From Clostridia bacterium (GTDB lineage Bacteria > Bacillota > Clostridia > Christensenellales > Borkfalkiaceae): a stretch of 59,126 nucleotides of DNA. The notes beneath the pieces were generated by a model. It worked only from the letters and a program-made list of their open reading frames with translations, was not told the origin of the DNA and did not search any database. The stretch spans positions 1 to 59,126 of the forward strand of contig JAAUYR010000064.1 in assembly GCA_014805025.1 (NCBI GenBank), written 5' to 3'. Below, one piece after another: positions 1 through 59,126 of this stretch (position 1 is its first letter; each line of letters begins with the position of its first letter). The position numbers and the translations under genes were made by a program.

Positions 1-28
1 CTACCGAAAGGTATGTAAGGATAACTCC

Positions 29-55
29 GTAGTGCCAAAAGCCTACTACTTTTTT
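29..55 (+). terminator. Possible terminator of a gene left of the window
   Basis: A 5-bp stem (29-33 with 45-49) is followed directly by six T. The stem is short, so this is a weak call. A second small hairpin with a GAAA loop lies at 2-13, so the window edge may hold the tail of a structured transcript. Confidence 0.35.
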
Positions 56-123
56 AAACGTGTTTTTCATAATTTCTCTCGGTTTTACAAACACGTTCGC
101 TCCGAAAGCCATTAAGCATTATT

Positions 124-163
124 GTGCACGGCTCACAGCCGTGCACACGGGGTACCCCGTGTG
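124..163. terminator. Two adjacent perfect hairpins after the leftward flippase-like gene
   Basis: Positions 124-133 pair with 137-146 (10 bp, 3-nt loop), and 145-162 is a perfect 18-bp palindrome. Both lie just downstream of the leftward gene ending at 180. There is no clear T tract on either strand, so they could be a terminator, an mRNA 3' stabiliser or a small repeat. Confidence 0.4.
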
Positions 164-179
164 TAAAATTTTATTTAAT

Positions 180-1343
180 TTAAACTTCCGTAGAATTTTC
201 TTCTTCGGGCTGAATTTCCTCTTCCGGAGAACTCTCTACTTCGGGTTTTTGTTCTTCTTCCTGCGTTTCCTCTACGGGCTCGGCATTTTTAACCTCAACG
301 GGCTTACGGCGCATCAGATAAACGTGATATCCGAGCGTCATTGCTCCGCAGGCAATAATGCTTATATAGTACGAAACCGTGCGCACGACCATCATTGCGG
401 AAAGCACGAATGCGCCGTCGGAATACAGCGTCTTATACATACTGATACATAAGAATTCGAATGCGCCCGTACCTCCGGGGAGCGGAATACTAACATATCC
501 TACTATAAGATAAGCTTGCAGCGCAAACACGTCCCAGAACGACGAGGACGGGTCGGCGGCTATACAAACGCAGCAAGCGATAAGCACGCGCGCTACGCGC
601 TGACCTATATTTAAAAGCAACGCGTTTAAAAACAAAAGCTTGTGTTTTTTGAAAACGTGCGTACAGCTTCTGTACGTTTCGACTACGTCAGCAAGTTTTT
701 TGCGCCACTTCTCTTCTTTTTTGACTAATTTTATCTTGACAAGCAACGAAATACAGCCGTTACCCACTTTAAGTATAATTCTGTGGCAGAACATACACAC
801 GATAAAGAAAGCAAGTAAAAGCGACTGAATTACTATTCCCAAAATTATAAAGAATTTCGGCCAGAAATCAAAGCTTGCGTAAAGCGACGGATTAATTATA
901 AAGGCTATTGCCGCAAGCACTAAAAACGCCGCGGTGTAAGCAACAACGTTGAAAACCAGCGTAAACGAAGCCGTGCCGACGTTCATTCCGTCTTTATGCA
1001 TATAGTACGCCGCGGCAGGCTGTCCACCCGAGGCCGACGGGGTTATCGCCGAATAATAAATATCCGCAGAGGAATAAGCAATAGCCGAAACCACCTTACC
1101 CTTATGCCCTAAATGACGGCTTATAAGGTAAAGGCTCAGCCCCTCGAATACCACACCCATCAGCATACATAACACTGACGTTGCCAAAATCCAGGGGTTA
1201 CTGCCCTTTATAAAGTCCATTATTGCCTGAAAATTAAGCTCTTTATTGCAAGTTAAAAGAACGGTAAGCGTTATACCGATAAGCAATACTAAAACTATTA
1301 TATTTATTAGCTGCTTTCTTGCACTTTTAGAGAGTTTTTTCAT
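180..1343 (-). CDS. YbhN/UPF0104-type flippase-like integral membrane protein
   Basis: A 387-residue polytopic membrane protein of the lysylphosphatidylglycerol synthase membrane-region (YbhN/UPF0104, AglD-like) family. These proteins are thought to move or bind lipids or lipid-linked sugars across the membrane. Family marks are the SASGGQPA segment at residues 103-110 and the PLPGGTG segment at 287-293. Hydrophobic segments start at about residues 12, 50, 130, 165, 240, 275 and 315. It lacks the soluble aminoacyl-transferase domain of MprF, so it is not a full lysyl-PG synthase. Residues 349-387 form a very acidic, glutamate-rich tail facing the cytoplasm. It is the last gene of the leftward parA-parB run, 63 bp beyond parB, and may be co-transcribed. 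The substrate cannot be read from sequence. Confidence 0.75.
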   Translation of the reverse strand: MKKLSKSARKQLINIIVLVLLIGITLTVLLTCNKELNFQAIMDFIKGSNPWILATSVLCMLMGVVFEGLSLYLISRHLGHKGKVVSAIAYSSADIYYSAITPSASGGQPAAAYYMHKDGMNVGTASFTLVFNVVAYTAAFLVLAAIAFIINPSLYASFDFWPKFFIILGIVIQSLLLAFFIVCMFCHRIILKVGNGCISLLVKIKLVKKEEKWRKKLADVVETYRSCTHVFKKHKLLFLNALLLNIGQRVARVLIACCVCIAADPSSSFWDVFALQAYLIVGYVSIPLPGGTGAFEFLCISMYKTLYSDGAFVLSAMMVVRTVSYYISIIACGAMTLGYHVYLMRRKPVEVKNAEPVEETQEEEQKPEVESSPEEEIQPEEENSTEV

Positions 1344-1406
1344 TAATTTCCTTAATTTGCGGAATGGCTTTCAGGCCAATAAGATACTTGGCACGGCGAC
1401 ACGCCG

Positions 1407-2318
1407 TCACTGTTTATCTATTATATCCAAAATTTCGGCAATTCTATCCAAATCGTCGCGCGAATAATAATCTATGTATATGCGCCCCTTCTTATCGGTA
1501 CCTATAAGGCTGACTTTCGTGCGGAAAGTAAAGCGCATTCTTTCCACCAACTGTTTAAGCTCGATAGAGGCCAGCGCACGTTTTTTCTTTTTGCGCTCCT
1601 CCAAAACTTCGGGCGGAATATTAAAGGCGCGCACCTTTTTTTCAAGCTCGCGCACGGAGTACTGGCTCTTTATGGTATCGTTTGCAAAATTGAGCTGTTC
1701 TTCGGCAGGCAGGGGAACTATCGTCCTTGCATGACCCGCGGAAAGCTTGCCCTCCGCCACCATCATCATAACCTCGGGGCAGAGATTTAAAAGGCGCAAA
1801 GTATTCGCAACCGCAGGGCGCGACTTGCCTATTCTTTCGGCAAGCTCGTCCTGAGTAAGCTTGTACTCTATCATTAACTGCTTCATAGCCGTTGCGGCTT
1901 CTATGGGGTTTAAGTCCTCGCGCTGCAAGTTTTCAATAAGCGAAATTTCCTTAATCTCGCGCGCGGAATACTTTCTGATTACGACGGGAATCGTGTTTCT
2001 GCCGGCAAGCTTGCAGGCACGGAAACGTCTTTCGCCGGCGATAATCATATACGTGCCGTCGTTGTTATCGTTGACAACAATGGGCATTATCACGCCGTGT
2101 TTTGTTATGGAGTCGGCAAGCTCTTTTAACGCCTGCTCGTCGAAATTCTTACGGGGCTGGTTGGGATTGGCGTAAATTTTATCCAGCGACATCTCCTCGG
2201 CGTTCTTCTTCTCCTCCTCGGTGTACTCGAACGCCTTTCTGTGTTCAAAAACGTGCTCGTACGCCGCCTCGGTCTCGCCGAACAGCTCGTCTAACCCTTT
2301 TCCTAAACCTTTTGCCAT
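1407..2318 (-). CDS. parB: Chromosome partitioning protein ParB (Spo0J)
   Basis: ParB binds parS sites near the origin, slides as a CTP-dependent clamp and works with ParA to segregate new origins; in spore formers it also affects sporulation onset. The 303-residue protein has the typical start (GKGLDELF), a ParB/sulfiredoxin-like CTPase domain at about residues 45-130 with the AGERRFRA box, a helix-turn-helix around 150-180 (QDELAERIGKSRPAVANTLRLL), and a C-terminal dimerisation region. Length fits the family. It lies 51 bp downstream of parA on the same strand, the standard parAB operon order. Three parS-like sites lie nearby, one directly upstream of parA. A leftward RBS (AGGTGA) precedes the ATG. 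Confidence 0.95.
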   Translation of the reverse strand: MAKGLGKGLDELFGETEAAYEHVFEHRKAFEYTEEEKKNAEEMSLDKIYANPNQPRKNFDEQALKELADSITKHGVIMPIVVNDNNDGTYMIIAGERRFRACKLAGRNTIPVVIRKYSAREIKEISLIENLQREDLNPIEAATAMKQLMIEYKLTQDELAERIGKSRPAVANTLRLLNLCPEVMMMVAEGKLSAGHARTIVPLPAEEQLNFANDTIKSQYSVRELEKKVRAFNIPPEVLEERKKKKRALASIELKQLVERMRFTFRTKVSLIGTDKKGRIYIDYYSRDDLDRIAEILDIIDKQ

Positions 2319-2369
2319 TATTCACCTCTAAAAATCTTTTCGCGGCTGAGCCGCCGTCTTATAGTAAGT

Positions 2370-3134
2370 TTATTGCTGCTTTGATAAAAATTCTTCCGTC
2401 AACGCACGATAAGCACGAGCCCCCACGCATTTGGGGTCGTGCAGCATTACGGGCAGGCCGTGGCTGGGAGCTTCGGCAAGCCTTACGTTTCTCGGAATAA
2501 TAATTTCGTAAAGTTTGTTCTTAAAGAACTTCTTTATCTCCGCCGTTATCTGCTTTGCAATCAAAGCTCGGCCGTCGTACATGGTAATAACTACCCCTTC
2601 TATCTGCAAGTTGGGGTTAAGATGCTGGCGAACCATTGCTATGGTGTTCATAAGTTGGCTTACGCCCTCCAAAGCGTAATACTCGCTTTGGAGCGGAATA
2701 ATTATCGAGTCCGAAGCAACCCAGGCGTTTACGGTAAGCAGGCCCAACGACGGCGGACAGTCTATAAATATGTAATCGTAGTTGTCACGGACCTTGTCCA
2801 AAGCTTCTTTTAATATCCGCTCGCGGCTTCGCTTGTAAACAAGGTCAACTTCCGCCCCGGTCAAATCGACGTTTGCCGGCAGAATGTCCAAAAGCTTTAC
2901 CTGCGTGGGCAAAATATTATTTGCCACGCTGTCATCCTCTATCAGCACGTTATATACCGATTTTTTGAGGGCGCTCTTGGAAAAACCCAAGCCAGTGGTT
3001 GCGTTACCCTGCGAGTCGATATCTACAAGCAGCGTCCTCTTTCCGAACTCGGCGCAGTAGGCGGCCATGTTAATGGCCGTCGTTGTTTTACCTACGCCGC
3101 CTTTCTTATTTGTAAAAGAAATAATTTTTCCCAT
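2370..3134 (-). CDS. parA: Chromosome partitioning ATPase ParA (Soj)
   Basis: A deviant-Walker ATPase that dimerises on ATP, binds DNA nonspecifically and is driven off by ParB, giving origin segregation. The 254-residue protein shows the deviant Walker A motif KKGGVGKTT at residues 10-18, the Walker A' region FIDCPPSLG near residue 125, and the usual C-terminal segment. It is the soj type without the N-terminal HTH of plasmid ParA, as expected for a chromosomal copy. It forms an operon with parB downstream. A parS-like site sits 24 bp upstream of its start, between it and ftsH, so ParB may bind its own promoter region. Confidence 0.95.
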   Translation of the reverse strand: MGKIISFTNKKGGVGKTTTAINMAAYCAEFGKRTLLVDIDSQGNATTGLGFSKSALKKSVYNVLIEDDSVANNILPTQVKLLDILPANVDLTGAEVDLVYKRSRERILKEALDKVRDNYDYIFIDCPPSLGLLTVNAWVASDSIIIPLQSEYYALEGVSQLMNTIAMVRQHLNPNLQIEGVVITMYDGRALIAKQITAEIKKFFKNKLYEIIIPRNVRLAEAPSHGLPVMLHDPKCVGARAYRALTEEFLSKQQ

Positions 3135-3157
3135 AATTCTCTTAAAAACTTTCCGTT

Positions 3158-3171
3158 GTTTCCCGTGGAAC
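3158..3171. promoter_or_regulatory. parS-like ParB-binding site between ftsH and parA
   Basis: GTTTCCCGTGGAAC resembles the palindromic parS core GTTTCACGTGAAAC/GTTCCACGTGGAAC, with an imperfect left half. It occupies the 38-bp gap between the ftsH stop and the parA start. Two better copies lie in the origin gap. Confidence 0.55.
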
Positions 3172-3172
3172 T

Positions 3173-5215
3173 TTAAACTTCACCCTCAAACTTCTTGAAA
3201 GGGTTGTCGCCGTGCTGCTGCTCCTGTTCGTCCATAAACTTCATAACTTCGGTATGAGTTTTGCCGGCCATAAGCATATCCACTTCTTCGGTGTAAATGG
3301 TTTCGCGTTCGATAAGAACCCTTGCCATATTGTCAAGCACGCTTCTGTTATCCGTCAAAAGCTTGGTCGCGCGTGCGTGCGCACCTTCTATAATCTTGCG
3401 CATTTCCTCGTCGATGGCCTTTGCCGTTTCGTCGGAATATGCGTTATGCGTTTCCATATCCTTGCCGAGGAACACCGTCTGCGAGTTGCTGCCGTAGGTT
3501 ACAAGTCCGAGCTTTTCGCTCATACCCCACTCGGTAACCATACGCTTTGCCATCTCGGTAACGCGTTCCAGGTCGTTGGAAGCACCGGTTGTAATATCCT
3601 TTATAACAAGCTCTTCGGCAACTCTGCCGCCAAGCGCCATGCAAATAAAGTCGTTTATCTTGTTTTTGGTCATATGCGCGTCGTCGTTATCGGGACGTGT
3701 CATGGTATAACCTGCCGCATTGCCACGGGGAATAATCGAAACTTCCTGAACGGGGTCGCAGTCAGGGCAAAGCTTTGCAACAATTGCGTGTCCGGCCTCG
3801 TGATAAGCGGTAATTCTCTTGTCGCTTTCGGTTACGACACGGCTCTTCTTCTGCGGTCCCATCAGAACCTTGTTCACGCCCTCGTAAAGCTCGGCGTTGC
3901 CTATAAACTTTTTATCGGCACGTGCCGCAAGTATTGCCGCCTCGTTTAAGAGGTTTGCAAGGTCTGCTCCGGAGAAGCCTGCCGTAATTCTTGCAACCGT
4001 CTTGAAGTTTACGTCGGGAGCAAGCGGTTTATTACGCGCGTGTACCTTTAATATCTGTTCTCTGCCCTTAACGTCGGGAAGGTTAACGTAAATCTGTCTG
4101 TCAAATCTGCCCGGTCTCATTAACGCCGGGTCGAGAATGTCCGCACGGTTGGTCGCAGCCATTACTATTACTCCCTCGTTGGACTCGAAGCCGTCCATCT
4201 GAACGAGAATCTGGTTTAAGGTCTGCTCCCTTTCGTCGTTACCGCCGCCAAGACCAGCTCCGCGGTGACGGCCTACGGCGTCAATTTCGTCGATAAAGAT
4301 AATGCAGGGCTGGTTTTTCTTAGCCATATCAAATAGGTCGCGTACGCGCGAGGCACCCACGCCGACGTACATTTCAACGAAATCAGAACCGGAGACCGAG
4401 AAGAACGGAACGCCTGCTTCGCCTGCAACAGCCTTTGCAAACAGCGTTTTACCCGTTCCCGGAGGGCCTACAAGCAATACGCCCTTAGGAATACGCGCCC
4501 CCAAATCCGAGAACTTTTTAGGCTGGCGCAAGAACTCTACAACTTCCGCAAGTTCGACTTTTTCTTCCTCTGCGCCGGCAACGTCGGTAAAGCGCACCTT
4601 TATATTAGTGGAAACGCGAGCCTTTGTCTTGGCAAAGCTCATAACCTTGCCTGCACCGCCCATTGTCGAGCGGATAATCAGGAAGAATACAACGCACACG
4701 ACTACCAGCGAAAGAACGGTAAATACCGTAGACATCCAGCTGCCGGCATTCGGGTCGGAATACTTAACGTCAACGCCTTGGGCTTTCCAGGCTTGTAATA
4801 TCGGGCTGTCAAGCGCCTCTACGTTGAAAAGACTTACGTCAATACAATAATAAGCTTTCTTATAATTACCGTTAGCGTCTTTAATATAACCCGTCCATTC
4901 GTATGCGTCTATATCCAAGCGCCATATTACTACAAGCTCTTTACCGTCAGCGTCCTTCCACTTACCGTCTACTATCGAGTAGCCGTCGGGCCCTTTTTTG
5001 GTGCCGGTTTCAAATCCGTCAACATCATATTCGGGAATTTCCTGAGCATTGCCGTCTTTGTCGTAATACTTGCTGTTGGTCAGGTATTCTTCGAATTTGT
5101 TAGCGTACAGCTCGGTTGCGCCACCGCGCAAGCTGTTCGTAATAAGAATAGCCGCAACGGCAATTACAAGCGCAGCCACTATAAGCCACATTATTAATTT
5201 GCCTTTTTTACTCAA
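3173..5215 (-). CDS. ftsH: ATP-dependent zinc metalloprotease FtsH
   Basis: A membrane-anchored AAA+ protease that degrades misfolded membrane proteins and short-lived regulators. Transmembrane segments lie at residues 8-27 and about 162-182, with an extracytoplasmic region of about 130 residues between them, longer than usual. Next come the AAA module with Walker A GPPGTGKT at 250-257, Walker B IIFIDE at 305-310 and the second region of homology (RPGRFDR, 367-373), then the zinc site HEAGH at 472-476. Length 680 is normal. The start is TTG: an AAGGAG Shine-Dalgarno at 5223-5228 on this strand lies 7 bases upstream and no ATG fits as well. The gene points away from the origin. In B. subtilis ftsH is about 70 kb from oriC, so its position here differs. 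Confidence 0.95.
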
Positions 5216-5446
5216 AATTCAACTCCTTATATATATTTTGGAATAACTTTATTAAATTACCTGCTTATTTTACCATAGTCGTACAGTTTTTTCAAGCGTT
5301 TGAAGCCATTTTTTGGGTTATATCACTTAATTTTTACAGTACTTTCATATTCAAAATTCTTGCCGTTTGTACTGTAATTTTACTTAATTTTTGACAAAAT
5401 TTTCAATAATTTTGCATTGCGCTACACAAATTTTTACTATAAAAAT

Positions 5447-5460
5447 GTTTCATGTGGAAC
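5447..5460. promoter_or_regulatory. parS-like site in the origin gap
   Basis: GTTTCATGTGGAAC matches the parS core except for the CAT in place of CAC. It lies 43 bp from the next copy. Confidence 0.6.
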
Positions 5461-5489
5461 TTTCAACCAAATTTTTTCGTATTTTTATT

Positions 5490-5503
5490 GTTTCACGTGG
5501 AAC
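5490..5503. promoter_or_regulatory. parS site in the origin gap (best copy)
   Basis: GTTTCACGTGGAAC combines the two common parS half-sites around the central CACGTG and is the best match in the window. It lies 25 bp from the first DnaA-box-like 9-mer, within 3 kb of parAB. Confidence 0.75.
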
Positions 5504-5527
5504 GTATAACGCTTGAAAAAGTGGTAT

Positions 5528-5780
5528 TGTGGATAAAATCGGCCATTTTGGGCAGATTTTTAATAAAAACGGCTAAAAATCCGATTTTTTATGTGGATAG
5601 TTAGTCAAGGTTTTTCTCATTTTTTCAGACGTTTTACCCACTATATACTATTTTGTGCTTAATTTGGGGATAAAATGCGGCATTTTTATTATTTTGATGC
5701 GTATTTTACCCTGTTGACTATATGTTGAATTGTGGAAACATTGTGGAGTAAATTTATGAAAACCGTGCGCTTGTGGAAAA
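5528..5780 (+). other. Cluster of DnaA-box-like 9-mers
   Basis: The perfect box TGTGGATAA is at 5528-5536. Near matches are TGTGGATAG at 5592-5600, TGGGGATAA at 5665-5673, TGTGGAAAC at 5731-5739, TGTGGAGTA at 5742-5750 and TGTGGAAAA at 5772-5780. All six share one orientation, which supports a real DnaA-binding array. Confidence 0.7.
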
Positions 5781-5910
5781 AATCAGCGCAAATCGGCCTT
5801 GCGTCGGCAAAATTTTGATAGCGCAAGCTTTTATTAAAAAATATAAAAAGCCGTATGAACGATTTTTTTAAATACAGATTATAATTTAACGTTAGCCTGT
5901 CAATAAACTG

Positions 5911-6175
5911 TACGGGTAGTCAACCCCGGGTGATACACCCTGACAGAGCTATTTCAGCTTTTTCTGCGTTAAGCTCGCTCATAGTAGCGCCAACAACTAT
6001 TTAGCTTATTTGCCCCGCTTCTTTCAGGGCGCAAAGTGTTTTTACGGAGCAGAGTCGCGAGGATAAACGACTAAAACGGCACGAAAGTGTGCTGAATGCA
6101 CGCCAAGCTGCGGTTTAAGTGTACAGACCGCGAGGATGCCCGTAAAAATGTGTCTTTTGCGGTTGACTATCCGTA
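5911..6175 (+). ncRNA. Candidate large structured RNA upstream of yyaC (family unknown)
   Basis: The ends pair over a long distance: 5911-5924 with 6162-6175, 14 pairs including one G-U. Inside, 6039-6047 pairs with 6140-6148 (9 perfect pairs) and encloses three hairpins: 6053-6057/6068-6072, 6089-6092/6098-6101 and 6110-6114/6127-6131. The left half has hairpins at 5928-5932/5936-5940, 5947-5950/5956-5959 and 5976-5979/5986-5989. The motif CGCGAGGAT occurs twice (6056-6064 and 6129-6137). I see no tmRNA, RNase P, SRP or 6S signatures. The closing helix ends right at the yyaC ribosome-binding site, so it may be either a cis-acting leader or an independent RNA. Confidence 0.55.
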
Positions 6176-6186
6176 GAGGTAATTTT

Positions 6187-6774
6187 ATGGATTATTCGTT
6201 CAATTTATATAATGCAATGGCGCCCGGCGGAGTTTGCCTGTCGCTTAAAAAGCTTTTGCAGTTTAACGGCGAAGCGCCGGTTATTTTATGTATCGGCAGC
6301 GATTTATCGGTGGGCGACAGCCTTGGGCCCGTTACGGGAACCAAGCTCAAAGAAAAGCTTGCCGGACTTAACTGCTATATTTACGGTTCGCTTTCAAAGC
6401 CGATTACGGCGCATGAGGTAAAATATATGAACGAATTTTTACGCGCCACCCATCCGAACAGCCCTATAATTGCAATTGATGCGGCCGTGGGACTTGCCGG
6501 CGATATCGGTTTAATACGGCTTGCAAAGCGAGGAATTAAGCCGGGTAGCGGCGCAAATAAAAAGCTTTCAAAGGTCGGAGACGTTTCCATTATGGGAATA
6601 GTTGCCGAGCGCTCTATGTTTAATTACTCTCTGTTTTCGGCAACAAGGTTAAATTTGGTCTACAAAATGGCGGAAATAATTTCAGAAGGGGTTTCGTCGT
6701 ATATTCTCGAAAGTTTGCAGTCGAACGCTTTAAAAGAGGCCTTCGATAAAGCAAATTTTAAATCGTTAGGTTAA
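6187..6774 (+). CDS. yyaC: Spore protease YyaC-like protein (DUF1256)
   Basis: A 195-residue protein of the YyaC/DUF1256 family, structurally related to the hydrogenase-maturation and GPR-type peptidase fold and typical of endospore formers. Its exact role is not known. Visible features are an N-terminal region ending in CIGSDLSVGDSLGP, with acidic residues like those that bind metal in the fold, and a central AIDAAVG segment. The ATG at 6187 is chosen because it follows a GAGGT Shine-Dalgarno at 6176-6180; an in-frame ATG at 6136 would place the start inside the RNA structure and lacks an RBS. In B. subtilis yyaC also sits beside soj/spo0J, so the position is conserved. A strong terminator follows at 6811. 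Confidence 0.85.
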   Translation: MDYSFNLYNAMAPGGVCLSLKKLLQFNGEAPVILCIGSDLSVGDSLGPVTGTKLKEKLAGLNCYIYGSLSKPITAHEVKYMNEFLRATHPNSPIIAIDAAVGLAGDIGLIRLAKRGIKPGSGANKKLSKVGDVSIMGIVAERSMFNYSLFSATRLNLVYKMAEIISEGVSSYILESLQSNALKEAFDKANFKSLG

Positions 6775-6810
6775 TGCGCCCCCCGAATTTGTGGGAAATT
6801 TTTATGGATA

Positions 6811-6845
6811 AAAAGCAAGGACAAAAGTATGTCCTTGCTTTTTTG
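6811..6845 (+). terminator. Rho-independent terminator after yyaC
   Basis: A 12-bp perfect stem (6811-6822 with 6831-6842) with an 8-nt loop, followed by T residues. Confidence 0.85.
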
Positions 6846-6888
6846 ATGTTATTTTGTTATTATATAATTACGATTATCGGTAAATTAT

Positions 6889-7054
6889 CGTCATTGCGAG
6901 GGTGGCTTACACCCGAAGCAATCCGGAAAAGTAAGTAAAAAGTGAGGTGTAAATAATCTGAATACTGGATTGCTTCGCTTCGTTTTGTGCAGTATTATCT
7001 GAAACCTTTTACAATAAGGTGCTCAAACCATCGCTACGCTCGGGCGCAATGACG
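6889..7054. repeat. Nested palindromic repeat element (MITE- or REP-like)
   Basis: This fills most of the 320-bp gap between yyaC and the GNAT gene. The outer arms 6889-6898 (cgtcattgcg) and 7045-7054 are inverted copies, and the inner arms 6914-6924 and 6967-6977 are also inverted. The cgtcattgcg/gaagcaatcc pattern is typical of interspersed palindromes in many bacterial genomes. There is no ORF inside. It was probably inserted here and can fold into a long hairpin. Confidence 0.65.
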
Positions 7055-7094
7055 AAAGGGCGCATAAATTTAAATTTGATTTAGGAGTGATTTT

Positions 7095-7658
7095 ATGAAT
7101 ATTTACGAGAACTGTCCGGCGTTTGAAAACGATAAATATCTTTTGCGCCCCGTTTCCGATGCGGATTTGGACGGCTTGCTTAAAGTGTACAGCGACCTTA
7201 AAGCAGTGCCTTTTTTCAATAGCGATAACTGCCACGGAGACGATTTTTACTACACTACGAAAGAGCGCATGAAGCAAGCGCTGGATTTTTGGAAGCAGGC
7301 TTACGAGAACGGTTGGTTTGTAAGGTTTTCTATTGTCGATAAAAAGACTGGCGAGGCGATAGGTACGATAGAGGAATTCCGCCGCGACGAGAAAGACCAC
7401 TTTACAAACTGCGGACTGCTTAGGCTTGACTTGCGCAGCGACTACGAAAAGGCAGAGGAAATAGAAAGCATACTTTCGTTAATTGCCGTGCCGTCGTTTG
7501 ACTTGTTTGGCTGCGGCATCGTCGCAACGAAAGCTTTTCCTAAGGCGGTTGAACGCATAAAGGCGCTGAAATCTTTGAGCTTTACACTCTCAAACGAGCC
7601 GCTTATCGGCCACGACGGAACTGAATATTACGACTATTACGAGTTAAGCATCGGCTAA
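7095..7658 (+). CDS. GNAT-family N-acetyltransferase (RimJ/RimL-like)
   Basis: A 187-residue protein with the general look of GNAT acetyltransferases: a start resembling the RimJ/RimL group (YLLRPVSDADLDGLLKVYSD, residues 19-38), a mid-protein strand with the typical GEAIGTIEEF pattern near residues 90-99, and a C-terminal half with weak conservation. The acetyl-CoA loop (Q/RxxGxG/A) is not obvious, since the usual position reads RLDLRSDYEKAEE, so activity is uncertain. A Shine-Dalgarno (AGGAG) lies just upstream of the ATG. It stands alone between a palindromic repeat and a hairpin, so context gives no hint of the substrate. Confidence 0.65.
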   Translation: MNIYENCPAFENDKYLLRPVSDADLDGLLKVYSDLKAVPFFNSDNCHGDDFYYTTKERMKQALDFWKQAYENGWFVRFSIVDKKTGEAIGTIEEFRRDEKDHFTNCGLLRLDLRSDYEKAEEIESILSLIAVPSFDLFGCGIVATKAFPKAVERIKALKSLSFTLSNEPLIGHDGTEYYDYYELSIG

Positions 7659-7703
7659 ACCGTAATTCAGCGGAGTGATTTTTAATGAATGAAAATGTGC
7701 AGT

Positions 7704-7738
7704 TAAAGGCTCTCAGATTTATTTTCTGAGAGCCTTTA
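7704..7738. terminator. Hairpin between the GNAT gene and the SLOG gene
   Basis: A 13-bp perfect stem (7704-7716 with 7726-7738) between convergent genes. T tracts on both sides are short, so termination strength is uncertain. The rest of 7659-7900 shows only AT-rich sequence. Confidence 0.6.
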
Positions 7739-7900
7739 TTAAAAGAGCACTAAATAAAGTTTTCGCACATTTTTATTTGACATTAAATTATAAAGAATTT
7801 ATACTGTTTACATAGAGTTGCTTTAAGCTTGTTTTAACAAGACACTAAGCCGTAAGGGCGATACTGCAACTCTTTTTTTATTCTTAAAAATTGGCTATTT

Positions 7901-8356
7901 TTAAAGCTCTATAATATTTACGTTGTTCTTTTTGGCGTAGTTTACGGTGTAAAAAGTGCCGCCGCGGTGGCTCCGCAAATAGCTCACCAAAACGTCGCAG
8001 TTGTCGACTAAAAAGCGGTTGCGCCGGTACATACAGCCGGAAAAATAGGAGGGCGCTAAAATAATTTGGGTATCGCAGCGTTCGAGTATTTTTTCGTAGC
8101 GCTGCCTTGATTTTTCAGGAAAAGTTTCCGTCTGATTAGCGCATGGTATACAGGCTATGAGCTTAGCGCCGTATTCGTCCTTGTATTTTAAAACGCTTTC
8201 GGCCGCGGCTAAATCAAACCCTTGCGCCATACCGCAATAAAAGTTCTTTGCGCCGCCCTTCATTAAGTTTAAAACTACTCTGTCCAAAAGCTCCAAATCA
8301 AGCCCGGATAAGTTAATTCTGTGCCCCGTAAAGGCGCAATTTTTATACATAATCAA
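7901..8356 (-). CDS. SLOG-family protein of the DUF1273/YpsA type
   Basis: A 151-residue Rossmann-like protein of the SLOG superfamily (DUF1273/YpsA group), thought to bind nucleotides or related ligands. Signature segments are AFTGHR near the start and GMAQGFDLAAAE around residues 42-53, with CIPCANQTETF following. Its ATG overlaps the rsmG stop (ATGA), so the two are translationally coupled; an internal ATG two codons later is a possible alternative. The ligand and role cannot be deduced. In B. subtilis YpsA overproduction affects cell division, but that may not transfer to this distant relative. Confidence 0.75.
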   Translation of the reverse strand: MIMYKNCAFTGHRINLSGLDLELLDRVVLNLMKGGAKNFYCGMAQGFDLAAAESVLKYKDEYGAKLIACIPCANQTETFPEKSRQRYEKILERCDTQIILAPSYFSGCMYRRNRFLVDNCDVLVSYLRSHRGGTFYTVNYAKKNNVNIIEL

Positions 8357-9036
8357 AGCGGATTTTTACGTTCTTTTCCCTGTCCGCGAGGGTATTTTAA
8401 AGGGGTGGCGCATACTTTTTTTATTATAATTACCGTGCGTTTTCCGCAATCTTCGGGCAATTCGTAACATTCGGTTTTTTCAAGCTCGCCGCCGAGTAAT
8501 TTTATTGCTTTTAAGCTTTCGTTTATCTCTTCTTCGGCCTCGCCCTTGTAGGCTATGAATTTGCCTCCGACCTTGACGAACGGCAGGCAATATTCGCATA
8601 AAGTATTGAGCCTTGCAACCGCTCTGGCCGTGCAGATATCGAATTTTTCTCTGTATTCGGGAAGCCGTCCGGCATCCTCGGCACGCGTATTGAGGACTTT
8701 TACACCGTTAAAGCCGAGTTTGTCCACAACCTCGTTCAAAAAATTGCACTTTTTACCCGTACTTTCTATTAAAGTAAACTTTAAATCGCGGCGAACAATC
8801 TTCAAGGGAACGGACGGAAAGCCTGCCCCGGAGCCTATTTCAACGACGTTTGCGCCCTCGAAAAACTCGTTTTCGGGCAAAATGCTGTCAAGAAAATGCT
8901 TGTATAAAATACCTTTTTCGTCGCAAATAGCCGTAAGATTGTATTTTTCGTTACAGCTTAAAAGGTAATCTTTATATACTTTGAATTCTTCCGCGTATTC
9001 TGAAAGAATTCTGTTTAAGCTTTGCTGTGAGTTCAT
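8353..9036 (-). CDS. rsmG: 16S rRNA (guanine527-N7)-methyltransferase RsmG (GidB)
   Basis: RsmG methylates N7 of G527 in the 530 loop of 16S rRNA using S-adenosylmethionine; loss gives low-level streptomycin resistance. The 227-residue protein has the N-terminal family region (NLTAICDEKGILYKHFLDSI, residues 33-52), the SAM-binding motif VVEIGSGAGFPSVPL around 64-78, and the DICTARAVA segment near 133-141. In many Firmicutes rsmG follows mnmG near oriC; here mnmE and mnmG are missing and rsmG instead leads a two-gene leftward unit with the SLOG gene. It is divergent from dnaN and is a local exception to leading-strand orientation. Confidence 0.95.
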   Translation of the reverse strand: MNSQQSLNRILSEYAEEFKVYKDYLLSCNEKYNLTAICDEKGILYKHFLDSILPENEFFEGANVVEIGSGAGFPSVPLKIVRRDLKFTLIESTGKKCNFLNEVVDKLGFNGVKVLNTRAEDAGRLPEYREKFDICTARAVARLNTLCEYCLPFVKVGGKFIAYKGEAEEEINESLKAIKLLGGELEKTECYELPEDCGKRTVIIIKKVCATPLKYPRGQGKERKNPL

Positions 9037-9227
9037 ACGTTTATTATAACTTAATTTATAAACAATTTCAACTTTTAGATATTCACAATTAACAATTTTC
9101 GGTTGATAACTTTTATAAGTTTGATTAGGCGTTTTTCTTTTATTTTTAAGGCCGGAAAGTTATTAATATTTCCCCAAAATATCAACAAAGTTTTGCACTT
9201 AAAAATACGGTTAATTTAATTGCTTTT

Positions 9228-9255
9228 TTGACTGTATTTTGTTATTATATATATA
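9228..9255 (+). promoter_or_regulatory. Probable promoter for dnaN in the rsmG-dnaN gap
   Basis: TTGACT at 9228-9233, a 16-bp spacer and TATATA at 9250-9255. The 328-bp gap (9037-9364) is very AT-rich. I find no dnaA gene or clear DnaA boxes in it. A purine-rich RBS (GGAGA) precedes the dnaN ATG. Confidence 0.6.
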
Positions 9256-9364
9256 GTTTTAAGGTAGAAAAAAATTATTTCCACATTTCCACCTTACCTA
9301 CTAATAACTATTATCTATTAATTATTTAATATAAATAAAAAGAATTAATACTCGGAGATAAAAA

Positions 9365-10471
9365 ATGAAAGTTGTTTGTGAAGGTATTGAATTATCTGAC
9401 GCAGTGCTTAAAGTAGTAAAGGCCTGCTCAACGAAGACTACCGTTCCCGTAATGGAATGCGTCAAGCTTGCGGCAAAGAACGATACGCTTACGCTTTCCG
9501 CAACCGACGGAGAAATTGCTATTATTAAGACGATAAAGGCGGAAATTTACGAGGAAGGCGAAATTTGCGTTCCCGGAAGATATTTTGCCGATTTTATTAA
9601 AAAGCTCGAAGGAGTGCAGATAACTCTTGCCTGCGAAGGCAGAAATATGGATATCGTCTACGCGGACAGTCAGACGAGTATGCAGGTGCTTTCCGCCGAA
9701 GATTTCCCCAAAATCGATTTAGAAATCAAGGAAAACAGCTTTAAATTAAAGACGACAGATTTGAAAAAGTTTATAACTTCCACGTCGTTTTGCTGCGCCT
9801 CTGACGATTCGAGACCAATTTTAAAGGGTTGCCAGTTCGTAATTAACGGCGATGATTTGTGCGTGACCTCGCTTGACGGCTTCCGTCTTGCTACGGTCAG
9901 CGGAAAAGTTACGGCGTCTTCTGGAAATATGGAGATAGTTTGCCCGGCAAGAACGCTTAACGAAATAGAGAAAATGATACCCGACGGCGATACCGAAACG
10001 GAAATTTTCGTGCAGCGCGGAATGATTTTGGTGGCTGCCGAGAATACCGTTTTAACTTCCAGGCTGTACGGCGGAGATTTTATCAAGAAGGAAAATATTA
10101 TCCCCAAATCGTTCATAACTACCGTAACGGTGGAAAAGGATAAGCTTAAAGCCAGCATCGAGCGCGCGGCAATACTCGTAAGAAGCGATAAAAACAGCCT
10201 GATTATTTTCGATATTTCCGGCGATAAAATAGAGATAACCTCCGCGTCTGAAATCGGCCGCGTTCAGGAGCCGGTCAAGGCAAAAGTAGAGGGCAAAGAC
10301 GTAAGAATTGCTATGAACTCCAAGTTCATAATAGACGCAGTGAACGCGCTTGACGAAAACGAAATTACGCTTTCGTTCAATAATCAGGTGCAGCCGTTTA
10401 CCTGCCAGAATGCGGAAAATAAGCAAAAACTTTATCTTATATTGCCCGTTAGGACAAGCAATAACGCTTGA
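9365..10471 (+). CDS. dnaN: DNA polymerase III beta subunit (sliding clamp)
   Basis: The beta clamp is a ring-shaped dimer that tethers DNA polymerase to DNA and recruits repair proteins. The 368-residue product has the three-domain clamp layout. Recognisable segments are LSATDGEIAI in domain 1, the SRPILKGCQF and LDGFRLA region in domain 2, and the typical C-terminal end YLILPVRT. Length is normal for Firmicutes. dnaN usually follows dnaA directly; here it is preceded by divergent rsmG and followed by rpmH, without dnaA, recF or gyrB. It has its own promoter at 9228-9255. Confidence 0.97.
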   Translation: MKVVCEGIELSDAVLKVVKACSTKTTVPVMECVKLAAKNDTLTLSATDGEIAIIKTIKAEIYEEGEICVPGRYFADFIKKLEGVQITLACEGRNMDIVYADSQTSMQVLSAEDFPKIDLEIKENSFKLKTTDLKKFITSTSFCCASDDSRPILKGCQFVINGDDLCVTSLDGFRLATVSGKVTASSGNMEIVCPARTLNEIEKMIPDGDTETEIFVQRGMILVAAENTVLTSRLYGGDFIKKENIIPKSFITTVTVEKDKLKASIERAAILVRSDKNSLIIFDISGDKIEITSASEIGRVQEPVKAKVEGKDVRIAMNSKFIIDAVNALDENEITLSFNNQVQPFTCQNAENKQKLYLILPVRTSNNA

Positions 10472-10497
10472 CTTTAAAAGACTAATAATTATATAAT
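10468..10497 (+). promoter_or_regulatory. Promoter for rpmH overlapping the end of dnaN
   Basis: TTGACT at 10468-10473 overlaps the dnaN stop codon. An 18-bp spacer leads to TATAAT at 10492-10497, 36 bp before the rpmH ATG. Confidence 0.7.
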
Positions 10498-10533
10498 AGG
10501 AAAAGAATTTTTTAAAATTAAGGTAAAAAAACG

Positions 10534-10668
10534 ATGAAAAGAACTTATCAACCTAAAAAAAGACAAAGAAGTAAGGTACACGGATTCAGAAAGAGAATGG
10601 CTTCGACTGCCGGCAGAAAGGTATTGAAGCGCAGAAGAAACAAGGGCAGAAAGAAGCTTTCGGCGTAA
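10534..10668 (+). CDS. rpmH: 50S ribosomal protein L34
   Basis: A 44-residue, very basic protein starting [18 protein letters not shown] and ending in the arginine/lysine-rich GRKKLSA tail: a textbook L34 of the large ribosomal subunit. Six lysines or arginines lie within residues 30-42. It is followed 3 bp later by rnpA, the near-universal rpmH-rnpA-yidD-yidC arrangement of bacterial origin regions. Its own promoter overlaps the end of dnaN. Confidence 0.97.
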
Positions 10669-10671
10669 GCG

Positions 10672-10998
10672 GTGAAGTATTTCAGAATAAAAAAAAACAC
10701 CGATTTTCAAAAGCTGTTTAAAAAGGGGAAAAAGGTATTTTCCCCTTATCTAACGTTATTGTATTTTCCTTCGGACAAGCTTAAAATGGGCGTTGCCGTA
10801 TCCAAAAAGCACGGTAAGGCCGTTGAAAGAAACAGAATTAAAAGGCTTTTAAGGGCGGCTTTTTCCGATAATTGCGAAGCCTTGAACGGCAGTTATTCAA
10901 TTATACTGCTCCCTAAGGTCAGGGAAAGCTATTCTTATAAAGATTTCGCGGACGGTTTAAAGCTCTGCTTTAAAAAAATGAATGAAAAAATTTGTTAA
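10672..10998 (+). CDS. rnpA: Ribonuclease P protein component
   Basis: RnpA binds the RNase P catalytic RNA and helps it recognise the 5' leader of precursor tRNAs. The 108-residue basic protein starts with GTG. It has the N-terminal LKKNTDF-like stretch (RIKKNTDFQKLFKKGKK) and the RNR box, here KHGKAVERNRIKRLLRAAF at residues 43-61. It starts 3 bp after the rpmH stop and overlaps yidD by 17 bp, so it is clearly in one operon. Confidence 0.95.
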   Translation: MKYFRIKKNTDFQKLFKKGKKVFSPYLTLLYFPSDKLKMGVAVSKKHGKAVERNRIKRLLRAAFSDNCEALNGSYSIILLPKVRESYSYKDFADGLKLCFKKMNEKIC

Positions 10999-11260
10999 GC
11001 GCCTGCGGAAAACGGTGTTCAAACCGGTAATAAAAGCTTGTTTTATGCGGCTTATAGTGTTTTATCAGAAGCACTTTTCGCGCCACACCTGCCTGTATCA
11101 GCCGACGTGCTCGGAGTATATGAAACGCTCCATAAACAATAAAGGCGTAATTTTAGGGCTGCTTTTCGGCACCTGGCGCATACTTCGCTGCAATCCGCTG
11201 TCGAAGGGCGGCTACGACCCCGAACCCGAAAGATACTTTCGGAAAAAGTGGGTACTGTGA
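10982..11260 (+). CDS. yidD: Membrane protein insertion efficiency factor YidD
   Basis: YidD is a small membrane-associated protein that aids YidC-dependent membrane protein insertion. The 92-residue product has the family core YQKHFSRHTCLYQPTCSEYM around residues 28-47, with its conserved cysteines, and the later LGTWRILRCNPLSKGGYDP segment. The first 17 bp overlap rnpA, as is common. Confidence 0.95.
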   Translation: MKKFVKRLRKTVFKPVIKACFMRLIVFYQKHFSRHTCLYQPTCSEYMKRSINNKGVILGLLFGTWRILRCNPLSKGGYDPEPERYFRKKWVL

Positions 11261-11268
11261 GATAATAA

Positions 11269-12528
11269 ATGGGTATACTTAATTTACTTACAACTTCGCA
11301 GGAATTTATTCCGTTTTCGGTAAGCGGAATAGACTCCGGCAGTTATAACTTTCTGGTAAAGGCCATAAAATGGCTGTTCGAGACGTTTTCAAACGTTTAC
11401 GGCGGCGTTATTTTAGGCGTGCTTATCTTTACGCTGGTATTGAAAACCATAGTCTTGCCGCTCGATATTTATTCGAGGGTCAAGACCAAAAAGCAGTCGC
11501 TGCTTATGGAGCAAATGCGCCCCCAGATGGAGAAACTGCAAAAGCAGTACGCAAACGACAAGAATATGTACAGCCAGAAAGTTATGGAGCTGCAAAAGCA
11601 GAACGGCTATAATCCGCTCGGCGCGTGCCTGCCCATGGTTATATCGCTCGTAATATTCATGGTCGTGTTCAGCGCGTTTTCTACGTATTCGAACTACGCC
11701 GTTTTAAACAACTATAACGATATGGTCGTTAAGTATAACGAGAGCGTGAACGAGTACGTTATAGAGAGCGAAACCGACACCAAAGACGGCTTTTTACTTG
11801 CAGAAGGCGGCAATTACAGGGTAGTTTACGAGAAATTCGAGGAATATTATCAGAAAGTAAACGGTTCTGCGCCCTTTACCGCGGCTATGAAAGAGGCCGA
11901 TAAAAACGAAATTGTTGCGGCGTTCGTAAAGATTAACGCGCGCAGAGCTTCGGCCGCGTACTACCGCAACGAAACTACGAGCACAAGGTTTTTGTGGATA
12001 GGCAACGTTTGGTATCCCGACTCGATGCTCAATAAGGAAGTGCCCGATTTTTCGAAATTCTCTTCGTCGGTAGCAAGAGTTTCCGGCTCGATGGGCTCTA
12101 TCGACGAGGCTCAGTATAACGAGGTCACGTATTATCTCAGAAACGCCGACCCGGCAAACCCCGATATCAAGCTCGAAGGCAATACCTTCAACGGTTACTT
12201 CGTAATGGTGGTGCTGTCGATAGGCTTAATGTTCCTGCAACAGTTCGTAATGATGCGCTCGCAGAAAGCTGCAAGCGAATTAAGCTCGGTTGACGGCTCC
12301 GCGGCAAAGACCAACAAGTGGATGACTATCATGATGCCGCTTATATTCGGCGTGTTCTCGTTCTTTTACAGCGCCGCGTTCTCGACGTACATGATTATAA
12401 ATACCACTTACAGCCTGTTGTCGACGCTGATAATAAATAAAATTGTAGCAGTACGCTTCGCAAAGACGGGAATTGTGCAAAAAAACAAGGGTAATAAGCG
12501 CCCTATAAACAGAAAGAGGTTAAAATAA
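11269..12528 (+). CDS. yidC: Membrane protein insertase YidC (SpoIIIJ/OxaA), long form
   Basis: YidC inserts proteins into the cytoplasmic membrane, alone or with SecYEG. Transmembrane segments lie at about residues 45-66, 118-140, 307-328 and 350-372. The charged cytoplasmic loop (70-115) follows the first segment, with the YNPLGACLP turn at 114-122. Unlike the 261-residue SpoIIIJ of B. subtilis, about 165 residues (141-306) lie between the second and third segments, with the FLWIGNVWYPDS segment inside this loop; long forms occur in other clostridia. No lipobox is evident at the N terminus. Its stop overlaps the khpB start by one base (TAATG), the expected coupling. Confidence 0.93.
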   Translation: MGILNLLTTSQEFIPFSVSGIDSGSYNFLVKAIKWLFETFSNVYGGVILGVLIFTLVLKTIVLPLDIYSRVKTKKQSLLMEQMRPQMEKLQKQYANDKNMYSQKVMELQKQNGYNPLGACLPMVISLVIFMVVFSAFSTYSNYAVLNNYNDMVVKYNESVNEYVIESETDTKDGFLLAEGGNYRVVYEKFEEYYQKVNGSAPFTAAMKEADKNEIVAAFVKINARRASAAYYRNETTSTRFLWIGNVWYPDSMLNKEVPDFSKFSSSVARVSGSMGSIDEAQYNEVTYYLRNADPANPDIKLEGNTFNGYFVMVVLSIGLMFLQQFVMMRSQKAASELSSVDGSAAKTNKWMTIMMPLIFGVFSFFYSAAFSTYMIINTTYSLLSTLIINKIVAVRFAKTGIVQKNKGNKRPINRKRLK

Positions 12529-13379
12529 TGGAACAAACTGAAAACGTATTTACCGCTAAGACGGTCGACGAGGCCATAGCGGAGGGGCTTGCCACGCTCG
12601 GTATTACTCTGGACGAAGCGGAAATTACCGTTATCGAGGAAGGCAAGAAAAAGCTTTTCGGCTCGGTTAAGGCTCAGGTTAAAGTAGAAAAGAAGCGCTC
12701 CGAGGGCAAGCGCGCAGCAGATTTTATTGATAATTTACTGGCTATTCTCGGCATCAAGGCGGTAAGCGAAGTCGTTTCCGAAGACGAAGCAATTAATATC
12801 GATATAAAGACCACCGCGTCAAGCAGGGTTATAGGTAAGCGCGGCGACGTGCTCGACGCTATTCAGTGCATGGCCGGCGCGTATGCGAATATTGGCAGCG
12901 AAAGCTATAAAAAAGTAGTTGTAGACTGCGAAAATTACCGCGCTCAGCGCGAACAGACGCTCAAAGAGCTTGCCTTGAAGCTTGCTGCAAAGGCAGTTGA
13001 ATCGGGCAGAAAAATGAGCTTGGAGCCCATGACCCCGTACGAGCGCCGCATAATTCACTCCGTGCTTATGGATAACGCGGACGTTAAAACGGTATCCGAG
13101 GGCAAAGAGCCGGCAAGATATATAGTAGTTATCCCCAACAACGCAAAGCCCGGCGACAAGGGCATTCGCTACGGCGAAAGACACGGGGGCAGAGGTAACG
13201 GCCGCCGCGACAACAGAGGGGGCGGCAGACGCGATAACCGCGGTGAAAGGCGCTCCGATAACAGAGGCGAAAGACGTTCGTCCGGCGGAGCTAAGCGCGG
13301 CAAAAAGGAAATTCACTTCGGCGCGTTCCTCGGCAACAGCAACGACTTAAAGCCCGAAGAGACTAAAACGGAAGAATAA
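12528..13379 (+). CDS. khpB: RNA-binding protein KhpB (Jag/EloR)
   Basis: Jag/KhpB binds RNA and in Gram-positives influences cell elongation and sporulation. The 283-residue protein has a Jag_N domain (about 5-57, with the GKKKLFGS motif), a KH domain (about 67-145, GKRGDVLDAIQCMAG) and an R3H domain (about 150-208, MTPYERRIIHSVL). An unusual tail (about 213-255) is rich in Arg-Gly-Asn, with repeated GERRSDNRGERR-like units, before a lysine patch and an acidic end. The tail may add nonspecific RNA binding or drive assembly. It is the last gene of the rpmH operon; mnmE and mnmG, which often follow, are absent. Confidence 0.93.
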   Translation: MEQTENVFTAKTVDEAIAEGLATLGITLDEAEITVIEEGKKKLFGSVKAQVKVEKKRSEGKRAADFIDNLLAILGIKAVSEVVSEDEAINIDIKTTASSRVIGKRGDVLDAIQCMAGAYANIGSESYKKVVVDCENYRAQREQTLKELALKLAAKAVESGRKMSLEPMTPYERRIIHSVLMDNADVKTVSEGKEPARYIVVIPNNAKPGDKGIRYGERHGGRGNGRRDNRGGGRRDNRGERRSDNRGERRSSGGAKRGKKEIHFGAFLGNSNDLKPEETKTEE

Positions 13380-13459
13380 ATATAACGTTAAGTTTGATTT
13401 GAGGTATTGCGGACTTTGAGAAAAGTTTTTAAGATACTTTGATTAAACGAAACGTTTAT

Positions 13460-13497
13460 TGATGGTTTTCGGCTAAACACATCATTAAAAAAACCGA
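13460..13497 (+). promoter_or_regulatory. preQ1-I riboswitch aptamer upstream of queT
   Basis: P1 pairs 13460-13464 with 13480-13484 (tgatg/catca). The loop carries TTTTCGGCTAAACA, close to the UUCUAGCUACAC loop of the B. subtilis queC aptamer. Pseudoknot P2 pairs 13469-13472 (tcgg) with 13494-13497 (ccga). The linker between them is A-rich (TTAAAAAAA), as in class I. The gene downstream encodes a QueT-type transporter, a known preQ1 regulon member. A weak promoter candidate is TTGCGG 13407-13412 / TAAGAT 13430-13435. Confidence 0.82.
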
Positions 13498-13515
13498 GGA
13501 GAAAGCAGATTTTTT

Positions 13516-13548
13516 AAAAGGTTACCTCCTCAGAGGTAACCTTTTTTT
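13516..13548 (+). terminator. Attenuator terminator of the preQ1 riboswitch
   Basis: A 13-bp perfect stem (13516-13528 with 13533-13545) with a 4-nt loop, followed by T residues, lies 19 bp after the aptamer and before queT. The antiterminator would be GAGGAG (13496-13501) pairing with CTCCTC (13526-13531). It shares bases with P2 of the aptamer, so bound preQ1 should favour termination (an OFF switch). Confidence 0.85.
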
Positions 13549-13573
13549 CAGCCGAAATCTGCGCAAAATTTTT

Positions 13574-14110
13574 ATGAAAAACTTTTTTACCACCAAACGC
13601 ATTTGCCGCGCCGGAGTTATCGCCGCGCTGTACGCTGTAATCACCTGGGTATTAGGCCCTTACGCGTACGGCCCCTTGCAGTTCAGACCTGCGGAAGCTC
13701 TGTGCATACTGCCGCTGTTCTTTCCGGAATCCGTGCCGGCGCTGTACATAGGCTGTATGCTTGCAAATCTTATGTCGGGTTACGGAGTTTACGACATATT
13801 CCTGGGCAGTGTAGCAACGCTTTTAGCCGCGTTTTTAACCTACGGTACGGGCAGACTTATTAAAAATCACGTTCTGCGCGTCATTGTTGGCGGATTTTTC
13901 CCGATTATTATCAACGCGTTTTTAATTCCGCTTGTCTGGATACTCGCGGGCTCGGAAATTGCGTACTGGTACGAATTCGGAGTAATGATTTTAAACGAAG
14001 CGCTTTGGATATACGCTTTGGGTATTCCCCTTTACTTCGGGCTTGTCGGTCTGAGAAATAAAGGAGTTTCGGTTTTCATTGACGCAAAAAAGAAACCCGA
14101 CGAACAATAA
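13574..14110 (+). CDS. queT: QueT-type queuosine precursor transporter
   Basis: An integral membrane S component of the ECF transporter type (QueT family), expected to bring queuosine precursors such as preQ1 into the cell. The 178-residue protein has about five to six hydrophobic segments. Its start (AGVIAALYAVITWVLGPYAYGPLQFRPAEALCILPLF) carries the family pattern with the conserved RPAEAL segment at residues 36-41. Energy-coupling subunits are not in this window and are presumably shared. The preQ1-I riboswitch and attenuator directly upstream strongly support the substrate assignment. A terminator follows at 14113. Confidence 0.88.
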   Translation: MKNFFTTKRICRAGVIAALYAVITWVLGPYAYGPLQFRPAEALCILPLFFPESVPALYIGCMLANLMSGYGVYDIFLGSVATLLAAFLTYGTGRLIKNHVLRVIVGGFFPIIINAFLIPLVWILAGSEIAYWYEFGVMILNEALWIYALGIPLYFGLVGLRNKGVSVFIDAKKKPDEQ

Positions 14111-14112
14111 TA

Positions 14113-14144
14113 AAAGAACGCCCCGTTCTGGGCGTTCTTTTTTA
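14113..14144. terminator. Bidirectional terminator between queT and the convergent membrane gene
   Basis: An 11-bp stem (14113-14123 with 14130-14140) with T-rich sequence on the plus side and A-rich sequence on the other, so it can serve both convergent genes. Confidence 0.8.
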
Positions 14145-15053
14145 TTCGAAATTTCCGATTTCAACTTCTATATTATATGAGGAGTACGGAAGGTTATATT
14201 TTGATAGCTCTCTCTGTGTCATCTTTATAATTCCTTGCTGCATTTGTTGCACTTTTCTTTGTAATGCAACTTCCAACTCGATTTTCTTATCATTCGGCAT
14301 AATTAATGTATCATGCAAGGTTCCGCAGATTTTATAGCTTATGTGACTTCCATTAACTTCTTCGAAAACATAAAATGTTACCGCCGCACTGTTAGGTAAA
14401 GAATCCCGTTTTCGTTCAAACCGTTTAGCAATTAAATGTACTATATTCATAACATCATCTTCGTCAAGAATTTTATTTCTGTCAAAATTGTGTGCGGCTT
14501 CTCTTGCGTCAGGGCTGAATCTGCTTAAATCGGGATTTCCGTCACTATCCATCAAAATAAGTGCGTATAAATTATGTATTGTCCAAATAACGGCACCGAT
14601 TATAATAAGAGTTTTGCCCAATAATAACTTTTGTGTAAAAACTGAAAGAATAACTCCTGCCATTATTATAATCGGAAAAACGAATATTGCCAAAGTTTCG
14701 ATTTTTCGTAATAGTTTTTTGGGGCTGAATATTTTTCCTAATTTTATCCATTGGAAATACCCAGTAAGTGCTACGGCAACTGCACCGACGTACTTTAATA
14801 TCCAAAAAGACTTATTAAACGATAAGCATAAAACACCAGCCAATACTAAAATTGCACCGTATAAAAGCATATATGGACCATATCGCTTACCGCTCTCCTC
14901 GTCATGTATGCCGAAAGAAAAAATTCCGGCTATAAATGCAGTACCACCAATAATAATCATAGTGTATATACCGGATTCAGCTATATAAAATGCCGAGGCG
15001 AACACCCCCGCCGCACCGACAAGATTTCTTATTGCAAATTTAAATCTTCCCAT
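14142..15053 (-). CDS. Membrane protein of unknown function with a cytoplasmic C-terminal domain
   Basis: I do not recognise this 303-residue protein. The N-terminal half has about six hydrophobic segments, roughly residues 10-22, 28-50, 60-78, 82-100, 118-138 and 145-165. A soluble, charged C-terminal domain follows (about 175-303), with FDRNKILDEDDVMNIVHLIAKRF and a mixed alpha/beta pattern ending in YSSYNIEVEIGNFE. Base composition is clearly more AT-rich than the flanking queT and pckA, and it sits beside an inverted-repeat element, so it may be a recent arrival. A leftward RBS (GGAG) precedes the ATG. It shares a terminator region with queT. Confidence 0.7.
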   Translation of the reverse strand: MGRFKFAIRNLVGAAGVFASAFYIAESGIYTMIIIGGTAFIAGIFSFGIHDEESGKRYGPYMLLYGAILVLAGVLCLSFNKSFWILKYVGAVAVALTGYFQWIKLGKIFSPKKLLRKIETLAIFVFPIIIMAGVILSVFTQKLLLGKTLIIIGAVIWTIHNLYALILMDSDGNPDLSRFSPDAREAAHNFDRNKILDEDDVMNIVHLIAKRFERKRDSLPNSAAVTFYVFEEVNGSHISYKICGTLHDTLIMPNDKKIELEVALQRKVQQMQQGIIKMTQRELSKYNLPYSSYNIEVEIGNFE

Positions 15054-15123
15054 AAAATTACTCCTTTGTTGATACGTTATATAATTTCAAAATAATACTC
15101 AAAGTTGTACAATGCTCCGTGCA

Positions 15124-15204
15124 TTAACTATACGGGAAATTTCCATACAAACTTTTAATATCGTCTTTTAATTCCTGGTCAACGATATAAACTTTATCTC
15201 GCAT
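15124..15204 (-). CDS. Possible 26-residue small protein
   Basis: A short leftward reading frame starts with MRDKVYIVDQEL and ends GNFPYS. It is preceded by a good Shine-Dalgarno (GGAGG at 15210-15214 on this strand) six bases from the ATG. It lies 70 bp upstream of the membrane protein of unknown function and could be a small gene, a leader peptide or the broken start of a lost gene. No homologue is recognised. Confidence 0.35.
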   Translation of the reverse strand: MRDKVYIVDQELKDDIKSLYGNFPYS

Positions 15205-15283
15205 AACTGCCTCCGTTATTTTGATTTTTATAGCTCCATAGTATCTTAAATTTTGACGCGCTCAATTAAAAAAGTGCGCCAAC

Positions 15284-15516
15284 CGAAGTTAACGCACGAA
15301 AAACGCAAACTCCGATTGTCGCCAAACAAATTTTATACAGTACGAGTATTCACACACACCGTTGGAATTTACATTTTTACCAAATGATAAAGATGGTATG
15401 TGCAAAAAATGGGTAAAATAAAAGAATACTCCCATTTACTGTATCATATTAAATTTGTTTGGCATAATTAATATATCACATTTCAACATTAAAATCAACG
15501 GTTTGCGCTAACTTCG
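15284..15516. repeat. Nested inverted-repeat element without coding capacity
   Basis: Most of the 543-bp gap 15054-15596 is this AT-rich structure. The outer arms 15284-15296 and 15504-15516 are inverted copies with one mismatch. Inner arms 15321-15350 and 15425-15463 match in three blocks (gccaaacaaattt, atacagta, gagtatt). There is no ORF inside, so it looks like a degenerate MITE or the ends of a decayed insertion. Confidence 0.55.
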
Positions 15517-15560
15517 TCATAACTTTATCTTGATAGGCGACAAGTAGCCTGACCCACAAC

Positions 15561-15595
15561 AAAAAAGGCCCCGCCGCAAGGCGGGGGCTTTTTTA
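15561..15595 (-). terminator. Terminator of pckA
   Basis: A GC-rich stem with A/T tracts on both sides directly after the pckA stop; on the minus strand it ends in a run of six T. Confidence 0.88.
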
Positions 15596-15596
15596 T

Positions 15597-17507
15597 TTAC
15601 GCTTTTTTAGTGGTAGTGGTTTTCATAGCCGCGGGCTTTTTTGCGGCGGTGGGTTTTGCCGCAGGCGCTTCGGTCTTTTCAGGCGCCTTTTTTTCAACCT
15701 TGCAGTTTGCCTTTAAGGTTGCAAGGCAGTGCCAGAGCTCACCGGGAATTCTGTCCTTAATAGTTCCGTTGTAATATCCCTCGATTTCCTCGGCCTCTTT
15801 TGCCCATTTTTCTTTGTCGACCGTTAAAATCTCTTTCAGGTCGTCAATGCCGAACTTCTTGCCGGGCTTGATTTCGTAATCGAGTTCGGAAATATCGATA
15901 TCCTCGGCCTTGGGCACGTAGCCGATAGCCGTTTCTTCCGCGTCGACGGGAGTTTCGTCGCAGCGCTTCAATATCCATTCAAGCACGCGCATATTGTCGC
16001 CGAAGCCGGGCCACATAAAGTTGCCGTCTTTATCCGTTCTGAACCAGTTTACGTTGAAAATCTTGGGAGGGTTTGATACCTTTTTGCCCATTTCAATCCA
16101 GTGAGCAAAGTAATCGCCCATATGATAGCCGGTGAAAGGCTTCATAGCCATGGGGTCGTGACGGAGCACGCCTACTGCGCCTGCCGCAGCCGCCGTTGTT
16201 TCCGACGACATTGCCGAGCCTATGAACACGCCGTGGTTCCAGTCTCTCGACTGATAAACGAGGGGAGTGGTGCTTGCTCTTCTGCCGCCGAAGATAATCG
16301 CCGAAAGAGGAACGCCCTTCTTGGAGTTGAACTCGGGCGAAACGCAGGGGCAGTTGACCGCGGGTGCGGTGAAACGGCTGTTGGGGTGCGCTGCGCAGGT
16401 CGATTTATCCTTTTTATCGAACTTGGCCGCATCCCAGGGCTTACCCGTCCAGTCAATGCAGTGCTCGGGCAGTTCTTTGGAAAGACCTTCCCACCAAACG
16501 GTCATATCGTCGGTGTTCAGGGCAACGTTGGTGAATATCGTGCCGCGCTTTGTGGACTGCAAAGCGTTGTAGTTGGAGTGTTCGTTAGTGCCGGGCGCAA
16601 CGCCGAAGAATCCGTTTTCGGGGTTTACAGCCCAAAGTCTGCCGTCATCACCTACGCGAATCCAGGCGATATCGTCGCCGACGGTCTCTATTTTATAGCC
16701 TTTTTCAAGGTAATGTTTGGGGGGTATAAGCATTGCAAGGTTGGTCTTGCCGCAAGCCGAGGGGAACGCCGCCGCAACGTACTTCTTTTCGCCGTCGGGG
16801 TAGGTTACGCCGAGGATAAGCATGTGCTCTGCCATCCAGCCCTCGTTTTTGCCGAGGTAGGAAGCGATACGCAGTGCAAAGCACTTTTTGCCGAGCAGTA
16901 CGTTTCCGCCGTATGCCGAGTTTACCGAAATAATCGTGTTGTCCTCGGGGAAGTGCAGAATATATCTCTTTTCGGCGTCAACGTCGCACTTTGCGTGGAA
17001 GCCCTTAATGAAGTCGCCGTGCTTGCCGAGTGCGTCCAGGCACTGTTTGCCAACGCGCGTCATAATGTTCATGTTGAGAACGACGTAAATGCTGTCGGTT
17101 ACCTCGATACCGATTTTAGCGAAATCGCTGCCGACAACGCCCATCGAATAGGGGATAACGTACATCGTTCTGCCCTTCATTGAGCCGCGTGCAATCTCGC
17201 TTGCAAGCTCGTAAGCCTGTTTGGGGTCCATCCAGTAGTTGATAGGGCCTGCGTCTTCCTTGTTTTTGGTGCAGATAAAGGTTCTGTCCTCAACGCGCGC
17301 AACGTCGTTGACCTTGGTGCGGTGAAGGTAGCAGTCGGGTACAAGATTTTCGTTAAGCTTGATAAGCTCGCCGCTCTTTACGGCTTCGGCCTTCAATGCT
17401 TTGATTTGCTCCGCACTGCCGTCTATCCAGACAATTTTGTCCGGCTGGCCGAGCTCGGCGCTTTCGTTTACAAAATCAAGAACTTTCTTGTTTTTTGTCA
17501 ATGCCAT
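15597..17507 (-). CDS. pckG: Phosphoenolpyruvate carboxykinase, GTP type
   Basis: Catalyses oxaloacetate + GTP = PEP + CO2 + GDP. In anaerobes it often runs toward oxaloacetate during fermentation as well as in gluconeogenesis. The 636-residue protein belongs to the GTP-dependent family: P-loop FPSACGKTN at residues 248-256, the conserved SAYGGNVLLGKKCFALRIAS region at 197-216, and the later SRDWNHGVFIGSAMSSETTAAA region. A tail of about 30 residues (roughly 605-636) rich in Ala, Lys, Pro and Thr extends past the usual end. It is a single gene with its own terminator. The start is supported by a leftward AGGAG motif. Confidence 0.96.
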   Translation of the reverse strand: MALTKNKKVLDFVNESAELGQPDKIVWIDGSAEQIKALKAEAVKSGELIKLNENLVPDCYLHRTKVNDVARVEDRTFICTKNKEDAGPINYWMDPKQAYELASEIARGSMKGRTMYVIPYSMGVVGSDFAKIGIEVTDSIYVVLNMNIMTRVGKQCLDALGKHGDFIKGFHAKCDVDAEKRYILHFPEDNTIISVNSAYGGNVLLGKKCFALRIASYLGKNEGWMAEHMLILGVTYPDGEKKYVAAAFPSACGKTNLAMLIPPKHYLEKGYKIETVGDDIAWIRVGDDGRLWAVNPENGFFGVAPGTNEHSNYNALQSTKRGTIFTNVALNTDDMTVWWEGLSKELPEHCIDWTGKPWDAAKFDKKDKSTCAAHPNSRFTAPAVNCPCVSPEFNSKKGVPLSAIIFGGRRASTTPLVYQSRDWNHGVFIGSAMSSETTAAAAGAVGVLRHDPMAMKPFTGYHMGDYFAHWIEMGKKVSNPPKIFNVNWFRTDKDGNFMWPGFGDNMRVLEWILKRCDETPVDAEETAIGYVPKAEDIDISELDYEIKPGKKFGIDDLKEILTVDKEKWAKEAEEIEGYYNGTIKDRIPGELWHCLATLKANCKVEKKAPEKTEAPAAKPTAAKKPAAMKTTTTKKA

Positions 17508-17670
17508 ATTATTACCACTCCTTGATTAAACAATATTTCTACAACTATAATTATATAAAAAGTTTTATAAAAAAGCAAATTAATTAAATCACATAAATAC
17601 TACATATTTTTACATTATTATATATATTTTTTATGTAGTGGCATTATAAAATATGATAAGGAGAATAGTT

Positions 17671-18603
17671 ATGAGCGGTTATACCAAAAATATTGCGGTA
17701 ATAAAGGGTCTCAAAGACGGGTTTTCCGCCGACGGCGGCCCACTTACGGGGCTTGTCAAAGCCGAAAAGTACGGCGCTAACCTTAAAGTTGAGGTAACGT
17801 ACATAAACTTTGCGCCGCTTATTCAGGGTCGGTACGTTACGGCGATATCCGACGGCGTAAATACCGAGATTGTCGAGGGCGAGCGCTTTGAGGGAACTTC
17901 AAAGCTGAACACGGGCGAGGGCTTTGCTGCGCTTGTATGCTATATTAACGGCCAGGTCTCGCCGATAGCTTCGGCTATAAGCGGCGGCTTTGCCGACGCG
18001 GCTCTAAATATCAAGCAGGCGGTCGAGCGCTACGAAAACTTAAAGCCGGCCGACGGCGACAAGACGGCCGCCACCGAGGAAAAATACGAGGACGAGGCCA
18101 TAGCGGAGGTAAACTATTATGAATTCGCAGAAGCTGATAAAGGCGGTGGGGCTGTACGCAAGGATAAAGCGCAAAAAGAGGACGGGCTTAAAACTGACCA
18201 AAATGAAACGGCTTTTAGCGCTTTCAAAAAAGGACAAAGCGGCGTAAATTACAACGGGCTTTCTACGGGCGGAAACTTTTACGAGCGTATGAAGGACGAA
18301 ATTGAAAATCTGTTTAAAACTTACCCCTGCGAAAAGGAGCTTGAAAACGTAGTTATGGGCTCGCGCTGGGTAAGGATAAATTACGGCGACAACAAGTTTT
18401 ACGTTTTCGGGATAATCTCGGACGAGGGCAAACCCAGGTATATATGCTACGGTGTGCCCACCGAACAGAGCTATGCTCCGCCCGAAAGCATGCAGGGTCT
18501 GGCCTCGTTTATACCCTGTCCGGCGGAGGAACGACAGCGCGGTTACTGGGTAATGTATCAGGATGCGGCAACGGGCGCAAGCCTTAAAATAGACGTCAAA
18601 TAA
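17671..18603 (+). CDS. Conserved clostridial protein of unknown function
   Basis: A 310-residue soluble protein whose two halves differ. Residues 1-110 (SGYTKNIAVIKGLKDGFSADGGPLTGLVKAEKYG onward) resemble a domain seen in many uncharacterised Clostridia proteins. The middle (about 120-205) is charged and low complexity, and the C-terminal 100 residues form a second globular part (SRWVRINYGDNKFYVFGIISDEGKPRYICYGVP). I recognise the pattern but no function. The ATG at 17671 is chosen because AAGGAG at 17658-17663 lies seven bases upstream; the earlier ATG at 17653 would overlap that site. A terminator follows at 18607. Confidence 0.75.
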   Translation: MSGYTKNIAVIKGLKDGFSADGGPLTGLVKAEKYGANLKVEVTYINFAPLIQGRYVTAISDGVNTEIVEGERFEGTSKLNTGEGFAALVCYINGQVSPIASAISGGFADAALNIKQAVERYENLKPADGDKTAATEEKYEDEAIAEVNYYEFAEADKGGGAVRKDKAQKEDGLKTDQNETAFSAFKKGQSGVNYNGLSTGGNFYERMKDEIENLFKTYPCEKELENVVMGSRWVRINYGDNKFYVFGIISDEGKPRYICYGVPTEQSYAPPESMQGLASFIPCPAEERQRGYWVMYQDAATGASLKIDVK

Positions 18604-18606
18604 TAA

Positions 18607-18628
18607 AAAACCGCCTTTGGGCGGTTTT
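18607..18628. terminator. Bidirectional terminator between convergent genes
   Basis: A 9-bp GC-rich stem (18607-18615 with 18620-18628) with A-rich and T-rich flanks between the rightward unknown gene and the leftward DUF378 gene. Confidence 0.8.
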
Positions 18629-18629
18629 G

Positions 18630-18839
18630 TTATTTCAGGCCTTTAAAGGGCTTGAAAACTATTAAGGAGTAAATTGTGAAAAGGGCAGAGGCTCCGCAGA
18701 CAGCGTAAAAGCTTCTGTAAATTACGGGCTTGCCGAAGCTTAAAAACTTGATGATATCAAAGCCCGTAAAAGCGAATACGGCCGCACATATGCCTAAAAT
18801 AACGAGGTTTATGGCGCAAATATAGCAGGTCATTTTCAT
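18630..18839 (-). CDS. DUF378-like small membrane protein
   Basis: A 69-residue protein with two hydrophobic segments (about residues 5-25 and 44-62), matching the layout of DUF378 proteins: an INLVILGICA start, a FDIIKFL middle and a YAVCGASALFTIY end. Function is unknown. It lies 28 bp downstream of another small unknown gene on the same strand and may be co-transcribed with it. Confidence 0.65.
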   Translation of the reverse strand: MKMTCYICAINLVILGICAAVFAFTGFDIIKFLSFGKPVIYRSFYAVCGASALFTIYSLIVFKPFKGLK

Positions 18840-18867
18840 AGCCTTAGTATGGCCAGGGCGCGCAAAA

Positions 18868-19128
18868 CTATACGGTGATGTTGTCTAAAACAAGTTTGTC
18901 AAAGTCGGGCTTTTCGGCAAAGTCGCGCGGAAGAAATCTTACCGTGCGGAACTTGGCGTAGTTGAAAATATGCGTCTTTAAAAGTATAGGGGTGGCAATA
19001 TCAAGCTCGGCGCAGATATCGGAGAGATACTTGAAAAACTCCGAGTAAACAAACCTGTCGTCACTCTGATAGGTTATCTGGTTTATTATTTTTTCGCCGC
19101 GCATTACTTTCGCCCAAATTCTGAACAT
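18868..19128 (-). CDS. Small conserved protein of unknown function
   Basis: An 86-residue soluble protein, basic at the N terminus (MFRIWAKVMRGEKIINQ) and acidic at the end (DKLVLDNITV). I do not recognise it from a named family. It is probably real: codon use matches its neighbours, no better frame competes, and it starts a two-gene leftward unit divergent from the Lrp regulator. Confidence 0.6.
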   Translation of the reverse strand: MFRIWAKVMRGEKIINQITYQSDDRFVYSEFFKYLSDICAELDIATPILLKTHIFNYAKFRTVRFLPRDFAEKPDFDKLVLDNITV

Positions 19129-19168
19129 ATAATGATTATATTAAAGATTTCCCCGTATTGCAAACAAT

Positions 19169-19197
19169 TTGACAACAAAGTTTAAAACGCGTACAAT
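19169..19197 (+). promoter_or_regulatory. Promoter for the Lrp-aminotransferase pair
   Basis: TTGACA at 19169-19174, a 17-bp spacer and TACAAT at 19192-19197, 22 bp before the ATG with an AGGAG site between. Confidence 0.75.
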
Positions 19198-19219
19198 TAG
19201 CGCATAGGAGTTAACTAAA

Positions 19220-19711
19220 ATGCAGAATCTCGAAAAGGAAATTTTATCACTTTTGGAAGACGATTCCAGGCTTTCGGCAAAGCAGATAGCCTGTGCGCTT
19301 CAAATTACCGAAAAGCAGGCGGCCGCAACTATCCGCAGCCTTGAAGAGCGCGGAATTATCGTAAAGTATACGGCCATTTTAAATACCGATACATTCGAAG
19401 AGGACGCGGTTGAAGCGCTTATAGAAGTCAAGGTTACGCCCCAGCGCGGACACGGCTTTGATATGATAGCGCAGGAAATTGCCTCGCACGACGAAGTGCA
19501 GAACCTGTATTTAATGAGCGGCGCGTACGACTTGGCGGTTATAGTCCACGGCAAATCGCTGCGCTCGGTATCGCGTTTCGTGTCCGAAAAGATTTCCACT
19601 TACGACAGCGTTATATCCACCGCAACGCATTTTATATTGAAAAAATACAAGGTGGAAGGCGCGGTTATGACGGGCACTCCGGGCAGCGAAAGGTTGAGTA
19701 TTCAGCCGTAG
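19220..19711 (+). CDS. Lrp/AsnC-family transcriptional regulator
   Basis: A 163-residue regulator. The N-terminal winged HTH lies at about residues 1-55 (LEKEILSLLEDDSRLSAKQIACALQITEKQAAATIRSLEERGIIVKY), and the RAM effector-binding domain at about 65-145. These proteins form octameric or dimeric complexes that sense amino acids. It sits 45 bp upstream of an aminotransferase on the same strand, so it most likely regulates that gene in response to an amino acid. A consensus promoter precedes it. Confidence 0.88.
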   Translation: MQNLEKEILSLLEDDSRLSAKQIACALQITEKQAAATIRSLEERGIIVKYTAILNTDTFEEDAVEALIEVKVTPQRGHGFDMIAQEIASHDEVQNLYLMSGAYDLAVIVHGKSLRSVSRFVSEKISTYDSVISTATHFILKKYKVEGAVMTGTPGSERLSIQP

Positions 19712-19756
19712 TTTTTTGCAATTGAGTGGCACATATGCCGCAACTAACACAAAAAT

Positions 19757-20932
19757 ATGCGTAATTTCGTTAATAAAAAGGCCGCAGCATTACAGCCGAG
19801 CGGCATAAGAAAATTCTTTGATATAGTGCAGAAGATGGACGGCGCGATTTCGCTTGGCGTGGGCGAGCCGGACTTCGTTACGCCCTGGAACGTGCGCGAT
19901 GCGGCAATACGCTCTCTGCGCCGCGGCTACACCCAGTACACGGGCAACCGCGGACTTCCCGAACTGCGTATATTCATTCAGCGGTATTTAAAGGAGCGGT
20001 TCGACGTGGACTATCCGCCCGAGCGCACCATAGTTACCGTCGGCGCGAGCGAGGCAATAGATTTATCGTTAAGGGCTATCTGCGACGAGGGCGACGAAAT
20101 TTTAGTGCCCGAGCCCTCTTACGTTTCGTACTTTCCTGCGGTAACGCTTGCGGGGGGAACTCCGGTAGCCGTAAAGTGCAGTGCGGAAAACGACTTTATT
20201 CTGACCCCCGAAGTTTTAAAAAGCGTAATAACTCCGCGCACCAAGGCGCTTATTCTGCCCTACCCCAACAACCCCACGGGCGCGGTAATGACTCGCGAAC
20301 AGCTTGAAAAAATAGTGCCGGTAATTTTGGAGCACGACCTGCTTGTAATAACCGACGAGATATACGCCGAGCTTACCTATACGGGCAAACATTTTTCCAT
20401 TGCGTCGTTGCCGAAAATGGCCGAAAGAACGGTATATATAGGGGGCTTTTCAAAAGCTTTTGCCATGACGGGCTGGCGCGTGGGCTTCGTTTGCGCGCCC
20501 AAAGAAGTGGACGAGGCAATGTTCAAAATACACCAATACACCATTTTGTGCGCGCCCCAAATGAGCCAGCGTGCGGCAATCTGCGCGCTTAAAGAAGGCT
20601 TTACAGATAACTTTTCTACCGTTGAAGAAATGCGCGGCGAGTATTTCAGGCGCGGCAGGTTTTTGGCCGGCTCGCTCAACGATATGGGCTTAAAGTGCTT
20701 TTTGCCCAAGGGCGCGTTTTACGTTTTCGCCTCTGTTGAAAGCACTGGTATGGACGGCGAGGAATTCGCAAACAGGCTTTTAAGCGAGCAGAAGGTTGCG
20801 GTTGTGCCCGGCTCGGCTTTCGGCGCCGGCGGCAAGAACTTTGTAAGGTGTTCGTACGCGACGTCAATGCAGCAGCTGACCGAGGCGGTTATGCGCATAC
20901 AGGAGTTTTTAAGCTCGTGCAAAAACCGTTGA
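19757..20932 (+). CDS. PLP-dependent aminotransferase, class I/II (PatA/AspC-like)
   Basis: A fold-type I aminotransferase of 391 residues. The PLP-binding lysine is K233 in GGFSKAFAMTGWRVGF; the NNPTG motif is at 171-175, and GEPDF is at residues 36-40. The closest named relatives are aspartate aminotransferases and B. subtilis PatA, which acts on N-acetyl-LL-diaminopimelate in lysine synthesis. The substrate cannot be fixed from motifs. Pairing with an Lrp regulator suggests an amino acid-responsive role. The promoter of greA overlaps its stop codon. Confidence 0.85.
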   Translation: MRNFVNKKAAALQPSGIRKFFDIVQKMDGAISLGVGEPDFVTPWNVRDAAIRSLRRGYTQYTGNRGLPELRIFIQRYLKERFDVDYPPERTIVTVGASEAIDLSLRAICDEGDEILVPEPSYVSYFPAVTLAGGTPVAVKCSAENDFILTPEVLKSVITPRTKALILPYPNNPTGAVMTREQLEKIVPVILEHDLLVITDEIYAELTYTGKHFSIASLPKMAERTVYIGGFSKAFAMTGWRVGFVCAPKEVDEAMFKIHQYTILCAPQMSQRAAICALKEGFTDNFSTVEEMRGEYFRRGRFLAGSLNDMGLKCFLPKGAFYVFASVESTGMDGEEFANRLLSEQKVAVVPGSAFGAGGKNFVRCSYATSMQQLTEAVMRIQEFLSSCKNR

Positions 20933-20957
20933 CAAAACGCACCAAAGATTATATAAT
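20929..20957 (+). promoter_or_regulatory. Perfect sigma-A promoter for greA-lysS run
   Basis: TTGACA at 20929-20934 overlaps the upstream TGA stop; a 17-bp spacer leads to TATAAT at 20952-20957. The leader up to 21048 can form a small hairpin (gtgatttc with its inverse) but shows no T-box. Confidence 0.9.
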
Positions 20958-21048
20958 ATGGAACGGTAAATTGTGATTTCGCGCGGCGGAATCACTTTTA
21001 CTTATTTTTTATGGAAATAAACCGCGGTTGCGGTAAGGAGTATATATA

Positions 21049-21519
21049 ATGGCAGAACTCATTGTTATGACAAAAAAGAATTACGAAAAGCTGAAAGAGG
21101 AACTCGAATACCTCATCAAGGTAAAGCGCCCCGAGATTATCGAGCGTATCGCCGAGGCGAGAAGTCACGGCGACCTTTCGGAAAACGCCGAGTACGACGC
21201 GGCGCGCGAGGAGCAGCGTTCCAACGAGGGCAAAATTGCGGAAATCGAGTACAAAATCAAGAACGCGGACATTCGCGAGGAAGAGACCGATACCAGCTAC
21301 GTGCATCTCGGCAGCGTCGTAACTGTCTACGACGAGGATATGGAAGAGGAAAACGTTTACACTATAACTTCGGTAACCGAAGTTGACCCTATGGCCGGAA
21401 AAGTTTCGGTTGAGTCGCCCGTGGGCGCGGCGCTCTTAAAAAAGCGCGTAGGCGAAAAGGCCAACGTTAAGTGCCCCGACGGCGCGGAATATACGCTTAA
21501 AATTCTGGCGATAAAATAA
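21049..21519 (+). CDS. greA: Transcription elongation factor GreA
   Basis: GreA rescues backtracked RNA polymerase by stimulating cleavage of the transcript 3' end. The 156-residue protein has the N-terminal coiled coil (residues 1-75, with the conserved ARSHGDLSENAEYDAAREEQ tip region carrying the two acidic catalytic residues) and the C-terminal FKBP-like domain ending SPVGAALL...KILAIK. Length is typical. An AAGGAG Shine-Dalgarno precedes the start. lysS follows 11 bp later, a common order in clostridia. Confidence 0.96.
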   Translation: MAELIVMTKKNYEKLKEELEYLIKVKRPEIIERIAEARSHGDLSENAEYDAAREEQRSNEGKIAEIEYKIKNADIREEETDTSYVHLGSVVTVYDEDMEEENVYTITSVTEVDPMAGKVSVESPVGAALLKKRVGEKANVKCPDGAEYTLKILAIK

Positions 21520-21530
21520 AAGGTAGACTT

Positions 21531-23042
21531 ATGGAAGAAATAAAGAATTTAACGGCCGAAGAAGAGGCGGAAAGCATTGCCGAGCAGGCGCGTATCCGCC
21601 GCGAAAAGTTACAGAAAATGACGGGCGAAGGTCAGAACCCGTTCGTTAAAACGTCGTTTGCGCTTACCCACCGCTCCGCGGAGGTTATAAGCGGCTTTGA
21701 AAAGCTTGAAGGCAAAGAGGTTTGCCTTGCCGGTCGACTTATGTCGCGCAGAATTATGGGCAAAGCGTCTTTTTGCCACATTCAGGACGGCGAAGGGCTT
21801 ATTCAGCTTTACGTGCGCCGCGACGACGTCGGCGAGGAAGATTACGCTTCCTTTAAAAAAGATTACGACCTCGGTGATATCGTAGGCGTAAAGGGCTACG
21901 TTTTCAAGACCCAGACGGGCGAAGTCTCCGTGCACTGCAACCGCATTGAGATGCTCTCTAAATGCCTGTTGCCCCTGCCCGAAAAACAGCACGGCCTCAA
22001 AGATATCGATATCCGTTACAGACAGCGCGAGCTTGACTTAATTGTCAACCCCGAGGTTAAAAATACTTTTGTAAAGCGCTCGAACATTATAAGCGCAATA
22101 AGGGCTTATCTTGACGGATGCGGCTTTCTGGAAGTCGACACCCCCGTTTTGAACAGCATCGAGATAGGCGCTTCGGCGCGGCCGTTCAAAACCAGGCACA
22201 ACGCGCTGGATATGGATATGTATCTGCGCATAGAAACCGAGCTGTACTTAAAAAGACTTATCGTCGGCGGCTTCGAAAGGGTTTACGAGGTGGGCAGAAT
22301 TTTCCGTAACGAGGGTATGGACGCCTATCACAACCCCGAGTTTACCACGATAGAAATGTACGCGGCGTACCTCAATTACTTCGATATGATGAACATTGTC
22401 GAGGATATGTACGCGCACATTGCCAAGACCGTTTGCAAGACGACCGATATCGTTTACCAGGGCACGGAAATTCACCTTGGCGGCAAGTGGGCAAGGCTGA
22501 CTATGAAGGAAGCCGTTAAAAAATACTCCGGCGCGGACTACGATAAGTGGAAGACCGACGCCGACGCTCGCGCCTGCGCCAAAAAGCTTGGCGTTACGGT
22601 AGAGGAGGGCGAAAGCGCAACCAAGGGCCACGTGCTTATCGCGCTTTTCGACGCGTTTGTGGAAGACAAACTCGTTCAGCCCACGTTCATTTACGATTAT
22701 CCCGTGGAGAATTCCCCCCTTGCAAAGCGCAAAGAGGACGACCCTTTGTTTACGCAGAGGTTCGAGTATTTTATCTGCGGCCACGAATACGGCAACGCGT
22801 TCTCCGAGCTGAACGACCCTATCGACCAGAAGCAGAGGTTCGTAAAGCAGGTCGAGGAAAAGCGCAAGCAGGAAAAGAACTGCAACGCGCAGGTTGACGA
22901 AGAGTTCGTAACCGCGCTCGAATACGGACTTCCCCCGACGGGCGGACTCGGCTTCGGCGTTGACAGGCTTGTAATGCTGCTCACTGATAGCGCGACAATC
23001 AGAGATGTGCTGCTCTTCCCCACAATGAAACCCAAGCGTTAA
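21531..23042 (+). CDS. lysS: Lysine--tRNA ligase, class II
   Basis: Charges tRNA-Lys with lysine using ATP. The 503-residue enzyme has an N-terminal OB-fold anticodon-binding domain (about 65-160) and the class II core with motif 2 (RVYEVGRIFRNEGMDAYHNPEFT, around 243-265) and motif 3 (GLPPTGGLGFGVDRLVMLL, near residue 465-483). Length fits bacterial LysRS. It follows greA closely and is followed 10 bp later by the Orn/Lys/Arg decarboxylase-like gene. Confidence 0.97.
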   Translation: MEEIKNLTAEEEAESIAEQARIRREKLQKMTGEGQNPFVKTSFALTHRSAEVISGFEKLEGKEVCLAGRLMSRRIMGKASFCHIQDGEGLIQLYVRRDDVGEEDYASFKKDYDLGDIVGVKGYVFKTQTGEVSVHCNRIEMLSKCLLPLPEKQHGLKDIDIRYRQRELDLIVNPEVKNTFVKRSNIISAIRAYLDGCGFLEVDTPVLNSIEIGASARPFKTRHNALDMDMYLRIETELYLKRLIVGGFERVYEVGRIFRNEGMDAYHNPEFTTIEMYAAYLNYFDMMNIVEDMYAHIAKTVCKTTDIVYQGTEIHLGGKWARLTMKEAVKKYSGADYDKWKTDADARACAKKLGVTVEEGESATKGHVLIALFDAFVEDKLVQPTFIYDYPVENSPLAKRKEDDPLFTQRFEYFICGHEYGNAFSELNDPIDQKQRFVKQVEEKRKQEKNCNAQVDEEFVTALEYGLPPTGGLGFGVDRLVMLLTDSATIRDVLLFPTMKPKR

Positions 23043-23052
23043 GGTTTTTTGA

Positions 23053-24396
23053 ATGTACGAATATCATATCTTAACCCAACTTAAAAAATACACCAAGGCG
23101 AACAAGAGTTTTCACGTTCCCGGGCACAAGGCGAGGGGGGACTTCAACGCGAAGTTTCCCGTTGCCAAAATGGACGTTACCGAGCTTTCCTACTCGGATA
23201 ACCTTGCCTGCCCCGACGGAGTGATTTTAAAGGCTCAGCGCGACGTTGCCGAAATTCTCGGCGCAAAGAAGAGCTGGTTTTTAACCGACGGTTCGACCTG
23301 CGGCGTGCTTTCTATGCTGTACGTTTTAAGGAAGCGCGGCAATAAAATTATAGTGCCCCGTAACTGCCACCAAAGCGTGTGGAACGCGTGCAGGCTGTTC
23401 GGGTTCGAGCCGGTTATCGTGCAGGGTAAAACCAAGCAGGGCGTGCTTCTGCCGCCCGAGCCAAAGCTCATTGACGGGCTTTTGGATAACGATATAAACA
23501 TCTGCGGAATGATAGCGGTCAGCCCCGATTATTACGGAAACGTTGCTCCGCTTAAAGAGTATTCCGAAATTATAAAAAAGCACAAGCGGCTTTTGGCAGT
23601 GGACGAAGCGCACGGCGCGCACCTTGCCTTTGAGCGCGAAAACGGCGCATATGCAGGGGTCTACGCGGATATTTGGGTGGACGGCGCGCATAAATGCCTG
23701 CCTTCGCTGACGCAGGGCGCGGTGCTTTCGGTAAACGACGAAAGGCTTTCGGCCGATATTGAGGACGCGCTTTCCATATTCCGCACGACCTCGCCGAGCT
23801 ATCCTATAATGGCTTCGGTGGAGTACGGCATTAAATACGTTGCAAACAACAAGACGCTTTTGACCGACGCGAAGAGCGCAAGAAAGATAATAGAGGAAAA
23901 GCTTTCGGGCTTTGAAATTTATCCGTCGGACGACTGGACTAAGGTTGCGGTGGACTTCGCGCCGCTTAAAATTTCGCCAGACAAAGCGGCCAAAGAATTG
24001 GAAAACAAGGGCATATATGCCGAGCTTTCGGACGGAAGACACCTTTTATTCTATCTTTCGCCCATGACGACGGCAAAGGACGCAAACGAACTAAGCGCTG
24101 CGCTTATCTCGCTTAAAAACAACAAAAAGATACAGGGCACTTACAAGGCGCTTCCCGAACTGCCCGAAAACGAGCGCACTTACAGCTTTCAGTACGCGCT
24201 GAATAAAAAGGCCGAGCAGGTTCCGCTTAAAAGCGCCGTCGGCAGAATGTGCGCAAAGAACGCCGGAATAACTCCGCCGTGCATACCCGTAGCGGTGGCC
24301 GGGGAAATGATTACCGCGCAGACTGTTAAAGTGCTTGAAAGCGCAAAGAATACTTTCGGGCTTTGCGACGGAAAAATAACGGTTGTTAAAAAATAA
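23053..24396 (+). CDS. Orn/Lys/Arg decarboxylase family protein (YaaO-like)
   Basis: A PLP enzyme of the small Gram-positive YaaO/SpeA-like group of the Orn/Lys/Arg decarboxylase family; the usual reactions give putrescine, cadaverine or agmatine. The 447-residue protein has the HVPGHK motif at residues 21-26, the cofactor aspartate in VDEAHGAH (D184), and the Schiff-base lysine K214 in DGAHKCLPS. In B. subtilis yaaO lies just upstream of tmk, as here, so the position is conserved. Whether the substrate is lysine, arginine or ornithine cannot be told. Confidence 0.85.
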   Translation: MYEYHILTQLKKYTKANKSFHVPGHKARGDFNAKFPVAKMDVTELSYSDNLACPDGVILKAQRDVAEILGAKKSWFLTDGSTCGVLSMLYVLRKRGNKIIVPRNCHQSVWNACRLFGFEPVIVQGKTKQGVLLPPEPKLIDGLLDNDINICGMIAVSPDYYGNVAPLKEYSEIIKKHKRLLAVDEAHGAHLAFERENGAYAGVYADIWVDGAHKCLPSLTQGAVLSVNDERLSADIEDALSIFRTTSPSYPIMASVEYGIKYVANNKTLLTDAKSARKIIEEKLSGFEIYPSDDWTKVAVDFAPLKISPDKAAKELENKGIYAELSDGRHLLFYLSPMTTAKDANELSAALISLKNNKKIQGTYKALPELPENERTYSFQYALNKKAEQVPLKSAVGRMCAKNAGITPPCIPVAVAGEMITAQTVKVLESAKNTFGLCDGKITVVKK

Positions 24397-24414
24397 CTGT
24401 CGGAGGTACTTGCG

Positions 24415-25038
24415 ATGAAGGGGAAATTTATAACGTTTGAAGGCTGCGAGGGCTCGGGCAAGAGCACGCAGTTAAGACTGCTTTCCGAGTACCTTACGGA
24501 ACACGGTGTCGACTTTATTATGACGCGCGAGCCGGGCGGCAGTGAAATTTCCGAAGAGATACGCTCTATTATTTTAAACGGCAAAAATACCGCTATGTGC
24601 GACGAGTGCGAGGCGCTCCTGTACGCGGCGGCGCGCATACAGCATTTAAAGGAAAAGGTTGCGCCGGCATTGGAGCGGGGCAAGCTCGTTATATGCGACA
24701 GATACGTCGATTCTTCGCTGGCCTATCAGGGCTATGCGCGCGGATTGGGTACGGAATATGTTGCGAATATCAACGCTTTCGCCCTTGAAAAGTTTAATCC
24801 GGATTTGACGGTTTTCCTCGATATTTCGCCTGCGGACGCATTTAACCGTAAGCACGGCGCGGACAAAAACGACAGAATAGAGCAGTTGGGGCTGGAATTC
24901 CACCAAAAGGTTTATTCGGGTTACAAGTCGCTTTTGCCCGTATACCCCCGTATATGTGCCGTTGATTGCAGCGGAACCAAGTTTGAAACGAGCGAAAAAA
25001 TAATTAAGCTGTTAAAAGCAAAAGATATTATAAAGTGA
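24415..25038 (+). CDS. tmk: Thymidylate kinase
   Basis: Phosphorylates dTMP to dTDP using ATP, needed for DNA synthesis. The 207-residue enzyme has the P-loop FEGCEGSGKST (residues 8-18), the TREPGGSEISEEIR motif (42-55) and the CDRYVDSSLAYQG motif (about 94-106). Length is typical. The last four bases overlap the holB GTG start, so the two are translationally coupled. The tmk-holB-ricT order is widespread in Firmicutes; darA and yaaR, present between them in B. subtilis, are missing here. Confidence 0.96.
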   Translation: MKGKFITFEGCEGSGKSTQLRLLSEYLTEHGVDFIMTREPGGSEISEEIRSIILNGKNTAMCDECEALLYAAARIQHLKEKVAPALERGKLVICDRYVDSSLAYQGYARGLGTEYVANINAFALEKFNPDLTVFLDISPADAFNRKHGADKNDRIEQLGLEFHQKVYSGYKSLLPVYPRICAVDCSGTKFETSEKIIKLLKAKDIIK

Positions 25039-25940
25039 ACGAGCTGATTAAAAGTACAACCGCATACAAAATATTTTCGGCGGACAGGCAGTCCGGGCGG
25101 CTTTCGCACGCATATATGCTGCACTTTACCGACGTTAAGAACTTAAAGGGCGCGCTTAAAATTTTCGCGTGCGAGTTCTTCGGCGCAAAGGAAGGCTCTA
25201 ATCTTTTTAACAGAATTTCAAGCGGAAGCTATCCCGACTTCAAGCTGTATCCGCAGGACGATAAAAAGCTTACCGCGGACGCGGTTTCGGAGATTATAGA
25301 GGACAGCACTATGCGCCCCGTCGAGGGTGATAAAAAGCTGTTCGTAATAAGCGGTTTCGACGGGGCTTCGGCGCTGCTGCAAAACAAGCTTTTAAAGACT
25401 TTGGAAGAACCGCTTGAAGGCGTTTACTTTCTGCTCGGTGCGGCCTCGCTTGCGCCCGTGCTGGGCACCGTGAAATCGCGCGTAAAAACTTTGGAGATTC
25501 CGCCGTTTTCCGAAAAGCAGATTTACGGGGCGTTAGAGCGGCAGGGTCACAGCGACATCAACGCGGAAGCGGCAAAGAGCGCGAACGGAATACTCGGCGC
25601 TGCGGAAAATATGGTCGGCGGCGGCTGGTTTGAAAAGATAGAGGCGGCGGCGCGTGAAATCTGCGGCGTGTATTCGGTTTCGCAAATCGGCGAGGTTGCC
25701 GCAAAGTACGGCGACGTCAAGGAAAAGCAGGAGCTTTTGGACAGAATGCAGAGCACGTACTTCGAGGCACTGACCAAGGGCACGGGTGCAGCGAAAGGAC
25801 TTTCAAAATCAACGCTTATTTTCGCGCTTGAAAAATTGAACGAGGCCAACGCGGACTTAAAGTTCAACGCGTACTTTAACGGGCTTTTATACGATTTTCT
25901 TCTTGCCGTGGCAACTCACGAACGGCGCGTAAAAATATAA
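25035..25940 (+). CDS. holB: DNA polymerase III delta' subunit, degenerate P-loop
   Basis: Delta' is part of the clamp loader that opens the dnaN ring. The 301-residue protein has the family pattern (AYMLHF..., the NKLLKTLEEP segment at about 118-127 and the later TVKSRVK motif). The usual nucleotide site is replaced by HFTDVKNLKGAL, without GxxxxGKT, and no zinc-binding cysteine set is visible. Delta' does not need ATPase activity, so this fits its role but is more degenerate than usual. Assignment relies also on position between tmk and ricT. The start is GTG, overlapping the tmk stop. Confidence 0.85.
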   Translation: MNELIKSTTAYKIFSADRQSGRLSHAYMLHFTDVKNLKGALKIFACEFFGAKEGSNLFNRISSGSYPDFKLYPQDDKKLTADAVSEIIEDSTMRPVEGDKKLFVISGFDGASALLQNKLLKTLEEPLEGVYFLLGAASLAPVLGTVKSRVKTLEIPPFSEKQIYGALERQGHSDINAEAAKSANGILGAAENMVGGGWFEKIEAAAREICGVYSVSQIGEVAAKYGDVKEKQELLDRMQSTYFEALTKGTGAAKGLSKSTLIFALEKLNEANADLKFNAYFNGLLYDFLLAVATHERRVKI

Positions 25941-25957
25941 AATACAGGGAAAACAAA

Positions 25958-26845
25958 ATGGTAAAAATTACAGGGGTAACCTTTAAAGAGGGCGGCAAGG
26001 TATATTACTTTGCGCCCGGCAAAGAAAAATACGAAGAGGGCATGGGCGTAATCGTCGAAACCTCGCGCGGAGTGGAGTACGCAACCGTAGTTATTCCGTT
26101 TGCAGAGGTCGAGGACAGCGCGGTTGTAACGCCGTTAAAGCCGATTATCCGCGTTGCTACGGCGCGCGACGAGGAAACTCACCGCAAAAACCTTGAAAAA
26201 AAGGACGGCGCAATGAAGACCGTCCGCGAAAAAATAGAAAAGCATAACCTTGATATGAAGCTTATCGACTGCGAATTCGCTTTCGACGGCGCAAAGGCGG
26301 TTTTCTATTATTCCGCTCCGCAGCGCGTGGACTTCCGCGAGCTTGTAAAGGACTTGTCGTCGGTGTTCAGAATGAGAATAGAGCTTCGTCAGGTGGGTAT
26401 CCGCGACGAGATAAAGCTTTTGGGCGGTCTTGCGCCCTGCGGCAGGGAGTGCTGCTGTTCGAGCTGTATGCCGAACATAAACAAAGTTTCCATTAAAATG
26501 GCTAAAAATCAGGGACTTTCGTTGAACCCCGGCAAAATTTCCGGGCTGTGCGGAAGGCTGATGTGCTGTTTGTCGTACGAAAACGACTACTACGCCGACG
26601 CGTGCAAGCGCGTGCCCAAGCTCGGCAGCGAGGTAGGCACGCCCGAGGGAAAGGGCACGGTTGTAAACATTAACATGCTTAAAATGCAGGTGCGCGTCAA
26701 AATAGAGGACAAGCAAAAGGATACCGTTTCGTTCAAGGATTTCAACGTGGACGAGCTTAAATTCAAGGCCGCAAAGCCTTGCAAGGGCGGAAAAGAGGAA
26801 AAGGACGACGAAAACGACCCCGACCTCAAAGAAATTTTGGATTGA
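25958..26845 (+). CDS. ricT: Regulatory iron-sulfur protein RicT (YaaT, PSP1 domain)
   Basis: RicT (YaaT) belongs to the PSP1 family. In B. subtilis it forms the RicAFT complex that carries two [4Fe-4S] clusters and supports RNA processing and phosphorelay output. The 295-residue protein has the conserved cysteine cluster CGRECCCSSC (about residues 162-171) and the later GLCGRLMCCLSYE segment (about 196-208), both expected metal ligands. The tail is charged (GGKEEKDDENDPDLKE). The gene is 17 bp after holB. RicA and RicF are not in the window. Confidence 0.93.
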   Translation: MVKITGVTFKEGGKVYYFAPGKEKYEEGMGVIVETSRGVEYATVVIPFAEVEDSAVVTPLKPIIRVATARDEETHRKNLEKKDGAMKTVREKIEKHNLDMKLIDCEFAFDGAKAVFYYSAPQRVDFRELVKDLSSVFRMRIELRQVGIRDEIKLLGGLAPCGRECCCSSCMPNINKVSIKMAKNQGLSLNPGKISGLCGRLMCCLSYENDYYADACKRVPKLGSEVGTPEGKGTVVNINMLKMQVRVKIEDKQKDTVSFKDFNVDELKFKAAKPCKGGKEEKDDENDPDLKEILD

Positions 26846-26874
26846 TTTTCTAATAAAAAACTTTGTTTAACCTC

Positions 26875-26903
26875 TTTACAGTAAAAAAATTGTGTGATAT
26901 AAT
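26875..26903 (+). promoter_or_regulatory. Promoter for the ferredoxin gene
   Basis: TTTACA at 26875-26880, a 17-bp spacer and TATAAT at 26898-26903. A GGAGG site at 26931-26935 lies six bases before the ATG. Confidence 0.85.
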
Positions 26904-26941
26904 ACAAGTCACAAACAAGTATTAATATTTGGAGGAAAATT

Positions 26942-27115
26942 ATGGCTCACTTCATTACAGACGAGTGCGTAAGCTGCGGCGCTTGCGCCGGAACTTGCCC
27001 TGTTGAAGCTATTTCCGAGGGCGCAGACAAGTACGTGGTTGACCCTGAAGTATGCATCGACTGCGGTGCTTGCGAGGACGTTTGCCCCACCGGTGCAATT
27101 CATCCTGCAGAATAA
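26942..27115 (+). CDS. 2[4Fe-4S] bacterial-type ferredoxin
   Basis: A 57-residue clostridial-type ferredoxin, too short for many gene finders but unmistakable. It has two CxxCxxCxxxCP motifs, CVSCGACAGTCP at residues 9-20 and CIDCGACEDVCP at 38-49, each followed by a partner cysteine-binding turn. It carries low-potential electrons for anaerobic enzymes such as pyruvate:ferredoxin oxidoreductase or hydrogenase. It is monocistronic, with a near-consensus promoter, a strong GGAGG Shine-Dalgarno and its own terminator, which suggests high expression. Confidence 0.96.
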   Translation: MAHFITDECVSCGACAGTCPVEAISEGADKYVVDPEVCIDCGACEDVCPTGAIHPAE

Positions 27116-27134
27116 TTTAAACTGCGAAATCGGG

Positions 27135-27165
27135 AAAGCGGAGGGTAATAGCTCCGCTTTTTCAT
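27135..27165 (+). terminator. Terminator after the ferredoxin gene
   Basis: A 9-bp stem (27135-27143 with 27152-27160) followed by T residues. The rest of the gap up to 27312 shows nothing further. Confidence 0.85.
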
Positions 27166-27312
27166 TTTTCTGTGTTTTGCACTTATAAGCGGCGCATCTC
27201 ATCGTCAAGCGGCGCTCCGCCTTAGTCGTTTACGCAAAGTAAACTCCTTGCGGTCGTCGCTTGCTTTCCTTGACCTGCTTGCTTCTAAGCGCAAAATTCG
27301 GGGTTTACGGTT

Positions 27313-27975
27313 ATGTTGAAAGACGGCGAAGTCCTCGAAGAATTTTTCGGGGATAAAAAAATAATACAAAACGTAAAATTATACAGGTTCACATCCGACA
27401 GTATACTGTTATCTAAGTTTGCCAAAGCAAAGTTTAAGGACGACGTTGCCGACTTTTGCGCCGGCAGCGGAGTTGTCGGGTTTCATTTTGCCTGCTTAAA
27501 TCCCGTAATTTCCCGTCTTACATTGTTTGAAATGCAAGAGGAGCTTTCGGATATGTCGCGGCGCACGGCCGAGCTGAACGGCTTTGAGTGCGATTCCGTA
27601 TGCTGCCGCTTGCAGGATATCGGCAAAGAGTACAACGAGCGGTTTTCGCTGATACTTTGCAATCCGCCGTACGAGCGCGGCGGCTTTGAAAACGAAACTT
27701 ACGAAAAGGCTATCTGCCGCAAGGAAATAACTTTGACTCTGTCGGAAATTCTGGACGCGGCCGCTAAAACTCTTAAATTCGGCGGCAGGCTTGCAATTAT
27801 CAACCGCGCCGACCGCGTAGCCGAGCTTATTTACGGCTTAAAGAGCCGAAAGTTAGAGCCGAAAAGAATGCAGTTTGTTTCGGGTACTGAAAAATCAAAG
27901 CCCTACCTTGTCATGGTAGAGGCGGTAAAGGGCGGCAAGGAGGGCGTTGAGGTTCTGCCTGCCGCGGTAAACTGA
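27313..27975 (+). CDS. Class I SAM methyltransferase, TrmN6/YabB-like
   Basis: Probably the tRNA1(Val) adenine-37 N6-methyltransferase-type enzyme (YabB in B. subtilis). The 220-residue protein has SAM motif I DFCAGSGVVG at residues 47-56, the acidic end of strand 2 (LFEMQEE, 71-77), and the N6-methyltransferase motif NPPY at 117-120. The start is like other YabB proteins (FTSDSILLSKF). In B. subtilis yabB, yazA and rsmI are adjacent; here a transporter has taken the place of yazA. Confidence 0.85.
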   Translation: MLKDGEVLEEFFGDKKIIQNVKLYRFTSDSILLSKFAKAKFKDDVADFCAGSGVVGFHFACLNPVISRLTLFEMQEELSDMSRRTAELNGFECDSVCCRLQDIGKEYNERFSLILCNPPYERGGFENETYEKAICRKEITLTLSEILDAAAKTLKFGGRLAIINRADRVAELIYGLKSRKLEPKRMQFVSGTEKSKPYLVMVEAVKGGKEGVEVLPAAVN

Positions 27976-27977
27976 TT

Positions 27978-29714
27978 ATGCAAAATAAGCGTTACTTAAA
28001 AAGATTTGCAAGCTATTACAAACCGCATAAAAAGCTGTTTATAATAGATATGATATGCGCGTTTATAATCTCGGTTTTCAACCTTGTTTACCCGTACGTA
28101 ACCAAGGAGATTATAAACAACTACGTTCCCAACAAGCTTTTATACAATTTGCTGACGGCGCTTGGTCTGATACTTGCATTCTATATAATAAAAGCCGTTT
28201 TAAACTATATTTTGCAGTACTGGGGGCACGTTGTGGGCGTGCGTATTCAGTCCGATATGCGAAGGGAGCTGTTCGGACACTTGCAAAAACTTCCGTTTTC
28301 TTACTTCGACGAGCACAAAACGGGCGCGATAATGAGCCGCATGACTAACGACCTGTTTGAAATTTCCGAGCTTGCCCACCACGGCCCGGAAGACCTGTTT
28401 TTATCGCTTGTGACTATCCTCGGCGCGTTTATAATGCTTTCGTTTATAAACGTTTACCTTGTTTTAATAGTGTTTGCGTGCATACCTATAATAGTAGTGT
28501 GCGCGGTAATTTTAAGAAAGCGCATGATGAAAGTCTTTACCGAAGTTCGCGTGGCCCAGGCGGAGATTAACGCCGATATCGAAAGCGCGGTTTCGGGTAT
28601 GCGCGTTTCCCGTGCGTACTGTGCGGAGGAGCACGAAACGGAGAAATTCGAGCAGGGCAACGGCGAGTTCGTGCGCGCAAAGAGCAGACAGTACAAGGTA
28701 ATGGGCGAGTTCCAGTCGTCAATGACCTTTTTTATCGACTTTTTATACTTTGCCGTTTTACTTGCGGCCGGACTGTTTTTCTATTATAATATAATCGACG
28801 CCGGCGAGTTTGCGGCGTTCGTGCTGTACATATCCGCGCTGATAACGCCTATCCGTACGCTTGTAAACTTTTTCGAGCAGATTCAGGAGGGCATGACCGG
28901 CTTTAAACGGTTCTGCGAAATTATGGATATCCCTCCCGAAGAGGAGAGCGAAAACGCTTTGGCGCCCGAAAAGCTGAAAGGCGAGATAGTATTCGATAAC
29001 GTGACGTTCGGTTACGACGGCGAGGAGGGCCGCAAGGTAATAAGCGACTTTTCAATGCAAATCCCTGCCGGCAAAACCATAGCGCTCGTAGGGCCTTCGG
29101 GCGGCGGCAAAACAACCGTTTGCCATTTGATACCGCGCTTTTACGAGATAGACGGCGGCTCGATAACCATCGACGGCTACCCGATAGAAAAACTGCAAAG
29201 GTCGGCTTTAAGAAAGAATATAGGCATAGTTCAGCAGGACGTATTCCTGTTTAACGGCACTATCCGCGAGAATATCGCCTACGGCGACTTTTCCGCAACC
29301 GAAGACGAGATAGTGGAGGCGGCTAAAAAAGCCAACATTCACGACTATATAATAAGCCTGCCGGAGGGCTACGACACCTGCGTGGGCGAGCGCGGCGTAA
29401 AGCTTTCGGGCGGACAAAAACAGCGCGTATCCATTGCAAGGGCGTTTCTTAAAAATCCGCCGATACTCATTCTGGACGAGGCAACTTCGGCCTTGGACAA
29501 TGCAACGGAAATGTTAATTCAAAGCGCGCTTTTCAAGCTTTCGGAAGGCAGAACTACGCTTGTAGTCGCGCACAGGCTTTCCACCGTAAAGAACGCCGAC
29601 GAAATTATTGTTATAACCCCGGACGGCATAGAGGAGCGCGGCACGCACGAATCTCTTATGGCCAAGGGCGGCGAGTATAAAAAACTTTACGAATACCAGT
29701 TCAAAAACCTATGA
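27978..29714 (+). CDS. ABC exporter, fused membrane and ATPase domains
   Basis: A 578-residue half-transporter (ABCB/MsbA-like type), expected to act as a dimer and export a drug, lipid or peptide. Residues 1-310 carry about six transmembrane helices. The ATPase domain has Walker A GPSGGGKT at 372-379, signature LSGGQ at 476-480, and Walker B ending in D500 and E501. The substrate is not evident and no partner half-transporter lies next to it. It starts 3 bp after the methyltransferase stop and overlaps rsmI by four bases, so it is embedded in an rRNA/tRNA modification operon. Confidence 0.9.
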   Translation: MQNKRYLKRFASYYKPHKKLFIIDMICAFIISVFNLVYPYVTKEIINNYVPNKLLYNLLTALGLILAFYIIKAVLNYILQYWGHVVGVRIQSDMRRELFGHLQKLPFSYFDEHKTGAIMSRMTNDLFEISELAHHGPEDLFLSLVTILGAFIMLSFINVYLVLIVFACIPIIVVCAVILRKRMMKVFTEVRVAQAEINADIESAVSGMRVSRAYCAEEHETEKFEQGNGEFVRAKSRQYKVMGEFQSSMTFFIDFLYFAVLLAAGLFFYYNIIDAGEFAAFVLYISALITPIRTLVNFFEQIQEGMTGFKRFCEIMDIPPEEESENALAPEKLKGEIVFDNVTFGYDGEEGRKVISDFSMQIPAGKTIALVGPSGGGKTTVCHLIPRFYEIDGGSITIDGYPIEKLQRSALRKNIGIVQQDVFLFNGTIRENIAYGDFSATEDEIVEAAKKANIHDYIISLPEGYDTCVGERGVKLSGGQKQRVSIARAFLKNPPILILDEATSALDNATEMLIQSALFKLSEGRTTLVVAHRLSTVKNADEIIVITPDGIEERGTHESLMAKGGEYKKLYEYQFKNL

Positions 29715-30511
29715 TTTATTTTGTAGCAACGCCGATAGGCAATTTAAAGGATATCACGCTCCGCGCGTTGGAAACGCTGAGGGCGGCCGATATGATATTT
29801 TGCGAGGACACAAGGCACTCGTTAAAGCTGCTCAATGCATACGATATAAAAAAGCCGCTTTTTTCCTGCCATAAATTCAACGAGCGCGAGGCCGCGGAAA
29901 AGATTATCGCTGCCGCAAAGGACGGCAAGGAAGTTGCGGTTATCTCCGACGCAGGCATGCCCGTAGTATCCGACCCCGGCAATATCGTCTGCGAGGAACT
30001 CAGGCGGCAGGGCGTTGAGTACACGGTTATCCCCGGCGCTAACGCGGCGCTTTCCGCGCTGGTGCTTTCGGCCTTTTCCGCAGAAAGATTTGCCTTTATT
30101 GGCTTTCTGCCCGACAAGGCCGGCGAGCGGCGCGAGCTACTCAACAAGTATAAAAATCTGGATATGACGCTTATCTTTCACGTCGCTCCGCAAGACGTAG
30201 ACCGCCATATATGCGCCGTTTACGAGGTTTTCGGCGAAAGACGCGCCTGCGCCGTGCGCGAGATTACAAAGCTCCACGAGGAAGCGCAGTTCTTCAAGCT
30301 TTCCGAGGGGTTACCGGGCGAAAAGCGCGGCGAATACGTTTTGATAGTCGAGGGCGGAAAGTGTGAAAACGAGCTTTGCAAACTTCCCGAAAAAGAGCAT
30401 ATACTCCACTATATGTCGGGGGGAATGGACAAAAAAGAGGCCGTAAAGCAGGCCGCAAAGGACAGAGGCGTACCAAAGTCGGAAATGTACAAATTTTCGC
30501 TTGATTTATAA
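29711..30511 (+). CDS. rsmI: 16S rRNA (cytidine1402-2'-O)-methyltransferase RsmI
   Basis: RsmI methylates the ribose of C1402 in the decoding centre of 16S rRNA. The 266-residue protein has the tetrapyrrole-methylase fold with the start YFVATPIGNLKDITLRALETL, the CEDTRHSLKLL segment, and the SAM-binding VISDAGMPVVSDPG loop. Length is slightly under the usual 280. The ATG overlaps the exporter stop (ATGA). The order with the YabB-like gene matches B. subtilis. Confidence 0.95.
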   Translation: MIYFVATPIGNLKDITLRALETLRAADMIFCEDTRHSLKLLNAYDIKKPLFSCHKFNEREAAEKIIAAAKDGKEVAVISDAGMPVVSDPGNIVCEELRRQGVEYTVIPGANAALSALVLSAFSAERFAFIGFLPDKAGERRELLNKYKNLDMTLIFHVAPQDVDRHICAVYEVFGERRACAVREITKLHEEAQFFKLSEGLPGEKRGEYVLIVEGGKCENELCKLPEKEHILHYMSGGMDKKEAVKQAAKDRGVPKSEMYKFSLDL

Positions 30512-30535
30512 AATTTTAAATTGAAGGTAAAAATT

Positions 30536-31579
30536 ATGGCTAAGAAATCAAAAAAGGATAAAGAGGTTCAGTTACCCGAAAAGCTTACAATTTACGAATA
30601 CGAACAAAAATACACCAAGCACCAGAACGTGCGCGGCGCGAAAATTGCGCTTAAACTGATAGCCGCAACCATAGGCATCGGTATGGCGGCCTGCCTGTTT
30701 TTGATAACGATGAAAGTGGTAGACCTGTTTACCGACCAGCGTGTGCGCATAGGCGTTGGCGTGGGCATGGGGCTTATCTGCCTCGGACTGTACATAGCGT
30801 TCTTCATAGTGCCGCTCGTCAAAATTTTAAAGACGGGGTACTTCGAGGTCAACGTAAACGCGTACACCGCACGCGAGGCGCAAAAGCACAATAAAAAGGT
30901 AAGGCACGATATCGCGCATAAAATTATCGAGCTTACTTCCAAAGTAGAGGGCGTCGGCTGGTATGACTCCGAGGTTGTGGGAAGCCTTGCAATAGCGCTT
31001 CACGGCAACGACGAGGAAAGCTTAAAACAGGCCCTGACGGAGCTTTATACCGGCTCGGTTAAAAAGTCGGCAAAATCGCTCATAAACAAAACGGCTATGC
31101 GCTCGGCAATGTATTCGGCGCTGTCGCAGACCGATAAGGTTGACGCGCTGCTCGTTGCGTTTTTGAATTTGCAGCTCGTTAAAGATTTAGTGTTCTTGTA
31201 CGGCTTCCGCCCGTCCGACCCCAAGCTTGTACGCATATTTGCAAGGGTGCTTCAAAACTCGCTGATTGCTTACGGCCTCGGTACGGTTAAAATCGGCAAC
31301 AGCATTGTAAAGACCATGGGCGACGTGGTAAAGGGCATACCTATACTCGGCTCGGCAATTTCCGTGCTTGTTGATTCGTCCGTGCAGGGACTTACGAACG
31401 GAGTTTTAACGGCTGTTATCGGCTACCAGACCATTAAATACCTCAGCGACGAATACAAACTTCAAAACATTCTGGACGGCGTTGAAATAGCAGAAACCGA
31501 GGAAGAACTGCAAGAGGTTTGCCTCGGCCTTGAAAAGGAGTTAAAGAGCGGACACAGCAAAATGCCGCAGGCCGTTTAA
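30536..31579 (+). CDS. DUF697-like membrane protein of unknown function
   Basis: A 347-residue protein with a lysine-rich start (MAKKSKKDKEV), two transmembrane helices at about residues 42-65 and 75-97, and a long soluble part. Residues about 190-285 (LVAFLNLQLVKDLVFLYGFRPSDPKLVRI...) resemble the DUF697/YcjF-type alpha-helical module, often found beside or fused to GTPases, though no GTPase is nearby. The ATG at 30536 follows a GAAGG motif; an earlier in-frame ATG at 30521 would start before that site. Role unknown. Confidence 0.65.
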   Translation: MAKKSKKDKEVQLPEKLTIYEYEQKYTKHQNVRGAKIALKLIAATIGIGMAACLFLITMKVVDLFTDQRVRIGVGVGMGLICLGLYIAFFIVPLVKILKTGYFEVNVNAYTAREAQKHNKKVRHDIAHKIIELTSKVEGVGWYDSEVVGSLAIALHGNDEESLKQALTELYTGSVKKSAKSLINKTAMRSAMYSALSQTDKVDALLVAFLNLQLVKDLVFLYGFRPSDPKLVRIFARVLQNSLIAYGLGTVKIGNSIVKTMGDVVKGIPILGSAISVLVDSSVQGLTNGVLTAVIGYQTIKYLSDEYKLQNILDGVEIAETEEELQEVCLGLEKELKSGHSKMPQAV

Positions 31580-31591
31580 TAAAGGTGAATT

Positions 31592-32653
31592 ATGAACGAT
31601 ATCGAACTGATTGAAAAGCTTTGCAACGCGCGCGGCGCTTCGGGCTTCGAGGACGAGGTTTTAACCGTCGTTCGCGAATACTGCAAGGACTTTGCCGACT
31701 TTGAAGAAGACAGCATGCGCAATCTGTATATAAAGCCCAGGTACAACAAGGGTAACAGGCCGCAGGTTTTACTGGACGCGCACTCCGACGAGGTCGGGTT
31801 TATGGTTCAGGCAATTAAGCCGGACGGCACGCTGCGCTTCGTGCCCATAGGCGGCTGGAACGAGAGCGCGCTGCCCTCGTCCAAAGTTCAGATTTATACT
31901 AAAACGGGCTATATATCGGGGGTAATTGCGGCAACTCCGCCGCATTTGCTCACCGCAGACCGCAAAAACGCACCCGTGAATTGCGAGAATTCGGTCATAG
32001 ATATCGGCGCGACGAGCGCGGAAGAGGTGGAAAAACTCGGCGTAAAAGTGGGCGCGCAGGTTGTGCCGCTTTCACCGTTCGAGTACGATAAAAAGCGCGG
32101 CGTTCTGCAAGGCAAGGCGTTTGACGACAGGCTCGGAGTTGCGGCAATGTTAAAGTGCCTTAAAGAGCTGTCACAAGAAAAGCTTTCCGTTGACGTTATA
32201 GGCGTCGTATCCTCGCAGGAAGAGGTGGGCGACAGAGGTATAACTGCGGTTATGTACAGGGTCAAGCCGGACGCGGCTATCTGCTTTGAGGGCTGCCCTG
32301 CGGACGATATTACCGCGCCTCAATACATGGTTCAGGACGCGCTCCGCGGCGGAGTAATGCTCCGGCATATGGACAGAACGGTTATCTGCACGCCGAGGTT
32401 TGTAGCATTCACGCAGGAGGTTGCCAAAAAGCAGGGCGTAAAGGTGCAGATGGCGGTGCGTTCAAGCGGCGGCAACAACGGCGCGTATATAATTTCGGCA
32501 AACGGCGGAACTCCCGTTATCGTTGCCGGAATACCCGTAAGATACATTCACACCTTTAACTGCATTGCCGTTAAAGAGGACTTTGACGCAAACGTCGCAC
32601 TCGGCACTGCGCTTTGCAAATCGCTGACGGAAGATATAATAAAAGGTTTTTAA
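31592..32653 (+). CDS. M42-family metallopeptidase (glutamyl/tetrahedral aminopeptidase type)
   Basis: A di-metal aminopeptidase of the M42 family, which forms dodecameric tetrahedral particles in related organisms. The 353-residue protein has the first ligand histidine in LDAHSDEVGF (about residue 64), the bridging aspartate in AFDDRLGVAAM (about 179), the catalytic SSQEEVGDRG segment (about 209-218), and a C-terminal IHTFN histidine. Older annotations call the family endoglucanase M or FrvX; peptide trimming is more likely. A bidirectional terminator follows. Confidence 0.9.
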   Translation: MNDIELIEKLCNARGASGFEDEVLTVVREYCKDFADFEEDSMRNLYIKPRYNKGNRPQVLLDAHSDEVGFMVQAIKPDGTLRFVPIGGWNESALPSSKVQIYTKTGYISGVIAATPPHLLTADRKNAPVNCENSVIDIGATSAEEVEKLGVKVGAQVVPLSPFEYDKKRGVLQGKAFDDRLGVAAMLKCLKELSQEKLSVDVIGVVSSQEEVGDRGITAVMYRVKPDAAICFEGCPADDITAPQYMVQDALRGGVMLRHMDRTVICTPRFVAFTQEVAKKQGVKVQMAVRSSGGNNGAYIISANGGTPVIVAGIPVRYIHTFNCIAVKEDFDANVALGTALCKSLTEDIIKGF

Positions 32654-32658
32654 AAATA

Positions 32659-32697
32659 AAAGCGGCGCAAGGCTTTAAAGCCTTGCGCCGCTTGTTT
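32659..32697. terminator. Strong bidirectional terminator between the M42 gene and mnmA
   Basis: A near-perfect palindrome with a stem of about 16 bp (32659-32691), with T run at 32693-32700 on the plus side and A-rich sequence on the other. Confidence 0.9.
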
Positions 32698-32698
32698 T

Positions 32699-33772
32699 TT
32701 AATAATAAACTTCTTCAATGACCCCTCCGCCGAGACAGGCGGTTTCGTCGTAGAATACCGCGTATTGCCCTTCGGTAACCGCGCGTTGCGGCTCGTCGAA
32801 CTCGACTATCGCATAACCGTTTTCAAGGGTAAGTTTAACCTTTTGTTCGGGTTGGCGGTAACGGAATTTAGCCGTGCAAAATTGCGTTGGTTGCGGCATA
32901 TAGCCTATCCAATTGAGGTTTGTAACCTTGCAGGAGTGGGAATACAGCGGAGTTTCGTCGCCGTGGGAAACGTATAAAATATTGTTTTGCAAGTCCTTTT
33001 TAACTACGAACCATCTGCCTTCCTCGCCGTGCTTTCCGCCGAGTTCAAGCCCCTTGCGCTGTCCCAAGGTGTAGTACATAAGCCCGATATGCTCGCCTAC
33101 GGTTTCGCCGTCGAGAGTAACAATTTTGCCCGGTTGCGCGGGCAGATAGGTTTGCAAAAACTTGCGGAAGTTCCGCTCGCCTATAAAGCAGATGCCTGTG
33201 GAGTCCTTCTTGTTAGCGTTATAAAGCCCGTTCTCTTCGGCAAGCTTTCTCACCTCGGCTTTATCAAGGCCGGCAAGCGGAAACAAAACTCCGTCAAGCT
33301 GACTTTCCCGAACCTGGTTTAAAAAATAAGTCTGGTCTTTGCCGGTATCCTTGGCTTTTAAAAGGCGGTTTCTGCCGTTTAAGTGCTCAACGCCGCAGTA
33401 GTGCCCCGTTGCAACGAAGTCCGCGCCCATAGAAAGCGCGTAGTCGCGGAACGGCCCGAATTTTATTTCGCGGTTGCAGAGCACGTCGGGGTTGGGCGTT
33501 CTGCCTGCCGAGTATTCGTCAAGAAAGTGTTTGAATACGCGCTCGCGGTATTTTTCGGCAAAGTTTACCGAGTAGTAGGGGATATCGAGCTGCGCGCACA
33601 CTCGCCTAACGTCCGCGTAGTCGCCGTCAGCCGTGCACGCGCCGTCGGGGTCGTTTTCCTCCCAGTTCATCATAAAAAGCCCTATTACGTTGTAGCCCTG
33701 CCGCTTCAATAAAAGCGCCGCGACCGAAGAATCTACACCGCCGCTCATTCCTACGACAACCGTCTTTGACAT
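32699..33772 (-). CDS. mnmA: tRNA-uridine 2-sulfurtransferase MnmA
   Basis: Adds sulfur to C2 of the wobble uridine in tRNAs for Lys, Glu and Gln. The 357-residue enzyme has the PP-loop SGGVDSS at residues 10-16, the catalytic cysteine C99 in DVLCNREIKFG and the persulfide cysteine C195 in STGICFIG. Length is typical. The usual cysteine desulfurase partner is not beside it. It stands alone between a shared terminator and the DUF4250 promoter. Confidence 0.96.
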   Translation of the reverse strand: MSKTVVVGMSGGVDSSVAALLLKRQGYNVIGLFMMNWEENDPDGACTADGDYADVRRVCAQLDIPYYSVNFAEKYRERVFKHFLDEYSAGRTPNPDVLCNREIKFGPFRDYALSMGADFVATGHYCGVEHLNGRNRLLKAKDTGKDQTYFLNQVRESQLDGVLFPLAGLDKAEVRKLAEENGLYNANKKDSTGICFIGERNFRKFLQTYLPAQPGKIVTLDGETVGEHIGLMYYTLGQRKGLELGGKHGEEGRWFVVKKDLQNNILYVSHGDETPLYSHSCKVTNLNWIGYMPQPTQFCTAKFRYRQPEQKVKLTLENGYAIVEFDEPQRAVTEGQYAVFYDETACLGGGVIEEVYY

Positions 33773-33822
33773 ATCCGCTCCAAAAAGTTAGTTTAAAAAA
33801 TTATAACACAGCCGTTTAATAT

Positions 33823-33850
33823 TTGCAATTAATTTGTTTTATGGTATAAT
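33823..33850 (+). promoter_or_regulatory. Promoter for the DUF4250 gene (predicted leaderless)
   Basis: TTGCAA at 33823-33828, a 16-bp spacer and TATAAT at 33845-33850. The expected start of transcription is about 33857, the A of the ATG. Confidence 0.75.
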
Positions 33851-33856
33851 GTGCGT

Positions 33857-34039
33857 ATGGATTTGCTCGGCGACGCTTATATTTTGCTTTCGGTTGTGAA
33901 CACAAAGCTCAGGGACACGTTTTCCTCTTTGGAGGACTTGTGCTATGACGAGGGGATACCCTGCGAAGAGCTGACCGCAAAGTTTGCCGCAATAGGGTAC
34001 AAGTACGACCGCGCCGCCAACGCATTTAAGCCTGAATAA
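33857..34039 (+). CDS. DUF4250 domain protein
   Basis: A 60-residue protein whose pattern (ILLSVVNTKLRDTFSSLEDLCYDEGIPCEEL, ending IGYKYDRAANAF) matches the DUF4250 family, common in Firmicutes and of unknown function; it has an HTH-like helical layout. The ATG at 33857 is chosen since a TATAAT ends six bases before it; a GTG at 33851 would lie upstream of the predicted transcript start. There is no Shine-Dalgarno, so the mRNA is likely leaderless. The tRNA-Arg gene follows 3 bp later and may share the transcript. Confidence 0.75.
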   Translation: MDLLGDAYILLSVVNTKLRDTFSSLEDLCYDEGIPCEELTAKFAAIGYKYDRAANAFKPE

Positions 34040-34042
34040 TTT

Positions 34043-34118
34043 GCACTCGTAGTCTAACTGGATAAAACTTCGGCCTCCGACGCCGACGTTGTGAGTTCGA
34101 GCCTCGCCGGGTGCACCA
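34043..34118 (+). tRNA. tRNA-Arg (anticodon CCG)
   Basis: The acceptor stem pairs 34043-34049 with the seven bases before the final ACCA (one G-U). The anticodon stem (TCGGC/GCCGA) frames the loop CTCCGAC, giving anticodon CCG. The T arm is GTGAG-TTCGAGC-CTCGC. CCA is encoded. The D stem is short, about three pairs. It should read CGG codons. Confidence 0.95.
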
Positions 34119-34150
34119 TAATAAGACCCCACATATGTGGGGTCTTATTA
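34119..34150. terminator. Terminator palindrome after tRNA-Arg
   Basis: A perfect 32-bp palindrome (two 16-base arms) starts at the first base after CCA. The T tract is short, and the hairpin probably both ends the transcript and sets the tRNA precursor end. Confidence 0.8.
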
Positions 34151-34235
34151 TGGTTTAGCTTGCGAAAGGCGAGAACTCACGTTCGCGCGAGCGAAGCGAT
34201 GCCCTGCCGTAGGCTCCCACTTGTGGGAAACGGCA

Positions 34236-34255
34236 GAGCCTCGCCGGGTGCACCA
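34236..34255 (+). pseudogene. Duplicated 3' end of tRNA-Arg
   Basis: These 20 bases are identical to 34099-34118, the T-arm/acceptor/CCA end of the tRNA-Arg 118-137 bp upstream, and a similar terminator palindrome (34261-34286) follows. The 5' part of a tRNA is missing; upstream is instead a hairpin (34204-34210 with 34230-34236, and an inner stem at 34215-34228). It looks like the scar of an integration at the tRNA 3' end or a decayed tandem tRNA. Confidence 0.7.
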
Positions 34256-34256
34256 A

Positions 34257-34286
34257 TTAAAAAGCCCCACATATATGTGGGGCTTT
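34257..34286 (-). terminator. Terminator of the bile salt hydrolase gene
   Basis: A perfect 26-bp palindrome at 34261-34286, followed on the minus strand by five T. It is four bases from the hydrolase stop codon and resembles the terminator of the tRNA. Confidence 0.8.
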
Positions 34287-34290
34287 CGGC

Positions 34291-35265
34291 TTATTTGTTG
34301 ACGTAATTTATTTTTTCGCGCCTGTCGAGGGGGTATCTGGCGAGCTTGTCGCCGTCGAGGTTTTCGCCGTGCATATCAACGGCGGTGATGGCGTGGTTTT
34401 CGTAGGTTGTGTAATAGTACAGCCCCTTATCCGCGTTACAGCAGGACGTGTAAATGGTAATTTCGTATTCGCTTTCGCCGACGATGCAACAGCCGCGCTG
34501 TTGCTCTACTGAGCCGAGGATATGGAAAAACTGGTTTACGCTTTGCTCTTCGGAGTCCCCCGATACCGAGTTTAATTTTGTAAAGGCAACCCTTACGAAC
34601 CGCGACTGCGAGGACAAGTCGCCCGGCAGTCCCAAAGCGCCCATGCCGCGGCTGTAAGCCTTTAATTGAAGCTTGTCCGAAAACATGTTCTCGGGCTGGC
34701 GCGGCGATAAGCCCATATAGTTGTTCAGGTTAAACATCTGCTCGTCGAAGGGAGGGTTGTTCGTAAGCACGCCCGCCGGATTGTCGTAAATTTTCAGGCC
34801 TTCCTTGACGGCTTCGACGGTTATTGCTTTGGTTTTATCGGCGATTATCCAGTGCAGCTGGGCTACGGGCAATTTGTCGCTGTACGGCACGTTGGTTAAA
34901 TTTATATTTTCAAGCAGCTTTAAAGCCTCGTCAACGGTCGCGCACTTGCCGAGAATATACGGAATAAACTCGAACTGCGCCACGTTGGTTTTGTCGGGTT
35001 TAACGTCGTTATAGAAGGCGTTGCCGACGAAGTTAAGCCCGGCCATACAAAGCCCCTTTTCGTTTACCGCGTCGTAGTACAGCGGAATATCCTGCACGAA
35101 CGCCATGCCTATCATTGCGTAGTGGTTCGTCAATTTTTCGGCATTGCGCGTAATTATCGGGTAATTGCGCGGAGTTACCGTAACTTCTTCAAAATAGGAA
35201 AACTCGTAGTCGAGCGTGCGCCCGAAGTAAAAATCTTTCGTTTTATAGGTTGTCGCAGTACACAT
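34291..35265 (-). CDS. Bile salt hydrolase / choloylglycine hydrolase family protein
   Basis: An N-terminal nucleophile hydrolase that typically removes glycine or taurine from conjugated bile acids. The 324-residue protein starts MCTATTYKTKDFYFGRTLDYE: C2 is the nucleophile after Met removal, R16 and D19 match active-site residues, N82 lies in the LNFVGNAFY segment, N170 is in GVLTNNPP and R222 in SSQSRFVRVAF. Penicillin V acylases share this family, but the overall sequence fits the gut BSH group. There is no signal peptide, so it is cytoplasmic. It is divergent from the LacI regulator gene, and the regulator's operator overlaps the BSH -35 element. Confidence 0.88.
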   Translation of the reverse strand: MCTATTYKTKDFYFGRTLDYEFSYFEEVTVTPRNYPIITRNAEKLTNHYAMIGMAFVQDIPLYYDAVNEKGLCMAGLNFVGNAFYNDVKPDKTNVAQFEFIPYILGKCATVDEALKLLENINLTNVPYSDKLPVAQLHWIIADKTKAITVEAVKEGLKIYDNPAGVLTNNPPFDEQMFNLNNYMGLSPRQPENMFSDKLQLKAYSRGMGALGLPGDLSSQSRFVRVAFTKLNSVSGDSEEQSVNQFFHILGSVEQQRGCCIVGESEYEITIYTSCCNADKGLYYYTTYENHAITAVDMHGENLDGDKLARYPLDRREKINYVNK

Positions 35266-35291
35266 ATTATGACCTCACAGTTATTATTTGA

Positions 35292-35320
35292 ATTATAAAC
35301 AAAAAGAATGTAAGTGTCAA
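35292..35320 (-). promoter_or_regulatory. Perfect promoter for the bile salt hydrolase gene
   Basis: On the minus strand TTGACA (35315-35320) and TATAAT (35292-35297) are 17 bp apart. The -35 element overlaps the operator by two bases. Confidence 0.85.
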
Positions 35321-35344
35321 TTTCAGAAACCGATTTCTGAAATT
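35319..35344. promoter_or_regulatory. LacI-type operator between bile salt hydrolase and the LacI regulator
   Basis: A 26-bp palindrome with one mismatched pair, around a central CCGA (cagAAACCGATTTctg core). It sits between the -35 elements of two divergent promoters, two bases before the regulator's own -35. The same core recurs at 38019-38042 and 38202-38215. Confidence 0.85.
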
Positions 35345-35346
35345 AC

Positions 35347-35375
35347 TTGACAAAAAGGCTGTTATTTGTTATCAT
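35347..35375 (+). promoter_or_regulatory. Promoter for the LacI regulator (predicted leaderless)
   Basis: TTGACA at 35347-35352, a 17-bp spacer and TATCAT at 35370-35375. The expected transcript start is within a base or two of the ATG at 35383. Confidence 0.75.
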
Positions 35376-35382
35376 AATATTG

Positions 35383-36378
35383 ATGATAACGATATACGAC
35401 ATTTCCGAAAAAAGCGGGTTTGCTCCGGGCACGGTTTCGAAGGCGTTGAACAATTATTACGGAGTAAATGCGGAAACCCGAAGAAAAATACTTGAAATTG
35501 CAAGGAAAATGGGTTACACGCCCAACGCGAATGCGCGCGCGCTTAAAGCCAAGCACTCGCATAACCTGGGCGTTCTTTTTTATTTGCGCGACAGTCTGGA
35601 TTTGTGCCAGCATTTCCTGATAGAGATACTTAACGAGTTCAAGAGGATAGCGGAGGACCGCGGTTACGATATAACGCTTATTTCAAAGGGCAAGGACCTC
35701 GGCGCGCAGGCGTTCGTAAAGCACTGTCATATACGACAGCTTGACGGCGTGCTTATATTCGGAGATTACGGTTCGGACCTCGTTCACGAGCTTATGTGCA
35801 GCGATATTCCCTGCGTAGGGTTCGATTATTTGGGCAACCTTATGTCCGGAGTCATGTGCGACAACTATCAAAAGACCAAGCAGCTTGTAACGCAGCTTAT
35901 CGAGATGGGGCACGAGAACATTCTGTTTTTTACCGGAGAGGATAACTTCGTTACCAAGGAGCGCAAGCGCGGCTTTGCCGACGCGTTCCGCGAGAAGGGC
36001 AAGGAGAGGCTGCCGTGCGTGCGCGCGTGCTATTCCGACCCCGACCTGTGCTACGAGCTTACCAAAAAGTATTACCCCGAGCTTAAACCTACTGCAATAC
36101 TTTATCCCGACGATTTTGCGGCGGTGGGCGGCATAAACGCTCTGCACCAAATGAAATTGTCCATACCGCAGGACGTATCGGTTGCATCTTTCGACGGCAG
36201 TATATTTTCGCAGCTGACAAGTCCGCCGCTGACCTGCGTTTGTCAGGACGTTAAAAAGATAGGCGAAGCGCTTGCCGAAAAGCTTTTAAGGATAATTGAA
36301 GAGGGCGACGACAAAAAAGAACTTATAACGGTTGAGGCCGAGGTTAAATTTACCGACAGCTGCCGTTCGATAATCTAA
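35383..36378 (+). CDS. LacI-family transcriptional regulator of the beta-glucan locus
   Basis: A 331-residue LacI/PurR-type regulator: the N-terminal HTH (TIYDISEKSGFAPGTVSKALNNYYGVNAETRRKI, residues 3-36) and hinge helix (ARALKA), then a periplasmic-binding-like ligand domain. It probably binds an oligosaccharide from beta-1,3-glucan breakdown and releases operators with the AGAAACCGATTTC core. The ATG at 35383 is chosen because it starts the HTH normally; earlier in-frame starts add a hydrophobic, promoter-overlapping stretch. No Shine-Dalgarno is present, and the promoter suggests a leaderless mRNA. A strong terminator follows. Confidence 0.88.
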   Translation: MITIYDISEKSGFAPGTVSKALNNYYGVNAETRRKILEIARKMGYTPNANARALKAKHSHNLGVLFYLRDSLDLCQHFLIEILNEFKRIAEDRGYDITLISKGKDLGAQAFVKHCHIRQLDGVLIFGDYGSDLVHELMCSDIPCVGFDYLGNLMSGVMCDNYQKTKQLVTQLIEMGHENILFFTGEDNFVTKERKRGFADAFREKGKERLPCVRACYSDPDLCYELTKKYYPELKPTAILYPDDFAAVGGINALHQMKLSIPQDVSVASFDGSIFSQLTSPPLTCVCQDVKKIGEALAEKLLRIIEEGDDKKELITVEAEVKFTDSCRSII

Positions 36379-36381
36379 ATA

Positions 36382-36420
36382 AAAGCACCGCTAAAAGCAG
36401 AACTTTTAGCGGTGCTTTCT
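36382..36420. terminator. Terminator between the LacI gene and the convergent GH16 gene
   Basis: A 16-bp perfect stem (36382-36397 with 36403-36418) with a 5-nt loop, A-rich before and T-rich after. It lies 30 bp from the GH16 stop, so it may serve both genes. Confidence 0.85.
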
Positions 36421-36449
36421 TATAAATATGGAGAAAAATGAATGAACGA

Positions 36450-38006
36450 TTAATTACCGAGGTAGGTTATAACCAAATCGTCGAAGTAGCAGGTGCCCTG
36501 CAACGTTTTGTTTATTAAGCGGTACTGAATACTCAGAGCGTCCTCGTCCGTGACGGTAAATTCAATGCTGAAATCTTTCCAATCGTTGGAAGAGCCGAGG
36601 GTGAAATCGTTTCTGCCGCTTATGTACGAGCTGGTGGAGTAGCCGAGAACGTTCAGATAGCGGAACACAGCCTCTGCGCCGTCGGTGGTGCGGAACTTGC
36701 CGGTAAGCTTATATTTAAAGCCGTAGGACGCGCCGCGCAGCCACTGTCCGAAGACGCCGCCGTTTGTGACTGCCGCGCAGGAGTTGTCTGCATTGAGGGG
36801 GTCTTTTACTATTCCGGCGCTGCTGCCCGCAACGTACGAGTTGCTTTCGGTATCGTAAATGGTCATATCTTTCCAGGGCGTGCCGAGCGAATAGTTAGTG
36901 TCGGGTTTTACGTAAGTTTCGTCAGCTCTCTCGAAATCGCCGTTGGAGCATTTGTTTATTACGGGGAGGGAGGTAAGCGTTTTGGGCTTGTATCCGTCCG
37001 CATAGTTACGGTTCTGCACGGGGCGCTGTTCCCAGCCTTCCATCTGGAAGGGTATGTAGCGCCACCAGGAAATTTCCGCGTAGTCGTAATCGAACATACG
37101 GCTGTCTGCGGAAACGCCGCCTTCGTCGTTGTTGACAAGACCGCCGCCGGCCCAGGAAGGGCACCACAGTCCGAGGTTGAGCGTTGCGTTGGTCGTAGGA
37201 ACGTTAACGTCTATCGTAAGTACTTTAACGCCGTCGATGAAATAATCAACGTAAGGAACGGCTACGTCCGTTACCCAGTCGAAGGAATAGATGTGCCAGT
37301 TTCCGTCGTTTACGAAGTAATCGACGTCGGTCGGCGTGTTGGTGTTATTGCTGGGCGAAGTCCAGGTCGTAAAAAAGACCTTGGAAAAGTCGGGTTCAAG
37401 CCCGATTTCTATATCGATTTCGTTCTGTTGCGTGCTTCCGTCGTTCAGAGTGAACCAGGAGTATACCCACATAGAGGTAAGAGCGCCTACGCGCGGACAC
37501 GCTTTCATTTTAACGTCGTAACGGCCGGGGCCGAGCGCTTCGATAGTGGAAATGCACGCGCCCGAATTCACGCCGTAGCCCTGCGACGCGGTAAATAAGT
37601 TTTTGCCGTCGCCGTATTCGGCTTTTTCTTCCTCGGTGTACAGAGGGTCGTTATCCATATTATAATAAGAGCCGTTTGCGCGCAGAAGAAGGTGCGTTTC
37701 GGGGTTGTTTTCGTCGTCTACGAGAAACAGGTTCTGCGGACGCACGCCGTTCTGGTCGGTGCTCCACTGGTCCCACACGGAGTCGGATATAACCCAACGG
37801 TCCAAATTTACGCCTTCGGTAAAGTCGTCGTACAGCATTTCGTCGTAGTTTAAGCTGTGGCGGCTCTCTACCGATTTATAATAATCTCCGCCAAAGCCGA
37901 ACATCTGGTCTGCCAGTTTATTGCCACCGCAACCTGCCGCAACCGGCAACGAAAGGGTGAGGAGTATTCCGGCAGTAATAGCGCTTGCCGCTTTTTTGAA
38001 TTTCAT
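36450..38006 (-). CDS. GH16-family beta-glucanase lipoprotein (laminarinase type)
   Basis: A surface-anchored endo-beta-glucanase, most likely cutting beta-1,3-glucan. The 518-residue protein has a lipoprotein signal with lipobox ending at C26. The GH16 catalytic domain spans about 55-335, with the catalytic motif ExDxE at residues 196-200 (E196 nucleophile, E200 acid/base). A C-terminal module of about 150 residues begins near NKCSNGDFERADE and looks like a CBM4/9-type carbohydrate-binding sandwich. Its promoter faces the transporter operon and has the shared operator at the transcript start. Activity on mixed-linkage beta-glucan, agar or carrageenan cannot be excluded by motif alone, but the GH81 partner favours laminarin-like substrates. 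Confidence 0.88.
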   Translation of the reverse strand: MKFKKAASAITAGILLTLSLPVAAGCGGNKLADQMFGFGGDYYKSVESRHSLNYDEMLYDDFTEGVNLDRWVISDSVWDQWSTDQNGVRPQNLFLVDDENNPETHLLLRANGSYYNMDNDPLYTEEEKAEYGDGKNLFTASQGYGVNSGACISTIEALGPGRYDVKMKACPRVGALTSMWVYSWFTLNDGSTQQNEIDIEIGLEPDFSKVFFTTWTSPSNNTNTPTDVDYFVNDGNWHIYSFDWVTDVAVPYVDYFIDGVKVLTIDVNVPTTNATLNLGLWCPSWAGGGLVNNDEGGVSADSRMFDYDYAEISWWRYIPFQMEGWEQRPVQNRNYADGYKPKTLTSLPVINKCSNGDFERADETYVKPDTNYSLGTPWKDMTIYDTESNSYVAGSSAGIVKDPLNADNSCAAVTNGGVFGQWLRGASYGFKYKLTGKFRTTDGAEAVFRYLNVLGYSTSSYISGRNDFTLGSSNDWKDFSIEFTVTDEDALSIQYRLINKTLQGTCYFDDLVITYLGN

Positions 38007-38018
38007 ATTTTCCTCCTG

Positions 38019-38042
38019 ATTTTAGAAATCGGTTTCTAAAAT
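38019..38042. promoter_or_regulatory. LacI-type operator at the GH16 transcript start
   Basis: A 24-bp palindrome, ttagAAATCGGTTTctaa core, with one G-T pair. It lies between the predicted transcript start and the AGGAGG ribosome site of the GH16 gene, so binding would block transcription. Confidence 0.85.
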
Positions 38043-38049
38043 TAAGTTT

Positions 38050-38078
38050 ATTGTATCATTTAAAAAATGGTTTGTCAA
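38050..38078 (-). promoter_or_regulatory. Promoter for the GH16 gene
   Basis: On the minus strand TTGACA (38073-38078) and TACAAT (38050-38055) are 17 bp apart. Confidence 0.8.
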
Positions 38079-38131
38079 CGCTTTGTAGAAAAATTATGTT
38101 AGAACTTAAAAAAAATAATTAAAATTTTGTG

Positions 38132-38160
38132 TTGACAACACATAATCTGTGTGATATAAT
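38132..38160 (+). promoter_or_regulatory. Perfect promoter of the glucan utilisation operon
   Basis: TTGACA at 38132-38137, a 17-bp spacer and TATAAT at 38155-38160, about 140 bp before the solute-binding protein start. This implies a long 5' leader. Confidence 0.9.
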
Positions 38161-38201
38161 CATTTCGTAATAGGGGTATTGCCTTTTGCAGTACAAGTTT
38201 A

Positions 38202-38215
38202 AGAAACCGATTTCC
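38202..38215. promoter_or_regulatory. Third LacI-type operator, in the leader of the operon
   Basis: AGAAACCGATTTCC matches the core of the operator at 35326-35339 in 13 of 14 bases. It lies about 40 bp downstream of the predicted transcript start, suited to a roadblock. Confidence 0.75.
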
Positions 38216-38231
38216 ATAAAAATTTCGGTTG

Positions 38232-38271
38232 CAATGGGCCGGCCCATTGTTGCGTTATTGCATAACGCAAC
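38232..38271 (+). promoter_or_regulatory. Two hairpins in the 5' leader of the operon
   Basis: 38232-38249 is a perfect 18-bp palindrome and 38249-38258 pairs with 38262-38271 (10 bp, 3-nt loop). They follow the operator and end 23 bp before the ribosome site. There is no T tract, so they are not a plain terminator. Confidence 0.6.
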
Positions 38272-38303
38272 GCATAACATTAAATAGTATCATGGAGGAA
38301 ACG

Positions 38304-40058
38304 ATGATGAAGAAAAAATTGACGGCAATTGCTCTTGCAGCGACTATGTGCGTTGCCGGCGTCAGCCTTGCGGGCTGCGGCGCCAAAAAGGGCGAGGGCG
38401 AGCTGTGGATTACCTATTATAACGGTGGTTACGGCTCGGACTGGGTTGAACAGCTTGGAGCTAAGTTCTCGGAAAAAACGGGCATACCCGTAAGAACGGA
38501 CGCCGATACGCAGCTTATCGACTCGGTTGCCAACATGATGGAAAACGGCACTAACTACGACCTTATATTCTGTCACGACGTGGCTTGGGAGGACTTTGTT
38601 GCTCCCGGATATATTTACAACCTTGACGCGCTCTATGCAACTCAGGTAGAATACAAGGGTGAAACGGTTACGTACGCAGACCGCATCTGGGACGAGGACG
38701 TTCTTGCAAGCGCAAGCTACAACGGCCACTATTACAAAGTGCCCTGGACGATAGGTACTGCCGGTATCGCATACAGCCTTACCATTATGGACCGTATCGA
38801 CGCATGGCTTGCAACCGCGAAAGGTCAGGAGTACCTCAATAAGCGCGAAGGACATCTGACGACCAAAGAGGCAAACACGGCTCGCAGATGGAAGCGCCAG
38901 GCTCCCAAGGATTATTACGAGCTCATTCAGTACTGCTACGATATCGAGAACGCTAAGCTCGAAGTAAACGAGGACGCACCCAAGGACGAAAAGGTCAAGG
39001 CGTTCTGCTGGTCGGGCGGCGCGGAAGAATGGCAGTGGGACTACGTCGTATTCGACTGGTGGGGACAGCTTGCCGGACCCGAAACGATGAACACTTTCAA
39101 GAACTTCGCAAACGTTAAAGAAGATTTCACTCTGGATATCGCAAATCAGAAAAACCCCAACAGCGACGTTTACAACCCCTCGCTCATGGCTAAGGACAAC
39201 AACAATATAGGTTGGGGCGAGTTCCAGCAGGCTTACAAGCTTTGGTATAATATGGTAGTAGCGGACGGCACTACCGAGCTTAAAAAATGGTCAACCAACG
39301 ATACCGCCGGCCTCAGCAAGTTCGACAACGAGAACGCGTTCGCTTCTTACAGAGCGGCAATGACCCCCGCGGCGTGCTGGGTAGAGTACGAAACCTCGTA
39401 CTATCTCAACAAAACGCATAACGAAATTTCGCTTATGCCTACGCCGACAATCTCCAACGTTAAGTTCGACGCGAGCGGCAAGTTGCTGTTCCCCTGCGAC
39501 GCGGCTTACGACAGCGCAACCGCTGCTCTCGACGCAATTCACGCAGACCCGAACGCAACCGAAAAGGTAATAGAAGTAAACGGCACCAAATACAACCGCG
39601 TATCCTTCACCAGCTCGTTCGGCGACAGCGCAATGATACCCGCAAAATCCACGGGCAGAGACCTTGCAGTGCAGTTCCTTCTGTTCATGCAGGAAGAGGA
39701 AAACGCAAAGCTCTTCACCAAGCTTGCGCACGGCACTATTCTTCCCTATAAATACGATTACGCTTCTTCGTTCATAGACGAAAACGGCATTGACCAGGCA
39801 AGCGCTTGGCAGAAATCGATATTCGAAATCGACCAGAACAGCACCAAGTTCAACAACTATACGCAGCATCCCATGATGCGCAGCACTCAGCTTAAAGGCT
39901 CGGCGCGTATGACTTCGGTTTGGCCCAACAACAAATACTACTATCTTAATGCGTGGAAAGAACCCACCAACACCGCTTATCAGCCTACCACGTTGATTCC
40001 CAACATTTATCAGAACGACGTACTTAAACTTTGGGAAACTTACAAGAAACTTCTTTAA
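38304..40058 (+). CDS. Extracellular sugar-binding lipoprotein of an ABC importer
   Basis: A 584-residue family 1-type extracellular solute-binding protein that should deliver glucan oligosaccharides to the adjacent permeases. The signal peptide ends in the lipobox SLAGC (C25). The mature part starts GELWITYYNGGYGSDWVEQLGAKFSEKTGI, the usual fold of sugar-binding proteins, and at over 550 residues is larger than MalE-type proteins, as seen with long oligosaccharide ligands. The start is the ATG at 38304 after GGAGG at 38294-38298; the ATG at 38307 fits almost equally well. It is the first gene of the operon. Confidence 0.9.
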   Translation: MMKKKLTAIALAATMCVAGVSLAGCGAKKGEGELWITYYNGGYGSDWVEQLGAKFSEKTGIPVRTDADTQLIDSVANMMENGTNYDLIFCHDVAWEDFVAPGYIYNLDALYATQVEYKGETVTYADRIWDEDVLASASYNGHYYKVPWTIGTAGIAYSLTIMDRIDAWLATAKGQEYLNKREGHLTTKEANTARRWKRQAPKDYYELIQYCYDIENAKLEVNEDAPKDEKVKAFCWSGGAEEWQWDYVVFDWWGQLAGPETMNTFKNFANVKEDFTLDIANQKNPNSDVYNPSLMAKDNNNIGWGEFQQAYKLWYNMVVADGTTELKKWSTNDTAGLSKFDNENAFASYRAAMTPAACWVEYETSYYLNKTHNEISLMPTPTISNVKFDASGKLLFPCDAAYDSATAALDAIHADPNATEKVIEVNGTKYNRVSFTSSFGDSAMIPAKSTGRDLAVQFLLFMQEEENAKLFTKLAHGTILPYKYDYASSFIDENGIDQASAWQKSIFEIDQNSTKFNNYTQHPMMRSTQLKGSARMTSVWPNNKYYYLNAWKEPTNTAYQPTTLIPNIYQNDVLKLWETYKKLL

Positions 40059-40068
40059 GGAGAGCATT

Positions 40069-41061
40069 ATGCAGGAAGCAATAACGGCGGAAGGAGTTGA
40101 GCCCGTAGAAACCGAAGAGGTGGAAGTGGGCGCTCCCCAGCCTAAGAAAAAGAAGAGAAAACGTTTCCGTTTCAGCAAAAGAAAATTCAAAAGAGGACTT
40201 TTCATTTTCTGTATGCTGGCGTACCCCGTATTCCAGTTCCTGGTTATGTGGGCGTTTGTAAACGTGGACTCTATCCTAATGACTTTCCAGCAGTACGATA
40301 CTCTGGAAGGCTGGAAGTGGGTCGGTCTTGACAACTATAAGTATCTTTTCGAGCTTATCGCATTAAAACCGGCTTTCAAAACATTAATAGTCAACTCCGT
40401 ACTACATTCGCTGGTGGGAATGTTCATAATATTCCCGCTATGCCTTATGATTTCGTATTTCCTTTGCAGAAAACTTCCGGCGTCGGGATTTTTCAGGGTA
40501 ATTTTCTACCTGCCTTCGATAATACCGCTCGTAGTGCTTGCACTCGGTTTCAGTAACATGGTCAGCGGTTCGGACAGCATTATCTACAAGCTGTACGAAG
40601 GTTTCAACCTCGACGACCCGGCTCTGCTTGCGCCTCCCAAGGTGCGCTGGACGGTTTACGGATTTACTATCTGGGCCGGCCTCGGCGGCAACCTGCTGCT
40701 TTTGTCGGGTACGATAAAGCGTGTTCCGCAAGAGGTTTTGGAGTCTGCAAGGCTCGACGGTACGGGCACTATGGGCGAGCTGTTCAAGATAATCATTCCC
40801 ATGATTTGGCCTACGCTCGTAACAATGTTCATTATGTCCATGATGGGCATCTTCTCGGTAGTATTCCAGCCCCTGTTCCTTACGAACAGCTATCTGGACG
40901 ACACCGCAACGCTCGGTCTTTGGATATTCATAAACGCCAAGGACAACAGCGGTAACGCAATAGCGGCTACCTTCGGCATAATGGCTACCATAGTAGTTGC
41001 GCCCATAGTTCTTATTACGCGCTGGGCGCTTGACAAGATGTTTGCTAACATTAACTATTAA
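40069..41061 (+). CDS. Sugar ABC transporter permease, MalF type
   Basis: A 330-residue inner-membrane permease with about six transmembrane helices and the EAA loop that docks the ATPase (ESARLDGTGTMGELFKIIIPM, about residues 224-244). A polar stretch with a lysine/arginine cluster (residues 24-45) precedes the first helix. It lies 10 bp after the binding protein and 10 bp before the partner permease. The ATPase of the system is encoded 15 kb downstream at the operon end. Confidence 0.93.
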   Translation: MQEAITAEGVEPVETEEVEVGAPQPKKKKRKRFRFSKRKFKRGLFIFCMLAYPVFQFLVMWAFVNVDSILMTFQQYDTLEGWKWVGLDNYKYLFELIALKPAFKTLIVNSVLHSLVGMFIIFPLCLMISYFLCRKLPASGFFRVIFYLPSIIPLVVLALGFSNMVSGSDSIIYKLYEGFNLDDPALLAPPKVRWTVYGFTIWAGLGGNLLLLSGTIKRVPQEVLESARLDGTGTMGELFKIIIPMIWPTLVTMFIMSMMGIFSVVFQPLFLTNSYLDDTATLGLWIFINAKDNSGNAIAATFGIMATIVVAPIVLITRWALDKMFANINY

Positions 41062-41071
41062 GGGGAAAAGT

Positions 41072-42025
41072 ATGACAAATACCGTAAAAGTTAAAGAAGG
41101 GGATACCGAATACGAACTTCGCCCCGTCGGAAACAAGTCCAAAAACTGGTTTTACCGCCATACGATAGGCGCTGCCAAAAGCGCCGGCCCCGGTAAAAGC
41201 GTACTGTTTTCAGTAGTATTTATACTGTTTATACTTTACGCAATAATACTTATTGTGCCTTTCGCATGGATACTTATTAACTCGTTCAAGGACGCAACCG
41301 ACTTTGCGGACAACAAATGGGCTTTGAATTTCTCGGCAGGCTTCGATAACTACGTTAAAGCTTTCAACTATAAGGTAAAGGGTACGACCGTTCTCGGAAT
41401 GTATCTGAACTCCTTACTCGTAGTAGGCGGCGGCGTCGTGGTTACGCTTATATCCTGCACGCTCGCGTCCTATACGATGGCAAAGTACAAGTTCAAGGGC
41501 AGAGGAATTATCTACAACATAGTAATAATTTCAATGATGGTGCCCATCGTCGGCACGTTGCCCGCGCAGTACCGCTTAATGCAGAACTTAGGCCTTGTGG
41601 ATAATATCATCGGCGTATGGTTCCTGTATTCGGGCGGCTTCGGGTTCAACTTCCTGTTCCTGTACGCGTACTTCAAGAGTATAAGCTGGACTTACGCGGA
41701 GGCGGCGCAGATAGACGGCGCATCCGACTTCCGTATATTCATTCAGATAATGGTTCCCATGGCCCGGCCGGCACTGACGGCGGTGGGGGTACTCACCTTT
41801 ATGGGACTGTGGTGCGACTATCAGACCCCGTACTTCTATTTGAACAGTATGCCTACGATAGCGTTGGGCTTAAAGGATATGTCCGAGCAGCTCTCGACGA
41901 CCCCCTACAACACCACGCTCGTTCTTGCAACGGCTATACTTGCGACGATTCCTATTCTCGTATTATTCTGCGTATTCCAGAAGACCATTATGAACAATAT
42001 GACGGTCGGCGGATTAAAGGGTTAA
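41072..42025 (+). CDS. Sugar ABC transporter permease, MalG type
   Basis: A 317-residue partner permease with six predicted helices and the EAA loop (YAEAAQIDGASDFRIFIQIMVPM, about residues 209-231). The ATG at 41072 is chosen because AGGGGAAAAG lies just before it; an earlier in-frame ATG at 41030 would overlap the first permease gene. The N-terminal 45 residues are polar and longer than in typical MalG. The next gene starts 4 bp after the stop. Confidence 0.93.
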   Translation: MTNTVKVKEGDTEYELRPVGNKSKNWFYRHTIGAAKSAGPGKSVLFSVVFILFILYAIILIVPFAWILINSFKDATDFADNKWALNFSAGFDNYVKAFNYKVKGTTVLGMYLNSLLVVGGGVVVTLISCTLASYTMAKYKFKGRGIIYNIVIISMMVPIVGTLPAQYRLMQNLGLVDNIIGVWFLYSGGFGFNFLFLYAYFKSISWTYAEAAQIDGASDFRIFIQIMVPMARPALTAVGVLTFMGLWCDYQTPYFYLNSMPTIALGLKDMSEQLSTTPYNTTLVLATAILATIPILVLFCVFQKTIMNNMTVGGLKG

Positions 42026-42029
42026 AATT

Positions 42030-43388
42030 ATGAAAAAAGTTGTTAAATCAATGATATGTGCCACCTTAGCGCTCTGCTGCGTATCCGCAATGGCCGGTTG
42101 CGCGGGCAGCTGCTCAAAGGGCGGAGATATGCTTACGCAAGAGCCCAACGTCGGTATTACCCAGGGCGTGTCGGAAAGCATAGGCAAATACTCCACCGTA
42201 GCTTACTACGAATTAGAGCGTCCCGATGACGTTAGAATTCCGTTCGAGGCGGACAAAATTCAGAAGATATCCTTCAAGTACCGCGTGTTGAGTTCGGGCG
42301 AGTATTCGTATAAAAACGACACGATTATCATTAAGAAAAGCGTGTTCGCAAACGAAACCGCAGGCGACAAGCGCGTAAGGGTTTTCGTGGACGGTCAATA
42401 CGTTGAAGTAACGGTTCGCGTAGTTTCCAAGGTTATTTACACCACCGAAGATTTCAACTCTATCCGTACCAACATGAACGGCGTGTTCGTTCTCGGTGCG
42501 GACATAGACTTCGGCGGAGAAAAGTTCTGGCCGATAGGCAAATCGATAGAGTATACCCACACGGTCAACACGGAAGGTAAAGACGTTTATGATTACAAGC
42601 CGGATTCCACTTTCGAAGGTATTTTCGACGGAATGGGTTATTCGATTAAAAACCTTGTATTAGACGCTTACGATAACCGTATAGGCGAAGACGAGTTCAA
42701 CCAAGGCCCTTCGCTCAACCAAAACAAAGTGGAAAACGACCGCAACTATAACAACGGCATATTTATGAAGACGGGCGGCAGCGCTCAAATTATAAATACT
42801 AACTTCGTCAATATTACCGTCAACTGTCAGGGCCTCAGCGGCGCTGTGGTCGGCGGCAACGGCGGAATTATTAAAAATTGCCGCGTTACCTGCAATCTCA
42901 CGCACCATGCAGCCTGGTATGAGAAGTCGGCAGGCATTGCCGGCGTAAACGGCTCTAACGACGCTGCCGGCAGAATTGAAAACTGTATAGTAGTTTATTC
43001 TACCGGCGGAGGTTCGCGCGGTATAGTCGACTGGAACTCCGCAGGCATTATTAAAAACTGCTATGCGGCGGTTGCGGACGACTATGTTTTCCATATTGCC
43101 TACGATAGCGAAACAAAATCTGTTCCCACAGATTTCGACTATGACGATTGGGTTACCCAGGAAAATTACTCTAAGTTTTTCGAAAATTACACAATTCCTG
43201 CATTCCCCGGCGCAATGGATACGTCGAAAGGTATTTTCTACAAGGGCGGCGATATTATCAAGTCCGACGTAGTTACAAAAGAGTTCCTTTTAAACCCTGC
43301 AAACTTCTCCGAAGAGGACGGTTGGGACAGGAGCATATGGAACTTTACCTACGGCGCTTATCCTTGCGTAAAAGTACAAAGCAAATAA
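42030..43388 (+). CDS. Surface lipoprotein with GLUG-like beta-helix repeats
   Basis: A 452-residue secreted lipoprotein. The lipobox ends at C24 (MAGC). Residues 45-125 form a beta-rich N-terminal part. From about 130 the sequence shows short repeats of the GLUG/right-handed beta-helix style, e.g. GIFDGMGYSIKNL, GGNGGIIKNCRV, GRIENCIVVY and SAGIIKNCYAAV. No catalytic motif is evident. Because it is encoded between permease and phosphorylase genes, a likely role is binding glucan at the cell surface, but that is inference. Confidence 0.7.
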   Translation: MKKVVKSMICATLALCCVSAMAGCAGSCSKGGDMLTQEPNVGITQGVSESIGKYSTVAYYELERPDDVRIPFEADKIQKISFKYRVLSSGEYSYKNDTIIIKKSVFANETAGDKRVRVFVDGQYVEVTVRVVSKVIYTTEDFNSIRTNMNGVFVLGADIDFGGEKFWPIGKSIEYTHTVNTEGKDVYDYKPDSTFEGIFDGMGYSIKNLVLDAYDNRIGEDEFNQGPSLNQNKVENDRNYNNGIFMKTGGSAQIINTNFVNITVNCQGLSGAVVGGNGGIIKNCRVTCNLTHHAAWYEKSAGIAGVNGSNDAAGRIENCIVVYSTGGGSRGIVDWNSAGIIKNCYAAVADDYVFHIAYDSETKSVPTDFDYDDWVTQENYSKFFENYTIPAFPGAMDTSKGIFYKGGDIIKSDVVTKEFLLNPANFSEEDGWDRSIWNFTYGAYPCVKVQSK

Positions 43389-43391
43389 TTT

Positions 43392-46370
43392 ATGAGTAAA
43401 GATTACTACTTCGAAAACGGAAAATTTATAATAAAAAATTTCGGCGAAAAGCCTCCGTTCACAAACTTCCTTCCCGGTATCGCAGGGCTGAAAGGGTGCC
43501 CTATATGGGCGTTTTACTGCAACCGCGGTCAGGGAATTTCGGGTTTCGGCGTCAGCGGCAAGGAACTTCCCATTATGGAGTTTTCGCCTGCCGAAATCGC
43601 CTATGCAAACGCGCCCAGACAGGGCTTCCGCACATTTTTGAGAATAGACGGTAAGCCTTACGAGCCGTTTGCCGTCGGCGGAAAATGCGCGACAGTAATG
43701 GAAGTTAAAAGAAGTGGTTTTAAAATTTACGCAAACGCTTCGCATTACGAAATCAGCGCGGAATACTTCGGCGTACCCAACCGCGAGTTCGCCGCGCTTG
43801 GCAGAATAGTTACATATACTAACAAAACGAACCGCACGCAGACGGTGGAAATTCTTGACGGACTTGCTCAGATTTTACCTTACGGACTTTCCAACTCGGC
43901 GTATAAGGAAACGGGCAACCTCTTCAAAAGCTGGATGTCCGCGGAGGGAACGGAAAAGGGTTACTCCTTTGTAAAAATGCGCTCCTCCACGGCAGACTGC
44001 GCCGAGGTCAGCGAAGTATCCGGCGGCAACTTCTTTCTTCCCGTAGGCGGCTTTAACATAATCGTCGACCCCAAAACGGTGTTCGGCGAGGACAGAACGA
44101 AAACCGCGGCTCACGTTTACAACCGCAAAGGAATAACCCAGGCGGCGCTTGAAAGCCAGTGCAAGGAAAACGAGTTCTTCTGCTCGTTTGCACACGCAAA
44201 GTACGACATATCCGCAGGGCAATCGGTTGTTATATGCGAACTTATAGGTTACGCGGCCGAACCTTCTGTTGCGGCAAAGCTTAAACAGAGCCTTACCGAA
44301 AGCGACGTTATGGCAATGCGTGCCGAGGCGGAAGCCGAAGCCGAAAGCATTGCAAGCAGCGTTGAAACGCATACCGCATTTCCCTTATTCGACGAATACG
44401 TAAAGCAAAGTTATTTCGATAACGTTCTTCGCGGCGGAAAACCCGTAATAGTAGGGGGGCAACCGTACTACGTATTCTCGCGCAAGCACGGCGACCCCGA
44501 AAGAGATTACAACGCTTTTCATATAGAGCCCAAGCCGTATTCCTGCGGCAACGGCAACTTCCGCGACGTAGCGCAGAACCGCAGAAACGATACTTTGATT
44601 ACTCCCGAGTGCGGTGACTTCAACGTTAAATATTTCTTTTCGCTGTTGCAGGCGGACGGGTATAATCCCCTTGCGGTGCTCGGCGTAAGATTTACCTGCG
44701 AGAACGTACCCGAGCGGTTTAAAAAATACGAAAACTTCCTTAAAGGCAAGTTTACCGTAGGCGACGCGGTCATAACCCTGGGGCTTGACGAAAGCGGACT
44801 TAACGAGCTTATAAAGGAATGCACGCCCGTTTGCGAGGCGACGTTCGGCGAGGGATACTGGTCAGACCATTTCGTATATTTAATCGACTTAGTTACGGCA
44901 TATCTGGGGGTCTATCCCGATAAAAAGGACGAAATTTTATATAATTCGCCGCTCAGATGGTTTAAATCGGGCGCAAGGCTTCTGCCTTACGACAGGCGCG
45001 CGGTAAAGACCAAGGCCGGCAAGGTGCGCAGGCTTTACAGTCTTGAAGAAAACGGCGAGGACGGCTGGTTGCAGTCGGGCGAGGGCGATTATAAAACCTC
45101 GCTTGCGGCAAAGCTTTTGTTCCTTGCGCTTATCAAGACGGCTACGCTTGACCCTCTCGGCTGCGGCATTGATATGGAAGCCGGAAAACCCGGCTGGTGC
45201 GACGCAACAAACGGTTTGCCGGCACTGTTCGGCAGTAACGTTGCCGACGGAATGGAGCTTCTGCGGCTTATAAAAATTTTGCAAGAGCTTCTCGGCAGCA
45301 AGCCCGTTGAATGGGCGGAAGAGCAGGACGGCTTATTCAGGTCGGTTCTGGCGCTGCTTAAAAAGAACACCGCACCCGAAAAGTTCTACAACGAAGTTAT
45401 TACGATAAAAGAAAAATATCTTGAAAGCGTTTACGGCGGCTTTAACGGCGGCACGGCGCAGGTTAATTGCGAAGATATAAAATTGTTCCTCAACCTGGCG
45501 CAAAAGAAGCTTGAAGGCGGTCTTGCCCGTGCAAAGCGGCTTGGCGGCGGTTGGCTTCCCACGTATCTCGCTTTCGAGGCCGAGGAGTATACCGAAACTG
45601 GCAACGGCTTTATAAAACCCGTCAAGTTCAGCGCTCGCGCGCTTCCTCACTTTGCCGAGGGCGTTGCAAAGGGTCTTGCCGTAGGCGACACTCAGGTTTA
45701 TTCCCGTGCAAAGCGCTCCGAGCTTTACGATAAAAAGCTCAAAGTATTCAAGACCAGCGAACCGCTCGATAGCGAAACGCAGGAGATAGGCCGTATACGG
45801 TCGTTCCCGGCAGGCTGGTTGGAGCGCGAATCCTGCTTTCTGCATATGAGTTATAAAGTTCTTCTTGCCCTGCTCGAAGCCGGACTGTACGAGGAATTTT
45901 ATAAAGAGATTAAAACAGGGCTTATCCCGTTTATGCCCGCGGAGCGTTACGGCAGAAGCACTTTGGAGAACAGCTCGTTCTTAGTCACCTCGAACCACGG
46001 CGACAAATCCAAGTTGGGCAAGGGCTATCAGGCAAGGCTTACGGGCGCAAACGCCGAGCTGCTTTCAATGTGGCGCGCAATGATGGGCATAGAGCAGCCG
46101 TTCGTAACGGCAGGCGGCGAGCTTGAATTCAGGCTTTCGCCCAAGCTCCATAAAGACTTTTTCGACGACGGCAGAGTATCGTTCACGCTGTTCGGAAAAA
46201 CCAAAATAACTTATATAAATAATAGTGGCAAAAGCACCTGGGACGGCGCAAAAATAACGCTGTACCGTTTAAAGGGCGAAAAGACGGTTGAAACGCAAAC
46301 CGTAACCGGCGCGCTTGCGGAAGATATTCGCGGCGGCAAATACCGGGAAATAGAGGTTGAAATAAAATGA
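43392..46370 (+). CDS. GH94-like glycoside phosphorylase, candidate beta-1,3-glucan phosphorylase
   Basis: A 992-residue cytoplasmic enzyme (no signal peptide) with the layout of GH94-clan phosphorylases: an N-terminal beta-sandwich (about 1-290), linker helices and an (alpha/alpha)6 catalytic barrel (about 400-800). The segment GKPGWCDATNGLPALFGS places the likely catalytic acid at D604. The size is larger than cellobiose phosphorylase (about 800) and closer to GH149/GH161 beta-1,3-glucan phosphorylases, which fits the locus; laminaribiose or cellobiose phosphorylase are alternatives. It would release glucose 1-phosphate from imported oligosaccharides. The gene overlaps the GH1 start by four bases. 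Confidence 0.75.
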   Translation: MSKDYYFENGKFIIKNFGEKPPFTNFLPGIAGLKGCPIWAFYCNRGQGISGFGVSGKELPIMEFSPAEIAYANAPRQGFRTFLRIDGKPYEPFAVGGKCATVMEVKRSGFKIYANASHYEISAEYFGVPNREFAALGRIVTYTNKTNRTQTVEILDGLAQILPYGLSNSAYKETGNLFKSWMSAEGTEKGYSFVKMRSSTADCAEVSEVSGGNFFLPVGGFNIIVDPKTVFGEDRTKTAAHVYNRKGITQAALESQCKENEFFCSFAHAKYDISAGQSVVICELIGYAAEPSVAAKLKQSLTESDVMAMRAEAEAEAESIASSVETHTAFPLFDEYVKQSYFDNVLRGGKPVIVGGQPYYVFSRKHGDPERDYNAFHIEPKPYSCGNGNFRDVAQNRRNDTLITPECGDFNVKYFFSLLQADGYNPLAVLGVRFTCENVPERFKKYENFLKGKFTVGDAVITLGLDESGLNELIKECTPVCEATFGEGYWSDHFVYLIDLVTAYLGVYPDKKDEILYNSPLRWFKSGARLLPYDRRAVKTKAGKVRRLYSLEENGEDGWLQSGEGDYKTSLAAKLLFLALIKTATLDPLGCGIDMEAGKPGWCDATNGLPALFGSNVADGMELLRLIKILQELLGSKPVEWAEEQDGLFRSVLALLKKNTAPEKFYNEVITIKEKYLESVYGGFNGGTAQVNCEDIKLFLNLAQKKLEGGLARAKRLGGGWLPTYLAFEAEEYTETGNGFIKPVKFSARALPHFAEGVAKGLAVGDTQVYSRAKRSELYDKKLKVFKTSEPLDSETQEIGRIRSFPAGWLERESCFLHMSYKVLLALLEAGLYEEFYKEIKTGLIPFMPAERYGRSTLENSSFLVTSNHGDKSKLGKGYQARLTGANAELLSMWRAMMGIEQPFVTAGGELEFRLSPKLHKDFFDDGRVSFTLFGKTKITYINNSGKSTWDGAKITLYRLKGEKTVETQTVTGALAEDIRGGKYREIEVEIK

Positions 46371-47701
46371 AATTCCCCAAAAACTTTATATTCGGCGCGG
46401 CGACAGCGGCCTATCAGATAGAGGGCGGACGTCGCGAGGGCGGAAAGGCCGACAGCATATGGGACAGATTTTGCGATATCCCCGGCAATGTCGACAGAAA
46501 CGAAACGGGCGAGGTTGCGTGCGACCATTACCATAAATTCCGCGAAGACGTCGCAAAAATGAAGGAGATGCACCTTGACAGCTACCGTTTTTCGGTTGCC
46601 TGGACGCGCATTATCCCCGACGGCGACGGCAAAGTCAATAAAGAGGGCGTAGCCTTTTACGACGCGCTTATCGACGAGCTTTTAAAAGCCGGCATCGAAC
46701 CGATGCTCACGATGTACCACTGGGATTTACCCCAGGCCTTGCAGGAAAAGGGCGGCTGGCTGAACCCCGAAAGCGTAAACTGGTATACTCATTATGCCGA
46801 GGTGCTGTTCGACGCGTTCGGCGGCAAGGTAAAAAAATTCATCACCTTTAACGAGCCGTTCGTATTCACCGATTTCGGTTACGTGACGGGCACGTTCCCC
46901 CCGGGTATCCGCGGCGATTACCGCAGCAAGATAACGGCCGGACACAACGTACTTAAAAGCCACGGCTCGGCGGTACGGCTTTTCCGTAAAAAGAAGCTCA
47001 AAGGCGAAATAGGAATAACGCTCGATTACGCTTATAATTGTCCGGCAACTAAGCAAACTAATGACGTAAAGGCGGCGGCGCTTGCAAACGAGTTCTGGGC
47101 CGGCTGGTACTTCGAGCCGGTGGTTTTCGGCCACTATCCCGAACACGCTTTAAAATGGTTTAAAGAGCGCAACCTGCTCCCCGAAATCACCGAAGAGGAT
47201 ATGAAGCTTATTTCTGAACCTATCGACTTTTTGGGCATAAATCATTACTTTACGAACTACGTTGCGTACGACGAAAGCAACACTCGCGAGCACACCAAGG
47301 CCGTATATCCCAACGTTCACCATACCGATATGGACTGGCCGATTACGGAAGACGGCTTCTACGAAATGCTTAAATACTTTCAGTCGGTATTGAAAGTTCC
47401 CCTGTATATAACGGAAAACGGTATATCCTTAAACGATATAGTAACCCTTGACGGCACCGTTGAGGACTACGACCGTATAGATTATATGAAGAGGTATCTC
47501 GGCAAATTATCGCAGGCAATACAGGAAGGTCTTGACTGCCGCGGTTATTATTATTGGAGTTTAATGGACAATATGGAATGGGCGGCAGGTTATAAACCCC
47601 GTTTCGGACTTATATACGTCGATTACCCCACACAAAAACGCATAATAAAGCGTAGCGGCGAATTTTACCGCACGCTTATAGACCAAAAAAACGGTTTATA
47701 A
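46367..47701 (+). CDS. GH1 beta-glucosidase
   Basis: A 444-residue family 1 beta-glucosidase. Acid/base E163 lies in TFNEPF and nucleophile E350 in YITENGIS; the N-terminal ATAAYQIEGG segment is typical. No signal peptide, so it acts inside on laminaribiose or short beta-glucosides. There is no 6-phospho-specific context (no PTS genes), so unphosphorylated substrates are expected. The ATG overlaps the phosphorylase stop (ATGA), coupling the two steps of oligosaccharide breakdown. Confidence 0.95.
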   Translation: MKFPKNFIFGAATAAYQIEGGRREGGKADSIWDRFCDIPGNVDRNETGEVACDHYHKFREDVAKMKEMHLDSYRFSVAWTRIIPDGDGKVNKEGVAFYDALIDELLKAGIEPMLTMYHWDLPQALQEKGGWLNPESVNWYTHYAEVLFDAFGGKVKKFITFNEPFVFTDFGYVTGTFPPGIRGDYRSKITAGHNVLKSHGSAVRLFRKKKLKGEIGITLDYAYNCPATKQTNDVKAAALANEFWAGWYFEPVVFGHYPEHALKWFKERNLLPEITEEDMKLISEPIDFLGINHYFTNYVAYDESNTREHTKAVYPNVHHTDMDWPITEDGFYEMLKYFQSVLKVPLYITENGISLNDIVTLDGTVEDYDRIDYMKRYLGKLSQAIQEGLDCRGYYYWSLMDNMEWAAGYKPRFGLIYVDYPTQKRIIKRSGEFYRTLIDQKNGL

Positions 47702-47713
47702 AAAGGAGGAAGA

Positions 47714-50700
47714 ATGAAAACTATCAAAAACAGATTTATACTGTTGGTGACAGCTGTCGTTTTGGCGCTGGGTCTTTGCTTAGGCCTTGCGGCTTGCGGC
47801 GGCGAAAAGGACCTGTCGGCCCCTGTAAACGTAACGGTTACGGGCGACACACTCAGCTGGGATGCGGTTAAAGACGCTTCTGCCGGCTATACTGTAAAGA
47901 TTAACTCTGACGAAACCACTACGGTAAGCGAAACCTCGCTTGATTTAACTACCGTTAAAACAAAGCTGGTTACGGGCAACAACACGCTTGCCGTAAAGGC
48001 TAACGCAACCGAAAAGAAGGGCGAAAGCGCTTATTCGGAAGAGGTAACCTACGTATACGTAGTTTCCGCCGAGGAAGAAGCAACCGAGTTCAAAGCTTCG
48101 GTTAACGCTATCGGCACGGTTACGCTCGGCTCGGAGTCGGCAATTTCCGCTGCTAAAACCAAGTACGCAGCACTTACCGACGGCGCAAAAGAGTTTGAGG
48201 GCGTTTCCGACGCTATCGCAACTTTAAAGACCAAGGACGGCGAGTACTTCGCCCTGCTTGTAAACGCTGCCGGCACGCTTACTTCTACAATTGAGCAGTC
48301 CTCGTTTGCAGGCGTAAAAACCGCGCTTGACAAGGCAACTGCTTACTATGCAACGCTTATCGACCAGTCGGCCGCTTCCGAGGCAAAGACCGCACTCGAT
48401 GCAAAACAGACCGCTTACGACACAGTAACCGGTGCTATCAAGGCTGACGTTGACGCGTTTGCGGAAACTTTTGATGCCCTGCTTGAAAAACAGTACGACG
48501 GCAACGACAACAAGCCCACGCTTGCAGACTACAAAGCTTTGGAAGCTAAGGAAGAGGCCGTTGAAGAATTAGGCGTATACGCAAAGAGCTACTGGGACGA
48601 AACCTATTCGGCAAAATCTACCGCAGCAGCAGCTAAAAAGGCGGAAATTCTTTCAATTGCTATTTCTATCGAGGATAAAGTTGAAGTTTTATACGACGGC
48701 AACAGCACGGCATCCGTATCTGTTCTTTACAGAGGCGTTAACATACTCGGAAAGGCGGTAACGGGCGGCAGCGCTCCTGCGCTTACCGTAACGATTGACG
48801 ACGGCACTAATGGTGGTGTAGATACTTCCGCAGCGGCGTTTACCGGAAATAACGGCGAATACTATTACACCGTTAACTTCATTCCGAAATCAGGTGACGA
48901 CTTAACTACTGCGGGTTACGCATTAAAGGTAACTTATACTATCGGCGAAGGACAGCCGAAAACCGTTACCTATAAAGCATTCAACGACGATATTTATTTC
49001 AGCAACGATACCCACGAAGCAATTGAAGGCAATGAAATTGTTATTTACGGCGCGGTAGGAGCGAATACCTATTTAGATATTTACGAAACGAAGTATATCG
49101 ACAGGGGCGAAAGTATCCCCACAATTAAGGGCTCGCCGCTCATTAAGGGAATTTCCGTAAAGGAAATTACGGGTGAACCCGTAAGCGCAAGGATAAGTCT
49201 TGCGAAATTCCGCAAATATCTGGCTATAAACTACCCCGAGTTTAAAGGTATCTCTTACGAAGTTCGTTTTGTGGTTTATAACTTTGCCGATGACGGCGAA
49301 ATTACAATGAGCAATATCAAGTCTGCGCTTGTCAGCCTTGATACCCCTACGCTTTACTTTACAGATGACGATACAAGGCTCGATATTTTCAATATCCCCG
49401 GCGGCAATGCGTTCACTTGGAACTTAGGTTCGGATTCGGCTATTGACTATGCGTATGAAATTGTTAATAACGCAACGCTTTGGGACGAAGCATATATCAA
49501 CGTTTACGACGTAGCTGATAAAGACGCACAGACTTACGACTTTATGAAAGCAGAGCCGTTTGCTACTTTCACGTTCCCTAAATTTAAAGGGCCTGTTTAT
49601 TGGAATGAGATTAACGCGAAGATAAACGAGAAATGGGAAAACCTGCCCAGAGCTAAAAGAAAAACAAAGTATACATTCGTATTTGCTATGCAGGTAAAGC
49701 CCAACGATACGGCAAAGGCACAAGATTATACTGATTCAAAGCTTAATTATGCTATTAAGGACGGCGGCGAGCGCCAGACCAAAGATTACGATATGACTAA
49801 GACGATTACGAATAGCATAATCGATAACGGTATTTGGGGAGGCAAACCGTACTATTTCTCGCTTGTCAAAGTTCCCACAGACGCTGGATGGAATACCTGG
49901 TACGAGCAGTTTAACGATTCTATCGATGACTTTGCAATTACTGCGGCAAACGCAGCGGACTACTTTGATGTGCTTATTCAGGCATACAGCGGAGAAGAGC
50001 CTCAAATGCAGTTCCAGGTTCGTGCTCCGTTAGAGCATAAGGGTTACAGCTATACGACGTTTATCCATTTATGGCTCAGAGATTACTTCTTAAAAGACGG
50101 AAAGGATAATACAACGGTTGATTTTACCATATACCTTTCAATAGTTCTCAAAGATAAAGTTGACGGAAAAGCAAATCCCCTTGCAACTTACTTCAAAGCT
50201 TCCGATACCTTAATGGCGGCTGGTGACGCGCAGGGTCAGATTAATTGCAGAGAGTACACCTTCTTAGAGAGCAATTTAAAGTCCATCGGCAACCAGTTAG
50301 GCTTCAACACCGACGGCACAGTATTTACCATTCTGGAAGAAAACCAACCCGGCGTTGACAAAACTCACCCCGGAGACAGAGGCAGTATTTTCGACGAAAT
50401 GTACGGCGTTAAGCATATCGAGCTTGTCTTCAACGTAGGCGGTACGGATTATACGGCTTACTTCTTAAAAGGCGAGTTGTACGAATACAACGAGGCGAAT
50501 CATTTAACCGATTACAGATTAACCTTGTATTCCGATTTGGAAAAATCGAAAGACGGTCATTCTTGCGAAAGAGTTGCAAACGGTTGGATGAATGTCAGCG
50601 ATTTCATTACCTGGGTTAAGGCCACATACGGTATTGATTTACCGGATAAGCTTGCAGGCGTTACGTTCAAAACCAAGATTGTACACGACGGTTCGTACTT

Positions 50701-50761
50701 TATAGACGAAATCGGTTATTCCGAAACAATAACCTGCCCTGCGGCAGAAAACGCTGATTAA
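47714..50761 (+). CDS. Large surface lipoprotein of unknown function
   Basis: A 1015-residue lipoprotein with lipobox LAAC ending at C28. Residues about 38-118 look like a fibronectin type III-like domain (PVNVTVTGDTLSWDAVKDASAGYTVKIN). About 120-310 are helical with repeated alanine/threonine-rich units (AISAAKTKYAALTDGAKEF, SFAGVKTALDKATAYYATL). The remaining 700 residues are beta-rich and rich in Tyr/Trp/Asp, as in carbohydrate-binding surface proteins, but I recognise no family and no catalytic motif. Given its place between GH1 and GH81, it is likely a cell-surface glucan-binding protein. A GAAA-loop hairpin follows the stop. Confidence 0.75.
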   Translation: MKTIKNRFILLVTAVVLALGLCLGLAACGGEKDLSAPVNVTVTGDTLSWDAVKDASAGYTVKINSDETTTVSETSLDLTTVKTKLVTGNNTLAVKANATEKKGESAYSEEVTYVYVVSAEEEATEFKASVNAIGTVTLGSESAISAAKTKYAALTDGAKEFEGVSDAIATLKTKDGEYFALLVNAAGTLTSTIEQSSFAGVKTALDKATAYYATLIDQSAASEAKTALDAKQTAYDTVTGAIKADVDAFAETFDALLEKQYDGNDNKPTLADYKALEAKEEAVEELGVYAKSYWDETYSAKSTAAAAKKAEILSIAISIEDKVEVLYDGNSTASVSVLYRGVNILGKAVTGGSAPALTVTIDDGTNGGVDTSAAAFTGNNGEYYYTVNFIPKSGDDLTTAGYALKVTYTIGEGQPKTVTYKAFNDDIYFSNDTHEAIEGNEIVIYGAVGANTYLDIYETKYIDRGESIPTIKGSPLIKGISVKEITGEPVSARISLAKFRKYLAINYPEFKGISYEVRFVVYNFADDGEITMSNIKSALVSLDTPTLYFTDDDTRLDIFNIPGGNAFTWNLGSDSAIDYAYEIVNNATLWDEAYINVYDVADKDAQTYDFMKAEPFATFTFPKFKGPVYWNEINAKINEKWENLPRAKRKTKYTFVFAMQVKPNDTAKAQDYTDSKLNYAIKDGGERQTKDYDMTKTITNSIIDNGIWGGKPYYFSLVKVPTDAGWNTWYEQFNDSIDDFAITAANAADYFDVLIQAYSGEEPQMQFQVRAPLEHKGYSYTTFIHLWLRDYFLKDGKDNTTVDFTIYLSIVLKDKVDGKANPLATYFKASDTLMAAGDAQGQINCREYTFLESNLKSIGNQLGFNTDGTVFTILEENQPGVDKTHPGDRGSIFDEMYGVKHIELVFNVGGTDYTAYFLKGELYEYNEANHLTDYRLTLYSDLEKSKDGHSCERVANGWMNVSDFITWVKATYGIDLPDKLAGVTFKTKIVHDGSYFIDEIGYSETITCPAAENAD

Positions 50762-50777
50762 TTAACAATAAACCTAT

Positions 50778-50811
50778 GAAATTTTCCGAACGGAAACGTT
50801 CGGAAAATTTC
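50778..50811 (+). promoter_or_regulatory. Intercistronic hairpin with a GAAA tetraloop
   Basis: A perfect 15-bp stem (50778-50792 with 50797-50811) closed by a GAAA loop, in the 67-bp gap between the large lipoprotein and the GH81 gene. No T run follows, so it may protect an mRNA end or set expression differences within the operon. Confidence 0.7.
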
Positions 50812-50828
50812 TGACAAACGGACAGCCT

Positions 50829-53800
50829 ATGAACAAAAGGACTAAAATAATACTTATTTCGGTAGCCGCGGTCGTAGCGGCCGCGGCTATCGTAATAGCT
50901 TGCGTACTATTAATAAAGCCGAAAGCTCCGCCTGCTCCGCCGCCCCTTAAAGTAACCATTTCCGGCGCGGACGATACGGATATTTTGCAGGGCAGATTTT
51001 TCGACTGTTATTCCGGCGTTAAGGCTGTATCCGGAGACGGAACGGACTTATCCGCGCGGTTGAACGTTACCGGCACGGTCAACACCGCAAAGGTAGGGGA
51101 ATACACGCTTACTTATTCCGTTGCCGACGACTACGGCAACTCAGCCGAAGTGCTAAGGACGGTTACCGTCAAGGCAAACCCGGCTATCGGCAAGGAAAAG
51201 CCCGTACCCGTTTACACTGTTGCAAGCGGTTCGGACTACAATATCGCAAAGGGCTGCGACGCTTCGGCAAAAGCAACCTCAAACGGCAGCGCCTCGCTGG
51301 CTTTCGACGGCGACTTATCAACGCGCTGGGAAAGCGAATGGGTGGACGACGCATCTCTTACGGTAAACTTAGGCGCTCCGCTTAAAATCAACTCTGTCAA
51401 CATTTACTGGGAAGCGGCGTATGCTGCAAGCTTTACTCTGCTTGTATCTAACGACGGCATTACCTGGACGGAAATAGAGTCTGTTAAAGACCAAAACCTT
51501 CCGACCGCGCCGCGTTTAAACAGCTTCGTGTTCGAGGACGTAACGGCACAGCTTGTACGCGTTCAGGGCGAAAAGCGAGGCTCGGTTTTCGGATATTCCA
51601 TTTACGAGCTCGAAGTTTTAGGGCCTACGGGCACGGTAATTCCCAAAGAGGAATACCCCGACTTATACGACGCTCAAAAGGAAAGCTCGCCCGACTGGGC
51701 GCAGGTTACCGAGGAGTGGTTGGAGTTCGACTTGGGCAGCGAAAAGCAAGTAAACAGACTGCGCATTGCCTTTTTGGATAACTTAACCCCTGCCTCGTAC
51801 AAGGTTCTGTACGCAGGCGCGGACAAAAATTACACCGAACTCAAAACTTATAACCTGCCTTACAGCGCGGACACGTTCAGGTTCAACAACGAGGCAGACG
51901 TAACATTAAACGCGCGGTACTTTAAAATAGAGCTTTATGCGCGCAGGTTTACCGCTGCATCGTACCGCATAACCGAGGTTAGCTTTGTGTTCTTTGAAGC
52001 CGGCGCCGGCGAAAACGGCACTGACAGGCAAACAAAGTGGACGGCAAGCGTTGCCGCCTCATCCGAAAAAGCCGAGCACGGCACTTCTCTTGCGGTGGAC
52101 GGGGACGACGAAACCTATTGGGAAAACAACAATAACAACGGCTACCAGACGGTAGATTTACAAGAAGTCAAGGCCGTGGGCCGCGTTGACCTTTACTGGC
52201 GCGGCGACGACGGCGGCAAGGGCAAGTATTACGATTTGCAGATAAGCACCGACGGGCGCAACTGGACAACGGTATTCCGCCAGACCCACGGCGCGACGCC
52301 CAAGCAGAGCGTATTCGTGTACGAGGACGCAAGGTATATCCGCGTAATCGACTATCAAAGCCCTGATACTTACCGCTATATGTTGGAGGGTATAGTAGTA
52401 CATTCTCAGTACCCCGAAAGTAGCGGCGAGGGCAAAGTAAACTATAACGTATCGCTCGGCTTCCCCGAGTACAGCGTTATAACAAACGGAAACGGCACTT
52501 ATATTACGGGAGGAACCGACTTCCCCTCGTCAAGACTTATAGCGTATCTCGACGAATCTTTACGCGGCAAGCCCGTACCCAGCAACGACTGGTGGCAGGG
52601 ACTGCTCATTGCCGACAAGGGTTACAATATGTATATGAACCCTTTGACGGCGACCTTTAAAACCGACGGGCTTTGGCTTACCAACCCGGGCGAGGGGTAC
52701 TTCGACGGATTCGTGCCGGGCAACGGCTCGCAGACGGTAGACGTTGACGCGCACGATTTGGCTATCGGATATGCCGGAATGAGCAAGGACGCGGAAGTCC
52801 GCGTGACGGGTTACTCCGATTACGGCGTAAGCGCGGTAATGACGGACGATACCGAGGTCGATAAACTTACGGTATTCCTTTCGGAGGGCACGCTTTACGC
52901 ATACTGCCTGTTCGCCGAGCCTGAAAAGGCAATGCTCACCGCTAAGAACTTTTTAGGGTTTTACGATTTATCGGGCAACGCGATATTAAACGAAGTCGGC
53001 TCGGAATACACGGGCGACGGAATTGTCGTTAAAGTGCTTACGCACAGCAGCTACGAGAACGGCGTGCGCAAGTACCGCAAGGACGGCAAAGAGTACGAAA
53101 ACGCGCCCTTATACGAAGAGCGTTACTACGTTGTGAACGTGCCCGAAAGCACGAAGTTTGTACGCGGCGAGGCCGATGTTTCGGTTAAGATGACCGAGGG
53201 CAACTATATGTCGGTTGGCGCGGTCGGTCAGAAAAACACCGTTAAGGAAAACCAGACGAGCAACGCGGCTTTCCCCCTGAAAGAGGTTGAGGCGCTGCAC
53301 GAGCACGGCTATGCGTTCGTTATCAGCACGGGCTGCGTTTACAGCTTCGACGGCACTAACAACACGGTTACAACCGAGTTCCGCCTGCGCACTATGCTTA
53401 TGCGCGAGGGGTATTCGGCGGAAGCGTACTCGGCGTATATGCCGCATCAATTAGCAAAATCAGACTATAAAGACGGTTATATTTATAAGAGTATCCGCGG
53501 CGACTGCCGTTCGCATACGGGCAATATGTTCACGACCAAGGATACTTTCTACGGAATTGTTCCCACCTTCTGCGAGCCGACCGACAGCGGTTTCTCCGCG
53601 TTGGTGCTCTACGACCAGCTTTTAATGCTGTACAACAACAACGGCGGCGACAAAGCTCCCGAGGACAGCAATCTTATTTCGGGCGACCCGTACTGGCAGG
53701 GCAAAAACCTGCATCCTATGGCTATGGCGGCGCTTGCCTCCGACCAGATAGGCGCAACCGATTTAAGGGATAAATTCCTTGATAAAATCGAATACATTTT

Positions 53801-56285
53801 AACTGACTGGTTCACTTACGACCCCGTTAAGGATAAATCAACGGGCGCGTACTTCTACTACGACGGCGAGTGGGGCACGCTGTACTACAAAAACAGCGAG
53901 TTCGGCGCGGGCGTAAACCTTGCAGACCATTACTTCACTTACGGCTATTATACTCTGGCTGCCGGCGTGCTCAGCTCGTACCGCCCCGAGTTCGCCGAAG
54001 AGTGGGGGGACATGATAGAGCTTCTCATAAGGGACTATATGAACCCTTCGAGGGAAGACGAGCTGTTCCCGTATATGCGCAACTACGACCCGTTTGCAGG
54101 TCACGGCTGGGCAGGCGGTTACGCCGATAACAACGGCGGCAACAACCAGGAATCCGCAGGCGAGGCGTTGAACAGCTGGGTCGGCGCGTATCTGTACGCA
54201 ACGGCAACGGGCAACGAAACGGTGCGTCAGGCCGCGATTTACGGCTACACCACCGAGCTTGCCGCAATCAAACATTACTGGTTCAATTATTACAACGACT
54301 TCCCCGAAAGTTATCAGTACGGAGTTGCCGGCCAGGTTTACGGCGGAAGCAACTTCTACGGCACGTTCTTCAACGGTCAGCCGCTGTATATGTACGGCAT
54401 ACACCTTATCCCCGGCGAAGAGTATTTAACGAGTTACGCGTTAAACGCCGCCGAGCGCGAAATGCTCGAAGGTTTAATCGACAACATGCGCGAGGAGCAG
54501 GGCTACTGGGACGTTGACGACCCCAAGGATAACGAAATCAGCGCGTGGCAGCACATATTTATCCCTATCGTAGCAATTTACGATGCGGACGAGGCTATCG
54601 AGTGGTACAACGAAGTCCTTAAACAGCAGGGCAACGTCGGCAACACTTCCGAGCAGTTCAACGTTTACTGGCTTATCCACGGCATGAAAACCATGGGCGT
54701 GCGCACCACCGATATCTGGGCGGAGAACGGCGCAACCGCAACCGTGTACGAAAAGAACGGCAATTATAAGGCGCTGTGCTGGAATGCTACGGGCAAAGAA
54801 CAGAAATTCGTGTTCAGGAACAAGGACGGAATTACGGGCTATGCGATAGTTCCGGCAGGCGGACTCGTTTCCTGCGACCCGACCAAAGAGACGACGAGCT
54901 TCGAAAAATACGAGGACGTAAACGAATTCGCATACAAGGGCGACGGAAATTATCTGTTATCCTTCGGCAGCGAGCAGAACTATTACAATATTAAAATTAC
55001 CTCTAACGGCAACGCAAAGCTTTATATCGACGGCGAGGAAATTGCGCTTACGCCCAACGGCGGCGTATTTGCCAGCGGCCCCGTATCGCTTGCATTCAAG
55101 CACGTTGTAACAATTTCGGGCGGCAGCTCGGTAGAGTTTGAAAAGCTCACGCTCAATAAATCCAACGTTCCGGCGCTCAATATTACGGCATCCTCAGAAA
55201 AAGATGCTGCGGCAAACGCGTTTGACGGAGATTTGGAAACGCGCTGGGAATCCGAGCACGGCAACGATAACGAGTGGCTGCAAATAGAGCTTTCCGAGGC
55301 TATCGCAATTTACCAGATTAAAATTCACTGGGAGGCGGCTTCGGCAAAGGAATATAAAGTGTTGTTCTCGCTTGACGGCAACACCTGGAAGGAAGTATTC
55401 AGCGGCGGCTTCTCCGGCACGAAAAGAACGGACGTCATAAATCCTACGGAAACGCGGGCAAAATACATCCGTATTCAGGGCGTTTCGCGAATTTCCGATT
55501 TCGGTTATTCCATTTACGATATCGAGCTGTACAACTTCGACGGACCGATTGTTTACGAAGACGTTGCAAACTTCGATTTTACAAAGCCTTCGGTTGCGAC
55601 GAATGCTCAGGTTACTAACGGTTACGTGGCTCTGTCGGCAAACGGCAGCGTAACGTACCGCGTAGACTTCGGCGAATCGGGCTTCTACAACCTGCAAATT
55701 ACCGGCAACGGTGCAAACGTTACGGCAACTTGCGGCGGCGTGGAAATACCTCTTGAAAAAACGGGCGACGGTTGGGCAAGTATGCCTTTCAGCGCGTCGG
55801 GCAAGCAGGCGGTAATAATAAGCGGCAGCAACGTTACCTTAACGGGCGTCAGGTTGGAAAAACGGAACCTGAACTTATTGCAGGTCGGCAAGACGGCGAC
55901 GGCTTCCTCACAGGAAAACAACACCACGGCCGCGCAATACGCAGTGGACGGGAATAAGGGCACGCGTTGGGGCTCGGCGCTCGACGGGGACAACGCCGGC
56001 AGCGACGACGAATGGCTGCAAATAGAACTTGCTCAGCTTTCTACGATTTATCAGATGAAGATTTATTGGCAGGATGCTTCGGCAAGGGAATACAAAGTGC
56101 TGTTCTCGACGGACGGAGCGGACTGGACGGAAGTTTATTACGGCAGTTCATCGCAAAACGGCGCAAGGACGGATATTATAAATCCTACTCAAACGCAGGC
56201 AAAGTATATCCGCATAGAAGGTATTTCAAGAATGACGCCTTACGGCTATTCTATATTCGAAGTAGAGCTATATAATTTCAATTAA
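50829..56285 (+). CDS. Multidomain GH81 endo-beta-1,3-glucanase with five discoidin-like modules
   Basis: An 1818-residue exported enzyme. A transmembrane/signal-anchor (about 7-31) is followed by a proline linker, an Ig-like domain (about 42-116), three F5/8 type C (CBM32-like) modules (about 137-270, 277-395, 400-535), a GH81 catalytic region (about 540-1350), a small beta-sandwich, a fourth F5/8C (about 1447-1572), another beta-sandwich and a fifth F5/8C (about 1680-1817). GH81 marks are SNDWWQGLL near residue 578 and DPFAGHGWAGG followed by NNQESAGEALNSW, with acidic residues D1087, E1108 and E1112. GH81 enzymes cut beta-1,3-glucan chains. The second and third N-terminal modules are divergent. 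Confidence 0.9.
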   Translation: MNKRTKIILISVAAVVAAAAIVIACVLLIKPKAPPAPPPLKVTISGADDTDILQGRFFDCYSGVKAVSGDGTDLSARLNVTGTVNTAKVGEYTLTYSVADDYGNSAEVLRTVTVKANPAIGKEKPVPVYTVASGSDYNIAKGCDASAKATSNGSASLAFDGDLSTRWESEWVDDASLTVNLGAPLKINSVNIYWEAAYAASFTLLVSNDGITWTEIESVKDQNLPTAPRLNSFVFEDVTAQLVRVQGEKRGSVFGYSIYELEVLGPTGTVIPKEEYPDLYDAQKESSPDWAQVTEEWLEFDLGSEKQVNRLRIAFLDNLTPASYKVLYAGADKNYTELKTYNLPYSADTFRFNNEADVTLNARYFKIELYARRFTAASYRITEVSFVFFEAGAGENGTDRQTKWTASVAASSEKAEHGTSLAVDGDDETYWENNNNNGYQTVDLQEVKAVGRVDLYWRGDDGGKGKYYDLQISTDGRNWTTVFRQTHGATPKQSVFVYEDARYIRVIDYQSPDTYRYMLEGIVVHSQYPESSGEGKVNYNVSLGFPEYSVITNGNGTYITGGTDFPSSRLIAYLDESLRGKPVPSNDWWQGLLIADKGYNMYMNPLTATFKTDGLWLTNPGEGYFDGFVPGNGSQTVDVDAHDLAIGYAGMSKDAEVRVTGYSDYGVSAVMTDDTEVDKLTVFLSEGTLYAYCLFAEPEKAMLTAKNFLGFYDLSGNAILNEVGSEYTGDGIVVKVLTHSSYENGVRKYRKDGKEYENAPLYEERYYVVNVPESTKFVRGEADVSVKMTEGNYMSVGAVGQKNTVKENQTSNAAFPLKEVEALHEHGYAFVISTGCVYSFDGTNNTVTTEFRLRTMLMREGYSAEAYSAYMPHQLAKSDYKDGYIYKSIRGDCRSHTGNMFTTKDTFYGIVPTFCEPTDSGFSALVLYDQLLMLYNNNGGDKAPEDSNLISGDPYWQGKNLHPMAMAALASDQIGATDLRDKFLDKIEYILTDWFTYDPVKDKSTGAYFYYDGEWGTLYYKNSEFGAGVNLADHYFTYGYYTLAAGVLSSYRPEFAEEWGDMIELLIRDYMNPSREDELFPYMRNYDPFAGHGWAGGYADNNGGNNQESAGEALNSWVGAYLYATATGNETVRQAAIYGYTTELAAIKHYWFNYYNDFPESYQYGVAGQVYGGSNFYGTFFNGQPLYMYGIHLIPGEEYLTSYALNAAEREMLEGLIDNMREEQGYWDVDDPKDNEISAWQHIFIPIVAIYDADEAIEWYNEVLKQQGNVGNTSEQFNVYWLIHGMKTMGVRTTDIWAENGATATVYEKNGNYKALCWNATGKEQKFVFRNKDGITGYAIVPAGGLVSCDPTKETTSFEKYEDVNEFAYKGDGNYLLSFGSEQNYYNIKITSNGNAKLYIDGEEIALTPNGGVFASGPVSLAFKHVVTISGGSSVEFEKLTLNKSNVPALNITASSEKDAAANAFDGDLETRWESEHGNDNEWLQIELSEAIAIYQIKIHWEAASAKEYKVLFSLDGNTWKEVFSGGFSGTKRTDVINPTETRAKYIRIQGVSRISDFGYSIYDIELYNFDGPIVYEDVANFDFTKPSVATNAQVTNGYVALSANGSVTYRVDFGESGFYNLQITGNGANVTATCGGVEIPLEKTGDGWASMPFSASGKQAVIISGSNVTLTGVRLEKRNLNLLQVGKTATASSQENNTTAAQYAVDGNKGTRWGSALDGDNAGSDDEWLQIELAQLSTIYQMKIYWQDASAREYKVLFSTDGADWTEVYYGSSSQNGARTDIINPTQTQAKYIRIEGISRMTPYGYSIFEVELYNFN

Positions 56286-56298
56286 GGAGAAAAAAATT

Positions 56299-57753
56299 AT
56301 GGCAGGTTTATCACTTAAACACATTTATAAGGTTTATCCGGGCAGAACGACGGCAAAAAAGCACCCCGTTAAAACTATTATAAACAAAATAAAAAAGAAA
56401 GAGGAGCAGAAGCCTGCCGTTGAAAAACGCTCGGGCAATTTCGTTGCGGTAAAAGATTTCAATATGGAAATCGAGGACGGCGAGTTCATCGTATTCGTAG
56501 GCCCTTCGGGCTGCGGCAAGTCCACTACCATAAGAATGATTGCCGGCCTTGAAGATATTTCCAGCGGTGAGCTTTTAATTGACGGCGTGCTCGTGAACGA
56601 CGTTGCGCCCAAGGACAGGGATATCGCAATGGTGTTCCAGAGCTACGCGCTGTATCCGCATATGACCGCGCAGCAGAATATCGAGTTCGCGTTAAAGCTG
56701 CGCAAGCTTCCCGTCGAAAAGAAGGATAAAGAGGGCAACCCCATCCTCGCTATCGACAAAAAGAAGATTAAGGAATTAAAGGAAAAAATCAAAGCCGTTG
56801 AATACGATTTGGAAGACGCGGAAGACGGCGAGGATGCAGAGTACAAGCAAATTCTCACCGCTCGCAAGGCCGCGCTCGAAAACGATTTGAAGTATTACAG
56901 CGAAACCCCCGTACAGGCGTACTCCTACAAGCATATGAGCAAGGCGGATATCGCCGCAAAAGTACAGTGGGCGGCTAAAATTCTGGGTATCGAGGAGCTG
57001 CTCGATAACAAGCCCGCGGAAATGTCCGGCGGACAGCGCCAGCGTATCGCGCTCGGCCGTGCAATGGTTCGCGGCCCCAAGGTATTCCTTCTGGACGAAC
57101 CGTTATCCAACCTCGACGCAAAGCTCAGGGCAAGCATGCGCCTTGAAATAGTTAAGCTGCACAAAGAGCTTAAAACCACGTTCATTTACGTTACTCACGA
57201 CCAGGTCGAGGCAATGACCATGGGTACGAGAATAGTCGTTATGAAGCTCGGCGTAGTTCAGCAGATTGACACGCCTACAAACCTTTACGACTTCCCCGAT
57301 AACAAGTTCGTTGCAGGCTTTATCGGCACACCGCAGATGAACTTCTTTGACGTAAGCATTAAAAAGTACGGCACAAAGCTTAAAATTACGTTTGCAAACG
57401 GCCAGACCGTCGGCTACGATTTAGCTAAGCTGCGCGGCATTAAGGAAGAGTATCTCGACGGCGAGTCTCACGAGGTAACGCTCGGCGTGCGCGGCGAGCA
57501 CATCAAGGTTGAAAGCACCAAGGTTGCCGGCTGTATCGACTCCACGCTTGTCGTTAAAGAGGTTCTGGGCAACACCACCCAGCTGTTCATTAAGCTTACC
57601 GAGGACGGCCCCGATTACATAATCTGCGTATCCGAGCGTACGGGCTACGAATCCGGCGATAAGATTTACATTACTTTAAAGGAACAGAATATACATTTGT
57701 TTGACAAAGAAACCGAACTGTCTATAATGAATAGGGAGTACGGTAATAACTAA
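56299..57753 (+). CDS. Sugar ABC transporter ATPase (MsmK/UgpC type) with insertions
   Basis: The ATPase that most likely powers the two permeases 15 kb upstream. The 484-residue protein has Walker A GPSGCGKST at 68-76, Q-loop Q114, signature MSGGQ at 242-246, Walker B VFLLDEP at 262-268, and the C-terminal OB-type regulatory domain (about 350-470). Typical MsmK proteins have about 370 residues. The difference is a lysine-rich insert at about 15-48 and a larger charged, coiled-coil-like insert at about 137-215 in the helical subdomain before the signature. It starts 13 bp after GH81 and is part of the operon. Confidence 0.92.
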   Translation: MAGLSLKHIYKVYPGRTTAKKHPVKTIINKIKKKEEQKPAVEKRSGNFVAVKDFNMEIEDGEFIVFVGPSGCGKSTTIRMIAGLEDISSGELLIDGVLVNDVAPKDRDIAMVFQSYALYPHMTAQQNIEFALKLRKLPVEKKDKEGNPILAIDKKKIKELKEKIKAVEYDLEDAEDGEDAEYKQILTARKAALENDLKYYSETPVQAYSYKHMSKADIAAKVQWAAKILGIEELLDNKPAEMSGGQRQRIALGRAMVRGPKVFLLDEPLSNLDAKLRASMRLEIVKLHKELKTTFIYVTHDQVEAMTMGTRIVVMKLGVVQQIDTPTNLYDFPDNKFVAGFIGTPQMNFFDVSIKKYGTKLKITFANGQTVGYDLAKLRGIKEEYLDGESHEVTLGVRGEHIKVESTKVAGCIDSTLVVKEVLGNTTQLFIKLTEDGPDYIICVSERTGYESGDKIYITLKEQNIHLFDKETELSIMNREYGNN

Positions 57754-57763
57754 GGTAAATTAA

Positions 57764-58954
57764 ATGAAGAGTTGGCTTAAATTTTTCGGGTTGAGTTTTT
57801 TCTCCGATAAAATTGCAAAGGAAGCAAGGACGCGCGGCGTATTGAACTGCGTTATCGGCTTTGTATTTGCCCTGCTCTTCATTTTTTGCGGAGTGCTTGC
57901 AGCAAACTGCGCGCCGTTCAATACACATTATAAAAACTCCTCGGCATTCAAAGCTTTGGTTTACGGCGCGACGGAAACCGCGGCATTGACCGTTTCGGAC
58001 GCGCGCGTGTCCGCCGATAAAACGGTAAACACGTACATGGACGAAAGCTACGCCGAAGATTACAACCTCGTTATCGATACTCGCCCGTCAACGGCCTACG
58101 ACGATTTCGAAGCGTACTGCGTTAAAAAGTCGGGCGAGGGCGAAATAACCTATGCGGAATACCTTGCGCTTTCCGAAGAGGACAAGGCTGAATACGATTT
58201 TAAAATCCGCTATACCTTAAACGAGCTTATCTTAACGGACGAGCTTGTCGCGGAATACGAAAGCTTTTTGAGCGGCCGCGAGGAATTTGCCGAGCTTTCT
58301 GCAAGCAAGGGTCAAATGGAAGCGGAGGCCTATAAGTCCGACGTATACGAGTTATACTTAAAGACCTATTATCCGGCGTTTTCCGCATACGAGGGCAAGA
58401 GCGCAATTCCGCTGCTTCGCAGTTATTATTACGTCAACCACCTTACAAAGAGCGACGTTAAGAACGCTTTGTTTATCTTCGACGACGTGCTTTTCGGGTA
58501 TTTCACGACGGACGGCGGAGTTGAGGTATCGTTTTTCGGCTCATACGAAAGCGTGCCGCAGGGCGTATTGACGGCAGAAACCGCCGATAAGTTCATATAC
58601 GAAACTTTTGCGGCCTCGGTATCGGTAAGCGCCAACGTTTACCTAATGACGGTTTTCAGATTTATTCCGTTTATAGCGGCGATACCCGTGCTTTTAGCGC
58701 TTATAGCCAAACTCGCGCTTACGTTTTTAAAGGACGTAAAGTACAAAAAGTACACCGTGTGCCTGAAAATAGAGTTTTCGTACCTTGCAGTAGGCTCGCT
58801 CTTATCCGCGCTGATAACGTTTATATGCGGCTACTTTTTATCGAGCAACCTGTTAAACTCGCTGCCGATAATAATTCTTGCGGCGGTGCTGGCGGTAAGA
58901 ACGGTAGTGTTCCTCATATACGAATATTTAATCATTAAAAAAACCCCCGATTAA
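57764..58954 (+). CDS. Membrane protein with an extracytoplasmic domain, last gene of the operon
   Basis: A 396-residue protein with one transmembrane helix at about 27-48, a soluble, probably extracytoplasmic region of about 230 residues (50-280, rich in Glu, Tyr and Ala) and three or four helices at the end (about 284-310, 338-362, 365-388). The layout resembles DUF1189-type proteins found at the end of maltodextrin operons, but I see no decisive motif. It starts 10 bp after the ATPase gene and is followed by a terminator. Confidence 0.65.
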   Translation: MKSWLKFFGLSFFSDKIAKEARTRGVLNCVIGFVFALLFIFCGVLAANCAPFNTHYKNSSAFKALVYGATETAALTVSDARVSADKTVNTYMDESYAEDYNLVIDTRPSTAYDDFEAYCVKKSGEGEITYAEYLALSEEDKAEYDFKIRYTLNELILTDELVAEYESFLSGREEFAELSASKGQMEAEAYKSDVYELYLKTYYPAFSAYEGKSAIPLLRSYYYVNHLTKSDVKNALFIFDDVLFGYFTTDGGVEVSFFGSYESVPQGVLTAETADKFIYETFAASVSVSANVYLMTVFRFIPFIAAIPVLLALIAKLALTFLKDVKYKKYTVCLKIEFSYLAVGSLLSALITFICGYFLSSNLLNSLPIIILAAVLAVRTVVFLIYEYLIIKKTPD

Positions 58955-58977
58955 CCGTCGGGGGAATTTATTTTTTT
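58944..58977 (+). terminator. Terminator of the glucan utilisation operon
   Basis: A 7-bp GC stem (58944-58950 with 58958-58964) overlapping the last codons of the membrane protein, followed by a T-rich tract. Confidence 0.75.
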
Positions 58978-59008
58978 AAAAAATTTATAAACTTTGGTTA
59001 ATTTTTGG

Positions 59009-59037
59009 TTGACAAAGTGTGAAATGATGCATATAAT
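59009..59037 (+). promoter_or_regulatory. Perfect promoter of the gene at the right edge
   Basis: TTGACA at 59009-59014, a 17-bp spacer and TATAAT at 59032-59037, before a GGAGG ribosome site. Confidence 0.9.
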
Positions 59038-59090
59038 AACCTTGTAAATTTAAGCCGCGGTTAAGTTTTTAGCCGCTTTGGAGGGTTTAA

Positions 59091-59126
59091 ATGCCTATTG
59101 CTATCGCCCCTACGGGTTCGGAGCTC
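59091..59126 (+). CDS. Start of a truncated gene (possibly FeoA-like)
   Basis: Only 12 codons are visible (MPIAIAPTGSEL), cut by the window edge. A GGAGG Shine-Dalgarno at 59080-59084 and a consensus promoter upstream show that it is a real gene start. The first residues recall small FeoA iron-transport proteins, but that is a guess from 12 residues. Confidence 0.5.
   Translation, partial: MPIAIAPTGSEL

Follow-up and report, generated by a model that had tools for sequence, protein, structure and literature searches.

A probable LacI-family beta-1,3-glucan regulon in a Clostridia bacterium, with a bile salt hydrolase gene beside the regulator's own operator

The closest described systems are the local sugar regulons of LacI-family transcription factors, for which comparative genomics (PMC4052901) reported even palindromes with a central CG in 1173 transcription factors, autoregulation in 72% and local control of sugar pathways in nearly 90%. 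The locus described here has in common with them its CG-centred even palindromes and a predicted autoregulation and local sugar control; by contrast, a bile salt hydrolase (BSH) gene sits at its autoregulatory site, and the main text of that study gave no match to laminari-, beta-glucan or bile. In Thermotoga (PMC3750489), CelR of the LacI family and BglR of the ROK family likewise stand over glucan and glucoside enzymes, a phosphorylase and ABC transporters, with the difference that the laminarinase operon is under the ROK-family BglR and that no bile gene is noted in the available text. In Bifidobacterium longum (PMC8012564), a host-interaction gene is also genetically linked to a LacI gene and its production is altered by sugars, but the product is a serpin and not a BSH, and the mechanism is described in the available part of that paper as still to be elucidated. 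Control of BSH by LacI or an operator, by catabolites, by carbohydrates or by laminarin was not described in the open-licence PMC titles and starts of abstracts that were listed, nor in the available parts of PMC8012564 and PMC5598433. Open-licence PMC titles matching both GH161 and LacI were on other subjects, and a leaderless LacI-family repressor in Firmicutes found no match in the open-licence PMC literature.

The window, meaning the whole stretch of 59,126 nucleotides that was analysed, contains the following features.

34291..35265, minus strand: bile salt hydrolase (choloylglycine hydrolase), 324 aa (PF02275, 350.6 bits)
35292..35320, minus strand: BSH promoter TTGACA-17-TATAAT, 12/12 consensus, estimated start ~35285
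35320..35343, no strand: operator ATTTCAGAAACCGATTTCTGAAAT between the two divergent promoters, 11/12 pairs, CG centre
35347..35375, plus strand: lacI promoter TTGACA-17-TATCAT, 11/12 consensus
35383..36378, plus strand: LacI-family regulator, 331 aa (PF00356, 41 bits, cutoff 27; Peripla_BP_3, PF13377, 95 bits)
36450..38006, minus strand: GH16 beta-glucanase with a lipoprotein-type N-terminus, the signal judged by eye (PF00722, 37 bits, cutoff 22)
38019..38042, no strand: operator just 3' of the predicted GH16 start, centre ~+13
38078-38050, minus strand: GH16 promoter, 11/12 consensus
38132-38160, plus strand: transport promoter, 12/12 consensus
38203..38214, no strand: operator core in the transport operon leader, centre ~+42
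38304..40058, plus strand: ABC transporter substrate-binding lipoprotein (weak MalE similarity, 26.8 bits, and position)
40069-41061, plus strand: first ABC transporter permease (PF00528)
41072-42025, plus strand: second ABC transporter permease (position, and gene order in the congeners G007 and G049)
43392..46370, plus strand: GH161-type phosphorylase, presumably of beta-1,3-glucan (PDB 9qqk, 'gh161 phosphorylase', E 9.2e-194)
46367..47701, plus strand: GH1 beta-glucosidase (TIGR03356, 544.8 against a cutoff of 478.5)
50829..56285, plus strand: GH81 protein with F5/8 type C domains (PF17652, 115.1 bits; PF00754, 290.6 bits)
56299..57753, plus strand: ABC ATPase (translation motifs GPSGCGKST and MSGGQRQR)

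The product of 34291..35265, the one CBAH-family (PF02275) match in the genome, is by sequence prediction a real BSH. It passes the curated model NF038245 (481.1, cutoff 350), falls below the cutoff of the penicillin V amidase model (221.2, cutoff 600) and is similar over its full length to PDB 4wl3, 'Bile salt hydrolase' (E 3.4e-135). The catalytic set of BSH consists of Cys2 and its partners Arg, Asp, Asn, Asn and Arg; these motifs were located at C2, R16, D19, N78, N169/N170 and R222 and are identical in the 4wl3 alignment. Compared with solved BSHs, the promoter neighbourhood alone is unusual in the window gene. Among the glucan genes, the GH16 product shows weak PDB similarity to beta-glucanases, several of them named 1,3-1,4-beta-glucanases, and the substrate-binding lipoprotein, which gave no Pfam match, is 60-62% identical in G007 and G049 and 61% in a further congener, G051. 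The similarity of the phosphorylase to 9qqk spans residues 9-991 of 992; an assignment to GH149 was rejected at a model score of 75.6 against a cutoff of 1150 and replaced by GH161. We take the GH81 protein to be an endo-beta-1,3-glucanase by family and the ABC ATPase to be of the MsmK type.

Exact copies of AGAAACCGATTTC are found in the window at 35325-35337 (+), 38025-38037 (-) and 38202-38214 (+), the three places (lacI/BSH, GH16 and the transport leader) where the sequence-only reading had located palindromes. When up to two mismatches are allowed there are 10 matches in the window, two copies being counted on both strands, against a shuffle mean of 2.2 and a largest shuffle of 6. For the tighter core GAAAYCGRTTTC, a first-order Markov model predicts 0.035 copies in the window, where there are 3; the genome, an 85%-complete draft, has 4, against an expectation of 0.79. 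Each genomic copy has a near-consensus promoter beside it, and the fourth, newly found, lies at a DUF4886 gene unlinked to the window locus. Even palindromes with a CG centre are present at the target promoters, and those of the lacI/BSH copy (35320-35343) and the GH16 copy (38019-38042) pair at 11/12 over 24 bp. The transporter-leader copy (38197-38220) has 7/12 pairs over the same length and is therefore palindromic around its core only. A looser motif, GAAANCGNTTTC, matches the genome at 11 positions, including the 4 YCGR sites; four of the 7 others were inspected, and all four fall within stop-to-stop frames of 118-722 codons. Because GAAANCGNTTTC is not enriched over its reversed control in every genome (forward matches/control: own genome 11/2, G049 14/4, G051 9/4, G007 5/5), the YCGR form alone was used.

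The promoters proposed earlier at the divergent junction hold as consensus matches with predicted starts. So do the overlap and the abutment claimed for the operator: the 24-bp palindrome has one base (35320) in common with the BSH -35 element and leaves a gap of 3 bp to the lacI -35 element. Its centre lies at about -46 relative to the predicted BSH start, upstream of the BSH -35, and at about -50 relative to the predicted lacI start. The operators of the glucan genes are placed downstream of the promoter, at +10 to +43, a geometry that BSH does not have. Since the estimated lacI start is 1 nt before the ATG, the transcript is predicted to be leaderless, and the best-scoring lacI promoter gives a leader of 0-1 nt in 4/4 orthologues. 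The BSH/lacI junction may be a misassembly, because the genome is a draft.

The genus sample comprised 93 genomes, the source genome and 92 congeners. A LacI orthologue was found in three of the latter (G007, G049 and G051), giving four carriers with the source genome, in two of which a contig ends close to lacI. The operator, which the sequence-only reading had suggested looking for in relatives, is kept upstream of the lacI -35 in all three, 15-16 bp away, and the distance in the four genomes is 15, 15, 15 and 16 bp with unrelated neighbours (SDR, protease and PAP2 genes in the three relatives); the site at the regulator's own gene is thus kept in 4/4. Sites in the GH16/transport region are kept in 3/3 relatives and the DUF4886 site in two. 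Exact GAAAYCGRTTTC sites in the four carriers number 15, with 4 upstream of lacI, 4 of GH16 (two assigned by position at contig breaks), 3 of the transporter and 4 of DUF4886. The GH16 operator centre is also at +13 in G007; that of the transport operon is at +43 in G049, and G007 has at +38 a variant, GAAATCGTTTTC, which departs from the YCGR core. The motif AGAAAYCGRTTTCT occurs in 4/4 carriers, one being the genome from which it came, and in 3/89 genus members without the regulator, where it falls within long open frames. DUF4886 homologue loci bear the site in 3/3 cases from LacI carriers and in 0/19 from other genomes.

BSH is not adjacent to lacI in any of the three relatives. Of the 93 genomes, 61 were searched for BSH, which gave 54 matches; one without upstream DNA and 4 that were distant, weak or fragments were left out. 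The operator is absent from all 48 other BSH upstream regions, so it is not kept upstream of orthologous BSH genes, and G007, which has both LacI and BSH, carries the latter on a separate contig without the operator. A site upstream of BSH in G009, GAAACCGATAAC, has 2 mismatches and is not palindromic, and as that genome is without a LacI match at E <= 1e-60 it was treated as chance. An order-wide search of 396 genomes drawn from a larger group gave LacI matches at E <= 1e-50 in 31/395 others, the best at 42% identity; 19 of the 34 other matches were retrieved with flanks of up to 1.5 kb, in which no BSH was detected. Because the operator is kept at lacI without a BSH neighbour and is missing from the 48 BSH upstreams, it is best read as the regulator's own site; among the genomes searched, the BSH-operator adjacency is found in the source genome only. 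Of the proposed tie between glucan and bile salt hydrolysis there remain one operator motif, a local LacI-type regulator, a predicted beta-glucan regulon and a predicted BSH whose strong promoter abuts the operator, whereas the operator as an evolved link between BSH and beta-glucan is not supported by these comparisons.

The regulator itself has both a LacI helix-turn-helix and a sugar-binding domain. Two LacI DNA-binding domains were found in the draft genome, one of them that of the window LacI, and more LacI proteins may lie in its missing part. The other (C74) has neighbours that look like alpha-glucan genes, and no operator site is present on its contig.

From these sequence comparisons we consider it probable that the locus is a small, local, autoregulated LacI-family beta-1,3-glucan regulon, and that BSH is a non-conserved neighbour of it. 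The window LacI would bind AGAAAYCGRTTTCT-type sites and, at +10 to +43, block transcription of GH16, the transporter operon and the unlinked DUF4886 gene until a glucan-derived sugar, the presumed effector, releases it. At about -50 of its own leaderless gene, with conserved spacing, it would be autoregulatory. As far as seen, BSH, with its consensus promoter, stands back-to-back with lacI in the source genome only, so that there the BSH -35 too borders on the autoregulatory site. Since the palindrome reaches the -35 of a 12/12 promoter, bound LacI may interfere; it would most likely hinder RNA polymerase and cause modest BSH repression without glucan, as a side effect of position and not a conserved link. 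The effect and its sign are guesses, because an operator centre at -46 is unlike the glucan-gene geometry. For BSH alone we lean somewhat towards repression, selected or not, think no effect rather unlikely and activation improbable, with sign and size both inferred; the gradings of the alternatives below overlap with these and need not sum to one.

That BSH is wholly unaffected, the operator serving lacI alone and leaving the BSH promoter open to RNA polymerase, is unlikely. In its favour, the operator-lacI spacing is the conserved one, and 4 bp separate the 14-bp core (35325-35338) from the BSH -35. Against it, the palindrome extends into that element, and the footprint of a LacI-family dimer is usually wider than the core. 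We doubt that BSH is a true, selected member, repressed by LacI until beta-glucan arrives and so coupling deconjugation to glucan feeding. The base in common with the -35 of the 12/12 BSH promoter favours it, as does the presence here of one of the two 11/12 operator palindromes in the window. The adjacent pair, however, occurs in 1/4 LacI-carrying genomes, the site is upstream of the promoter, unlike at the glucan genes, and the operator's conservation in relatives and absence from other BSH upstreams, given above, count against it too. Activation, with protein bound at -46 to -52 switching on both BSH and lacI, fits the near-constant distance to the lacI -35 in 4/4 genomes; it is improbable, as both promoters, at 11-12/12 consensus, have little need of it. 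That the sites are cre-like elements serving a global catabolite regulator of the CcpA type is very improbable, even though the operator core is similar to the cre consensus apart from its outer bases: the window LacI scores 110.7 against 442.35 bits for the CcpA model and just two LacI-type DNA-binding domains were found, on which grounds the CcpA reading was rejected, three of the four genomic sites are in the glucan locus, and the motif tracks the orthologue of the window LacI.

The preferred reading, a local glucan regulon beside which BSH looks like a chance neighbour of lacI, would thus be a compact beta-1,3-glucan system with a clear operator, a DUF4886 member that bears the site only in regulator-carrying genomes, and a conserved regulator gene predicted to be leaderless. 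It would show how a neighbouring gene can end up at a regulator's own operator. A bolder and rather doubtful proposal is that the glucan repressor has captured BSH in this lineage, silencing it until beta-1,3-glucan is present, with dietary or fungal glucan setting deconjugation through the shared operator. If BSH does respond to glucan, a bacterial sugar repressor could be a route by which diet tunes the chemistry of bile salts.

Besides a bile salt hydrolase gene (BSH) and a gene for a LacI-family regulator, the locus contains GH16, an ABC transporter, a GH161-type phosphorylase, GH1 and GH81. One operator motif had been proposed to tie BSH to the beta-glucan genes through the regulator, and its three positions are borne out by exact copies of AGAAACCGATTTC.

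Features of the locus and of the unlinked DUF4886 gene
34291-35265: BSH, scores above the cutoff of the curated model
35320-35292: BSH promoter, 12/12 consensus
35325-35337, + strand: exact AGAAACCGATTTC, lacI/BSH promoter region
35347-35375: lacI promoter, 11/12 consensus
35383-36378: LacI-family regulator, LacI DNA-binding domain plus sugar-binding domain
38025-38037, - strand: exact AGAAACCGATTTC, GH16 promoter region
38078-38050: GH16 promoter, 11/12 consensus
38132-38160: transport promoter, 12/12 consensus
38202-38214, + strand: exact AGAAACCGATTTC, transport operon
43392-46370: GH161-type phosphorylase (PDB 9qqk, E 9.2e-194)
L005:8048-10072 (contig C30, same genome): DUF4886 protein gene, lipoprotein-like N-terminus

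BSH scores 481.1 against the curated bile salt hydrolase model (cutoff 350) and aligns over its full length with PDB 4wl3, a named bile salt hydrolase; no second gene of the same Pfam family turned up in the genome. BSH fails the penicillin V amidase model (221.2 against a cutoff of 600). Downstream of BSH lies a tRNA-Arg(CCG) (34043-34118), whose last 20 bases recur exactly 137 bp further, at 34236-34255; a perfect 24-bp palindrome follows each copy, and the repeat is perhaps the remnant of a duplicated tRNA end and terminator. For the phosphorylase, GH149 was set aside in favor of a GH161-type assignment. From known family roles we take GH161 and GH81 to indicate beta-1,3-glucan as a candidate substrate; GH16 itself is closest, though weakly, to beta-glucanases, several of them named 1,3-1,4. 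Just one further LacI-type regulator turned up in the genome (L066:4052-5035, contig C74); it is flanked by genes of alpha-glucan type, judged by eye to be 4-alpha-glucanotransferase-like and pullulanase-like, and a search of that contig for the shared operator found none.

At lacI/BSH and at GH16 the operator forms a 24-bp palindrome with 11/12 pairs; the transport copy has 7/12 pairs over 24 bp and is palindromic at its core alone. The core GAAAYCGRTTTC is observed three times in the window and four times in the 1.32-Mb genome, where a window-trained first-order Markov model expects 0.035 and 0.79 copies; the reversed control pattern has no match in either. A single further exact core was found in the genome, at C30:8015-8026, directly downstream of a promoter reading TTGACA-16-TATAAT; 21 bp separate this core from the following ATG of the DUF4886 gene, whose product is presumably SGNH-like.

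Among the 92 other congeners, three (G049, G051 and G007) carry an orthologue of the regulator (E <= 1e-60, 72-85% identity). AGAAAYCGRTTTCT occurs in 4/4 carriers and in 3/89 non-carriers (Fisher p 1.2e-5, a value that ignores relatedness and counts the motif's source genome), and the non-carrier copies sit inside stop-to-stop frames of 583-764 codons. DUF4886 matches at E <= 1e-20 were found in 19 of 93 genus genomes, the window's own included; the close homologues are in G049 (70%) and G007 (57%), both carriers of the regulator with the operator upstream of this gene (two copies in G049), and the other 16 genomes have matches of 38-47% with partial coverage. No core was found in the 19 fetched DUF4886 homologue loci of genomes without a window-type LacI, nor any DUF4886 homologue in a search of the third carrier, G051. 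The DUF4886 gene is a putative fourth regulon member, in trans.

With transcription starts estimated as 7 nt past the -10 element, operator centers in the window genome lie at +13 for GH16, +42 for transport, +12 for the DUF4886 gene, -50 for lacI and -46 for BSH. The position classes are the same in G007 (GH16 +13, transport +38 at a variant site, DUF4886 +10, lacI -50), in G049 (transport +43, DUF4886 +14 and +34, lacI -52) and in G051, gauged at lacI alone (-50). The glucan genes therefore have downstream, blocking-type sites, and lacI and BSH share a site upstream of -35. The lacI ATG is 0-1 nt from the estimated start of the best-scoring promoter in 4/4 genomes (35347-35385; orthologue loci L051, L052 and L053), so that a leaderless lacI message is predicted.

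Followed into relatives, the operator stays with lacI, 15-16 bp upstream of its -35 in 3/3, and was found at none of 48 other BSH places with upstream DNA. The gene upstream of lacI is a divergent SDR in G007, and a trypsin-like protease in G049 and a PAP2 protein in G051, both in the same direction as lacI. Of 101 genomes, 61 of them from the genus, 50 contain BSH matches, at 54 places in all; 50 of these places were examined, leaving out those in G082, G001, G051 and the second of G036 (distant, weak or fragments). Within 200 nt upstream, 0/48 had a CG-centered palindrome with 5/6 pairs, and one, in G009, has a non-palindromic resemblance to the operator with two mismatches. A tblastn search (E 1e-4) of the flanks of 49 places, 1.5-2.5 kb long or shorter near contig ends, turned up no LacI relative. 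Five BSH genes of 81-85% identity have neither operator nor glucan-locus genes in wider flanks, and in G038 mnmA adjoins BSH broadly as in the window, in opposite orientation. G007 has both genes, with BSH on a separate contig and no operator within the 6 kb read around it. Farther off in the order, where 34 LacI loci were matched, BSH was detected at none of the 19 that were fetched.

According to PMC4052901, nearly 90% of LacI-family regulators are local and 72% autoregulated, and their operators are mostly even palindromes with a CG center. The Thermotoga glucan genes are governed by LacI-type CelR and the laminarinase operon by ROK-type BglR (PMC3750489), and a B. longum serpin gene is linked to a LacI gene and under sugar control (PMC8012564). 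Among the matches listed in open PMC, no title or abstract beginning describes control of BSH by LacI or by glucan; this argues only weakly that such control is undescribed.

Judged from sequence, the operator at lacI/BSH is primarily the regulator's own autoregulatory site, and as far as seen BSH is its divergent neighbor only in the window genome. Regulator binding, the effector and the sign of the effect at BSH are inferred. Because the palindrome touches the BSH -35, the bound regulator would be expected to repress BSH modestly; less probably it has no effect, and activation of BSH is less likely still. Misassembly of the draft may have created the BSH/lacI junction, although genes on both sides of it are also found in other genus genomes. 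The regulon is real and well-defined and belongs to an already known type; of the link between bile salt hydrolysis and beta-glucan put forward in the sequence-only reading, conservation was not found in relatives, and a bile link in the window genome is possible.
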